DNA of 64,000 bases from Amyloporia xantha (taxonomy: Eukaryota > Basidiomycota > Agaricomycetes > Polyporales > Adustoporiaceae). Location of the stretch: NCBI GenBank assembly GCA_036971615.1, contig JAYKKR010000007.1, forward strand, positions 1,860,001 through 1,924,000, in the 5' to 3' direction. Position 1 is the first letter of the stretch. Each line of letters opens with the position of its first letter. A program made the translations under genes and the position numbers. A model generated the notes under the pieces. It saw only the letters and a program-made list of their open reading frames with translations. It was not told the origin of the DNA and did no database searches. Shown here in pieces: positions 1 through 64,000 of the stretch.

Positions 1-51
1 TTCGCATTGAGCACTACTACTCGGTGAACTCCTCTGCTCGTCGTATTCAGG

Positions 52-3000
52 ATGGGTCATCCAGGGCAGCTCGACAGCTTGCCCCTGTCATTCCCAGTCT
101 CTCCTCAAATCGTCCTGGGACAGAACGGTAGTTTGTTATTGCCTGTCGCAACCATTGAAACCCTCAATGCACCCAAGTATGTCTCTTGGATGTGCCACTC
201 TACGATGCCAGGTCTGGCGCTGACCTTCTCTCAGGGACTTGTTCATGGATTCTCTCATCGTCCCTGCATATGTTGCAGGCGCCTCGGTGGTTGTGCTGCT
301 TCTCCACCTTGTGCTCAGGTCACGGCCCGTCAGAAGGCTGTACACCAAACTGATTGCCTCAGGGGAAGCTTCCTCGGAGGATGCTGTGGCGGAAACAGAG
401 ATGTCGGGAGAAGATGATTCCTCGTCGCGCTTTGCGCGTCACATCGCGCGACAGGGGGGACTTGTAATCTTTGCTTTCAATGTTGTGAGGTTATTGTCAT
501 GTCTCAGTTTGTTGATCACGTCCGGCGTCACGGTGTACCTAAGTCTGAAGGAGGAGGGAAGTTCAGAGTCAGTCACTCCTGTTTGGCTCCATGTGGCACT
601 AACCGGAACATATGTGAGTGAAGGCATTCATCTATGAGAACAGTGATGATGACCCTCATATATCAGGCTTACGCATTGCTACTGGCGTTTGTCTCGGTGC
701 TCGCAAAGCCGGCGAACAGCATCACAGTCATTCGTCACCTCGTGTCCGTTCTGTTGGCCACATGGGCAGTTTATGTGTACCGTGATGTATGGCCGTTTGC
801 AACGTTCACTCTCACTCCTATGGACGCGTCTGAGGGCGCATTGTTATGGGTGAGATTTGCCTTTCTCACCCTGTCTGGCGTGGTCGTACCCTTGTTCGTG
901 CCGAGCCCCTATGTTCCTTTCGATCCCAAGGTAAGTCTCAAGCGGACTAGTCAGCGCGGACAGACTTCAATGAAAGCCCTTTATAGCACCCTTCAGCGGA
1001 ACCGCATCCCGAGCAGACCGCTTCGATCATTTCACTCGCGTTTTTCTCCTGGCTTGACGCGACCGTGTTGAAAGCATACCGCGTGCCCCATCTTCCGATC
1101 GAAGAGCTCCCTCCCCTCGCCGATTATGATGATGCTGAGAATCTGGTCAAGACGTCCTATCCCGTAAGTTCTCATGCAGAACGGTACGGATGCTGGGTTG
1201 ACGAAGTGTATGCCACAGGAAATCGATCCATTCAAGGTCAAGAAAGACAGACATATCGGCTGGGGGCTGTTTAAACATTTCCGTAAGGCATCATGATCCA
1301 TGAGATGTCACATCTATAACTTATTGTATACCTTAGGTTATTCTTTCCTCGGTATGGGCATTTTGTTGATTGCTCAGGTATATTTCGTTGCATTGGCAGA
1401 GTGACGTAAATCCTAATTACATTATAGGCACTCGCACGGTTTTCGAGTCCTGTGGGCATGAAAAACTTGCTCGCGTACGTCCTCGATGTCCGTCATCTCC
1501 ACCGGTTACTGACATTGCGTATAGGTACATGGAAGACAGCGAAAATGCTCTAGTCCGCCCCTGGCTGTGGATCTCTTGGCTTTTTGTAGGGCCTATGATC
1601 AGTGTCCTTTGCATTTCGACATACTTCTTCATTTCTGTAGGTCGCTTTCCTCTATCTGTGCTCTAGAGCAGGTTGTTGATCCATTCACAGACGAGGATCT
1701 TAGTCCGCATTGAGGCCCTCCTTACGCAGCTCGTGTTCGATCATGCTCTTCGAATGAGAGTGAAAGCAGAAGTCCCTAATGCATCCAACTCAACAGCCAA
1801 CACCACTGCTGTCGGCACACCTGAAACGGCGTCGATCACTGAATCCAGCACTACCCGGGATGCCCAGGAGAGCCCTGATGGTAGTGGTGATGAGTCAACC
1901 GTGGCCGCATCAAGCACTGCAGATGCGAGCTCAGCAAAGGGGAAGCAGAAGTCGAAAGGCAGCGCTACACCTGGGAGCGGTGACGGGAAGAAAGACGCAG
2001 GGAGGAAAGCTGCGCCAGAGGGCGGATCAAAGGAGAAGGGCAAGAACATGGTCGGTAAAATCAATAACTTGATCACTACCGATCTAGAGACGCTGTCCAT
2101 GGGACGTGAGATCTTGCAACTCGGTAAGTCGCGACGGTCAAGTATGAGTTGACCGGCGATCTTGATACCTTGGCATTTCTTAAGTCATCCAGGTTCCGTT
2201 CCAACTTGGGTTGTGTATTTGGTTCCTTTACGCTGTGCTTGGATGGAGGTCTGTTGCTATATGTCTCGTGCGCGTTCGCTTTGTCCTGAATCGACCACAT
2301 TGCAGTGCTTTCGTCGGACTAGCGGTCATCATCCTTTTGCTCCCCCTTCCAGGTTCTATCGCCAAGATGCTCCGAGGAGTCCAGGTTGAGAAGATGAAGA
2401 AGGTAAGTGTGCATCTTAAGACTGGTTATTATGCTGAACCGTTGCCCAGACCGATGGACGAGTGCAAAGCGTCACTGAAGGTACTGTTAATGCTTCTGCT
2501 GTGCATACATGAACTTCATCCGACGAACCTTTGCAGCCATGAACGTCATCCGTATGATCAAGATGTTCGGGTGGGAGCCACGGATCACGCACCAGTTGAC
2601 GGAGAAACGTGATGATGAACTCAAAATGGTCCAGAAGGCTAAGTTGCTGCAAGTTATTAATGGGAACCTGAAGTATGTCTGTTCCTGGAACGAGTGACCG
2701 CAATCCATCTCACGATACCCAAAGCAATATCATCCCTCTTTTGACCATGATCGTCACATTCCTTACCTATGTAAGCAGTGCGTGATACTGAAGCATTACT
2801 GTCATTGAGACATTGTCTATTTGCGTCGCAGACGGTATTCATGAAGCAGCAGCTGACAGGTATGGCGTTCGCTGATCGCTATTGTTGGATTTATTCTAAA
2901 TACCTATACAGCATCCAAAGTGTTCTCGTCCATGACGGGTATGTCCATGTCCAACAATGACCTCGGATGCTTGCTCAAGGAACTTTAGTGTTTGAGCTTT

Positions 3001-6000
3001 TCAGTATGCAAATGCACATAATATTTGGCATGATCCCTGCCTTTATACGCGGTAATCACCACCAACACTATGGTTATATCTTCACCTGATTACATCGATT
3101 CTACAGCAAAGGTTTCGCTCGATCGCTTGAACGACTTCTTGCACAAGGTTAGTCGTTGGAAACTTTGTCTCTTCCTGTTATTAACTACGTTTCCTCACAC
3201 AGACGGAACTACTCGATGAGTATACTGAAAAATCTCCCGATACTCAATTGGTATTGCCGGAAACCGCTGTCCCCAGTGACGTGATCGGTATCCGTAACGC
3301 CGCTTTCACTTGGGCGAATGAATCCGACGTACCTCCTACTCCTGGATCATCGAGGCGCAAGTTCACCCTCCGCATTGAGGACGAATTGACTTTCAAACAT
3401 GGCTGTGTCAACCTCATAATTGGACCCACTGGATCCGGGAAAACATCAATCCTGATGGCTTTGCTAGGTACGACACCTCAGATAAGTTAATGGTCAGGCA
3501 TACTTAATGAGGTTTCTGTTAGGCGAAATGCACTACATACCGTCTGGGCCGGATTCTTACTTCAACCTCCCTCGTGGTGGTGGAGTTGCATATGCTGCCC
3601 AAGAATCATGGGTGCAGAATGAGACAATCAAAGTGAGTGGATATTTCTGCTCGAAGGACTATGACTCATTGCGGTTTATATGAATAGGACAACATTGTCT
3701 TTGGAGCTCCATACGATGAGGAACGGTACAATCAAGGTATGTCGACCAGATCAATCAGAGACGGGCATTAACTTCGATGACCAGTCATTGAACAATGCGG
3801 GCTAAAGCGAGACCTGGAGTTGTTCGATGCTGGTGATATGACAGAGGTTGGAGAGAAAGGAATAACCCTTAGGTATGCCGGTACAGCTCGTTTTCTACCT
3901 CATCGACTAACGAGAGTCCATCAGTGGTGGTCAAAAGGTGATGCACAGTGCCGGATGGACGATGATAGATACTGACGTGATAACTCAGGCCCGTGTTACC
4001 CTGGCTCGTGCAGTATATTCTACCGCGGAAATTCTGCTTCTCGATGATGTGAGTCGCTCCACGGCATCCCGACGTCAATACAACTGACGCGGTGCAGGTT
4101 TTGGCAGCTCTGGACGTGCATACCGCTCGGTGGATTATCGAGAAATGCCTGAAAGGAAACCTGGTCCGTGGCCGAACGGTACTTTTAGTCGTAAGTCGTC
4201 ATGCATCGATGTTCTCTTTGGTCTCAATACTCAATAATGGCAGACCCATAACGTCGCCATGGCCAGCCCCATAGCAGAGTTTGTGGTTGCCATGGGAACA
4301 GATGGGCGAGTCTCTAGCCAAGGTTCGCTGTCGAGTGCTCTAGAGAAGGATCAAAAGCTTGCAGAAGGCGTCGCTGGAGAGCAGGAAGCTCTTCAAAAAG
4401 CCGTCAGCTGAGGTAGACCCAGACCAGCCCAGCCAAGGCGAACAAAATAATACCAAAAAGTCAGATGGTAAATTAGTAGTGTCAGAAGAGATTGCTGAAG
4501 GACATCTTGGTTGGGCAGCACGTATGTTGTTCTACTCTGCAACATTGTCCGTCCAAATATTGACCAAATTGCAGTGAAGCTGTACCTTGCCAACTTGGCT
4601 GGAAAGCACCGCCTCATTTTCTGGACGACATTGCTGGTTATCTGCGTTATATCCGAGTCTACGGACAGTTTGCAGGTTTGGTATCTTGGCTACTGGGCGC
4701 GGCAATACGAGGAGCGTGCTCCGGAAGATGTAGATGTCCCTTTGTGAGCAAACGTTTCGATCTACTCCTTGGATATGGTATCTCATTTGGGATCGCAGTT
4801 ACCTGGCTATGTACGGGGTCATCATGGTCGCGTCAGTCGTGTTTTATTGCATTTACTCCATTTATTGGATTCTCGGCACCTTGCGGGCATCAAGAACCGT
4901 TCACAAGTCATTGATTGCCTCTGTTCTTGGTACCACCCTGAGGTGAGTTGGTCTAATTTTGACTTTGTTCCGCCATCTTACAAGACTACAGATGGCTTGA
5001 CAAGACCCCGACAGCACGAGTGATTGCAAGATGCACACAAGACATAGATGCTAGTAAGTGTTTTTTCCTGTATCAAAGGTTTTGCATATTGCTGACAGGC
5101 AAATAGTCGATGGAAGAATCCCACAAAATTTGGGCTTCCTGATAACGTTGACTGCGAACATGTTGATCAAACTTGCTGCTGTCGTGATCACGTCGCCGTT
5201 GTTCCTTCCTCCTGGTATCTTCATTGCTCTTGCTGGAGGCTGGATTGGCAGTGTATATATGAAGGCACAGCTGGCAGTGAAACGTGAGAGGAGCAATGCT
5301 CGTGCGCCCGTTCTTGGTCATGTCGGTGCAGCGTTTACTGGCCTAGGTACGTGCTCGTAAAGCGCCCTGGCATTGACATCAAATTCATTGCTCTCAGTTT
5401 CTATTCGGGCCTATGGTGCTCAGGATGCTTTCCGGAGGGAATCGTTTGTTCGCATCAACAAGTATACAAGAGCTGCCAACATTTTCTGGAACCTCACCAG
5501 GTAAGTGGGTTTCTGCATGTAATTAGCAGAGCTAACAATAAGTGCAGATGGGTGTGCATCCGCATTGAGGCATTTGGCGCTCTCTTTTCCGCCGGTTTAG
5601 CTGCGTATCTTGTTTATGGCACCGAGACCCACGCTTCAACTACTGGATTTACACTGAACATGGCTAGTACGTAGAGGATATGTGTTAGTCCCTGCTCTGC
5701 TGAAGCTTCTCTTCAGTTGGCTTCAGCAATATGATTCTCTGGTGGGTTAGAATGTTCAATGAATTTGAGGTGGCTGGTACGTGATATCTGAGAGCTTTCT
5801 TTCTGAATGCTCACTACATTATCACTTCAGGCAACAGGTACGAGGCCTTAGTGGTGCTGATAGCCGAACAAAGCTAAATGGTCATGCCTAGTTTGGAGCG
5901 TATTCAACAATACTTGGAGATTGAGCAGGAGCCAAAGTCTACTGAAAGTGGTAAGGCACCAGCGTACTGGCCTGCAAGCGGTCACCTTAAAGTGGAGAAA

Positions 6001-7211
6001 TTGTCGGCACGCTACTCTCCAGTATGTGTGCCTCATTTCCTCATCAGTCGTGACTCATTTGTTGAATAATAAATAGGACGGTCCGAAGGTATTGCACGAT
6101 ATTTCATTCGAGGTGAAGTCTGGAGAGCGGGTCGGCATTGGTGAGTTTGATTTGTTACTTGTGTACCTGTGTCGCATTGACCTTGCGTTTCAGTGGGACG
6201 CACAGGCAGCGGGAAGGTATGTCGGCTAATATTGCCTCCTAGCCACGTGTCACTTACAGCACTGCAGAGCTCTTTGACACTGGCTCTCCTGCGGGCTATC
6301 ATCACAGAAGGCGAGGTGTACTATGATGGTCTTCCTACTGACGGCATCAATCTGGATGCGCTCAGATCACACATCACTATTATTCCCCAAGTTGTTCGTA
6401 AACTGACTTCTGTCGTCAGTGGTTTTGCTGACTTGGTACACATCTAGCCGGAACTCCTCAGTGGCACGTTGCGACAGAATCTGGATCTATTTGAGGAGTA
6501 TGATGATGCGGTGCTCAATGATGCGTTACGTTCGGCCGGTTTGTTCTCTTTGCAGAAGGATATGGATGAAGGCCAAATTACCCTCGATACTGAGATCGCC
6601 AGCGGTGGAAGCAATTTATCTGTTGGCCAAAAGCAGATTTTGGCGTTGGCTAGAGCCATCGTACGGCAGAGCAAATTGTTGATTCTGGACGAGGGTGCGC
6701 AGCAGTATAAACCATTCCAGGTAACGCGACTAACGTTTAGCCTAATCAGCTACTTCTGCTATTGGTTAGACAATATGGCAATCTACACGCGGCTGCAGTT
6801 CTGACCGTTTACTATAGACTATGCAACGGACACCGTTATTCAAGCATCACTGCGAAAAGAATTGGATAAGGGTGTAACGCTGCTTACAGTCGCTCATCGT
6901 CTGCAAACCATCATGGATGCTGACAAAATTGTAAGTTGTACACGAGTACTCGTCCTCTCTTTTACTGGCTAAAGTTGGAATGTGTCTGCGCACAGATGGT
7001 GCTGGATGCTGGTAACATCGTATGTTGTTTCCCCTGCGTGGGGCTCACCAATACAACTTCGCGGCTTACTGTATTTGTTATTAGGTCGAGTTCGGCAAGC
7101 CGAGCGAACTACTCAAAATTCGAGAAAGGCCGGCTTCGCGCACTTGTGGACGAGAGTGGAGACAAGGATACACTATACGCAATGGCTAATGGCGCCGGTT
7201 TGTCCGCCTGA
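52..7211 (+). CDS. ABCC-type (multidrug-resistance-associated) ABC transporter, many exons
   Basis: A full-length ATP-driven exporter with N-terminal membrane segments, then TMD1-NBD1-TMD2-NBD2. NBD1 has Walker A (GPTGSGKTS, about 3424-3448), an LSGGQK signature and Walker B LLLDD followed by LAALD. The Asp in place of the catalytic Glu is the usual ABCC degenerate site 1. NBD2 has Walker A (GRTGSGK, split by an intron at 6217), a variant LSVGQ signature, LILDE, a D-loop ATSAID and the switch AHR. The signature and D-loop sit largely on microexons at 3925-3937 (13 nt) and 6750-6764 (15 nt). The start at 52 splices (intron after 173) into the exon around 240; an upstream exon outside the window is possible. 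Near the 3' end, IVEFGKPSELL and the expected tail ending DTLYAMANGAGLSA lie in different frames, separated at an A-run (7115-7118). The substrate cannot be told from sequence. Family assignment is firm; exon details of the TMDs are approximate. Confidence 0.9.
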
Positions 7212-8538
7212 ATAGCGAGCATGACATAACCGCTGACAATAACATCATTGGTAATGGAAATTTCTGATCTGATGGGAGACGAACTTCACGTTTTGACTTC
7301 CAGTTTGTTGAGGACAATTGTTTCAAGTTATTTAGGTAACTCAAGAATAACAGCTTAGCGTATCTTGGTACCTACTTGTTCGCAGTATAACTACTGAAGG
7401 TTTTCTCTCTCAAAAAGAATAATTAGGAAGCTAATTGTGGGACATAGTGTAAGGGCAGACCAGCCACCACCACAAAAGCATTGTTCTGGAACATCACAGA
7501 ACATCTAAGATGAGTTGAGGCATGTTCGAAGATCTAGCACCAACAAGTGTATGTTGAGCCTCGAATAAGTTCAAGTTGACATACCTTGGTGAGTGCGCTA
7601 TCTGCGTCGCCTGCATGCCCAGCCTTTCATATTCCGTATATACTCGAATCAGACGCCTCCATCTAATACAGTCCGGGTTTCTGCTGCGAGCTCGCAAAGG
7701 TCAACGCCGGTGTACTTCCCGTCCAGCGCCAATAGGCTGTGATCTTGATTGAAGGCAACACCCTAGGGCCTAAGGCTACTCCGTGAACAGTGCGTATTTG
7801 TAACTGTCCGCCCTCGCCTCTTGCAGACTCACACCGTCCTGTTCGACACGCCATCAGAAAAGACGGTCCAAGTACTGAGACAGATCGGGTATGCAATTCA
7901 TTGAATGACGGCTCTATAACAGCTCCGAGGGCCGAGGCTGCGTCCGTACTGCCTCGTCAACCCCGTTGTTGTGATGCATCGTGGTGCCATGTTGCGCCAT
8001 CACGAAGGTAATCAGGTTGAGGCTGATGTTTGGCTGATGGATAGACTAGAATCTGATGCAAGGCTGCCTGAACACCAATGATGTCTACACCTCGCATAAT
8101 GGATGACTTTTCGTGAGAGTCTGCATTGCACATACCGCCTTCAGCTATTATATTTAAGAGGGAAGGATGCGGGTTGTCCAGCTCGAGGCTTATGTACAAG
8201 GCTAGCCTCCGGCGCCACGACGTTGATAGCGAGTTAAATCTAGTACTGCCTCAATCGACCCATACTCCGGCCAGCAAGTCATACTCCCGCCGTTTGAAGT
8301 TGCGACGAGCGGGCTAACAAGGCCGACTCGGAGGCTTGGGCATGTGCACGTCCTGTCACTGTCTAGATCTAGTGACTCTCCGAGCGGATCAACGTACGCG
8401 TTGCTTACTACGGATCACCGCCTTGTACTAGTATAAATTGCTTTGAGGCAGCGTTCACTCCGGAATTCCTCCCAGTTTGTCGACATTCGTAACGTTTGAT
8501 ACTCATACCAGTGCAACTTGTGATACCTACCTGACACC
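7212..8538. other. Intergenic, ABC transporter to small secreted protein
   Basis: No convincing coding stretch was seen on either strand. The only clear signal is a TATA-like box (TATAAA) at 8432-8437, about 100 nt before the next start codon. Confidence 0.5.
8432..8437 (+). promoter_or_regulatory. TATA-like box for the secreted Kre9/KNH-like gene
   Basis: TATAAA lies 102 nt upstream of the ATG at 8539, a normal distance for a fungal core promoter. Confidence 0.5.
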
Positions 8539-9059
8539 ATGTTTTTCAAGTCTATGTGCGTACTCACTACTCACGAATGCCAGTAGACTTGTGCCAATCC
8601 GCTTTATATTCAGTGCCGTACTAGCCTCTCTTCTGCCCCTCGCGCTCGCCCAATTCCCAGACGAATATGTCTTCACCACGCCGTCGGGTTGGGTTAGCGG
8701 CGCTCCAGCGAATGCCAGTTGGACCGCAGCCGCAGGAAACCCAGACGAGTTTGCTCTCTTGTTGAAGACATTCAACGCAACCACCAACGAACCGCTAAGC
8801 TGGCAGCTTGTAAACCCAGCATCTACTTACGGCGGCTTCGCCACCTTCACCGTGCCGGACGTTGTTCCTGGGTATGCGTTGTTATATTCACTTCTGCAAG
8901 CTACTAATGCATAAGCCCGCCCCGTAGACCCGAATACTCCTTGTTGCCGGTCAACGTATAGTGAGTCACAGCGCTCAGCGGTTAAAATTAATCTGACCGT
9001 TTTATTTCAGTGACACGTCTACTTTGGGCACGCCAAGCTCGCCGTTTAGCATCGCATGA
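8539..9059 (+). CDS. Small secreted protein, Kre9/KNH N-terminal-like domain
   Basis: Four exons (8539-8555, 8614-8871, 8928-8960, 9011-9059) join in frame to 118 residues. The first exon is only 17 nt. The N-terminus (MFFKSIAVLASLLPLALA) is a clear signal peptide. The mature part has the beta-rich, Ser/Thr/Asn-containing pattern of the Kre9/KNH Ig-like domain found in basidiomycete cell-wall proteins: TPSGWVSGAPANASWTA near its start and a closing LGTPSSPFSIA. There is no C-terminal Ser/Thr-rich tail or GPI signal, so it is predicted to be freely secreted. An NATT sequon could be glycosylated. Domain assignment is from pattern and is moderate; the signal peptide and exon joins are stronger. 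Confidence 0.7.
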
Positions 9060-9462
9060 GTGTAAGATGACCCGCAGCTTCTAAAATATCATTCCTGTAG
9101 TTGGATATGTATTTTGCGTTGCTTATCGACCTGTGGCTGTACTAGTCAGGATGAGGATAGTCGAAAAGTATATGGATTCCTTATTTATTACCGCCAACAT
9201 AGTTAGAAATGCCAGAAGTGAGTATTCTGACTGCGGAGATACGCCATTTCGCGCGAGACATTGTCATCGATTCCCATCTAGTAGAGTGCGGAGAGCTTGT
9301 ATCGACTGGCTAGCCATATTACACATGAGCTATCTATCTTGTACTGCACCTAAGTCTATCGCTTTTCCTAAGATGCCCGTGGGCGGTCGAGTTTCGGTAA
9401 GCAGCAGCAGATGATGAGAAGTGGGAAGAAATTCTTACAGGACCACAGGTTACATTATCGCC
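9060..9462. other. Intergenic, convergent gene ends
   Basis: The space between two genes that converge here. A 93-codon open stretch (9133-9414) has no protein-like features and is probably untranslated. Confidence 0.5.
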
Positions 9463-10590
9463 TTATAGTCTAGGTGGTGAAACGAGAAACGTTTCGCGGA
9501 TCTGGGCGAAGTCGTTGTCGGTTAGGCTAGTATATGTCTTCAAATAACCTTCCACTCCGCCGAATCGGTCGCGGATGGACGCAAGCAGATTTGCCATCGA
9601 CGATGGCCTATCACGATGGTATGGAGTTCTGCACATTGTGAAGCGAAGGATGACAGACGTACTTCGCGGTAGCCATATTCATGGTTCCATCCCTGTTGTC
9701 CCTGAAGACCTGCTCCTTCTCGAACCGCGCAGCTAGCAAGGGTAATGCTGGCTGCAATCCAATTGTGGTCAGTGTGTAATCCTTGATTATATCATCGTCA
9801 CTAGCTCCCAGAAGCTATCGGGGTCAAGTCAGAATCTGTTGGGAGACGAAGGCCAACGAGCGGTGTCGTCGCGCACCATCAAGATCACTGCAGCGAAGAC
9901 CCCAGTTCTGTCCTTGCCAGCTGAATTATCTGTCAGTCGAAAACACCCAGTGCTTAACACAGGTTGAGTTTACCTGTGCAGTGCAACAAGCACGGCTCGT
10001 CAGGGTTATCGCGCAGATGGACGAGAACAGCTTCCATAGCAGGTCCTCCGTGTTCCAGAATCTCAGTGTAGAGTTTCAAAAAGGTCTAAAAGAATTAAAA
10101 ATTACGAAGATATACTTGCGCTAACTGCAGACCTACTTCAGACTCATTGGTGGCGAAGGCTTTGATCCTGAAAGCAGCCAAGCCAAAGATGACGACCACT
10201 GCTCGAGTGAAAATATGTAGTCATGAATTACCTCTGAGCCATTCCAACAGGATCAAAAGCATCGTCTAAAATCGGTACTCTGACGAAGTCAACGCCTTCT
10301 ATTTCGGCATTGGCAGTCTTGTACTTCGCGATCTCAGCTTCGGCACGTAAATCGAACACCTTCTTGATTCCCAAGGCACGCAGTTGGTCTATACCTGCAG
10401 GTGTGATGCGTGTGGGCTCCCCTGACCGAAATAGGTAAGCAGGCTTCACTGTCGCGCCGGACGATGACGAGTATCCTCCAAAGTCGCGAATATTGATCAC
10501 GCCCTCCACAACTATAAAAGGAGGGGAGGAAAGTGCTGACTCGAGGACATCCTTATCCAGAGTCGGAAATGAGAACTGCTCGGAACCCAT
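9463..10590 (-). CDS. Tyrosine phosphatase family protein (SIW14/PTPLA-like)
   Basis: Starts MGSEQF at 10590. Exon 1 (10590-10232) carries the family hallmarks NIRDFGGY, a FRSGEPTRIT segment and KKVFDLRAEAE. Downstream exons were joined by splice consensus: an exon with IKAFATNESE, then TFLKLYTEILEHGGPA, then the P-loop HCTAGKDRTG, itself split by an intron between HCT and AGKDRTG. The C-terminal helices include LGASDDDIIKDYTLTTIGL, then EKEQVFRDNRDGTMNMATAK, and the end LVSPPRL before TAA at 9463-9465. The CX5R signature is intact (C-TAGKD-R), so the enzyme is predicted to be active. Fungal relatives are cytosolic and dephosphorylate phosphotyrosine, inositol pyrophosphates or phosphoinositides; which applies here is unknown. 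No signal peptide or membrane segment. Confidence 0.88.
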
Positions 10591-11860
10591 CTACAGAGCA
10601 TAGATAGTACTCAAGGTCTGACAAAGATACTAATGGCTGACTTACAGGAAGTATCGCCTAGCACAGCGTCAGAGTCAGTGAAAGAGAGGTTACAGTAACG
10701 GTGGGACGAAGAGACATGGACAAATCAGTGCAAAACCACAAGTACATCACGAACGTGCCAAGTGCTGAATTTGGATTGTAACATAGCGCGCCGAACAGTG
10801 GCACGATTGTTCTTTTTCGGAACCGCAGACAGACGGATTTCTGGTATCATCATCGCCATTAACTCGTCTGCAGAACAATATCCTGACAAATAGCCAAAGA
10901 AAAACCATGCAAAAAGTAGTTTCATCTTGAGCATCGAACTTATTGAACTAGATGCCCGCCGCAGCAACAGCAATGGATACATGGCGGTCAATACCATATC
11001 GTCACAAGACAAGACAAGTAGCACTGTTCAGCTGAGTACTGTATCTGGAACATTAGACATGAATCCATAGAATTACGGAGAAGACTTTCGGTCCCCGAAA
11101 TGTTGAAGTCATAGTAATCGTAGAATGACTAGGAATGTCATCGCCGTACCCGGTGTTCCAGAATAAATAATAAGCTCAGAAGTAAGAAGGGAGACCAGTC
11201 GGCAAGTTGCAACGAGGAACTGATATATAACGGCTTCATGGGTTCCGTTGCGGAAGTCCCAGTCCTTCAAGAGACTTGGATTCGAAGAAAGTAACGCAAC
11301 CCCACGTGTACCCCACACTACCATTGTCTCCCTGAACCACGTGGTAGAACAATTGTTGCACAGCTAGCTATCCGGTTTATGTGTTTTGTTCTGAATGTTC
11401 TTTGTCATTTCTTTGTGGCAGCATGGTTTTTAGACGTACCGCTCTCCAATGGACACGTACGATGCTGAAGGGCCACCAGGGTCGCTGTCAGTGGGCATTG
11501 ATCGGATATGTTATTTCAAAAGGCGATTGCTGCCAATGGCAACTGGAAGTCGGACAAACAGGAAGGACTTGTACTCGGGCCACGACTACAATCTGTTAGA
11601 AGATGCTTCGTCCTTTTGGGTTGTGGTTTGGTTGCAATGGCGTTGGATCTTTGCATGCCACAGTGATACGCCTCCAGGGCCACTGCTATACTCGTGGCCA
11701 CTGCACATCCACCTCGCTTTGGCTTCGATTTCCACTCTAGTATAAGTACTTGTGCACCAGTAAGGGTCAATCAACCTCGCATACTTGAGCGCCTTCCTTT
11801 GTGCGTCCGACCTAGTGCTTCTTGTTCCTGCTATCAATATTGTCTATTAATCCACCAAAA
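10591..11860. other. Intergenic between divergent genes
   Basis: Divergent promoter region of the phosphatase (-) and the MIF4G-like gene (+). Open stretches at 10725-11024 (-) and 11109-11324 (-) show no recognisable features. CACGTG E-box-like sites occur near 11303 and 11337. A TATA-like TATAAG at 11741-11746 precedes the downstream gene. Confidence 0.45.
11741..11746 (+). promoter_or_regulatory. TATA-like box for the MIF4G-like gene
   Basis: TATAAG 115 nt upstream of the ATG at 11861, the only TATA-type match in the proximal promoter. Confidence 0.4.
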
Positions 11861-13334
11861 ATGCCCTATCCTGGCTACCACGGGACTCCCTCGGCCCCTT
11901 ATCCGTATTTTGGGCAGGGTTATCCACCGCGGTTTACTGCGAACATTCCACCGCGACACCAACAACGAAGCCACAATGGTTCAAATTCCACTGCGTCGAG
12001 CAGCAATGCCACACTCGTCAATGACGAAATGGTACGGCGGCCGTGGCCTGAATTTATGGCCTCGCAAGAGACTGCTCCCGTTGAATCCAAGGCTTTGACT
12101 CATTTGGAATGGGTACAACAATTCGCGGAGCAAGCGCGACAAGCACATCTCCGGAATTCGGGACATCCAGTCTTCGCTCCTGCATCGTCTCCATTCAATC
12201 CGCACGCCGTGCCGTTTGTACCTGCTGCCATCCGTGCACACGCAGCTGCTGCCGCAGCCGCACCGCCAGAGTCTCCGACGTACGGATTAGAGGTAGAGAC
12301 ATGTCACTTCCAGGTGCAGCATCCCTGGGTATCCAACTTGAGACGTGGTTCCGTCACAAGTGACACAAAGGTACGCCGAGTACAAACCGAGCTTGTCGTC
12401 AGCATGGGTCCTTGGGACGCCGTAACAATGGCAGATCTGTGTACAAAGTTGAGCGACCGTGCAGCAGAAGGCTTCGGCCCAGAGCTAGCGACGGTCGCTC
12501 CCTTTGCACGCGACCTGTACGATTGTTTCAAGAGTGAGCTAGGCGAGCCGCGTGCTCTCCAGTTTTGTGATCATCTTCGCGAATCCGTGCTAGCTGAATA
12601 CATAGCATGGTGGAAGGCGGTAAGCCCCACTGTTGCATCCCAGGCTGGAATTCATACTGATTGTCCCATCTAGGATTTGCCCACGTCAGTGATTCACTTG
12701 AAATACCAAGACAAAGTGAAGGCGCAAGCTTTCCTATCTTCCGCTCTCGCTGTAGCGGCCTTCGTCGCTGATCTCTTCGTCCAGCGGCTTATCCTCCCGG
12801 AATTCGTCCACCATTGTCTGAGCCTACTTACCAGGGACCTGCGCGTAATCGAGCAGCTCCACGCTGTCCACGCCATCATCTCGCATGCAGATGAACACCT
12901 GTATGAGACGCGAGCAATGACATCACTAATGGCTGCATTAGCAGCCAAGGGTGCAGCGCTTCAGAATGGTGCTAGTGCAGTCGGTCAAACGTTTGACAAA
13001 ACGGAAGTAGAAGCTTGCGTCCAGGTCAGCCTCGTTATCTGCCTGCTCGCTCTGTGCAAAATGTACTAACCTGGTACTGTTGTAGGATATCCTTGGCACC
13101 ATACACAAATGGGCGGGGGCGAGATCTGTGCCTCCCTCTACCGAAAGAAATGTTGATGGCAAGGCGGACTATTTATATGACTCGTCAAAGCGCACAGCGG
13201 TTCCCCCGCCTGCAGCACTACCGGGGCCGAATGGTGAACACCTCGATGCTCCGCGGACTGACCAGTCCCCAGGATCAATAACCTACAGCGATATAGCAAA
13301 AAAAGACCCAGATGTAGCACAGGTTACCATGTAG
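11861..13334 (+). CDS. MIF4G-like helical-repeat protein, function unknown
   Basis: Three exons (11861-12619, 12674-13024, 13086-13334) join in frame to 452 residues. The first 90 or so residues are low-complexity, rich in Pro, Tyr, Ser and Asn, with an Ala run near residue 130. The central part, around VADLFVQRLILPEFVHHCL and then EQLHAVHAIISHADEHLYE, follows the helix pattern of MIF4G (eIF4G middle-domain) proteins, including the usual phrase for loss of a binding helix pair. The C-terminal 80 residues are polar and probably disordered. Proteins of this kind bind eIF4A-type helicases or RNA, but no specific eIF4E- or PABP-binding motif is visible, so the role is an inference. The start was chosen because it is the first ATG after the TATA-like box and gives an intact frame. 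Confidence 0.7.
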
Positions 13335-13552
13335 CACTACACTTACGCATGCCATCGACTTCTCGTCAAATTTCTTACCTAGAAGCTGTTAGTTTACACG
13401 AACTGGCCGCTTTACTCCTCTGTCTATGTGTCCTCTGAATGTCCCAGTAGATTGATTCATCATATACATCCCGTTATTCCTTGTTTTACCTGCTATTGTT
13501 CGTGAGCGGATGCATAATTTTCCATTCAATTGCTTACATCCCGACGACAACT
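13335..13552. other. Short convergent intergenic spacer
   Basis: About 220 nt between the stop codons of the MIF4G-like gene and the prenyltransferase gene; presumably overlapping 3' UTRs. Confidence 0.5.
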
Positions 13553-15115
13553 TCATGGCTTACGAGCGGGGATGTGCTCCCGTCCCCAACGCGCTGTTTC
13601 ATCCGTAGCATTCCACAGCACATCCAGTGTAGGAAGCTTCCACGTATCATCTGCCTCGGGCGGTGGATAAATTGCAAGCGCTGCCAACGAGAGATACGTA
13701 TGATACGGATCTGCGTCCCATTGCAAGTGTTATGTATTGAGATCTCAGACTGCGAGAAGAATGGGAGCGCACCTGCACGTTCTGAAGGCGCCTTCGCAAT
13801 ACCGCCAAATTTGAATTGGCAGCTACCCAAGAACGACGCGAGTGCAGTTGAGTCTACAAGGTCAGCTGCGCCGAGAATCTGGAGCAGTTTAGTCATACGT
13901 CATTAGTTATCGGTCAGCACGATCTGCCGAGAAGGACGCGGACGGACGTTCAATGCAGCACCACACCAGAAACAATAACACGCATCCGAAAGCTTGTTGG
14001 TGCGTCCACAAAAGCCACCGGACGGGGTCTGGTTCTGAACTAACCAGCGAATCGTTCTCGCACGCTCGTCGAACGATATCCGATTTTCAAGAGGTGAGGC
14101 CGGAGTGGATGGTGCGAGACGGAGAGATGCCACTGCACAATATGTCGTTCCGCCTGCAGGTTCTCCTGTCAATTATAGATGGATACAGCAGATAGCGAAA
14201 ACAATCCCACCTAAAGCTTCGCCAAATGGCGCCTGGCCGTACCCGCCCTCGTGGCTCTGAGAATGCGGCGGTGAGCTTGGGGATCATCGGATCAACTATA
14301 ACCTACCGCACACCTCTTGATGTACGAAATAGCATTGTCAATATTTATTCCGGACCAGTCATCTAACAGACTGCTGATCACGAAGGCGCAATACGCTGTT
14401 CGCAGATCCGACTCGCCACCGTTCGGCAGGGCGGAAAAGCTGATAGACCCACGTTTAGCAATTCATAGCGGGGTCAATGAGCTCGCATATTGTACCTGCC
14501 GTCCTCGTGTTGACACGCACGAAGAAACGCAAGGATTCCTGGTCGATCCAGCTTCGTAAAATCGTCTCGAAGAATCGCCAGCGAAAGCAAAGCGGTATAA
14601 GTCATAATCAGATGGGGTGCGTCGTATTCAGAATATTCGTCCTATATCCAGCCGAAAGCTCAGACTAAAGACACTCACGCACATACAAACGGTAGGGAGC
14701 AAGAACACACCGATCGATCTTGCGGGGTCACATAGGCGCTGGGCTTGAAGCCGGTGCCATATTTCCCGTCTGGAAATAGCAAGACTTCGTTCATTCTAGA
14801 AAAGAATTAGAAGTAACAGTTACGGACGAGTCTGCTGCTCCCATAACCAATTCCTCCATGTCTCGCGCTCTGTGGGTGTTGACTTGGACTCGAGAGTGCC
14901 TAGTAAGTCCATTGTCCCAAGACCGTAAAACACTAGAGCGACTCTAGGAATGATGGTAATTAGTATGAATATAAGATCGCAAAAATGCAAGCCGATATGC
15001 ACCGCGATGAATCCATTTCCACCTGGGAGAAGGGAAGGCCAGAGAGGCATAGCTTGCAATGCAATACATGGCCAGTCCTCGCAAGTCGGGGTAGAGAAGG
15101 GTCCTGACCAGACAT
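13553..15115 (-). CDS. CDC43: Geranylgeranyltransferase type-1 beta subunit
   Basis: Transfers geranylgeranyl to CaaX proteins such as Rho/Cdc42 GTPases, as a heterodimer with the alpha subunit (RAM2). From ATG at 15115 the N-terminus reads ARTGHVLHCKLCLSGLPFSQ and continues into VALVFYGLGTMDLLG, the conserved opening of this family. Later exons carry the prenyltransferase repeats: SHEGGYGQAPFGEAL, GEPAGGTTYCAVASL, GGFCGRTNKLSDACYCFWCG and FKFGGIAKAPSERADPYHTY. Zn ligands expected in the family (Asp and Cys in SDACYCFWCG, His in DPYHTY) are present. The end (REHIPARKP, then TGA at 13553-13555) lies close to the family's usual C-terminus. At least seven short introns; those I could join keep frame. 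Identity is well supported; exact middle exon edges around 14300-14480 are less certain. Confidence 0.9.
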
Positions 15116-15955
15116 CTTCTAGGCTTCTTATACTTACAGAACGGTACTGCAAAGGAGGGAATTTGGTGATACTGGGGGGCGGATAAGATGTGCGGCGGCG
15201 GAATATTGTACCTGCCCTCCGGTGTGGTTAGGAAGATTTTCTTTCTCCGAAAACGTTGTAGCCTATGACAAATCGTAGTATTGTTTGCGGAGTTCCGAAT
15301 GTTGTTAGGAGTATCTTGTACATTTGACCTCCGAATATTTGGAGTACATTCATTAACATTCTGACTGACGATCGGAGGTCCAAATTAACACAAAATGAAC
15401 CTTACAATGCTCGCGACTCCGAAAACGGTATTAACGTTTGTTAGTATAAGCAGCAGCAATTTCGGAGACGGGACATCCTCCTGAAATTTCATGTCCGGGT
15501 ACACCGGGGGCGACATATACTATTTGACCTTCGGGTGTGCGGAGAAGGTGATAACAGTTTCGCATAGCGGGATAAAAGGTACATATGGAGCCCGAATACG
15601 GGGTTTTCATAGGTCTGTTTTACAACGGTCATCCATTATTCTGAGATCTATAAAATCCCCACCACGTCGATCCAATTCTGGTCTAGTTTCCAGTGGCATG
15701 AAATTGGGCGTTGCCTCGAGTGGCAGTATTTTGCCCTCGCACATCTCACTAGTAAGTACTACTTGTCCCCCGGTGTGAAGTGCTTTTGATAAGATAGCAG
15801 AAAGGTCATAAGCGGAAATACTAGATTCAGATAATCGAGATCTTTATGGGCGCTTGCCGCGTGATTTTGTGGGGCAGGGCCCGCAGGGGACACAGTGAGT
15901 ATATGCTGCATGTTCTCTCACTGTTCTCTCACCGGTCTGTTCGCTTGTGTCTGAG
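15116..15955. other. Spacer with unexplained minus-strand open stretches
   Basis: Between the divergent prenyltransferase and lipase genes. On the minus strand, an open frame at about 15592-15836 reads like protein (SAYDLSAILSKALHTGGQVV near its start, RRGGDFIDLRIMDD near its end). A second short frame near 15432-15563 contains LLRTPEGQIVYVAPG, and a third near 15189-15260 contains FLTTPEGRYNIPPP. No start codon context or full gene could be assembled. It may be a small unrecognised gene or a relic. Confidence 0.3.
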
Positions 15956-17883
15956 ATGCAAACACTATGGTTTCCAGCTCCTGTATTTATACTACTACGC
16001 CGAGTTGTCAATCTAGTGTCAACTCTATCAATTTCTCACCACTACCTCCGACCAAGAGTCACGGACATTGGGGATAATCATGACACTGGGGAGCATCCTG
16101 TGAAGCTGTGGGAGGCCTTCAAATCTTTGCAATGGCCTACTTGGATTAACACTGAACGAAACCTATCCTCTATGCCGACCTCTGCGACCTCAGACAGGAA
16201 CGCAGAGGTGACAAGGCCGCCCGAAAGCCATCGCAAACCGGACATTCAAGATTCCCCTCGGCCGAGGCCACCACCGGACGATATCATCCATAAGCTTCTG
16301 AACAACCCAGCTTTGTATGACCCAGTGAGAAAGCCGCGGTATCCTATCGCACTCTGCCATGGTACGCCCTTCGCGTTCCGATCGGTGCGAAGTGACGCCA
16401 ACCTGAGCCAGGGCTTTACGGGTTCGACGTGCGCGGCCCTTCCGCGTTTCCCATACTCCAGCAACATTACTGGTCAAACGTCCTGAGCATCTTGAGAGAT
16501 AAGGTCGGCGCTGAAGTCATCGTGACGTCTGTACCTAGGTACGAGGATGTTCTTGGGTCTCCATAGCGCGACTGATAGCGAGCACCGTTCAGCACGGGAT
16601 CAATCGCGTCCCGGGCACAGAGTATGGATCTGCTCCTTCGCGAGAAGGCTTATGGCCGAGGCATCAACTTCATGGCTCATTCCATGGGTGGACTCGACTG
16701 CCGACACCTGATATCACACATCAGGCCGGTGGATTACACGCCGCTCTCCTTGACGACAATTGGTACTCCACATCGTGGTAGTCCGTTCATGGACTGGTGC
16801 AGAGTGCGCATTTTTGCGAAGGACCAGAATTCTGCTAACTGGTATTTACAGGAGAACATTGGAATCGGGCGGCTTCGCCAGAAGGAGCAGGCTGCGTATG
16901 CCGCAGGGGAACTGGCAGAGAGGGACAGACAAGGACTACCTTCAACAGAACCCCCATCAGTCAGAAAGGAGCAGAAACCGCCACCATCCAAGTCGACGCT
17001 TTCGTTGGCGGCGCTTCCTTCATCCTTCACAACGCTTCTACTTTCTTTGCTCGACTCGCCCGCCTACGCGAACCTTACCTCCACGTACCTCACCACCGTC
17101 TTCAATCCGTCTACTCCCGACCACCCATCTGTCAAGTACTTCAGTATTGCTGGACGCATTGCAAACCTCAACATCTGGCATCCGCTGTGGCTGCCGAAGA
17201 TGGTGCTCGATGGATTTGAAGAGCGCGAGCGCGAACGACTGCGAAAGGCAGGGGATCCGCGCTGGTCACAGAGCGAGGAATGGGGCCACGACGGGCTCGT
17301 CACCATCCAAAGCGCGCGGTGGGGCGAGTTTCTCGGTGCTCTAGAAGGGTGCGATCACTGGGAGCTGCGTGGTGCGCGGGGCATCGAGGTAGATCTGCCG
17401 TCGGTGTCTGTGCCGGGGCTGAACATAACGCTGGGCGGGGGCAAGTCGGAGGAGGGTGGGCAGAAGGAGAGCGACGGGTGGAACCTGGCGGACTGGGGCA
17501 AATTTGTACGTGTATGGAAGCGGGAGGAGAAGGCCGCTGCGAAGAGCGCCGGCGCTAGCATCAGTGAGCGGAAGCACGAGGAAAGGAGGGCTCGCGAGAG
17601 CGGCCGCGCAGGCTTGGGCGAGAAGGAGCACGCAGACGAAGTGCTCAAGGCATCGACGGAGAAGCTATCCGCGGTGTTCGATTGGATCGTCGAGCAAGTC
17701 CCGTCAAATCCGCTGTCCTCCGGATCGTCGGATTCCGCAAGAGGTGAGTCAACGTTGAAGGTGGGCAATGCAGACCTGGAAAAGGGTAGAAAGCAGACCG
17801 AGCGCAGTGACCTGGCTACCAAGACAGACTTGGAGAGATTCTACGTCGCGTTGTGCAGGAAATTGTACGATGAGGGCCTGTAA
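15956..17883 (+). CDS. Alpha/beta-hydrolase, putative triacylglycerol lipase
   Basis: Exons 15956-16361, 16412-16538, 16593-16803 and 16852-17883 join in frame. The hydrolase core begins with PIALCHGLYGFD (oxyanion region). The nucleophile elbow is AHSMGG, followed by IGTPHRGSPFMDW, as in fungal triacylglycerol lipases. Likely acid and base are Asp in HDGLV and His in CDHWELRG. The N-terminus (MQTLWFPAPVFILLRR) is hydrophobic and could be a mitochondrial or membrane targeting segment. After the catalytic His comes a charged linker of about 100 residues rich in Lys/Glu, which is unusual, then a conserved-looking DLERFYVALCRKLYDEG end. The intron at 16804-16851 is 48 nt with no stop, so its retention would add 16 residues. 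ATG 15956 was preferred over an upstream in-frame GTG. Confidence 0.85.
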
Positions 17884-18084
17884 ATTGATATTTTATAATC
17901 TTGCATTCAAGTTCTGTATTTTCGATCGACGTTGCCCCGATCGGGGAAACCCGAACTCTGGTTCAAGTTGGAAGTTGCTGTGGTTCTTGTCTCGTCGAGA
18001 CTCGACACTTCGCCATAAGCTTGTTCTTGTATCCACGAACTTCTTTCCTGATTTGCTACCATGATTCATTCAAACACTACTATC

Positions 18085-19975
18085 ATGGATATTGTCAAGC
18101 CAGATGCTCCTGTTGGGGCTCTCAGTGCACAGCAATTGGCAGCGTCGTTACTGGACAGACTGGACCAGCACAGTCATCTTCTGAGGTACGATACAACTTC
18201 CGTTTGGCGTTTCGTATGTAATCCTGATACCTAGTATATTCTCCTGCAGCGATCCAGTTGTGAGTTCATTTTTCAAAATCTCGGAATGCCTTTACAATTA
18301 ATGTTGTTCTGACCTCAATTTTAGCTGGATGTCATTCATCGCATGTTGATTTGCTCGATCTCCATTGTCCGCCGCCGGATCAATTCTCGACGCTCGATTA
18401 ACCAGCTACCTCCAGAGATCTTAGGTCTTATATTCAAGTTTATTCCGTCTCGTCCTGTCATTCAGTACTCCCGAGGACCTCTTTTCATGTGGCCGAACGC
18501 TTCCATTGGTACTACCCACGAATTGACTAAATTGACATGCGTTTGTCGCCACTGGCGCGAAGTCGCTGTGACTTATCGGTCTCTCTGGACCAATATTAGT
18601 GACCGTAGCTGGGTACTCGACATGATGTTAAAAAGGTCCGGGACAGCGTCACTGAAAGTACGCGTCAAAGACGTCCCCACTCGGTCGGCGGTAGACTTGT
18701 TTAGTTCTGCTGGTTCGCGTATACAGGAGCTCTATCTTCTCAACGTCAACAACATGCTCGAGCTCAACTGCGGCGATGGGATCGAGAAATACATCAACTT
18801 CACTCCCACGAGACTTCAGCATCTAACTTTGGCTACCGATGGTGATCGACGAGATTATAACATATCCCCTCGTCTTTTCGCCAGTGATGCACCCAATCTC
18901 AGGTCACTCACTCTCCAGTCTTTGTCTTGGCTTCCTCAAAACCAGTTCTTTAACCTGACCCAGCTTTGTATCTACGACCGTCGAAGAGGAGGGCCTAACT
19001 ACGAGTGTTTCATGACTGCCTTTCAGGTCTCGGAATTCCTTGCTTTTCTTGCTGGTTGTCCTAAGCTGCAAGACCTGACGCTGGTCGACATCTGGGTTGA
19101 TAGCAGGCGCGACCGCGAAGAAGATGCACAGGCTGTAGTCACTCTCAATAATTTACGTAGGCTTTCTCTAGGCAGAATGATTCCTCGTCTCGTCCTCTTC
19201 CTCGTCTCCCACGTCGTCAATCCTGCTGGAGTGGCAACCCGTATCTTTGGAATGACTTGCGGGGATCGCGAATTCCTACCGAGGTTGTCTACCATGCTCC
19301 CAATCCAAGGCATGAACAAGCTCCACCTGTCTGTCGGCCCTGGAAAGTCCTTCATCTTCGCGCCGACCACGGCTTCTCGCGGTCTTTGCGTTGAGTTCAA
19401 CCAGTGTCCTATGCCTTGTACTCACTGCCAGGAATGGGCGTCGCATCTATGGGCTCACTGGTCTCTCTTATCAGTACACGAGCTCTGGCTGACTGATCGT
19501 CTTCACCTGTCGAGATTCATGGGACTAGAACGCCTGGTGCGCAATCTGCCAAACGTCACCACCCTCTTCATCTGTCAATTCGAAACCGATGAACAGAAGC
19601 GGGCGAACTTCAGGTCCGAGCTCGACCGTCTTATCATTACTCTGACGACGCCTCGTCCTTCTCCTGCCGATTACTTGCTCTTCTGTCCTCATCTTACTAC
19701 TTTGCATGTCTGGTTCTGTGAACAACCGGTTGAGCCTTCGCTTCTCGTCAAGTTCGCCGCCGCGCGGGCCCAAGCTGGGTCATCCGATTCAGCATCTCAT
19801 CATCGAATGCGCACATCCCGGTCCCTACGATTCTTCTTTGAATTTCGACTCCGCCTTTGCTGTTCTCAAGACGCATGTCAATCGGGTGGATTTCATAATA
19901 TCTAGTGAGCCTCCGGCGAGGGAAGTACCCTTGGCATGTACCACCGGCATACACGAGTTCTGGCCAGCTTGGTAG
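18085..19975 (+). CDS. F-box protein with leucine-rich-like C-terminal region (late frameshift)
   Basis: Starts MDIVKPDAPVGAL at 18085. Exons 18085-18185, 18250-18259 (10 nt) and 18325 onward join in frame. The F-box is INQLPPEILGLIFKFIPSRP with the following VCRHWREVAVTYRSLWTNI, the usual Agaricomycete form. F-box proteins recruit targets to SCF ubiquitin ligases; the long remainder has LRR-like segments (LRSLTLQSLSWLP and LRRLSLGRM) that would bind substrate. Near 19776-19785 the expected C-terminus (PIQHLIIECAHPGPYDSS, ending HEFWPAW) continues in the neighbouring frame, so the sequence as given carries one extra base there or the gene is decaying. Without correction the protein ends at 19905 in unrelated residues. 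Confidence 0.8.
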
Positions 19976-20461
19976 CTCGAGCCTGGCCCTCCCTCTGCCA
20001 TAGCGACAAACTACATTACTATCCCATCCCATTGAACTTTCAATACTTCCAAATTTCGGACTTGGCTGCATTGTTTTGAATTTCTATCCAATTTTCTTAC
20101 GATCGACAGTAGCAATGTTCGTTGTGTTTGACTCTCGTACCCTGTTGAACGTTTTGTCATATGGACCGTCCATTGGCTAGTTGTTCCTAACGATTTACAA
20201 TCGCTCGGCTCACATTTCGTGAACTGTGCATGCATATGGAATTATTTTGCGGACCGACCAACCTGAGGATTAGAGCAAGTAAACTGTAAACACGATGTAG
20301 GTAAACGCCCAAACCCGGCGATAGATCGGAGACCATCGGGAGGTAAACTCCGACAAGCGATATTCGATCGGAGAGTGAATTGTCGTCATCTGTCCTCGTT
20401 GACCGAAATCCTCCGAGCAACATTTCTGTCGTTGACGAACTCTTATTATTCGACGGCCTTG
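19976..20461. other. Intergenic, F-box gene to MPP beta
   Basis: No coding signal beyond short shadow frames. It must hold the F-box 3' end and the promoter of the processing peptidase gene; no clear TATA box was seen. Confidence 0.5.
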
Positions 20462-22039
20462 ATGGTTTCAAGAACGCTTTCCGCCTCCCTCGGGCGTGCT
20501 ATTCGCAGCGCAGCGCGCACTCAGGTAGGTTTATTGCAACATAAACAGCGCCATTATTAACCGCAAATTCAGCGGCCATTGCGTTCGTTCGCGACAGCGG
20601 TCAACATTCCCAGCCCCATCACAGAGACGACAACTCTCTCTAATGGATTGACTGTTGCGACGGAGTCAAATCCGCATGCGCAGACTGCAACGGTTGGTGT
20701 GTGGATTGACGCGGGCTCGAGGGCGGAGACGGACAAGACGAACGGAACCGCTCACTTCCTCGAGCACATGGCCTTCAAGGGCACCAACCGCCGCGCCCAG
20801 CACGCACTCGAGCTGGAGGTAGAGAACATCGGCGCGCACCTGAACGCTTACACCTCGCGAGAGCAGACGGTATACTACGCCAAGAGCTTCCGCAAGGACG
20901 TCGGCGTGGCCGTGGACATCATCAGCGACATTCTTCAGAACTCGAAGCTGGAGAACTCTGCTATCGAGAGGGAGCGGGATGTCATCTTGCGGGAGCAGCA
21001 GGAGGTCGACAAACAGCTGGAGGAGGTCGTCTTTGACCACTTGCACTCGGTCGCCTTTGCTGGTACGTATGTCAGACTTACAGCGTCGACCGTTACTCAT
21101 AGCAATCTAGGTCAACCGCTTGGCAGGACTATTCTCGGTCCCAAAGCCAACATTTTGTCCATCAGCCGTGATGATCTTGCGTCGTACATCAACACGAACT
21201 ACACCGCTGACCGCATGGTACTTGTTGGCACTGGTGGGGTTGAGCACCAGGAACTCGTCAAGCTGGCCGAGCAGCACTTCTCGACGCTCCCTGTTTCCAA
21301 GAACCCTATTCCCCTCGGCCGCCTGTCACACCCCAAGACCAAGTTTGTTGGCCAGGAGGTGCGGATACGAGATGACTCTATGCCGACAGCACACGTTGCG
21401 GTCGCGGTAGAGGGCGTCGGCTGGAGCTCGCCCGACTACTTCCCGATGCTTGTTATGCAGTCCATATTCGGTAACTGGGACCGGTCGCTCGGTGCAGCAG
21501 GGCTGATGTCGTCGCGGTTGTCACACATCATCTCGTCGAATAACCTCGCCAACAGCTTCATGTCCTTCTCGACGTCGTACTCAGACACTGGCCTGTGGGG
21601 TATTTACCTTGTGACGGAGAACAACATGAACTTGGACGACCTCATGCACTTCACGCTCAAGGAGTGGACCAGAATGTCGATCGGCCCGTCAGAGGTCGAG
21701 GTTGAGCGTGCAAAGAGTCAGCTCAAGGCAAGCTTGCTGCTCAGCTTGGACGGCACGACTGCTACTGCGGAGGACATTGGCCGACAGCTTGTTACAAGTG
21801 GTCGCCGCATGACACCTAAACAGATCGAGCATGCAGTGGATGCCGTCACTCCTGCGGAGATTAAGCGAGTCGCGCAGAAGTACTTGTGGGACCAAGATGT
21901 GAGTCGTCTTCACTGATTTGAACCTTCGTGAGCTTAACATTTGTCCTTCTCATAGATCGCTATTGCTGCCATGGGTCCCATCGAGGGTCTGTTGGACTAC
22001 AACCGTATCCGTGCAGACATGTCATCGTTGTTATACTAG
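20462..22039 (+). CDS. MAS1: Mitochondrial processing peptidase beta subunit
   Basis: Catalytic subunit of the matrix peptidase that removes presequences from imported mitochondrial proteins; it works with the alpha subunit and is an M16 metallopeptidase. Exons 20462-20524, 20573-21062, 21111-21898 and 21956-22039 give exactly 474 residues, normal for the family. The N-terminus (MVSRTLSASLGRAIRSAART) is a basic, Ser/Arg-rich mitochondrial targeting sequence. The inverted zinc motif HFLEH is intact, followed by MAFKGTNRR, and the distal Glu of the zinc site lies about 76 residues on, as usual. The family end AMGPIEGLLDYNRIR is present. The coding part is GC-richer than its surroundings, consistent with high expression. 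Confidence 0.96.
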
Positions 22040-22973
22040 ATCTCACGCGAGGTGAGCTATCTTTTTCTTGAAATGTGATCATATTATTTACGCAAAAGCC
22101 AATTGTAGGAACAATTAGGGATAGACGTAAAAGTAGTCGTTACTTCCGCTCTGTCCTTAGATAGGGTAGTGGGGTTAATTCTCTTGCCTTTTCGCGTGTC
22201 GTCGAGTGTGCGCAAGCATTTTGTGAAGACCGACTTCTAGCAATTTTTATAATTGGGCTGCTCAAGTGAGTTATAGAAATGATATTACCCTCCAGCCCCA
22301 CAACACGGTTCCTCAATATTTCGCAGGAGTACCATTGATTCAATCGAGGCGGTTCTCAGTAAGATAAGAGAGACGTCCATCTGTGGCCTTGATGTGGGCG
22401 TTATGTAACTGTTGCCTGGCAGTCGTGGGTATACGCCGGCGTCATTTCGCTTTCTCATGAGATTGAGCTTATAGCTTGAATGCGAGTGGACTAATACAAC
22501 ATATTGAGAATACTTGGCAACAGCTCGCCTTGCGGAACCTCAGGAACCTCAGTGGGCTGAAGCCAGCATCGATTTGAAGCCAGTGGGATGGTAGCACCCG
22601 CGGAAAAGTACTCATGACACTGACAGACCACAATGATGGCGGGAGCGCTTGGTAGCTTTGATTTGCCCAGGTGAGCCTTCATGTCTTGTCGCGTCACAGT
22701 TCTTTGCTCGTTCCTTTGTTCATTCCCGCATGTTATCTACCTGCAACTCAGTCTTACCTCGTATCTAATTTTCCTATACGTCTAGCTCATGACTGGCCAC
22801 AAGGATGGAAGCTTCTGCCACCAGAGACCGACATTTCCTGTGCGGCTTCTGTCAGCGTCCATGGGATTGACAGTTGTACATATCAGAATCAGTCCATTGG
22901 CACATGATATCATCAGGAGGGTGTGGTCGGATGAGTGAGTGGGGGAGCTCTCGCTGCCTTTCTCACCCGTGCA
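22040..22973. other. Spacer, includes unresolved 5' exon(s) of the arrestin-like gene
   Basis: The first 550 nt look non-coding. A possible first exon begins with two ATG codons at about 22632 (MMAGALGSFDLP) and ends at a GT donor near 22670, but I could not join it to the conserved exon with confidence. Confidence 0.35.
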
Positions 22974-24318
22974 ATGCATCATCCACCCTCTATTGTCCTA
23001 TTCATCAAGCAGAGTGTCTGCGTCGCTGGAGGAGTTGTCTCTGGGTTAGTCGAGCTCTACTTTCCTCAAATCCAGGCGGAACAAATAGGAGAAGTTCGTT
23101 TGAAGCTCAGAGGGCAGGCACGCACGTACGCTTTCCCTCATTTACCTACCATCAATGAGTCTCCCGTTGACAATCGCACCACAGTTCCATCCGGCAAAAC
23201 AACTCGGTCGTAACAGATACCATCGATCTTATTCGATCGGATTGTTCACTCTGGACCCGAGGCGCCGCGTATCCACCTCCTGGCTCGCACTTCCTCACTC
23301 TCCCCTTCCAATTCGAGCTCACAGAAGACATCCCACCCTCGTTTGTACACCCGTCTGCGGCCGCTCCGTCTTTCATTCGCTATTGGATCGAAGCCGTCGG
23401 TGTTCGTCAGGGCGCTTTGAACAAACGTATCACATCTCTGTTTGCAGTGGTACCTCCAGATCCTAGTGGGTCACAGGTCCGGTCGCGGTTACAAAAAGGA
23501 TGGGATGGCCAATGGACAACAGACACGATACAGAAAGAGATTCGGAAAGGATTATGGGGCGACTATTCTCATGTCAAGATGGAAGTGAGTGGGTGCATCG
23601 CTACAAAGAGACGGCGCATATCATGGTGACATCGCGTTCGAAACAGCTTACTCGTCCATTTCTCTATGTGCTGCCCTTATTCGTCAAGATTCCGTTTGTG
23701 ATCGCAATAACCACGCGGAGCAGACCTGTCACACGAGACGAGAAGCATGTGTGGCCTGTCCCTCCATCAAGGCCAAACGAAGTCCGATTTGAACTGTATT
23801 CCAGAACTAAAGTGTGCGTTAGAGGTCTGCAGAGTGAGGAACGGTCTGGCCAGATAGTAGCAGCATTAGGAGGAATGCATGAACCCAGCGGTGATGTTGA
23901 TATTGAGTCACCGGAGAGAGGGTGGTTTCCGTCTGAAACAGACCCGGCCAAGGGCGTATGGAAACAAGAGGTGTTCTTCAGTTCGTGGTTCGAATTGAAA
24001 TCCACTCCATCGTTTCAGACTTCTACGATGTCCATGGAGGTGTGTCCCAAGTTCCTGTTGAAACGTGTGCCTAACATCTTTGCTAGTATCATCTGCATTT
24101 GCAGGTAAATTTTGGTGGCCTGTTCAACACATTGAGCATGGATATTCCTATTTCCGTAGTATCGGGTATGGTGGCACAGCATGAGATCTCTGAAGCGACT
24201 GAGGTGCTCGATCTACCTCCGTGAGTCTCCAAATCCTGTCGCGTCCCACAGCATACTTATCGTTCCTGAATCATCAAGTTCGTACTACAGTGTTGCGGAT
24301 ATAGACCACAAGGATTGA
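22974..24318 (+). CDS. Arrestin-like (alpha-arrestin) trafficking adaptor
   Basis: Arrestin fold proteins of this type link membrane cargo to Rsp5/Nedd4 ubiquitin ligase. The arrestin N half includes SIVLFIKQSVCVAGGVVSGL, then GEVRLKLRGQART, DLIRSDCSLWTRGAAYPPPG and LTLPFQFELTEDIPPSF. The C half includes PFVIAITTRSRPVTRDEK and NEVRFELYSRTKV. The last exons read NFGGLFNTLSMDIPISVVSG and end ATEVLDLPPSYYSVADIDHKD. A PPSY motif (PPxY, the WW-domain ligand of Rsp5) is formed across the final intron (DLPP | SYYSV). Introns were joined by consensus and keep frame from 22974 to the TGA at 24316. The true N-terminus may lie upstream; ATG 22974 is the first in-frame ATG of the conserved exon. Confidence 0.78.
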
Positions 24319-24772
24319 TGCTTGGCCCAGGCGTCTGTCCCGGGTATATGCATGATATAAGCCAGGTCTCGTGTCGCATTTGACGCTGTCTTCACCATCT
24401 TTCAGCTTCCAAGATGAGCGAACAAGCTTGCTTAGTTCCAGGGGTTCATTTGGTTATAGAATTCTTAATTGAGGACATTGGTTACATGTACAGGGCTCGG
24501 CAGGCTATGCCGGGTCTTCAAGTTTGCGAGGAGCACCTGCGGTGGCCCGAGGAGTTACCTAGGGAAAAGTAATCTGTATTGATTGTAATTGAGACTCTTC
24601 CAGGATCGCGCGTACTTTGTAGATTTAGAGTGGACAGTCGAATAATTATATTCCTACTTACTTTCCTAATTCATTCATGACGTGCTTCGAGTCGGTCTTA
24701 TGACCGGCGCTCGCTGTGCGGTGGGACTGAGAAAGCCGTGGTCGTGCTCGCCGTACGTTCTCTTTCGCGACG
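24319..24772. other. Intergenic, arrestin-like gene to ETF beta
   Basis: No convincing gene. An open frame from 24682 overlaps the ETF beta start in another frame and is a shadow. Confidence 0.5.
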
Positions 24773-25922
24773 ATGAGGCCCTCCGCAGTGCGATTGCTAA
24801 ATATTCTGGTCCCTATCAAACGGCAGGTCACTTTCCTGTGCGTCGAACCGACATCTCATCGTTGTGCAGGACAGTCGACTATGCGGTGAAGATCCGTGTA
24901 AACCCTGACCAGAAAGGTATCGACCTCAATGTGAAACATTCAATGGTGCGTCCTTCACCTACTTTGGTCTGCGCTAGAGTGTCTCATACAAAGACTCCAC
25001 AGAACCCATTTGACGAGATCGGTACGTACGCGCTGGCCTACACTTGTACATACATACACGGGGGTGGTTAACGTGACCCTACACAGCGGTGGAGGAAGCT
25101 GTACGTCTACGGGAGCGCCTCAAGGATACAGTAAAATCTATCAAGGTTGTCACCATTGGGCCACCAAAGTCCGCAGAGACAATTCGCACCGCGCTCGCTA
25201 TGGGAGCGGACTCCGGCATTCACGTTGAGGTGCCCGACGGCGCACCGGCTCCAGAGCCACTCGGTGTTGCAAAGGCGCTGCGCGCGGTCATCCAGCGACA
25301 GAAGGAAGGCGTAGACCTGGTCATCATGGGCAAGCAGGCTATTGACGACGATGCGGGTCAGACGGGGCAGATGCTTGCGGGGCTTATGGACTGGGCGCAA
25401 GCGACATTCGCGAGCAAAGTTGTGCTTGACATGGAGAAGAAGGAGGCGACTGTGACGAGGGAGATCGACGGCGGGTTGCAGGAGCTGCGGTGTCGTTTGC
25501 CGTTGATTGTCACTACTGACCTTCGGTAAGTGAAAGTGCTGCTGGTGGAGGAGAACATGTTGCGCTGATTGCTGCTTACTCCAGGCTTAACGGTGGGTGA
25601 TAGCGCTAGTGCTCACAGGAATGTATATTCATCTCCACACAGAGCCGCGATATGCTTCGTTGCCCAACATCATGAAGGCCAAGAAGAAACCAATAGAGAA
25701 GCTGACACCTGCAGATCTGCAAGTGGACCTCACTCCTCTGCTAGAGACTGTCAAAGTGACAGAGCCTCCCAAACGACAAGGCGGTGGAAAAGTCAGTATT
25801 TTACTTTTCACGTTAGGCAAAGTCATCATTGATCATTGGTCTCAATTTCCCCTCAGGTTGCGAATGTAGACGAGCTGATCGCGAAACTGAAAGCAGCAGG
25901 TATCACTCCTGTGTCTTCATGA
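24773..25922 (+). CDS. Electron transfer flavoprotein beta subunit
   Basis: Mitochondrial matrix protein that, with the alpha subunit, carries electrons from acyl-CoA and other dehydrogenases to ETF-ubiquinone oxidoreductase; the beta subunit binds AMP. Seven exons (24773-24822, 24870-24945, 25003-25021, 25087-25525, 25585-25592, 25643-25791, 25857-25922) sum to 807 nt in frame, 268 residues, close to the family's roughly 255. Hallmarks: [17 protein letters not shown], then [55 protein letters not shown] and [12 protein letters not shown]. Two splice oddities: intron 1 only gives the conserved KRTVDY if its donor is GC (24823), and exon 5 is an 8-nt microexon (25585-25592) encoding the joint of LRLNEP. 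Confidence 0.95.
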
Positions 25923-26674
25923 TGACGAGATTTATTGGCGACGGCAGCCTGACTTCCGTTATCCCCATTATGTTCGCTGCGTGTTATCCCCGAATACATG
26001 TATAATTTACCACGACCATCTGCGTCAATCCTACCTCATCGCTACAGAGAATTCTTGCATCAGTACGCGCTCATAATATTGGTCGACGGAGATACGTCCG
26101 CCATCACCACGCTGACGCTGTCGGGCGACGGCTAACATAAGCGTCTTCACGCCGCTAAGCTTGATGCACACGCCTACCACATGCTCTTTCTATGCGCCTC
26201 CCACCCGCTGAAAACCCCGGTGTTGACTGTACCCGCTGCCAATTGATGAGACAGCGAATTATCGAAGCTCTGACGGCTTTTGTTCCCGACCCACACTGCT
26301 ATGTCAATGTTACTCTGAATCTGAAGCGACTCAAGACATCGTCATTACTCCGTGATACGTGAACTCGGCAGATCATCATGATTGGAGCCTTTGCCTGCTA
26401 CGCTGTCTTGTCTTGTTCAAGGACCGTGAACGCGAGGCAGACCTCATGAACATCAGAAATGACCTTCCCTGACTAGGTCAATTCCGAATTACCCAGTCGC
26501 TCAAGGCTCAAAGTAGCTTCTCCCTGGCTCCCAAGCCTTCCGCCCTGTCCTTATCACCTCATACCCCCGTCTGGTCTTTGAACAGACACCTCAAGTGTGC
26601 TTTCGCCATCCCCTAGCCGTCAGACAACTCGACCGCTATCCTCACCTTGTACCACTTTGCGTGCCACCAGGGAG
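25923..26674. other. Intergenic, ETF beta to DUF202 gene
   Basis: No coding region recognised. Overlapping frames from 26595 belong to the 5' side of the DUF202 gene and are not conserved-looking. Confidence 0.5.
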
Positions 26675-27274
26675 ATGGACAAGACCTCTGTTAGGGACGA
26701 TACTGTTTCAACGCGGACAGATGTCCAGGTCCCGTTATCAGATCAAGCGCAGTCCACCGACTCTACCGGGAGCGACGGCGAACAGAGGAGCAATGAAAAG
26801 CGGACAGTGTTCGAGGTGTTACGGCGCAAGCTGAACCCAGCCCTGACGTTGGAGAATTCAGGGAGTGTCGCGAGAGACCACCTTGCTGCAGAGCGGACAT
26901 ACCTGGCGTATGTGCGGACCAGCCTTTCAATAGCATCGACTGGTGTCGGTACGTTCTACAGGGCTCTCGGACATCCGTTTGTCGTGATCGCTCACGGTAG
27001 TCATATCTCGTAAACTGTAGCCCTCGTGCAGTTGTTCAGCATCGCAGGCAGCACAAATCAGAAGTTGCTGAAGTACTCCCGACCCCTCGGTGCGACCATC
27101 ATAATTATTGGGTTATGTACCCTATTCCTGGGCGTCGTCCGATACTTCTCCGTGCAGACGTTACTGCTCAGGGGCATGTACCCCGTCGCCCGAATGGGTG
27201 CAGTCCTGGTGGCGATTGCGCTCTGCGCTATCATTGTAGCGACCTTCGGAATCTTAGTCGCCTCCCGAAGTTGA
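26675..27274 (+). CDS. DUF202 family small membrane protein
   Basis: Exons 26675-26948 and 27021-27274 join in frame to 175 residues. The N-terminal 60 residues are polar and Ser/Thr/Asp-rich. The DUF202 hallmark ARDHLAAERTYLAYVRTSLS leads into the first membrane segment, followed by two more (about TIIIIGLCTLFLGVV and VLVAIALCAIIVATFGILV). DUF202 occurs alone in small fungal membrane proteins and as the membrane part of VTC polyphosphate complexes; with no SPX or VTC catalytic domain here, the role is unknown. An alternative ATG further upstream is unlikely because the frame is not conserved-looking. Confidence 0.88.
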
Positions 27275-27609
27275 GAGTCTTATGGATCTCTTGGTAATAG
27301 GTAAGCATGTAGTCTGCGGTTCAGTCACTGGCGTGGATGGTTGACCAGACCACTGCTATAGGAAGCCGAACGTTCTGACGCCGGTATCACCCTTGTCGAG
27401 CTATGACTCCTGAAGTGCACCGTCGGTAGGATGGTGTACTATTCTACCAATTTGCTGGCACGTACGGGTTCTGTGGGCAGCTAGATGACATAGAAGGACG
27501 ACCCTTTATGATAATGATGTACTTGGCTACGGACTTCGTTACGACGGATAACTGTAGCTTTTAATAAAGTGTATTTCTACGTACAAATACACAGGTACTA
27601 TGAGATACA
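27275..27609. other. Convergent intergenic spacer
   Basis: Between the stop codons of the DUF202 gene and the flavin monooxygenase. AT-rich toward its right side (TTTAATAAAG near 27560); no gene seen. Confidence 0.5.
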
Positions 27610-29319
27610 TCAGGAGATCTCCACATAGAAGTCCGGTGTGGGTACCTCTTCACCATGCTCCTTCTCCCACTGCCTCTGCGACTCGATGATCCGGTACAGT
27701 AGGTCCACCCATTCATCCTCAGTCGTCACGCCCTCCAACCACTGCGCTTCCTCACCCGCGGCCTGGATTCTCCGCCACCCCCGATAGAACAGAACCCACT
27801 GAGGTCGCTGCATCCGCCTCCACTCCTCCACATATGGCTTGCCGTCATCCGGAAGCGCACCGTGCTTCTTGAGATGGTCGATCAAGTTATCCTGGTAGTC
27901 TTTATCCTCATTGTCCCCGTCGACAAGCTGATGTCCCATGTAGTACGGGTCATAGCCCCGCGCACGCAGCGACTCTTCCCGCGCGACGAGCTCCTGCAGC
28001 ATGTCCGCATGCGGCGGGAGCAGGGACGCATTAGCGAGCGTGTGGGCGATGAAGGTCCCCTGCGCCAGGTCCGAGGGACAGTTGGACACGTCGCTCGGCA
28101 GCCCGACGAACGCGAGCGCCGTGGGCGGGACATTCGGCGCGAGACTGAATATCTGCCGGTACAATGGGAAGATGTAGTGCAAGTTGCTCATCAGCGTCGT
28201 CGCCGTCGTCGAGTTGGCGGTTGTCGCGGGGTCGGTGCGCATCGCGGAGGCGTGCGGGGCGCAGAGGAAAGGCACGCGGAGTTCGTAGCCTGTGCCGAGC
28301 ACCACGGCGTCGACGTCCGTGAGTGCGGACCCGTCTTCGAAGACTACAGAGTCATGGGTGAAGTGGGTGATGGGAGGCTTTGGAATAACGGCCGCGCCTT
28401 GTGTGGGCGACTTGCCCTCTTTGATGGACTGGTATGCCTACGAATCGCAGTCGTTGCAGCGTAGTTTCATGTAAAGCGCGGGAGCACCTACCACCTGTAC
28501 GAGAGGACCGACTTGCAGCGCAATATCTGAGGCACTGGCTCCCGAGCCGACGATGAGAACGCTACGGTTTGCATATCTTTCTGGGCGGCGGTAATATATT
28601 GAATGCAAAATCTCGCGGGATGGGCCTCCGGGCGGCGAGCTCGCCAGCCAATCATCCGTGCCCGACCAGGTGGGGATGAATGGATAGTGATTATGTCCGC
28701 TCGCGACGATGAGATGGTCGAACGTCCTCTTCATAACCACCTCTCCATCCGAATCGTGGTGATGCGCGTGCACCTCGACATGCCAGTCCCCATGGACCGC
28801 GTTCCCATGCCATTCAGTGGAGACGACTGTGTGGTTAAACCTGATGTACGAAGTCAAGTCGTTATGCACCGCGAAGTCCGCATGGTACCTCTGGACGGCA
28901 TCCCACATCGGGAAGAAAGTGGTGCCTTCGGGGAAGGGGAAGTGCGGGTATATCATCGTGATGGAAGGCGTGTTGGTGTGCAGCAAAGGGTAGGTAGGCG
29001 TTTCGGGGAGCTCAGGCGGGTGTGGCTCATACCCCGGAGGATCACCCAGCCAGATCCCGCCGACATCCCTCCGCTCTTCATACAGGATGACCTCCCAGCC
29101 CGCGCGAGTTTCCGCGGGCAGGTCGAGAATGGCTTTCAGTGCGCCCAGGCCAGCGCTACCTGCTCCGACAATGGCTATCGACTTCGTGGGCTCATTCGAT
29201 GGTGAGGGGTATACAGGTGAATAATGGCTGCCACCAGGAAACCACTGCAATGGGACCTCTAGCTTGTCCCATAAGGACAGCGGCAGTAGAGACAGTACGA
29301 GCTGTCTGATGTGGACCAT
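27610..29319 (-). CDS. Flavin-dependent monooxygenase (FMO-like)
   Basis: Two exons (29319-28495 and 28437-27610) join in frame to 550 residues. The FAD-binding Rossmann motif is IAIVGAGSAGLGALKAI (about residues 48-64); the second nucleotide-binding motif is VLIVGSGASASDIALQV. Between them is an ASGHNHYPFIP segment, which resembles the FMO/BVMO fingerprint region. DAVVLGTGYELRVPFL is the late conserved motif of FMO enzymes. A hydrophobic N-terminus (MVHIRQLVLSLLPLSLWDKL) could anchor it or send it to the ER. Such enzymes hydroxylate N or S atoms or do Baeyer-Villiger oxidation using NADPH and O2; substrate unknown. The coding DNA is GC-rich and has strong open antisense frames, which are shadows. 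Confidence 0.9.
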
Positions 29320-29674
29320 GGTGGTCGGTAGAAGAGGGAGAGTTCCGCACGAGGAACGGTGGTGTGAACGGTCTTACCTTGAGGCTAATGCTCGCAGCGC
29401 TACGGTGATATTCCTACGATATCCGGTATGGCAAGCACGACTACCAGGATCCAGAAACCAGCCTGGTCTAGCTGTCCTTGGGAAAAGTGCAAGAAGCAGC
29501 TTCTGGGCTTCATCATTTGTGATTAGGTTCCGAGTTGAGGCGAGTCGGAGCGTTTAGAGGTTACGCTTGTAGCCACTTCACAGATAAGTAGACCACATTG
29601 AAAGAGCATGGCTCAGAAGAAGCAAACGTTGAGGATAGTTCAAGCACATAAGTCCTCAGTGCAGCCATGTCAAT
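29320..29674. other. Spacer before the inverted-repeat element
   Basis: Upstream region of the flavin monooxygenase; no other feature recognised. Confidence 0.45.
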
Positions 29675-29675
29675 A

Positions 29676-29831
29676 GGGGACTTCAGAGTAGTGTTTTCGA
29701 GGCTGTTTTCGCGCAAGTTTTCCGCTCTGCTTTCAGCCTCGGTGGAAGCCGAAATCCGCGCTCAGCTTTGGTTGTGGTGCGGAAAACCGCTTTCAGCTTT
29801 CGGCACGCAGACGCGGCATCACAGTCGGAGT
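29676..29831 (+). repeat. Left terminal inverted repeat (156 bp)
   Basis: Matches the reverse complement of 30374-30529 along its whole length by direct comparison. Confidence 0.9.
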
Positions 29832-30373
29832 TCATTATAGTGCTTTATGTAATGTACCTTGTTTAGGCAACTGTCGTCTTCATACCGCGCGCATTGCTCT
29901 GAACTGATATCATGCCTCGTCGCACACACCTTACTGGGTACATAGCCCAGTTTAGTGCTCAAAAAATGAAGAAACTTTTGTTAGAATTAGTCTTATATCT
30001 TGTTTATCTTCACATGATACAAAACTTGAGTAAAACATGAAAATATGACGAATTCATAAGAAATATTTCTTCGAGAAAAAGGTGCAGAAAAGAGCAACTT
30101 TGCTCAGGGAGATTTTCACTAATTTTCGCGGGCATAAAATAGACTATGTACCCTGTGAGAGACAGAACGCACTGTCATACCCGGCGCAGTAGGCCAATTT
30201 GCTTCGAGAATCGACACAACATGTTTTGCAAAGCCGTGCTTGTGGACAGACTTCTTGCTCTTCCGGACCTTTTCAGTAGATAGTCTAATCAGCGAGAGAA
30301 CTGTATAATCATTTGCGGACGGAGGTGAATACACGACCTTCCGAAGAAGGATGCATGTCCCGAAGTGGTTGAA

Positions 30374-30529
30374 ACTCCGACTGTGATGCCGCGTCTGCGT
30401 GCCGAAAGCTGAAAGCGGTTTTCCGCACCACAACCAAAGCTGAGCGCGGATTTCGGCTTCCACCGAGGCTGAAAGCAGAGCGGAAAACTTGCGCGAAAAC
30501 AGCCTCGAAAACACTACTCTGAAGTCCCC
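30374..30529 (-). repeat. Right terminal inverted repeat (156 bp)
   Basis: Matches the reverse complement of 29676-29831 along its whole length by direct comparison. Confidence 0.9.
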
Positions 30530-32262
30530 TAATGATATAAGAGCATTCGGCGTGTTCAGATCGCAGAAACGAAAGTCTGCAAAATTCTCACTATCTCACG
30601 CGGGTAATTTGAAGGAACCGTACAACATACTACATTACATTCACACCACAGTACTTATGTGTACAGGCTGTCCGACAAAGATGTTGCCCGCGTTCTGCTC
30701 GAAAATATTCAAGGAGAACGTGGGCCAAGATGCACATACACCTACGAGGTGGACTGGACTTCCGGGCTACCAGGCATGACCAGGCCCATCGATATCCATA
30801 ACACGTCGTAACATTTTCGTCGTCTGTTGAGATATGGAAAATGCCATGAGATAGGTATGAACTGGTCTAGAATGAGTTCGCTTGGCAACGAGGCCTCCTG
30901 TGTCACACCGAACGCATCTTCGAAAGACATGAATGTATTTCCACCTTCTACATTCATTATGTGACCGTAGAATACAGAACCCATTACGTTGTGATATACT
31001 GTACTACCAATAGTGAAATCAGTGACGACAATAGTGAGTATAAAGCAGGGGTATCGCATCATGTACTAGCAGAGTTCTATGATAGGAGATCGGACAACGT
31101 AGCTGGGGTCGTGTAGAATATGATGGGTTGGAGAACTGAACGGGACCGGGTAAGATGCAGTGGGGGTTGAATGCGCGTGGGTATATATCGTCATGTCGTC
31201 GTGCATCGCATGGGAGGTCGTAAATTCTAGACGTTAGGCCTCATAGAGGCCATGGACGAGTTTGTGCTGTCTATACTAGTTCTCTGCGAGCGCAACGAGT
31301 GAGCTGTGAGTGGCAATATGTTATGCAGGAGATTTCAGGACGTACCGGAGAGTAAGATACAGGAAATTCCACCATCTGCACGTCCCTAGACTCGGGCTTA
31401 TTTGGCGGTGGTGCAATGGGTGTGTTCATGAGGACATGAATTGTCGTCAAGAATGAGGATGCGAAACTCGACGAGGGCATGAGAGTGTTCGACAGGGGGG
31501 TGACTTTTAAAGTTATTTTTTATCGAGAACTGTAGATGCTCGGTCGCAAATGGATGTTGGAATATATTATGGTCAGAATCATAATCGAAATGGCTGGTCC
31601 TTTATAGACTTTGGGACTGGTGACGACGAGAGGGGCCCCAGCTTGAGCCCGCTCGGGTCGGACACGCCAGGCCCAGCTAGCCGCGATGACATCACGACAA
31701 AAGTCACGTGGTCCGTACCCCAGATGACGATGCAGCGGATGTCCGTGTTCCCCTTTGACTGCATGTTTCGAATTATGTAAATAGTCCACTGTCTCACTTC
31801 AGTTCGAATGTCCCATCCGAGAGATAATGCCGGGTCTATCTTACTGTCCGGGCCGTGTATGTAGAGTAGCAATGTCTGCTGACTCCGAGCTAAGGTCTAT
31901 ACTCACAATTCTGAGCTGGCCCGACTTTCACTCATACTTGTCATCGGGATCCATCTGATAGTACAAGCCCAGTCTACAAGGTCAGTTTACGTCGGTTTCG
32001 AAATGGCTTTGGTATGGGGTGTACTGGGGGAATGTATGTTTGGATTCGCCGTTGATTTGCCAGACACCTTAGTTACGGTTATAAGCCTGACAGTGCGCGA
32101 GAGTCGAGACTCTGCGCAAGATCGCGCAGCATGCATATGCTGGCTAGAGTCCATCTGCCAGATGGCGATGGGCAGTAAGCACTGTGCCATTCACTTGGAT
32201 CGTCTCCGATATGGAGAGGCACGAGTTGACATATGCTGTTGTCCAGCCTCATCTAGATCAAA
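30530..32262. other. Spacer with a possible minus-strand gene, unresolved
   Basis: A minus-strand frame at 31480-31346 begins MPSSSFASSFLTTIHVLMNT, has APPPNKPESRDVQ, and meets a good GT donor after SYSP, as a first exon would. A second minus-strand frame (31062-30742) contains FEDAFGVTQEASLPSELILD. I could not join them or recognise a family. The rest, including 31500-32262, shows nothing firm. Confidence 0.25.
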
Positions 32263-33406
32263 ATGTCTAAAGTAGTAATTGTCACCGGTGCCTCCTCTGG
32301 TACGTTCACTGCCGCCATGCGAGTGAAAGGCACTGCAATGTTTCCCTCCAGGTATCGGTCGCGCTAGTGCCATCGCGCTTTCAAAGGCCGGGTGGTCCGT
32401 CGTCTTGTTCGCAAGACGACTCAATGATCTCAATGAGACGAAATCTCTGTGCGCGGATCCAGAGAAGTGCTTGGTCGTGGACGGCGATGTCACGAGCGAG
32501 GACGACGTAGTGAGGTTGTTCAAGGACGCCGTAAATAAATTTGGTACGTGCGCACCGTGGCCGTAGAGAACGCTCATATACGTGCGAAACCGTTACCTCG
32601 TCGAGCAATCGCTGATTTGAATCTAAGGTCGTTTGGATGTCTTGTTCAACGTAGGGACTGGCTACGCAACACAAATCGGTCGTAGCTGGACTGACACTGA
32701 TACCTCAGAATGCCGGGATCAGCTCCAAGGCCATACCGATCGAAGAGCTACCGCTGTCGCAGTTCCAGAAAATCGTCAACGTCAATCTCGTCGGCACGTT
32801 CCTCTGCACACGCGAGGCCGTCAGGGTGTTCAAGTCGCAGACCCCCCAGGGCGGTGAGCGAACGTGTTTGCCACGGTTGTAGGTAGAGGATTGATAATCG
32901 GCGCCTCCAGGTCGTATCATCAACAATGGGTCGATATCCGCGTACACACCACGACCGCACTCGGCGCCGTACACTTCGACGAAACATGCGGTCCTCGGGC
33001 TGACCAAGTCGACCTTGCTAGACGGTCGCAACTTCAACATCACCTGTACCCAGGTTGACGTCGGTACGTGAACTCAGATCTTCCGCTCGCGCTTGATTGG
33101 TGCTTATTCTCATGCTTCGAAAAACGCAATGAATGCCGGCAGGCAATGCACAGACCGACATGGCTGGGAGCCATTCCGCCGGAGCGCTGCAGCCAAATGG
33201 CCAGGTGGTGCCCGAGCACATGATGGATGTCAAGCACGTCGGCGACGCGATCGCATATATAGCCGACCTGCCTGTGGGCGTCACCGTCCTCACGTTCAAT
33301 ATCATGTAAGTGCAATCCACTTGGGTTTGGTGGTCGGTGTAACGTTCTCACTTCGACTCACGCCACTGATAGGGCGACCGGCATGCCGTTCGTTGGGAGA
33401 GGATGA
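32263..33406 (+). CDS. Short-chain dehydrogenase/reductase
   Basis: Classical SDR of about 260 residues in several short exons. N-terminus [20 protein letters not shown] carries the TGxxxGxG cofactor motif, split by an intron inside SSG. FNNAGISS is the NNAG motif (split after FN); [14 protein letters not shown] follows. The catalytic Ser lies in [14 protein letters not shown] and the Tyr-Lys pair in [14 protein letters not shown] (YxxxK). The C-terminus ends [17 protein letters not shown]. The lack of a basic residue pattern after the first beta-strand leaves NAD versus NADP preference open. All catalytic residues are intact, so the enzyme should be active; substrate unknown. Confidence 0.92.
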
Positions 33407-33879
33407 TACATGGAGACAAGTGCACAAGTTAAGCAGTCGATGTGCTGTGTTGTAGTTTGTAGTTTGTTATATTGTCTGCGCATTGCTTCACAACCTCGTA
33501 GTCCGAATACCCAGTGTTTAACCGAAAATCTGATAGTTTGTCCACGCATTCTCAATCCTTGTGAACCTATTGCCCCGGCGGGTGAAGCTGACCAGGTCTT
33601 TGTCTTCAAACGACGTCCATTCCGAGTTGGCCATCCAAGCAAAAAGTACATGTGCTGCACTGAAGGTATCATCGTACCTAGCCAGAGGGTACTTATAGCT
33701 TACATTTTTCAGGAAGCAGCTTTTGCAGCTCCATTGAACCGTTGGACAAGAGGTCGCTCAGGCGCGATCACGTGCCAATAACCGCAACGGCAAATACTAG
33801 CAGTTACCCGTGCTTCGCTACGGTTGTTCAGTGAAAATATCAAAAAATTTGAGAAAGGAGTTTGCGGTTTTATATCATT

Positions 33880-34145
33880 GCTACAGACTTAGACAAACAG
33901 CGGTAGCCTCAGTGAAGCATCCAAGGTCTCGCATAAGGCCACTCAGCTGCCCACCACTTCGTGGCCCCGTGCCTATATGGAATTGGAAGAATTTAAGACA
34001 GTGATATACAGCTTATGTTTACTACAGCATAACAGACTCGAACAGGCAGCTAGGTCAACAGGAAAACTTTATAGTCTAGATCTCATATAGGGCCACTCAG
34101 CCGCCCACCTGACGGTGGTCGGCTTCGTGGCCCCGTGCATATAAC
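33880..34145 (+). repeat. Pair of diverged direct repeats
   Basis: Copy A (about 33931-33980) and copy B (about 34077-34140) both read GGCCACTCAG..CGCCCAC or close, then TTCGTGGCCCCGTGC and a TATA-containing tail. Copy B has an extra 14 nt (CTGACGGTGGTCGG) in the middle. Weaker similarity extends about 80 nt upstream of both. Confidence 0.6.
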
Positions 34146-34369
34146 ATCCTTGGCATTGAGTAAGCTGCGGCCTAAGAGCAGTCGTAAAGTGATACTTGAG
34201 GAGATACTCCGGAAATGACGAAGTACTACGCACTGTGAACAAAGCAGGAATATCATAAGCCTCAATATTGATCAGCTGTTGGCCTGCGGAGCTGGTTGTC
34301 ATGGCACGACAGTAGGTGAGCATATTCTAGGAGTTGTGAGTGTTGTACAGATTTGTTGGGTCATTATAA

Positions 34370-35760
34370 TCGTTACCATTCACAGCGGTATCGTTGACCT
34401 TCTCATCGACGATTCGAAGCTGCACCTGAGGCACTGTAGCGGAGGGAGTCGCTTGTTGGAACAGATTTTGTATATCCTGCGAGTGCGGTTGGTTCCGCGG
34501 CACAACACAAGGGGCCACAGATCCTGCTGTGACCCCAGCACTCTCCACTGGTTTGTCATCCGTCTGCTCAGCAATCATAGATCATGGAGGGATCATGCTG
34601 CTAATTGTTCGTGCCTTGATTTGAGAAATGCAGTGGTCATCGTGCTCTTGTAGGTCCACATGCTTCATCTCGAGTTGAGCCTGTGGAAATGTTCTGTTGA
34701 AACTCACTGAACCAAACAATTGTTGTAGAAGGAGGGTGGAAGTGCCTACCTGCCACAACCTTCGCAGTGAAAGTGCGAAAGGTGGAAGAGACTCGTTATG
34801 ACATCCAATCTAAATATTCACAATTTGAGAGATACAGGATGAGGAGTTCAATACATCTCCGAAAAGCTGACTGACGTTTTGAGAGACTATCAATGTAATA
34901 CCCTTACAGTAATTCTGTGGGATACTCACACGGTCAGGGAGAGTACGGCAATACGTAGGGCTCGTCAACTCCTGATTACGGTGGTTTGATCAGCACCACA
35001 GGCTTCTCAGGGTGAGGAGTGAAACTTCGGAGTCGGAGATAGTCACTATGCCTGCAGGAAGGTATAGCTAGGGCGAGAGGATGAGATTGGCTGAGACTGA
35101 AATGTGCAGGCTAACTCACGCGTGCCCGCCAGAGATCGCGGTTGCGAGTTCAAGCTGTATAGAACAACTGCTCGTTTCACAGCTTTCTGGAGTCGGCTCT
35201 GGTAGTCAGAATTGTGGCTGAAGATGGGACATGCGAGAGGGTCCTCCTACCGAGAAAGATAAACGTCAGAGATAGCGAGCCTTCGAGCTTCTAATAGTCG
35301 AACAATTGCAATGAGCGACACTGCAGAGAGAACGCGCACGTCGGGCGTATGTACGGTACACTTCAGAGTTGGTTCTTGGAGCGGATTCCCGTACATCCTC
35401 TTGTTGTAATCATTCGCGTTTGCGGCGGCATCGGTGACCTTGTGACTGAGAGTTCGAAGATTGCCCCTGAGGCGCGGTAGCCAACGGAGTTGGCTGTTGG
35501 AGCGAATCCTGTACATCCCGTGAGTGCGGTTGGTGTCGCGGCGCAGCATACAGATAAATACGGCCTGTCAGACTCGGAGTCGGCCCTGACTGCGAATAGG
35601 ACGCGCCACACGCGAGCGGGACCTCCCACCGAGGGAAACTCCAGAGGCAACGTTGGAGAAAATAGTGAGATTCAGTGAGTCTTCGAAAGTCGGATAGCCG
35701 CGATGAGTGATGCAGGAGAGAGAACGCGCACGCCGTGCGTATGTACGGTAAGTACAGAGA
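34370..35760 (-). repeat. Degenerate duplicated module, minus-strand coding relic
   Basis: 34370-34530 and 35410-35560 align along about 150 nt at roughly 70 percent. On the minus strand the first reads PRNQPHSQDIQNLFQQATP and the second PRHQPHSRDVQDSLQQPTP; the similarity then continues across a 1-nt indel into KVNDTAVNGNDYN versus KVTDAAANANDYN. In addition 35190-35355 and 35575-35755 are direct repeats (shared GAGAACGCGCACGYCG and CGTATGTACGGTA). No family recognised. Confidence 0.55.
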
Positions 35761-35800
35761 GAGGGCTCGTGTGCGGGCGTCTCGAGTCGCCACGCGTCAA

Positions 35801-38011
35801 CCAATCAGATATCATTTTTGTCTACGCGTTTGTCTACCGTGAGAAAAAGTCCACGGCTCTTGTAGTATAGATAGGCGATGTCCAGTCACAGGTGTAAGTT
35901 GTCTTAGACCGTCTCTATATTCCGGTGCCTCCAAGCGAATGACCGCGTTTCGCACTTGCTCTCACATTTCCATCTGCCGCCTCGCCGGGCCGCCCGTGGG
36001 TTCATTCTGGGAAGCCACACATGTACTTCTGATAAGTCTCCCTCGACTCCGATCTGCCCGCGCTGACAGGCTTCTCCTGGTCGGTTTTCATTGCAATATT
36101 TAGCTACCAATTGTCCGCTGTCTTGGTGTCGATATCGTGTTGCGCGGCTAACGTTCGTATGTTTCTCATGACAGGGAAAACGGAGGACGGTTCATTCGCG
36201 CAATGATCAGATGGTTCTGGCTATTGACTTTCTAATGCTAGTGTCTGTCTAGGGTCCGTGGTTTGACCGATTGCTGGATAGAGTTCTGCAGTCCCTTGGG
36301 CGCGTAGAACCACTCGAATATTCCCAGCGCAAAGAGTGAACGGTGGTCTTGACGCAAACTGACCACGCGCTCGATATCCGCAGATCGTGCGTCCAAAAAT
36401 CCGAAGACAAGAAAGCCAGTTCTTTTCTGGGATATCGGCCTGTTGGAATAATGCGGGCATGATCTCTTCGGATCCCTACCATCATGCAGCTCAATATGTG
36501 GGAGTTCAATCATATCATGAATTTCCCAGGTATGTCTTTCGACGATTTAGCTCCTTGCCATCGAGTGTAAGCTATTTTCTCGGCGGTCGTTTGCGTATAA
36601 TAGGTTCTAAAGTCTCCGGATGTCATTTCAGGCTCGTAGATCAACCTTGACATCTAATTCTGGATCTTTCGGTCGTTGTCCGAGTGGCTCTTTTTTCAAA
36701 GTAAACATCCGCTTGCTGTCATGTCCCTCCTTTGTAGTACTTTTTTCTGCCAATGAACTAACAGAAACGAGTCGTTTCGGTATCCTTCCCCCTCGAAAAG
36801 CTTATCGAAGTCATCGGACCGCAAGACGACGCGTTAACCGTAAACAGTAGATTTGTGCTGTACTTCATATTCAAGGCGGGTAAGATTCTGGACACCCGGC
36901 ATGAATTGTGACTCGCTTGCGTAGGACCGATATTGATCCATGCACTGTCTCCAATTGTTATGCACTGTGGGTCCCTTCGTATCACAGCCACTGCTCTCAA
37001 CTTACGTCTTCGCTACTCGGCTCAATCCGAAAGTAGCAAATATGACTGGGTAGGTCGTATCATCCGCTTATTATCAGTCTTGCACGCGGTGACAATATCC
37101 TTAGATCTAGGTGTGTTCGCCATGATGGGAGTGCAAGATCAAAGAACGACAAAATAGTGGGGTGCTCGGTGCCTCGAAATCCACTGTCGCCTTTCACATT
37201 TACGTGGAACGAGTCATAGTCATACCCCAGTGGCAAGGTGATGATGTCGCTTATATTAAACACCATCTTTGAACGGCTTCTGACCATCTATGCATGGATC
37301 AGCGACAGCTTTTCCCGCATAAGGGGAACACTTTGTCCTCTTCAAGCGTAGTAAAGACTTTCGATGAAGAAGCGTCCCTGCACAGTGAGTTGCTGTAACT
37401 CTACCACGGTACCATTCCTCATGCCCAGAATTGCAGTCGCACCCCCTATTCACACCGCTAAGGAGAATACCCGCGGAAATATGTGACCTCGCGCCAAGCC
37501 ATGGTGCCGTTGAAATGGGGACCTAAAGGGCAGTGTCATTGAACGCAATTTATATCTGCACCTCGTGTTTCTGACTCTGTCATGCCAGCAACCGAGTGTC
37601 AATGACAATGTGTCCATGTTCTGTTGTCCCCCAGATGATGCTTCGCTCATGTTTACAAAATGATCGATTTGCCCGTTGTGAGATCTGTGCTAGACCACGA
37701 TGTGATGATGGCTGAGATCCACGCTTTGAGCTTGAGGCAATACTTCCCACAGTCTGCTTAATTCGTATCGACTGACTCCCCGCGTGAATCCGGCTAGCTC
37801 GTGGACCCACAACATACTCATTCGTCACCTCAAATGGTGAGGTAGGATAGATGGAAGGTCACCACGACCAAGGGTATGCATATGCCAATTTACGTATGTC
37901 TCAGAAAGCGCGTCTCCTCATAAAAGCGGGAGACAACGCGCAAGATATCGTCAACATTTCGACCTCGACAACCCACCTTCGAGTCCCTCAGAATTTGTTT
38001 AGACATTCCTC
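35801..38011. other. Spacer with scattered protein-like minus-strand frames
   Basis: Minus-strand frames at 37650-37450 (MSEASSGGQQNMDTLSLTL), 37287-37060 (FNISDIITLPLGYDYDSFHV), 37000-36920 (RAVAVIRRDPQCITIGDSAW) and 36513-36238 (KRTGFLVFGFLDARSADIER) look like separated exons of one unknown or decaying gene of about 1.4 kb. I could not join them in frame and recognise no domain. Confidence 0.3.
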
Positions 38012-39513
38012 ATGACTCTTGACAAACAGTTAGAGACTCTTCGGTCTGCCGTTGTCGACAAACCTCCATACCGTTCAGGGACGCTCTGCCTCCCTGATTG
38101 GCAGTATCGCGTGTACTACGGTAAAGATGATTCTGCGCGGTGAGTCGTCGATCATATTGGGACCTCTTTCGCATGCCATGACCAATGGTATGTATTCTAG
38201 TCGAATTGATCTAGCACATGCTACGACCGAAGAACTGGAGCACCTTACCAGCACTTGCGATGCCGCTACATTTGGCATTGATAACAAGAACGTTCACGAT
38301 GAGTCGTACAGGAAAGCTCGCAAGTTGGACTCTCAGGATTTTTCCGTGAAGATCGATCCGGATGGTGCGGGCCTGCTCAAGGTGATCCGCGAAGATCTGT
38401 TGGAGGGACGTGCGCAGAAGCCGATATACGCAGAACTGTATAAACTGAATGTTTATGGTACGTTTTGCCTTTGACCATACAGTGGCCGTGTGGACTTACT
38501 CGAATGGCATAGGGAAGGACGACTTCTTTAAACCTCACATGGATACTCCGCGGAGTGAATCCATGTTTGGTTCGCTCGTGATCGTGTTCCCGACGCCTCA
38601 CGAAGGTGGCGCTCTCGTGCTGCGACACGATTCCAAAGAGTGGATCTTTGACTCGGGCAAACAACTCGCTGATCAAGACAAGCCTTGCATTGCGTACACC
38701 GCGTTCTTCAGTGACGTCGAACATGAAGTCACCCCAGTCACGTCAGGATATCGAGTCACTCTGACGTATAATCTATATGTTAGGAATGCACTCGTTCCAG
38801 ATCCATGCGCCACCTTGCATCGCGATAACGAATTGCTGCTCAAAAAGACATTCGAACAGCTTCTCACCGATCCCAATTTTCTACCGGAAGGTGGTCTTCT
38901 TGGCTTCGGGTTGCACCATCGGTACCCCGTCGACATCGACTACAGAAGCAGCGGGTGGTTGACGACCTTGTTAAAAGGGAGCGATGCTGTACTCATGAAG
39001 GTCTGCAACGAGCTCTCGCTGACAGTGGACTTGAAAGTGGTCATGGAGGACAAGTCGAATGATGTGCGTGTCATGATGGAGACAGTCCCTCTTATGGACG
39101 ACCTTGCGATAGAAACCGCGGTATGGAGTGTTCTGCGAGATGATGGGGGTAAAGTGTTGGCAGGGTATGGAACGGACCCGGAAGATTACTCGCCATCAGA
39201 GCCCGACGTGACTGTTCACTGGGTAACCCAAACGCCGAAGGCTTTTCAAATTAACAGTCCCTATGCTTGCTACGGAAACGAGGCCTCTTGGGACTACATT
39301 TACGGACGATTCTACCTTATTGTTGAAGTCGGCGCGTTGGCAGAACGGAAGTTGGAACTCCAGGGCAATACTGATTCGGAGGTGGAGCTGACAGACGAGC
39401 TAAAGGCAGAGTCGACGGACCAGGTACAGGCGGCATCGACGGGCCAGGTAAAGGTGGAGTCGACAAACCAGGTACAGGTGCACGCGGAAGCAGAGGAGGG
39501 AATAGAGGATTGA
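38012..39513 (+). CDS. 2OG-Fe(II) oxygenase (prolyl 4-hydroxylase-like)
   Basis: Starts MTLDKQLETLRSAVVDKPPY at 38012; introns at about 38141-38201 and 38458-38512 keep frame. The iron ligands are in FKPHMDTPRSE (HxD) and SDVEHEVTPVTSGYR (distal His, with the Arg that binds 2-oxoglutarate nine residues on). FGSLVIVFPTPHEGGALVLRH is the family's core strand. This subgroup of basidiomycete oxygenases has about 220 further residues after the core with no assigned role. The C-terminus ends in three 8-residue acidic repeats (39406-39477). It hydroxylates an unknown protein or small-molecule substrate. It faces the ATPase gene at 39.8-43.2 kb tail to tail. Confidence 0.88.
39406..39477 (+). repeat. 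Three tandem 24-nt repeats in the oxygenase C-terminus
   Basis: Units encode AESTDQVQ, AASTGQVK and VESTNQVQ; each nucleotide unit shares TCGACGGRCCAGGTA or a close variant. Confidence 0.8.
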
Positions 39514-39836
39514 TACGCACAATGAGCTGGTGACGCCTGACATTGTATCGAATCGAGTTGTTTGTACATTCTACTGTTCTCGTGTTTTATCATCTATCGC
39601 CACGAGCTATTGCAGCGAGAAGGGTCAACTGGGCAGTCACGCGTCTGGGACGGTCCTTGTGCTTGACTAGGTCATCGCTGTCATCGCTGAATATGACTGC
39701 ACATTGTTTTATCATGTCGACATCGTACTGCTTTCATGAAACAAAGATCGTTGCAAATATCAGAGCCACGCGAACGCTAGTAGTAATAGAATCACCGATC
39801 AAGTACCATTACTTACGACCCAGAGGACAACAGTAA

Positions 39837-42800
39837 TCATATGTGGTGCAGATGCCCTTCGTCGCGGTCAGTTTCATACCTCTGCCCACCCAGATCAACC
39901 CAGTTCGAGGAGAATCCATCATCAATACCGGTTCCAGGATTCTGGGATTGACGAAGCGCTTTCCGCGCTGTTGACATGTTGCCGTCCGTATAGATCGCCT
40001 CCCAACCGTACCAGGCTTGTAGCAGCGCATTCCATTTATCCGAGTCAGTGATGGGCCCAAGAGTTTCGTGACTCAGCCCGGCACACCATATATCGTAGGT
40101 CCGGAACCGTGGGTCTGCCAGTGGGTTACTCTTCTCCCCACTCCGTGCGCCTGGCTTCTCGTCCGTTTCATCTTCCGCCGCCAGTCTGGCCGTGACAGAA
40201 GGCGTCTTTGCTGCAAGTGCGAATACAATCCGTATGATAGGGACTGGCTTCTCTGGCGTGTCTTGCGGCCTCTCGTCATCGAAGAAGCCAAGCTTTGCAG
40301 GGTCCATCATGTCGAAGAGCTCCCATGTGGGAGTGCTGGTGTATCTCCTATCCAATTTTACTTGCCACATGAGAAGACCCGTATTCTTGACAGAGATAGC
40401 CTTCTCCTTTTCAATGCAGAAAGCAATGACACCGTCAATGCCAGGTTGACAATTGCCGCAGATGACCCCTGCGCCGCGCACCATCAAGCGCATGATGTTC
40501 TTGCGCCGCGTAGCGTCGAGCTGGTGGACCTTGTGGAAGTGATTGAAATGGAAATGGGAATCATTGATGTGCGTTCGCAGTGTCAACTTCGAGCCAGGGG
40601 CATCGTGGGTCGGTACTGTATCGAGGACGTCACAGCATGACACGCGGAAGAGATTGTGTAGAAAGCTCGCCAGACTCAAAACACGAGTGCCGCTTTCTGG
40701 TCTGCCGTCCCTGCGAGGCGGTCCAACGGTACGATCCCGTGCGAGGGTCATCAACAGGAAGACGATGAGCTCTCCTCGATCACCTTGGTCTATCCCATAC
40801 CCTTGCAGTACAAGATTTAGCGCAGCAGGTGGATCAAAATGCAAGCCTTTGTCTTGCATCACAAAGTAGGCTGCTTCAGCCAAGACTGGTTCGGATCCCG
40901 AGACACTTTGCATGCTTTGGAAGTCGCTGCGACTCCCAAAGCATGCAGAGTTGACCGCATCGATCTTCATACACACCCGCATGTGGTACTCGACCTGCTC
41001 CTCTTCTTGTGGAGTAATGAAGGGCGTGGTCTTGAACTCCAACGCTAGTCTCTGGGAAAGCACTGCAAACGTCTGGCTGTCTCGCAGTCCCGTCATTCCT
41101 CCCTGGTCTTCAGCCAGCAATTTACTTGCTGCGAATGGGATAAGGAGCTCTTCCGTCGTTGCATTTCGTTTATCATAAAGAGACCCGAATCTGTAAGAAT
41201 GAACAGTGAGGACATTACTGGTACTGTCAAATGGAGGTACTCACAATGGGCGACCAAGATGCGTCATATACTCATCCGAAGTCACGTAGTCCAGATTCCA
41301 ACCACCATCATCACGAAACTTCTTAGCAAGGTGATCAAATCCAAGATCTGTGAAAGGCTGGATAAGTTTAAGTCCGCCCTCTGTCACCCTCCTTGAATGG
41401 TTTGTTGAAACCGTAGGAGAAATTTGCAATATGTTGCTTGTCGTCGAAAGGAAGAGGGAGAAGAGGTGGCAGTCATTGAGCCCCCGAAGAGCACGCCGCA
41501 GTTCGATGAAGTTTGTGCCTTCTGATTCGATATTCGACTTAGGGTGACTCATTGTCGCATCCGATGCAAAAGTGAATTTTCCCTGTTTGATGTTTAGAGA
41601 ATGTGCTTCATCAAAGACTAGCACAACTCGAGGCGGCCTCTTCTCTTTCTCCACGGACATATCTGTGCTCTGTGCTTACGAGTCAGCTTCACAATCACAA
41701 ACAACCAATGCCATGCTTGCTTACCTGTACGTTTTCCGTTAACGCATCAATCAGCCTCTCGAAAGCAACCACTGGCCCAAAGATGTTAGGCCGTTTTCCG
41801 TCGTGATTGGTCTTACTGGACGAGGCATGCTCCTTCACATATTGGGACATTCCGCTCCTGACTTTCTGTGGTATTTACTGTATCAGATAAGCAGAGATAA
41901 TGAAATTGTTGATGTTCTCACATCATTTGCCATATTGACCACACGATCATAGAAACCCTCACGGAAAGGACGCTGCTTATTTGCCATCTGACCTTCGGAC
42001 ATAAGTTCCCTAAATTTGAACGCAATTTGTGTCTCCGTCTGCATCTGGCCATCTTGCTTGATCCATAACACGCATCGTTCCGTCTCTTCAAATAGTGCCT
42101 CTAAGAAGGCAGAGGCCCGTTTGAGTACTGTTCCCGGATTATCAAAATGGGCGGTAAGAAAATCCCGTGGTTTGACATCTGGAGGAGGAAAACCTAGAGA
42201 TTGGCCATCAGCACTTGTCACACCACCAATGTATGAGCACAAATATCTTACCAGTTCCACCACTCCTTAAATTCATCGGAATCACAAAACGAGTCTTTGC
42301 CAGCTCGTCGACAACCCGGGATTTACCCATACCAGAGGATTGAACAATAGGGAAGTAGTTCGCGTAAATGTTCTCGGATGCCATGGCGTTGATAAGGACT
42401 GGTTTGAAGTGTGTTGTGATGTGTTCCCATACAACTGATACTGCCCCGCCTGCAAAGGGAACGGTCCAAGCATCTTCCACCGCTGCAACAGCAATCAGAA
42501 TTCAGGTAGCGGCGATGACAACCCACCCGTACCTCTGAATTGTTGCCTAATATGTACATCCAGTCTACTTCCACCTGCCTCTCGTCCTGCAGAGTCACGA
42601 CGTCTGAGGAATGTTGTCAAGAAAGTTCGTTAATTTGACTGTTATTCGAAGCGGACTGCAAGAGGAAAACTCACGTATATTGCACACCTCTTTCCATTCG
42701 CCGGATCGTATAGCCTGACCGAATAGTTTTTCCAATCCGACATAATCATCTGCTTTGAATCCAGCGTGCATCCTTTCACTCGCTTTAGCCTGCTCCTCAT

Positions 42801-43167
42801 CACTGTCGCCAATGTCTTCTACAATAGATCGAAGGGACGGATGTGCTTCGATTAACTTTGAAGAAAGTGCAGCAAGCAGAGATATAACTAGAGGAATACT
42901 GCTATATGGGCGCCGAGAACCAAGAGCACGAAGATTGTTAGGGAGGGTTTCTGTCGTGTATGCTGATTGTTGTGCAGCTACTTCGATACATTGGCGCAAC
43001 TGGGGATTGAGCGCTACCCAATCGTCGGAGGAGAGTGGAAGTCCTTCCTGTGCGCATTTCTTGCTCGGCGACTGACCATCCAGAGAGCTGCCCGACGGGT
43101 TTCGTTTGGCCTGAATTTTGCCGGGCCCTGGCGCACTACCGGTTCCGGTGGCAAGAGTGGAATGCAT
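39837..43167 (-). CDS. Large P-loop ATPase with a restriction-endonuclease-like C-terminal region
   Basis: Multi-exon gene of about 1000 residues, starting MHSTLATGTGSAP at 43167. N-terminal 40 residues are basic and disordered. A helical region follows (about residues 50-190). The ATPase part has a variant Walker A, IVQSSGMGKSRVVDEL (first Gly replaced by Gln), Walker B RVVLVFDEAHSL and a sensor-1-like FLSTTSN. The large last exon (41120-39837, 427 codons) contains GNCQPGIDGVIAF and, after about 20 residues, LLMWQVKLD: an Asp followed by a QxK, the pattern of Mrr-like members of the PD-(D/E)xK superfamily. Introns at 42.65, 42.5, 42.25, 41.9, 41.7 and 41.2 kb are consensus-based; one (near 42.5 kb) is uncertain. 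ATPase assignment is good; the nuclease is inference. The architecture resembles NTPase-REase proteins of the Crinkler type. Confidence 0.75.
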
Positions 43168-44653
43168 TGTGAGGACGCGTCCACTTCAGAACGCGTCTCT
43201 CAAGGGCACGGTCACGTGTCGTCTTCGAAATCAGAATCTTCAGCGGTGCATTCGAAAGGCGTCTTTGTCTTAGACCTGTGCCTGTACATATTCTACCCCC
43301 TCCGAAGTGTTTGGAAATCGAGCTCAGCCTGAAGCTCATCCAGAAGAAAGACTGAGATCCAATCATCATTCTTGTTGTTTTTACGGTCTCTGCAAACCGC
43401 CATGAACTATCTGTCAGTTTCAGATACGTGGCGCTTCCAAGCATCGCACAGATGAGTACTTTCCAGATTATGCGACAAGATATTCTTAGCCTCAAGCCAA
43501 ATCAATGGAGACAAAAAAACTTCACGCTGTGCTAGCTGTCAGTACTTGTCTCGTGAATGGCTCAGGTATAATACATATTACGCAGTCTATGCAGTGAAAA
43601 ACACAGAACATCGCGTACTACGGAGGCACTGCTATACGTCAGTAATGTTGTATCAATGCCTTCCCTCATATGGACATTCCTGACGCCACGAGTTCACGCA
43701 CAGTCCTGACGCGCTGCTTCCTGAGACTGTCGATAATGTATCGGAGCGGCCGTGTGTCGTCGATCATGCAATCACGCAACGAGCTGATGGGCGCGGCGGT
43801 CATCCGAAATAAAAAATGTATAGTGGTTAGTTCCATGCGCGATAGAGGCTATAGGCCTTTCTTTGCTGGACAGAAGTAGGCCCGAAACGGTGCCATAATG
43901 CTTTCGTCACTGTACCGTAAGCAGTGAACTCAGAACTAGTATACCCGTCGCTACTCTAATGGATCAGGCGATCAGAAAGCTCTGTTTGTGAGTCATCATC
44001 TGTTTCTGACCATTCGGTGCATTCCTACACCATGGCAACCATTCTGTCTTTCTGCAAGATTTTCTCTGTATTTGTTCTCAAATCATGTCAGCTTCCCTAG
44101 TGGCACAATTCAGTCCCTTTGATATATTATATCAGACTTCGAAGTTCACGGTCATTCCTCATCTCAGTTCAACAACGTGAGAGCATATTTTCTGTGTCTC
44201 AATATTGCCTTACTCTCATCCGTTTGCATCGGCCTAGCATTGCACACTCGTCGGAAGTTGGTCAGCGCTCATGCCGCATCTGCAGCGGTTCTCTGATGCC
44301 GATGAATTGGCATCAGTCACTCGGCTAATGGAGATCACTTAATTACATTATTGACTTTGTCTTCCAGGTGAAGCTGTAGAGACTGTGTAGGATGAAGATT
44401 CCGTAGTCAGGATTTGAAATGATGTGAATCTTGGAGTTGACAAGTTTTTGGGCTCGCAACACTCCCATTAGAATCCGAAGGTATGCCTTCCGACCTTCCA
44501 TTGAATCTGGTTGACGTATATATACGAATGATTAGATTGGCTGCTTCAAGTCTGTTTGACATTTACTCAAGCGTGCCCAGGGGCGGTGACATACTAACGA
44601 GCTACGTAATTGTTCCGAAGATATAGGCGTCTCTGAATTCTTCGCGGACCGCG

Positions 44654-44688
44654 GACTCAGCAGTACCTGCGTGATACTGCTTCGATTC
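44654..44688 (+). promoter_or_regulatory. Promoter block shared by P450 copies 1 and 2 (copy 1 site)
   Basis: GACTCAGCAGTACCTGCGTG and the following ATACTGCTTCGATTC match 48127-48160 except for a single-base gap and two substitutions. It lies about 130 nt upstream of the ATG in copy 1. Confidence 0.55.
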
Positions 44689-44712
44689 TAATTTCGGAGT
44701 GAAGAACCAACA

Positions 44713-44720
44713 TATATAAG
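44713..44720 (+). promoter_or_regulatory. TATA-like box of P450 copy 1
   Basis: TATATAAG, 67 nt before the ATG at 44787. Confidence 0.5.
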
Positions 44721-44786
44721 GGACGACGGTGCGTTGCAACTTCCCGAGTATCTGCTATCCGTATCTCTATTGTGCAACATCTGACT

Positions 44787-47194
44787 ATGAGCTACCTCAA
44801 TTCTTTGACCCAGCTAGGCATTGTTGGAGCTGCAGCATTGCTGCTATGGCTGTTTCGTGAATGGACAACCAGATCCGCTTTGAAAAACATACCTGGTCCT
44901 GCGCCGCAGTCTTTCTGGACAGGTGTGCAAGTTCCTTTTGTTACGCCATATATGATGCTACTAACTATTTCTGTCAGGTAACATGAAGCAGTTCTACCTT
45001 CGTCATGGGTCCGAATTCCAGAAACAAGTCGCCTTTGATTATGGACGGGTTGCAAAGATCCATGGCATGTTCTGCGTAAGAATCTAGTTGAATAGCAGGA
45101 TATTATTTAGTTGACAGTCATATGGTGGATCATCGCAGCGTCCTATACTTTACGTCGCAGACCCGAAAGCTTTGCAAACTATAATCATTAAGGAGGAGCA
45201 TATATATGAAGAATCTAGATTCTTCTCCGTGTATGTATGTTTTTTCATCTCTGGCTGAAAGACTGTCTCAATATTGGTACAGTAGCACACGGCTACTGTT
45301 CGGTCCCGGTTTACTCTCGACAATGGGTACATTGTTCCGTATTCTCGTATTCGATAAGAATGCTCACCTCTATCATAGGCGAGAAGCATCGTAAACAGCG
45401 CAAAATGCTGAACCCAGTATTCTCGACCAAGCATATGCGTCATATGTTGCCGATATTCTACAATGTAGTACATAAGGTCCGTGAGCAATTCCTTGCCTTA
45501 TTGTATACATGGTGGAGCGGAGGCTAAGCAATGGTCGTGCCAGCTGCGAGATGCGATATCGGCACAAGTAGTGAACAACCCGAAAGAGATTGACGTACTC
45601 GGTTGGATGGGTCGTACGGCACTCGAACTTGTCGGCCAAGGCGGATTGGGATATTCATTCGATCCCTTGTTGAAGATACGCACGATGACTACGGACAAGC
45701 TCTGAAAGAATTGCAGTCAGTATCAGTCACCGCGGTTCATTTCTTGATACCGTGCTGACTGCTCCGTATCTTCGCCCCTCGATTTACAGACCGAATTTGG
45801 GGAGGCTAAACATCCTCCGGCGATACCTCCCGTACGTTCATAGGATTGGTCCAGCATGGTTTCGTCGACTCGCCATGTAGTACTTCCCTATAAAGCAAGT
45901 TCGCGTCGTGACGTCTATTGTGGATACTATGAGCGAAAGCTCAACGGAGATATACCATGCCAAGAAAGCTGCTCTCGAGAGGGGAGACGAAGCTGTGGTG
46001 CAACAAGTTGGGGAAGGCAAAGATATAATGAGCGTCCTAAGTGCGTACACTTTTCTGCTTGGTTTTGGTCGGAAGAATTCATGTCGATTCAGTCAGAGCA
46101 GATGCCGCGACATCGGAAGCCGACCGTCTTCCAGAAGATGAGCTTATTGGGCAGATGTCATGAGTACATGAGTCGATATCTATTTAGTATTAGTATTTGT
46201 TGACCACTTCCCCAGGACACTAGTTTTTGCTGCGACGGACACGACCTCCAACACGCTTGCGCGCATTCTGCAGCAGCTTGCGGAGCATCCACACGTCCAA
46301 GATAAGCTGCGAGAAGAATTACTGGCAGCTCACGCGGCAGAGCAAATGTCATACGATAGTTTGGATGAACTGCCTTTACTAGATGGAGTGTGTAGGGAAA
46401 CTCTGCGGCTGTAGGTTGCATTTTCCCTGACAGGAACAAGTACTCATGTTCGTTCACAGATTCCCACCGGCGACCCTCTTGACTCGTGTGTCTGTATACT
46501 GTCTCTTCATTGAGTTTCCATTCTTCAGCGTATTAATAGCTATGCTTGCATGCACAGTCCGAACAAAGATGTCGTTCTTCCCTTATCCGAGCCCATTGCT
46601 GGCGTTGATGGCACAATCATGAGCGAGATCTTCGTTCCGAAGGGCACAGATATTCTCATCGGTGTTTTGGGTAGCAATGCAAGTAAGGCACGCTGGGGCA
46701 AAGATTCGTATGAGTGGAAGCCGGAGCGATGGCTTGCTCCGCTACCGAAGACAGTGACAGAGGCTCCCGTGCCTGGTGTCTATTCTAACCTGTACGCGAC
46801 TTTTCCCTCGACGATTTGACTTTCCTGTGTGACGTCCGGTTTCATTCACAGTATGACCTTTATGGGCGGGAAGCGAGCTTGCATGTGCGCTCTCATACTT
46901 GCAATGTTTTGCGTTCGTGTGCTGATGTTTGAAACTCCGCTTAAACAGTGGATTCAAGTTCTCCGAGATGGAGATGAGTGAGTGGATACTGCATATGAAT
47001 TGTATTCGCCTAATTACCGAAATTGGACCTCAGAGGTCGTACTGGCAGTCCTTGTGTCAAAATTCACCTTCGAATTGACTGGAAAGCCCATCGAATGGAA
47101 TGTATCCGGTGTACGATACCCGACAGTGGGCAAGGATAACAATGTACCCCAGCTCCCCTTGAAGATTGGTCTGTACGAGAAATCCGAGGTTTGA
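44787..47194 (+). pseudogene. Cytochrome P450, tandem copy 1, frameshift plus nonsense codon
   Basis: Microsomal class II P450 with an N-terminal anchor (LGIVGAAALLLWLFREW) and the IPGPAPQSFW hinge. Present are FGPGLLSTMGEKHRKQRKML, the I-helix ATDTTSNTLARI, the K-helix ETLR, PERW and the heme loop FMGGKRACIGF (Cys ligand intact, assembled across an intron). Two lesions: compared with copies 2 and 3, one base is missing just after SFDP (about 45665-45671), shifting the frame before the DDYGQAL segment; and TAG at 45878-45880 interrupts RRLAM*YFPIKQVR where copy 2 has His and copy 3 has Gln. Two independent lesions make a sequencing error an unlikely full explanation. Many short introns, same positions as in the other copies. 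Confidence 0.88.
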
Positions 47195-48268
47195 TTGTTT
47201 GACGAAGTCTACCTTGGGTGAGGGGACTCGTCAAATTAGCACATTCCAGTTGATAAGGAGTATTTACCCCGCTGTGATGGTTGACTCGCTAGCAGGCCGT
47301 CCGTCGAAAGGATTCAGAATCACGCATCGGTACTAGTGGATTGGGTTGCCAGTGGTATAGTAGTACTAGTTATGGTAGCGAAGTTTACAACAGTACATAA
47401 TTATCATTCGAGTTCGCCGCTGCGATTCGAGTGGAGGTGTCTATAGTCGTTTGCATGCATATGTGACTGGTTGACACTCCGTTTCCTCCTCGGGTCCCAG
47501 TTTTATACTGCGCCACTGGCAAACGAAGACGTGGTCGCCGAACCTTTCGGGGTTTCCAATTATAGTTGTCGGCGCAGTGCATCTCATTCAACTTCCAACT
47601 TCGACTTAAGTTACTTTCACACAGCTTTTACGTGAACCGCGTCAGACTCTTCGACTGCCTGTCTTCCATATTTTCTCAATATCATCTGACCTGCTTCAGT
47701 TTTTGCCGATTGAACCTGAGGTACCCGTCGGCGTTAGTCCGCTGTTCGGAGACAATACATCAGAACCAGCAACCACATTAAGCTCTATGCCGGTCGAGGT
47801 CGAGCCGCTACTAGCGTAGATATCTTAGTGATACCCTCTTCTTGACTTTGGAAAACCAAGTCCTGAGGCCTGAGAGGTCGGTGGCTTGACACATTCTTCA
47901 ATCGGAACTTGGTGTGACCTTCAGGATCTACCAGAAATCCACAGATTGCCCATGGTCATAAGACTCCCATCCAAATATTCATATCTGGGTACGTCTACCC
48001 TCTGCTGACATTTCTGATAACGGCTGCTTAACGCTGAATCCTGATGCTCTTCCTCAGGGGCAGGCAGGGCCGTGTGGTTTGCGTAACCTTTGCGAAGAAA
48101 CCGGCGGCACCTTTCAATGTGCCGAAGACTCAGCACTACTGCGTGATGCTGCTTCGATTCCCACTGTAGTAATACAACATGATATAAAGAGACTCCTGAG
48201 ATCATTGCACGCCCTCAGTCTCGAGCTATCTAGTACTATTGGGCGTCCCTGCCGCTTAACACCTGGAT
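47195..48268. other. Spacer between P450 copies 1 and 2
   Basis: No gene recognised. Contains the copy-2 version of the shared promoter block at 48127-48160. Confidence 0.5.
48127..48160 (+). promoter_or_regulatory. Promoter block shared by P450 copies 1 and 2 (copy 2 site)
   Basis: GACTCAGCACTACTGCGTGA then TGCTGCTTCGATTC, 109-142 nt upstream of the ATG at 48269; matches 44654-44688. Confidence 0.55.
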
Positions 48269-50643
48269 ATGGACTACGACAACCCTTTGACTCAACTAGG
48301 CATTGTCGGAGCCGCAGCACTGCTGTTATGGCTCTTTCGTCAATGGAAAACCAGATCCTCTCTGGCTAATATTCCCGGTTCTCCCTCAGTCATTTTGGAC
48401 CGGTGAGCAGTTTTTCTTCGTTTTGTTCCGCGTGCTACTACCTTTGAACATTCATGCTAGGTAACATGAAACAATTCTTCTTCCGCCATGGGTCCGAATT
48501 CCACAAACAGGTTGCCTTCAACTACGGACCTGTTGCAAAAATCCATGGGCTGTTCTGCGTGAGTATTCAGGCGTCACCAGGCGAAACACCTGATGGATGA
48601 TGATACGTTGGCACCACAATAGCGTCCTATCCTTTACGTTGCAGACCCTAAGGCTTTGCAGACCATTTTGATCAAGGAGGAACAGATCTACGAGGAATCT
48701 AAGCTATTCTTCGCGTATGTTATTCTTCTCTCAGTCGCACAGCTGTCTCATTGTTGTTCAGGAGTACATCGCTATTGTTTGGTCCTGGTCTACTTTCGAC
48801 GATGGGTATGCAGCCCCGTTGTGGGATATCTAATGAATAACGTTCAAACACATTGCAGGCGAAAAGCATCGTAAACAGCGCAAAATGCTGAACCCGGTTT
48901 TCTCCATAAAGCACATGCGTCTCATGTTACCAATATTTTACGATGTGGTACACAAGGCAAGCGTGCAGTCTCTTGCGTTGCTGTGCGACAATGCACACCG
49001 AGTAATTCTCATACCGCTAGCTACGGGATGCAATTTCTGCGCAAGTGGTGGACGGCCACCAGGAGATTGACGTGCTCGACTGGATGGGCCGCACTGCACT
49101 CGAACTTATTGGCCAGGGTGGCTTGGGATACTCGTTTGATCCCCTTACTGAAGATGCAAAGGACGATTACGGCCGTGCCTTGAAAGAGGTACAGTACGTA
49201 TCAGTCGCTGCAGTCTGTTCTTGAGCAATCGTGCTGACTGCTGCGCGTGTGAATGTAGACCCAATTTGCAGAAGTTGAACATTCTCCGGCGTTGCATCCC
49301 GTACGTTCACAAGATCGGTCCAGCGTGGTTTCGTCGTCTGGTAATGCACTACTTCCCTGTAAAACAAGTGCGCGTCATAAAGTCCATCGTCGATGCTATG
49401 AGCGAGAGTTCCACGAGCATATATCGCGCAAAGAAGGCTGCTCTCGAGAATGGTGATGAAGCTGTTGTGCGACAAGTTGGGGAAGGCAAAGATATCATGA
49501 GTGTTTTGAGTACGCACATATGTTTTTTGGCATCTTATCAGGGCTCACATCAGTGCAGTGAAAGCGAATTCGGTGACATCGGAAGCCGACCGGCTACCAG
49601 AAGATGAGGTCATTGGTCAGATGTCGTGAGTACATGGTCATTCTTTATTTATTATTGGTAGCAGTTGATCACCTTCTTCAGAACTCTGGTCTTTGCTGCG
49701 ACAGATACAACATCAAATACGCTTGCCCGTATTCTGCAGCAAATCGCGGAATATCCAGACATCCAGAAGAAATTGCGGGAAGAACTTCTGGCGGCACATG
49801 CGGCCGAACAGATGTCATACGACGATTTGGATGGTCTACCTCTCCTTGATGCAGTGTGTCGAGAAACATTGCGGCTGTAGGCTATACCCTTTCTTTATAG
49901 CCTAGGACAATGTCATAATTTTTCATAGGTTTCCACCGGTAACCCTCTTGACTCGAGTGTATGTATAGTGTTTCCATTCGGACTGCGCTTTCCTAGACCA
50001 CCTTATCTTTCTGACACCACCAGGCCGAATAAGGATGTCGTTCTCCCTTTGTCAGAACCAATCATTGGCATGGATGGCACTGTCATGCATGAAATCCCCA
50101 TTCCAAAGGGAACTGATATTCTCATCGGGACCTTGGGCAGCAATGCCAGCAAGGCGCGCTGGGGCGAAGACTCTTACGAGTGGAAGCCGGAGCGCTGGCT
50201 TGCTCCGCTCCCTAAGACCGTGACGGAATCCCCTGTCCCGGGTGTTTATTCTAACCTGTACGTCTTCCTATAAAGGATGGTCCGTCCGGTATCATGACCG
50301 TCTTTGCCTGTAGAATGACCTTCATGGGTGGGAAGCGGGCCTGCATGTACGCCTTCATACTTGCTTTACCACCCACTCGTATATTAATGCTTCTCCAAAT
50401 CAGCGGATTCAAGTTCTCAGAGATGGAGATGAGTAAGTCAACATCGCAATTCAGTTGCTCGATCCCTAATCACTAAGTTGAAATCCAGAGGTCGTCCTGG
50501 CGGTCCTAGTATCAAATTTTACCTTTGAAGCAACGGGAAAACCGATCGAATGGAACGTGTCCGGCATACGATACCCGACAGTGGGAAAAGAGGATAATGT
50601 AGCGCGGTTGCCGCTGAAGATCGGTCTGTACAGAGGAGCCTGA
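48269..50643 (+). pseudogene. Cytochrome P450, tandem copy 2, 2-nt deletion near the N-terminus
   Basis: Same exon plan as copy 1: anchor GIVGAAALLLWLFRQW, then MKQFFFRHGSEFHKQVAFNY, FGPGLLSTMGEKHRKQRKML, ATDTTSNTLARILQQIAEYP, ETLRL, FPPVTLLTRV, PERWLAPLPK and the heme loop FMGGKRACIGF, all open. The only lesion found is at about 48378-48384: the IPGPAPQSFWTG hinge lacks two bases, so the anchor frame (IPGS) and the downstream frame (PQSFWTG) differ. An alternative start after the lesion would lose the membrane anchor. The intron after VVHK starts with GC (AAG|GCAAGC), the usual non-canonical donor. Ends GLYRGA then TGA. It could be an intact gene if the deletion is a sequence error. Confidence 0.8.
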
Positions 50644-51706
50644 GCAAAAGCTTGACTTCGATGTTTGACATAGCTCGTCTTCTCATTGTTCTATGTTTAC
50701 CACCGGAAGACCTATATGTCTCGGGCACATTTTCCCGGCGTCATCATTGATTCTTCGTACGAGATTTGTTCCTTCTACATCTCTTCTACCGGCAGTGTCA
50801 AGGTTTTGATATCTGTGTCACGACTTTTAGTAAACAGTGGCCATATTCGAGAATCAGCCTCGTCACTGGCATGCCACGATGTCTGGACTGCCAACCAAAA
50901 GGTTGAATTAAATCTGCTGAGTGACAGGATGGACATCATGTTGAAGTTGGTTCGTGGACTGACGCTGATCGGATACCCGGCCAAACATGGCAGGTCTCCA
51001 GGTTCTACGTGTTGCCTGCGCGTCAGGCATCGCGCGCTACAACGATCCTCTATAAACAGCTCCTTTGCATCCACATCAGTTTGCATTGCGCCTGCCTTGG
51101 AAACTGTCATGAAGTCATGCGATGGTTGAGCGCGCCATTCCATAATGGCAGCTTCCACTTTGTTCGATTACGGATATCCAGATACTGATAGCGTTCACAT
51201 CTATTTTCGACAAAGAACTCACTGATGGTCTTCTTTCACCACATGCCGCTTCTACTGACTCCTGTCGTCTGACTGCTATCCGTAGGCATCGGCTCAAAAA
51301 CCGCGGGGGTCGGGCGTTACTAAGAGCTCCTCACGGTCTTGAATGTCGGTTGAAATGACATCCAATGGAAATCTGGTCTGGTGAGATATAAGGTTCTTTC
51401 GATTGATGTTTCCTTTACACAGTTGCTATATCAGTCGGCCTATGAGATCTAGGTGCGTATAAATTATAACAATGTATCGCAGTAGGGGTGTCCACATATG
51501 TTTCAAATGCTCCAATACCCTTTCCCAGGTGGCCCCATGCACAAAGTACGTAGTTTTTGTCAAATTGTAGGCGCTTCTGGCTGTTCATATGTCAATTCCA
51601 TTTCAACTCTGGAATAAAGAGACCATGGTGGCCTATATAAATACTCTGTTCATGACTTCTGTGAGCACCATCACCGTCCCAGTCCTCCTCTGCACATCGC
51701 CTAGAC
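50644..51706. other. Spacer between P450 copies 2 and 3
   Basis: Frames at 50686-51129 (+) and 50775-51158 (-) overlap each other and show no recognisable domain. TATATAA at 51634-51640 is a likely core promoter of copy 3. Confidence 0.45.
51634..51640 (+). promoter_or_regulatory. TATA-like box of P450 copy 3
   Basis: TATATAA, 73 nt before the ATG at 51707. Confidence 0.5.
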
Positions 51707-53203
51707 ATGGGACACCATTCTCCATGGATTCAATTCGCTATTGTGGGAAGTGCTTTGACTCTCGTGTGGATCGTCCGCCGATGGATGTCTAGATCTGCGT
51801 TGGATAATATTCCTGGTCCTGCCCCGCAATCCTTCTGGTCTGGTTCGTGATGATCTGTTGCCGCATCCTCTGTACTTTTGCATGAACATCCCTACCAGGT
51901 AACGTAAAGCAGTTCTACTTTCGCCATGGATCGGAGTTCCAGAAGCATGTCGCTTTCAACTATGGACCTGTTGCAAAATTCTATGGCATGCTCTGTGTGA
52001 GTTGCGAGGTTTTCTGTGTTGGACCTCGGTTAACGCGGGTTACAGCGCCCAACTTTGTACATTGCAGACCCGAAGGCCCTACAAACTATCATCATCAAGG
52101 ACGAGCACATTTACGAAGAATCCAAGTTCTTTTTCGTGTATGTATCTATCCGTCATCAACAGGCTTTCGCCCTGAATCGTGCTACAGGAACACGCTACTG
52201 GTATTCGGGCCAGGATTGCTATCGACTATGGGTGCGTGGTCCATCTTTGAGAATTTCGACGAACATTCATCTATTGCATCGTTAGGCGAGAAACATCGGA
52301 AACAGCGCAAACTGTTGAACCCAGCATTTTCTATTAAGCACATGCGGGCAATGACGCCGATCTTCTATAATGTAGTGCATAAAGTGAGCGACACCTTTCT
52401 TCACCTCCTTCCCTAGGCTCACAGCCGCTGCAGGTGCGCGATGCAATTTCAGCCGATGTTTCCGATTCCCCCAGGGAGGTTGATGTACTTACCTGGATGG
52501 GGCGTACAGCGCTTGAACTCATTGGCCAAGGAGGATTAGGATACTCGTTCGACCCTCTGGTTGAAGAGACGGAAGATTCGTACGGGCATGCTCTGAAATC
52601 TTTGCAGTCAGTGTCACTCCGCAGTCTTTCTCTCGATGAGCATTGCTGAACCTGAAATTCCTTTTTCCTCGAATGTCCAGGCCGAATTTACAAAACCTGA
52701 ACATCTGGAGACGCGCGACACCTTACGTTCACAAACTTGGTCCGGCATGGTTCCGTCAGCTTGTGGTGCAATGTTTTCCCGTGAAGCAAGTCCGTGTGGT
52801 CAAGACCATCGTGGATACTATGACTAAGAGGTCGAAGGAGATCTTCTATGCCAAACGAGCAGCTCTCGAGAATGGGGACGAAGCTGTCGTGCAACAAGTC
52901 GGAGAGGGGAAGGATATTATGAGTATTTTGAGTGCGCACGCATTTCCAGGGCTTCACCTATCCAAGTAGCTCATAATCAAACAGTGAAGGCTAACTCTGC
53001 GACGTCAGAAGAAGACCGTCTTCCGGAAGATGAGATTATCGGTCAAATGTCGTGAGCACATAAATAATCTTCACTGTTTGTAGATGTTCGTTGATGCCGT
53101 CTTCTTTAGAACTTTGGTTTTTGCGGCGACAGATACAACATCAAACACACTGGCACGGATTTTACAACAACTCGCAACATATCCGGATGTCCAGGAGCGG
53201 TTA
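51707..53203 (+). pseudogene. Cytochrome P450, tandem copy 3, 5' part (split by insertion)
   Basis: Starts MGHHSPWIQFAIVGSALTLV (membrane anchor), IPGPAPQSFWSG intact, then FYFRHGSEFQKHVAFNYGPV, FGPGLLSTMGEKHRKQRKLL, the segment ALELIGQGGLGYSFDPLVEE, and the I-helix ATDTTSNTLARILQQLATYP. No frameshift or stop was found in these exons. Coding stops abruptly after QERL at 53203, in the middle of the exon that in copy 2 continues REELLAAHAAEQ. The missing part resumes at 55629 after a 2.4-kb element. Confidence 0.88.
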
Positions 53204-53204
53204 G

Positions 53205-53219
53205 CATCAGCAAAAGTGC
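53205..53219 (+). repeat. Left terminal inverted repeat of the 2.4-kb element
   Basis: CATCAGCAAAAGTGC, exact reverse complement of 55614-55628; flanked by TA at 53202-53203 with one intervening base. Confidence 0.75.
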
Positions 53220-55613
53220 AGATCCTAGATCTACGCCGGCTAGGTTTGTAATCACCCCGGGGGGGTTGTCACGCGCAGGTAAACTCAGACAATGAATTAC
53301 ACTGTGGGGACAAAATCTGGTGAAATCAACCCTGCGATACGGGTTACTTCTACCCGTCTACATGGTTATTTTAGCTAATATAGGGTTGTCCTAACCCCGC
53401 ACATACATGGTGAAAATAACACGAAAAATGTCCGCTTTCACCAAGCAAAATCTTCGTTAGCGGTGAAAACAACCACGAGAAAGGGTTGAATGAGGACGGT
53501 GAAAATCACTCCAAATTAACCCACCTGAGTTTAACCCGATCACAGGGTGGAAGTGCGATTCAACCCGCCAACTGGGTGACCCTAACCAGCACCGGTGTTC
53601 ACTGTGTTATAAACCACGCCCAGCCCTGTGTAGCTAGCCATGGTAGTAACAGCATGCCGTGTATACATATTGTGTTATAATGTAGACATCAGAATGGCAA
53701 GGAGAATATCTTTTGAGCCATTCTCGGACATCATGAAGGTGCACACTGCACACAGCACCAATTGTACCGCACCATGCATATTTTTAATCACAGAGCTATG
53801 GTCTCTTATAGTACATAGTCTATCAGTCGCAACAGTGCGAAACCTTCAATTCCATAGAGATCCTCATGTCACCGTCTTCGCTGTCCTCAGGCCCGAGCTC
53901 ATTGTCCCCCACCTCTCCCGTCGCGTTCTCATCTAGGTGCTCTTCGTTCCCGTCGTCTTCATTGACACTAGATTGGTACCTGTAGTTGTACTCGCCAGAG
54001 TCCGCACCACCGCCAGCAGTGTCCTCGTTCTCATCGGAGTCTTCTTCAGCATCCGACAGGGGTGCACTGCGCCCGCGGCAGTCAGGCGAAGGGGGCAGGT
54101 TTTGAAGTCGGTTTACAACTGCCCCACTGAATTTCAATTCTCAGGGGGGTCAAGATATATAGAGAGCGGGAGTGTAGCATACACAAAATGACTGACTCAA
54201 AGTACTCCGCGAGCGCATGCGCAAGAAGCAAGGCCTAAGACGAGCACTTGTAACTCAGATTTAATTTCCGACGTAAAAGACGCCCACGTACTCGCAGGCT
54301 GCAATCGAATCTTATCTTCGTGCCACCATCTGATTTCCTCGCGACCGTGGCAGAGCCTCATATAGACGTCGTTCCCGCATGCATTTTTCTTTTTTAAGCT
54401 GGAATGATCATGAAGCCGCTCTATCTATCGAGGATCCAGGACAACTGTAAGTTATCATACACATATATGCTACTATCATTTTTTTCACGGCAATATATGG
54501 TGACCCTGGTGAGCGATCAGCGTGAGAGTGTCGTCTCGTGCTCACGCCCTTGATTATTATTACAGGATTGATTTCCAGTCAATATACAAAGAGACCGGGA
54601 TGGACGCGAGGAGGGTGCCTTCTCAAAGATGACCCAGCATGGGCAAGGTTCGCCCTTGCATGGTGGGTTCAGTGAGTAAGGAAGTCCTCGCATATTGTGC
54701 TGATAAGGATGAGGATGATGTAGTCAGGTGTTCAACAAGAAGAGCAGCAATATGAGTTTGCGGGCCCACGCGGTACTGTCGGCGGCGCATCCGACATCGC
54801 TTTTGGCGCAGCAACGTGCGGCGCGCGAAAACGTTGCGGACACTGCGAGTGCGGCGGCGTAATGAATGACAGGTGAGTATCACGCAGCGAAATGTGTCAT
54901 GTTCTGATACCTTTCGGGTCGCCGTGACATTGCAGCGGCCAGGGGACTGTTCCAGCTCGCTTGGATGCTCTGCCCTCGGATGCTCTATTCTTGGCTCTTA
55001 TTCTCTCGTCTCTGGTGCTCTGGCGGCTTGTTGTATGGGCCCTGTTACTGGACTTGGATTCACTTGTAGCTGTCTGTTTTGCTATGCTCATTGGACTTGT
55101 GGTGGCTTGTGTCACAGCCACGGTTTCCGCTGCTGCTCCTGTGGTTTGTGGCGACTCAAGATCGGTGAGCATTTGGCTTGTGTCTCTGTGTGATCATGCT
55201 GCTTTCGGGTTTCTACTTCTAGATACCTTGTGATCACTTTGTAATACTCTTGGAATGAAAATTGCTATGTAGTTCGAGGCGTAAATGTGATCTGATATAT
55301 ATTATTAAGTTGTGATTTGAGCGTGAGACATCAGTACGGACAATTCGCTGGCAGACCTTGCCCATGGCCAACGGGCAATGCCTAATATGGCGCGCAGCTT
55401 GCCCAGATAAGCCAACGCAATGTATTATACCCCCGGGCCCTGCGGTAATTGCCCAGACCTGACGGTAGGTTGCCCAGGGTTGCCCAGGCTGTTGGAAAAG
55501 TTGTAGCTCCCTATAGGAGCCAGATATCGCTGGGCAACCTTGACACCGGGCTGGCGGAGGTTGGCCCGACTGTCGTGCGTTGATATGGCCATGTCTGCGC
55601 AGACCTGGAGTAG

Positions 55614-55628
55614 GCACTTTTGCTGATG
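55614..55628 (-). repeat. Right terminal inverted repeat of the 2.4-kb element
   Basis: GCACTTTTGCTGATG, exact reverse complement of 53205-53219; followed at once by TA (55629-55630). Confidence 0.75.
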
Positions 55629-56504
55629 TACGGCAGGAACTTCTGGCAGCCCGTGCGGGGGAGCTGATGGCATATGACGATCTGGACAAGTTGCCCTTCC
55701 TCGATGCTGTGTGCAGGGAAACACTGCGTCTGTAGGTTACATTCATCTGCTTAGATGAAGCAGGGTTGACATTAATTCTTCTAGTTTCCCACCGGTAACA
55801 CTTTTGACTCGTGTGTGCGTATAATACTTTCATGCCGAATATAATTTTGACAGCACTCTAATCCGTTTTGGGATGCTGCAGGCCAAACAAAGATGTCGTG
55901 CTCCCCTTGTCCGAGCCGATCTTGGGCGTGGACGGAAAGTCCATAACTGAGATCCCCATACCGAAGGGTACAGACATTATAATTGGAGTCTGGCATAGCA
56001 ATGCAAGCAAGGCGCGTTGGGGGGAAGACTCTTACGAGTGGAAACCCGAACGGTGGCTTAAACCGCTCCCGAAGACTGTGACGGAGGCCCCCGTCCCCGG
56101 AGTATATTCGAACCTGTACGTGCACTTTGCTCGAACCTATAGTCATGCTGTAGATTGACTGTGCTCGCCATTAGCATGTCCTTCATGGGAGGGAAGCGTG
56201 CTTGCATGTACGCCCTAATTGTTCCATGTTCGCCATTCATTGATTGACGCACTCCACTCGCAGCGGTTTCAAATTTTCCGAAATGGAGATGAGTAAGTGG
56301 TATCTGTCTGATCTTCGATGGCGGATACTAAATGGGCGATCAGAGGTCGTGTTAGCCGTCTTGGTATCTAACTTCAGTTTCGAGTTGACCGGAAAGCCCA
56401 TCGAATGGAACGTTTCGGGCGTCTGGTACCCGACAGTGGGCAAAAAGAGCAATCGGGCACAAATGCCCTTGAAGGTCAGCCTTTACAAGGGGTCCAAAGT
56501 TTGA
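55629..56504 (+). pseudogene. Cytochrome P450, tandem copy 3, 3' part
   Basis: Continues the interrupted exon with RQELLAARAGELMAYDDLDK, then K-helix ETLRL, FPPVTLLTRV, PNKDVVLPLSEPILGVDG, PERWLKPLPK, the heme loop FMGGKRACIGF and the end LPLKVSLYKGSKV-like tail at 56504. All exons are open. The 3' part has no promoter of its own that I can see, so it is expected to be silent unless the element is spliced out as an intron. Confidence 0.88.
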
Positions 56505-56835
56505 AGTCCTTCCTATGTAGAAATTGGCGCGGTGTTCGTCTCGTCAGACTAGATCAACTCGTATCCACGTAAATGTCGCTATCATTTTTACTCTCGTCGT
56601 TCTTGCATGCTTATAGCAACCTGCTTTCTTGGACTGTCTGAATCTCTTGCCCAGTCTTAGGGAGTCGATGCTCGTTCACAATCATGTTGGTAATGTAGAT
56701 ATCTGAATTTCGACTCACTAATTCAACTTTGAAGAGGAGCTTGCACCGGGGATATTGTGAAATGCGGCATCGACAACAATGAATTACGAATAGAGCACAG
56801 CAGGACATAACGTACAGTGGTCGAGCGTGGAGATG
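56505..56835. other. Convergent spacer, P450 copy 3 to Ssr4
   Basis: About 330 nt between two stop codons; no feature recognised. Confidence 0.5.
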
Positions 56836-58371
56836 CTATGGGGACATCCCCTCCCCAGGGGCGGTTGTTGAATCCATCGAGACATCTGCAGGCTCATCGC
56901 CCGCACCAGTACCTGCACCAGTTTCGGCGCTCAGCCTAGCCTCTCTCCGAGCATCCGCTTTCGCCTTCAGTTCATCGACCTCGGCGGTCAATTTAGCCTG
57001 CGTGTCCCAGATTTCATTATTAAATATGCAAAATCGGGAAGAGACCGACGAACCAGTTTCTCTTCAAGGTTGGTTTTGTCAAACACAGAAAATGGCGGAG
57101 GTGGCTGCACGAACTCCTTTTTGCGACCTTTAAATGGGTATTGCAAGGGGTTGTCAGGAACCAGCTAGTGCGTACTAATATGTATGACGTACCGAATGCC
57201 GCGAACATGAAGACTTCGTTCATGAACTCGTGATTCCGTTTGTAGCGCGTGAGCGCCAACGTTCGAGTCGAGATCATGTCACTCTCATCTAACCATATCG
57301 GATGCAGTGAGAAACATACGGCGCCATGTTCAGAGGCCGAATTACCTGCAGAGTCGTCATCATCTGTCCTCCCTGGCGGTGGCGCCTGACGCTTCAAACC
57401 AGTGACATCGATTAACATACCACAGCTTGTTACTCTAAAACAGAAGGAAGCACTCACCGCGCTGATACTCCCACTGCGATCTCTCTGGTTCCTCCTTTCC
57501 AATGCCTCAAGGTTGCTGTTCTGCTGTGCTAGAAGCGCTTGAGGGTTCCCGGGAACACCCATCCCTCCACTGAAACTTATGTTGGGCTGGCGCTCCACCA
57601 CGCCTGGAGCAGCGTTCGTGTTCGGGTAGATCTTCTGGCCAATCTTCTCCCCCATGACAAAAACAGCTGGCTCGTTTATAGGGCGGAGAGGATAGGAGCG
57701 CACAGGTTGGTTCAATGATGGTATAATAGCTGCCGAAGAAGAGATGATTGATGTATTAGTCATTGACGGGAGGAATCAGGCATGTAGGTAGATATGGAGA
57801 TGCCATTGACGTACACGCAGGAGTGCCGCGCCCGTAGTGAATGAGAACGAGTTGCGGGTGACCGCCCTTGTGCAAACGGAAACGCCGCCGGACGCGCCAC
57901 GCAGCGTTGTCTTGAGAGCCTGGAATGAAACCATACTTGACCTCCATCACTTCAAGTTCCTGCGCCGGAACATCCCAGTAAGCGCTTATCTCCACCGCGG
58001 GGACAGTAGCAAGGACGTAAATAGTTGAAAGAGAAGAGAGCTCACTCGACCATTGCCCGCGGGGATAACAGCTTTCTGCTCCTGATCCTGGTAGCGTATG
58101 CCGTCTGGCGGGAATGGCAACTGTTGAGTGAGAAATATCAGGAACATTTGGCCCTCTACATCAACACCCGCGTATTAGTCCACTGATTACGGCAAGCACA
58201 CCGCTCACCTGAAGGTTTGTCAATGTAGCCCCAGACAAACGCTGTGTGCTGGGCGAGATGTGTGGCTCGAAGAAGCATAGAAACAGCGGCTTCGTATGTA
58301 ACGCTAGGCTGTGGACCGAAAGTGTCCGGGTGTCTTAAACATATCCCATCATGATGACTTTGACCAGCCAT
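56836..58371 (-). CDS. ssr4: SWI/SNF and RSC complex subunit Ssr4-like
   Basis: Ssr4 is a fungal subunit of SWI/SNF-type chromatin remodellers. From ATG at 58371: DTFGPQPSVTYEAAVSMLLR, FVWGYIDKPSEGQMFLIFL, LPFPPDGIRYQDQEQK, VMEVKYGFIPGSQDNAAWRV and RRRFRLHKGGHPQLVLIHYG, the pattern of the Ssr4 N-terminal domain. The central part has VMGEKIGQKIYPNTNAAPGV and a Gln/Asn-rich helix. The C-terminal part (STRTLALTRYKRNHEFMNEV, then FDKTNLEEKLAKLTAEVDEL) forms a coiled coil followed by a short acidic/Thr tail ending at the TAG at 56836-56838. Introns were joined by consensus; the one near 57.43 kb is uncertain. The start could lie in an earlier exon. Confidence 0.82.
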
Positions 58372-58684
58372 TCTTCACGCAAAATCCAGGTGGAGGAGTC
58401 GATCTAACCAAGACCTAACGCGTCGACTCGACGAACGCGCTCTTCAAACCTAGTCACGTGTATATCACCAGGACCTAGACGCCTTCTCTTCGGCTCAGGC
58501 TATCGTATGAGTACTGTACTAGAGTCAAGTACTTCAGGACGCCATTGACAATAACACTACAAGCGGCATTCTGGCAAATCTTCTTTGGTTCACAGATGCT
58601 CAGCCGTCAGTAAGATTGGCCTCAAGCAAATTTAAAAGGGGCAGATTCACGTGACCCGCAGGTCCTAAAGTCGACTAACTGTAC

Positions 58685-58737
58685 GTCGTTATTGGGTCCC
58701 TGCCTGAAGTACAGTACTGCAGGGACCCAACAACGAC
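58685..58737. repeat. Inverted repeat / hairpin, 19-bp arms, 15-nt loop
   Basis: Arms 58685-58703 and 58719-58737 pair with one mismatch (GTCGTTATTGGGTCCCTGC against GTCGTTGTTGGGTCCCTGC). Confidence 0.8.
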
Positions 58738-58981
58738 ATTTCGAGTGTGCTACAAGCGGCATTCTGGCCAATTCTCTTGTTGAGTAGCATGCCTCGATGC
58801 ACAGACATCCATATGCAAATTCAGGAGATTAAAGCGATCTTTTTAGACTTGCAATGGCATATCTAATCAAGTTCCAGGAAGTACATAAGCAGTGTGTCAT
58901 TTCACTTACGTGTAGCATTGCTCATCCTTCGAATGAGCGCCCTCGTCAAAAGTTGGTATTGCCATCAGCGTCCAAATTGCG

Positions 58982-58989
58982 TATAAAAG
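58982..58989 (+). promoter_or_regulatory. TATA box of the AIFM2-like gene
   Basis: TATAAAAG, 82 nt before the ATG at 59071. Confidence 0.6.
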
Positions 58990-59070
58990 GATGGCTGTAC
59001 GACGGGACAACCTCTCTTTAACCCTTCTTGATTTCCTCCATTTTACCGCTCACCATCCTATCTAATTATC

Positions 59071-60436
59071 ATGTCGAAGAAGAACGACGACAGGAAGAAC
59101 GTTGTGGTCGTCGGCGGCGGCTTCGTAGGCAGTCTCCTTGCACGCGCTCTCTCGGCCAAGCTCGATGCTTCCAAGCATAACCTCATCCTTATCGACGAGC
59201 GTCCCTACACGCTCAATCTCATCGCTTCCGCCCGTATGGTCGTGACTGACGAGGATCATATCGAAGAGCAAGGGCTCATCCCCTTTGACAAACTCTTCAT
59301 CAAGGGCAATGGTACTTACCATCGTGGAAAGGTCGTTGCTATCGAGGAGACCACCCCTGGAGCAGGTGGAGTTGTCGTACTCAAGGATGGAGAGAGAATA
59401 TCGTATGATGCGCTCGCCCTTGCCACAGGGTCTAGTTGGCCCGGGGCACTGCACTTCCCCGAGCCAGAGTCATTGCAGTCCCACGTCAATGAATGGCGGA
59501 AGAAAATTGCAGATGCGAAGGATATCTATGTCGTTGGCGGGGGTGCAGTAGGAATTGGTGAGTAAACGTATGAAGTCTTCCTGTTCAAATATTTACATAG
59601 ACCTTCCTGCGTAGAATTTGCCGCAGAAATTAGCCACACCCACCCAGTACGTATCTGAAGACTTCCAACATATGTATAACCTTATCGTGCTATTCACAGA
59701 GCAAGAAAGTCACTCTAGTTCATAACGGAGACATGCTCCTCACCTCTGTCTACCCCGAAAAGTACCGTAGGGCCATCGAGAAGCGGGCCATCGCAGCTGG
59801 CGTCAATGTAGTGTTGGGCGAGTACGTCGACCAGTTTCCCGAACCGGGCACCTTGGGCTTGACCACGCGCAAGGGCACGCAGTTTCCCTCTGCAGACCTC
59901 GTCGTGAGTGACTCCGCCTTTCTTGCGATGCAAACCTCCCAGCTCACACGACACCATTGGAATTCAGATCTCTGCTTTTGGTTCTCGCCCAAACACTGAC
60001 TTCCTCACCACGCTGGGCCCTGACGTCCTCGCTGCCGACACCTGTGTCAAAGTGAACCCGACGCTCGAGCTCCCCGCACATCCGGGTGTGTTCGCCGTCG
60101 GCGACATCATTCATTGGAAGGAGTGCAAGCAGGCTGCGAAGGGCAACGCGCACATTCCTGTCGTCGTCTCGAACGTGCTGAGCCACCTGGCGGGTCAGCC
60201 GCTCCAAAAGCAGTACAAAGGCAGCATCGAGATGATTGTCATCCCTATCGGAAAGGTGGGCTTTTGATAGCGACTTTAAGAGCGGCGAGATCTGATATAT
60301 TCCGTGACTGTTGCAGAATGGTGGCGTGTCGTACTTTGACGTCCTGTGGGGCATCATGCTCGGCGACTGGTTCACGCGTTTCGTCAAAGCGAAGGACTTG
60401 TTCGTCAGTAAAGCTAGAGCAGACAGGGGCTTCTGA
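59071..60436 (+). CDS. AIFM2/FSP1-like FAD-dependent oxidoreductase
   Basis: Pyridine-nucleotide-disulphide oxidoreductase fold, AIF-M2 type; relatives reduce quinones with NAD(P)H. The N-terminus is short and charged, then KNVVVVGGGFVGSLLARAL (FAD-binding GxGxxG) and LILIDERPYTLNLIASARM. The second nucleotide motif is DIYVVGGGAVGIEFAAEI, formed across an intron at 59558. SAFGSRPNTDFL and HPGVFAVGDIIHWKECKQAA are the later conserved motifs (the GD contacts FAD). The end reads LWGIMLGDWFTRFVKAKDLF, as in fungal AIFM2. No mitochondrial presequence or myristoylation glycine is evident, so location is open. Five or so introns, each with good ends; catalytic motifs intact. Confidence 0.92.
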
Positions 60437-61119
60437 GCTAGAACTGTCATATTTTTACTCACATTCGGTCTTTACCACTTTACCCTGGGTTAATGGTCGT
60501 GATTAATGGTTGTTTATCCGCGTTCTTCTGCGTTGTTGTGTGTAAATTAGAGAATCCTCGGAGTATTCAGTCTTTGTCCCGAAGTATGATGGTACTGGAT
60601 TGTAGGCCCCTAGTACTCCTTGATCAAAGAGTAATTACAGTTACTCTAGATCTGGAGGGTATGCTTTGGAGCATCATCGAGCATTTCGTATGAAGATCGG
60701 TTGTTCTAGTTGGACAAGCAGGGCCTCAGAATGTACTCGTAAATATGATGCTGCAGCACAGCTATGATAGACTACACCTGTCGTTGTGGTACAAGTCCGC
60801 AGCCGGAGCGCTAGCAGTGCTGGTAAAATATCTCGTAGCGGGTGCGCCTATTCCAAACTGATACAGTGGTCAGCCGCAGTCGCTGTTGAGTTACGCAACT
60901 GCTGATCTTTGCACAAAAAATACACAAGATTCGAAGTACAGACATTTGTTTGCCAGAGTTATGACATTGGTTCGGTTGAGACAGTGTCCAACCTACAATT
61001 GCCACTCAGCTACTCCTACAGCCACATTTTGTACACTCGCTCCCTCCGTGCCACAGCTCACTACACACCGTACACGGATGCGCAGCTTCATGGTCTGCCT
61101 TCGACTCCGAGACGATCAA
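60437..61119. other. Convergent spacer, AIFM2-like gene to aldo/keto reductase
   Basis: No coding region recognised; frames at 60886-61265 (+) lie antisense to, or run into, the reductase 3' end. Confidence 0.5.
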
Positions 61120-62729
61120 TTATTGAGGGTAGTCGTCGAACACGTCGAATGGCAGGCCCCAGCCCTTCGAGGGGTTCACGACACGCTGCGGAGGATGGGA
61201 ACTTGCCGCCTGTTCTAGCTTCTCGAACAGATCATCAGGTAGGGCGGACACTGCGCGCACAATAAAGCATCAGCACGATGGCAGTACAGCGCAGATCAGC
61301 ACTGATAGAAGGCACTGACCGTGGAAGTTCTCCGCGATGCGTGATGGAGTGACACTCTTCGGAAGAACAATAGTCTAGCAGACACGACATATCAGCGAAT
61401 CTGTATCCGTACGAACACCTGTCGGACGACTGACTCCTCGTTGTACATGCCAAGAGATAAGTGCCTGCGCAGGCGTAATGTTGAGCTGGTTTGCGATTGC
61501 TTGCACCTCAGGCACCTGGAGAGTTTCCTTGACCTGTTTGTTGCTACCGAGAGGAGAGTACGCCTCGAGGAGCATGCCGTTCTCCTTCGACCACTTCAAT
61601 AACTCGGGTTGCGGGTTCCAGTAGTTAAGTTCAACCTGGTTGACGGCGGGCTGTACTTTCAGCGAGTTCGCAGTGAGGTTCTGGACCCTGTGGGACAGGG
61701 TGTCAGTGAGTTGTTGAAAGATTATTCCGTCGATGATCAACGCCGCATACCTCTTGATATTGAAGCTGAAATTCGGTCATGGGTTAATCTCGGACAACAT
61801 GCCTGAAACGAATTGGCACGTACTTGCTAATGCCGATGTTTCGGACCTTGCCCTTCTCAACCAATTCCTCGAGCTTCTGCCAGGTCGGATAAGGGTTAGC
61901 GGTAAGCACCTCATCGTATTCAGTGGTGCCCTTCTTGAACGCGACTGGCCTGGTTTCGTAACACCATCAGTAGGTCACAGATGTGACTGAAAAGAGACTG
62001 ACCAGTGCATGAGATATAAGTCGAGGTACTCGGTCCCGAGCTTGCTGAGCGTGTCGTCGAGAGCGGGCTCCACGTCCTCAGGCGCATGGAACGTGTTCCA
62101 GAGCTGGAAGCATGGTCAGGACCTAGGCACATGGTGTGTAATTGCGCAATCACCTTCGAAGTGAGCCAGAGTTCTTCACGCGGGACACCGCTCTCCTTAA
62201 TGGCTTCTCCGACTTCCGCCTCGTTCTGTACAAGCCCCGATAACTTCAGGTTGTCACTCATTGTACAGGCTGCAGATATACTCACCCTATAGATCCATGC
62301 ACCGTCGATGTGTCTGTAACCAGTTGCCAATGCCGTCTTCACAGCTGTGCCAACCTCTCCAGGCGCCGCCTGCCAAACACCTGCGCCAAATGAGCTCTAT
62401 ATCAGAATGCATACCTTCGGATAACGAGCGGTCATACCCAGAGCAACAGCAGGAATCTTGTCTCCTGACGGAAGCGTGTAGTGCGAAGGCAACGATGACA
62501 AGTTGCGGTGGAACCCATGGCAAGGCTTCGAAGCACGCATCTTCGTGCTCGTCCGCGTAAGTAGCCTGAACCCTGCGTAGACGATGGCCATGACTGCAAC
62601 GACACGAGCGACTGCAATGAAGTTCAGAAAGATCCTCTTTCCGCGAGAAATGCGCTGAGACTTGGGGGACTGTTGCTCGTCGACCTCGTCCGGATCGTGA
62701 GTAGATATGGGCTTGTAACCGACAGCCAT
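61120..62729 (-). CDS. Aldo/keto reductase with an N-terminal membrane anchor
   Basis: NADPH-dependent AKR of the D-arabinose/glycerol dehydrogenase-like type. Exons carry [20 protein letters not shown], then [20 protein letters not shown] (catalytic Asp and Tyr), ELWLTSKLWNTF (Lys), [18 protein letters not shown] (His) and KVRNIGIS. Later come [20 protein letters not shown], then [12 protein letters not shown], the segment [32 protein letters not shown] and [19 protein letters not shown] before the TAA at 61120-61122. The full catalytic tetrad is present. Unusually for this cytosolic family, about 70 residues precede the barrel: a polar start ([20 protein letters not shown]), then [20 protein letters not shown], a single predicted membrane segment with a basic flank. 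A start at the later Met (after that segment) would give a normal-length soluble enzyme. Confidence 0.9.
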
Positions 62730-62940
62730 GTGCGGTGTGCGTCGTCCGCAATGACTTCAGCAGCGGTGGTAGTTGTCTAGACGGTCAGCGGTGGTTTATA
62801 ACGGTCGACGTAATGCCGAGGGATCGATATTTATCCGAGGCGCAGGCGATGACGACAACGGACGATAACAGTTGCGGACACCCGTCGTTCCATTGTGAGA
62901 ATCAATAAATGCCGATATTTGTTGCAGAGTGCTAGCACTT
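62730..62940. other. Promoter side of the aldo/keto reductase
   Basis: No gene; upstream region of the reductase up to the foldback element. Confidence 0.4.
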
Positions 62941-63019
62941 TGGTCTCGTACCCAGACCTGTAATGTCGCACTTATTTGCGGTGGTGGGGTGCGACATTAC
63001 AGGTCTGGGTACGAGACCA
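62941..63019. mobile_element. 79-bp foldback MITE with perfect 31-bp inverted repeats and 8-bp target duplication
   Basis: Arms 62941-62971 and 62989-63019 are exact reverse complements (begin TGGTCTCGTACCCAGACCTG), separated by a 17-nt loop. The element is flanked on both sides by TAGCACTT (62933-62940 and 63020-63027), an exact 8-bp direct repeat, as produced by hAT-type transposition. A diverged relative lies at about 63660-63711. Confidence 0.85.
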
Positions 63020-63027
63020 TAGCACTT

Positions 63028-64000
63028 ATACGCAGGAGGTGAAGAAGTCGTTAATACAGCTTGATAGTTGAGTATCCTCTGCTGCTTATAGTCGGACAGT
63101 GTTGGAGTCTAAGAGTCTTATAAGATCTGCGTCCGAGTGATGATCGAGCAGATGGAGGAAGATGGAGGAGGCCTGCAGCATGATGCATTTGATGGTGTAT
63201 CAGACAGGGAAGGGCGCATGTTTACATCAAGATTCAATGAAGGTACGCGTATCATGACAGCCATGTTATAAACGATTCCTTATGCATTCTATAGCGTTCT
63301 CAGTGTGTTGAGTAGACAAATGAATTATGAGACTCGCGACAGACGTGGCGTCAAGGATCAGTATTCACTAGCAAGCCCCCCTTTACCCGAGGCGTCGATC
63401 TGCGGTGTCTGGCACTTGTCATATATCGCGACGAAAGTAAAGGAGGACGTACATGCTGGCAGCAGCTGCGTGATGTTTAGGTCATTTTGGATGCAATTGG
63501 CAATTTTGGCAATGATCCTGAAACAAAAGCTAATAGGCCAGCCTCGTTCCAGAACCTATCCGTTGTAAGAGTCTAAGCAGTCCACACATAGACCTACATA
63601 CGTTGGAGAGATCTGCGGTCCGAGAAATGAATGATTAATGAGTAAGTATATACCGGGGGTGGTCTTGTACCAGACCTTTCGTGCCGTACCCCACCACCGC
63701 GAATAAGAGATGCGGTAGTTGGGTAGGCTACCAGTGCGACATATACTAGTAACCGTCCTCCCTAGACTCGCAAGCCAGTCGTTCGGCCGCGTCGTTCTCG
63801 ATTTGGCAATACTAATAATACCCTGATATGGGTTTTATATTCGGGCGGAGAGCAAATCGAGAAGACGCGTCCTAACGACTGGGCGAACTCGAAGCCATTT
63901 AGCCCAGAGGCCCCGTGAGAAAAAGGACTTCGTGAAATCGTCGCATTCCTCTCTGTGCAGTAACGGCTCGGCGACGTTCAGTGAAGTGTTTGACATCATA
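63028..64000. other. Right-end spacer
   Basis: No gene recognised. The 87-codon frame at 63305-63568 has no features. Contains the diverged relative of the foldback element at 63660-63711. Confidence 0.45.
63660..63711 (-). repeat. Diverged relative of the 79-bp foldback element
   Basis: TGGTCTTGTACCAGACC, then CCCCACCACCGCGAATAAG, matches the minus-strand reading of one arm plus loop of 62941-63019 with several substitutions and small gaps; the second arm is degraded. Confidence 0.6.

Follow-up and report, generated by a model that had tools for sequence, protein, structure and literature searches.

Conflict proteins that join an NTPase to a restriction-endonuclease-like domain (REase) are best known from the effectors of oomycetes, with related elements such as Medea1. 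According to a review, a P-loop NTPase combined with a REase accounts for slightly over one quarter of the C-termini of CR (Crinkler-RHS-type) proteins, and the REase is believed to bear the toxicity, under the control of the accompanying NTPase or kinase (PMC5289972); few of the CRN-like proteins of chytrids carry signal peptides (PMC5364385), and most of those of Rhizophagus are without one (PMC6131194). According to two further reports, Medea1 combines CR-NTPase8 with CR-REase7, and the CIF loci of Wolbachia, whose nuclease domains are related to CR-REases, undergo gene conversion among their genes (both PMC11342252); Spok is a killer with a nuclease and a kinase (PMC12693581).

The locus described here lies in a window of 64,000 nt from Amyloporia xantha (assembly GCA_036971615.1, contig JAYKKR010000007.1, positions 1,860,001-1,924,000, forward strand), and its minus-strand gene probably encodes an intracellular NTP-regulated nuclease, composed of a P-loop ATPase and a Mrr-like PD-(D/E)xK-type domain (Table 1). 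We prefer a model with six exons and 971 residues, predicted from splice sites and open frame, in which intron 1 (42674-42483, 192 nt) is the doubtful join. This model is favoured because an intron 1 of 192 nt keeps three copies of the gene in frame; when the splice sites were mapped from the window onto its paralogues, three of the four regions joined (the copy on contig C41, and C50a and C50b, both on contig C50) stayed open to near the C-terminus, and in the fourth, on contig C25, exon 6 was broken by a one-base deletion. One in-frame stop was flagged in each C50 search match, and the first stop in the joined frames of C41, C50a and C50b fell close to the end of the window protein. An alternative of seven exons and 991 residues, with a 71-nt exon at 42603-42533, was set aside as less probable; the extra exon requires a poor donor, and identity between copies in this stretch is 69%, a minimum in four of the five copies. 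On the other side, low identity is not peculiar to the stretch (accepted exon 5 stands at 70%), and one of its frames is without a stop in the window copy and in C41, C25 and C50a. The 991-residue version served as the query of the first relatives search and as a row of alignment A1; the two models differ only at about residues 161-184 of the longer one, and the doubt over intron 1 leaves the motif calls untouched.

Table 1. Features of the locus, in window coordinates; residue numbers refer to the six-exon model.
Feature	Position	Strand	Basis and remarks
Block duplicated on C41 and C50	35925..43249	.	blastn; 35925-43177 82% on C41, separate short match to 43249
2OG-Fe(II) oxygenase, large exon (PF13640)	38449..39513	+	Pfam E 1.6e-7; convergent with the ATPase-nuclease-like gene
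ATPase-nuclease-like gene	39837..43167	-	Six exons, 971 aa; splice sites and open frame
Exons of the ATPase-nuclease-like gene	43167-42675, 42482-42252, 42193-41922, 41865-41725, 41669-41245, 41190-39837	-	GT-AG introns
N-terminal header, residues 1-164	42675..43167	-	Poorly conserved; without LFLAK, hydrophobic leader or Pfam match
Walker A variant QSSGMGKS, residues 212-219	42319..42342	-	Lys in 50/50 aligned relatives
Walker B VVLVFDEAH, residues 394-402	41601..41627	-	Asp 49/50, Glu 47/50
Sensor-1-like STTS, residues 454-457	41436..41447	-	First Thr 50/50
Glu661 of GDRGE, candidate active-site Glu	40770..40772	-	Glu 49/50
Asp773 of PGIDGV, candidate metal-binding Asp	40434..40436	-	Asp 45/50; hhalign places it on Mrr Asp203
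QVK, residues 797-799, candidate catalytic QxK	40356..40364	-	Gln 45/50, Lys 44/50; on Mrr QAK 219-221

The Walker A, the Walker B with its DEAH and the STTS claimed by the sequence-only reading of this DNA are all present on the minus strand at the place it proposed, as is the claimed Asp with a QVK about 20 residues on, the Gln standing 24 residues after Asp773. Its claim that a single protein holds both an ATPase region and a conserved Asp...QxK region was borne out by alignment A3, which comprised 50 of the 78 relatives then known, fragments and close repeats having been omitted by choice. Walker A precedes Walker B, and the Lys of the one and the Asp of the other are conserved, as in a P-loop NTPase (AAA/STAND-like); the conserved Asp and QxK stand in the right order for a PD-(D/E)xK motif. 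When the 768 columns of A3 were ranked by conservation, the Lys of Walker A was placed at 13, the Asp of Walker B at 39 and the Thr of the sensor at 16; the Glu of GDRGE, which belongs to the conserved block GDRGEL (residues 657-662), was placed at 32, the Asp at 80, and the Gln and Lys of QxK at 21 and 75, respectively. Judged by these ranks, the named motifs can be taken as more than chance. The Asp column was nearly invariant in an alignment of 14 protist sequences (A5) as well.

The sequence-only reading proposed co-variation of the Asp and the QxK as a check, and A3 leans in its favour: the Lys of QxK was absent from four of the five sequences without the Asp and from two of the 45 with it (Fisher p 0.0003), or from three of four against two of 45 when one gapped row was excluded (p 0.002). 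The joint loss is suggestive but not decisive, because three or more shared losses were found in seven of 201 similarly conserved column pairs, the Asp/Lys pair included. The same columns bear on a competing and less probable account, in which the C-terminus of a P-loop ATPase is something other than a nuclease and keeps Asp773 and QVK for structure or ligand binding. That other residues are better conserved, such as His738 of FNHF (rank 4 of 768, above the Asp773 and QVK columns), speaks for this account, whereas the joint loss, and the conservation of Asp, QxK and Glu together across fungi and protists, argue against it and are in keeping with the NTP-regulated nuclease.

Profile searches gave evidence on both sides of this question. 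No Pfam nuclease model matched the 50 relatives of A3 or the 14 sequences of A5, and Pfam returned two sub-threshold DUF matches and nothing else on five exon frames of the window; no match judged real was obtained when solved structures were searched by sequence. Models of PADLOC and NCBIfam, run on 50 members, matched one member each (BrxF two), and these matches were taken as chance, both the best of them (LmuB, E 0.00054; mad8, E 0.00089) and those named for nucleases (CARF_PDDEXK, E 0.028; typeII_restric_endo, E 0.061).

Mrr-like nucleases use a D...QxK signature. A profile of 13 Mrr catalytic domains, which joined that of E. coli K-12 Mrr to two from viral contigs and ten from plasmids, was compared by hhalign with the mushroom and protist profiles, both of which put the Asp on Asp203 (GID) and the QxK on QAK 219-221. 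The scores of the nuclease regions (20-25) exceeded all 100 column shuffles with the mushroom profile and 99 of 100 with the protist profile. Four other family regions reached 10-14 against Mrr, and the two nuclease regions 20-23 in that comparison. However, the hhalign probability was 1-6%, and among six unrelated controls, five of which scored 10-14, the comparison of the protist nuclease region with the mushroom NTPase region reached 26.1 (P 0.0077), above the Mrr comparisons. Between A3 and A5, the nuclease regions matched at 99.9% probability. The score against Mrr is weak, and what speaks for likeness to Mrr is the register of the alignment. The lack of a Pfam nuclease match and the control that outscored Mrr count against the NTP-regulated nuclease and for a C-terminus of another kind, and a further point against the nuclease is spacing, as 112 residues separate the conserved Glu and the Asp in the mushroom protein and 31 separate them in E. 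coli Mrr, provided that Glu172 is the counterpart. The identical register in two profiles, and scores above the shuffles and the other family regions, point the other way, and the NTP-regulated nuclease remains our preferred reading.

Three protein searches yielded 91 distinct relatives (32, 46 more and 13 more), a lower bound because each search scored only the roughly 8,000 candidates that shared most words. Named species that we take to be Agaricomycetes account for 65 of these, among them Amanita, Laetiporus, Lactarius, Russula, Cantharellus and Laccaria, with Ceratobasidium and Rhizoctonia among the crust and root fungi; the sequence-only reading was right that look-alike hypothetical proteins form a large family in mushrooms, with at least 65 members in Agaricomycetes. 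Six other named relatives come from Wilcoxina, Acaulospora, Batrachochytrium salamandrivorans (two) and the oomycete Nothophytophthora (two), and the remaining 20 have no species name. Precomputed Pfam domains among the relatives consisted of SAP and Rho_N only, in five environmental proteins (P0075, P0079, P0083, P0087 and P0088), and were C-terminal on re-scan where positions were given. SAP and Rho_N domains commonly bind nucleic acid. Pfam also gave weak matches, at best E 0.0029 for AAA_16 (four of the 50 members) and 0.011 for AAA_22 (two), which, like the C-terminal SAP or Rho_N, are consistent with an NTP-regulated nuclease. Within the limited reach of the scans, no relative turned up among viral, phage, plasmid or prokaryote sequences, a point against that reading; a search for McrB relatives in viral contigs gave nothing usable.

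In a midpoint-rooted tree of 38 rows (35 relatives and three of the copies from this genome), the latter formed one clade within the mushroom part, and oomycete, chytrid and environmental rows fell outside that part. Cantharellus was placed with Russula and one row of Amanita muscaria, which hints at old paralogues or transfer. The tree was given little weight because many of its branches are long and the base of the mushroom part is not resolved.

The searched genome comprises 46.8 Mb in 60 contigs, and copy counts are lower bounds; it contains at least five near-full copies, namely those of the window, C41 and C25 and two on C50, whose last exons lie at 45.9-47.2 kb and 52.4-53.6 kb, as well as one copy cut by a contig end. 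Weaker matches occur on C50 near 76 kb and on C41 near 96 kb. The last exons are 82-88% identical to that of the window copy. The cut copy, which runs off the end of C58 (L043, about 8480-10000) some 92 kb past the window copy, has several small insertions and deletions, and a GTTAG-type repeat run close to the C25 end (L052) is perhaps telomeric. The C41 copy and C50b are 99.5-99.6% identical over 8.4 kb, in two pieces, and may be two haplotypes of one locus, in which case C50 carries one extra copy. The tandem extra copy was found only on C50, and the two contigs share stretches that are 97.8-99.6% alike in opposite orientation (L039-L041, L044, L045). Some 250 bases between the ATPase-nuclease and 2OG genes on C50 (L040, about 3821-4067), absent from C41, are perhaps a small insertion.

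By a counting method, dN/dS was 0.29 between the window and C41 copies, 0.36 between window and C50a and 0.29 between C41 and C50a; for residues 640-840 the respective values were 0.21, 0.38 and 0.19. With dN/dS well below 1, the family is apparently under selection, as would suit an NTP-regulated nuclease. The copies are also mosaic: C50a is almost identical to C41 at residues about 197-440 and nearer to the window copy from there to about residue 739, as it is over much of the header; beyond residue 739 its affinity is mixed. In 250-base steps along the window and C41 copies, identity was 75-83% in the ATPase half and header, 86-94% at 37175-39924 and 78-83% at 36675-37174. Positive selection was considered as the cause of the low identity in the ATPase half and header, but recombination among diverged alleles was preferred, because dS itself jumps along this pair, from 0.34 to 0.90; recombination between diverged copies would account for these patterns better than positive selection.

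Low dN/dS in copies so diverged would also fit a role in host defence, in which the protein would serve inside the cell as a sensor nuclease, cutting the nucleic acid of transposons or viruses. The SAP and Rho_N domains of relatives and the absence of a hydrophobic leader and LFLAK point in the same direction, but an unsystematic look revealed no link to transposons or defence genes, and we regard this role as less probable, on a par with a C-terminus that is not a nuclease.

Immediately downstream lies a gene for a 2OG-Fe(II) oxygenase (2OG), whose large exon is 323 bases from the stop of the ATPase-nuclease gene; the neighbours at 18325-29373 are ordinary-looking, with an F-box protein, an M16 peptidase and pieces of a flavin monooxygenase. 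At E 1e-10 or better, with six candidates scored, the 2OG was found in four places, each adjoining an ATPase-nuclease copy: the window, C50 (54250-55275) and C41 (117371-118396), both 86%, and a fragment on C25 (41968-42360). C50a is without an adjoining 2OG gene. The dN/dS of the 2OG against its two full copies was 0.33 and 0.32. The simplest account of this arrangement is a duplicated two-gene block, and the two genes possibly form a functional pair. As for a mobile element, the edges of the block, inspected by eye in the comparison of the window with C41, showed no conspicuous terminal repeats or target-site copies.

A 2OG gene found solely beside nuclease copies, and several mosaic copies in the genome, one on C41 and two on a near-identical stretch of C50, could reflect a selfish killer element, one that harms nuclei or progeny without it and whose possible protector is the 2OG or its own ATPase part; Medea1 and Spok, as characterized above (PMC11342252, PMC12693581), offer precedents. 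Against this stand the lack of any known killing phenotype, C50a without its 2OG neighbour and C25 with a 2OG fragment only, and the copies may merely travel in duplicated segments; we consider such an element rather improbable. More speculative still, and in our estimate very improbable, is a two-gene selfish or nucleus-against-nucleus cassette, in which an NTP-gated nuclease would be paired with a convergent 2OG that protects or licenses the home nucleus, the pair being kept in the dikaryon by duplication and gene conversion.

The sequence-only reading had also stated that the protein lacks the LFLAK-type header of secreted effectors, and this was confirmed for the family: no LFLAK-like motif was found in the first 120 residues of any of the 91 relatives, and a hydrophobic N-terminus, by the cut-off chosen, was present in one of the 91 and absent from the window protein. 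The Pfam Crinkler model matched neither the five exon frames of the window nor 50 members, and the RHSP model PF07999 (trypanosome RHS) did not match the 50 members at E 0.1. Whole-genome searches with PF20147 (Crinkler) and PF07999 were silent as well, a silence that says nothing because the controls were silent too. From the counts of LFLAK-like motifs and hydrophobic N-termini, the mushroom protein would fall outside the Crinklers as their header defines them. The possibility of a secreted effector of Crinkler type, directed at another organism, for which the broad NTPase and REase architecture of many CR C-termini would speak (PMC5289972), is accordingly given little credence on those counts; the missing leader and LFLAK are not conclusive against secretion, since few chytrid and Rhizophagus CRN-like proteins are described with signal peptides (PMC5364385, PMC6131194).

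Under the preferred NTP-regulated nuclease, Glu661, Asp773 and Lys799 (after Gln797) would form the metal site of the predicted nuclease domain, which would have a restriction-endonuclease fold and metal-dependent catalysis. The ATPase, presumably coupled to it, would gate the nuclease or position it on nucleic acid, probably DNA, as proposed for CR NTPase-REase proteins. The likely site of action would be inside the mushroom cell, where the protein would counter foreign or selfish DNA, or be a selfish element itself, and would not serve as a secreted effector. As a multi-copy, apparently selected family without a Pfam model, these mushroom proteins would offer a tractable test bed for NTPase-REase conflict proteins, in which to ask if they guard DNA, promote their own spread or settle contests among nuclei housed in one cell.

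Among known systems, E. coli Mrr (Mrr_cat, PF04471) shares the GID...QxK signature with the mushroom protein in the same order but is without an ATPase; PF04471 had no match in this genome, though it matched in eight of 14 control genomes. The suggestion that the mushroom look-alikes may be one undescribed system went too far, as CR-class NTPase-REase proteins are already in print (Zhang et al. 2016, as reported in PMC5289972, PMC6131194 and PMC11342252); no account of the mushroom family itself was found in the literature consulted, which consisted mainly of titles and the openings of abstracts. The family is of a known broad kind that is little described in mushrooms. CR NTPase-REase proteins, as described, likewise combine a P-loop NTPase with a nuclease-like domain and are scattered over eukaryotes, and their described fungal members have few signal peptides; the mushroom family is without the LFLAK-like motif and is likened to them by architecture and description. 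The motif order, NTPase then nuclease, fits the CR architecture, with the nuclease part as a candidate.

Medea1 of Tribolium is an NTPase and REase element that kills embryos, and the mushroom protein would resemble it in architecture, killing not being known here; gene conversion among the CIF genes of Wolbachia, with their CifB REases, resembles the mosaic mushroom copies. Spok, of Podospora and Fusarium, is similar in being fungal and multi-copy and in having a killing domain homologous to nucleases, but its partner domain is a kinase, whereas that of the mushroom protein is a P-loop ATPase. Of these comparisons, the best reading of the motifs and of the analogy is that the mushroom protein would act like a CR-class NTPase-REase protein.
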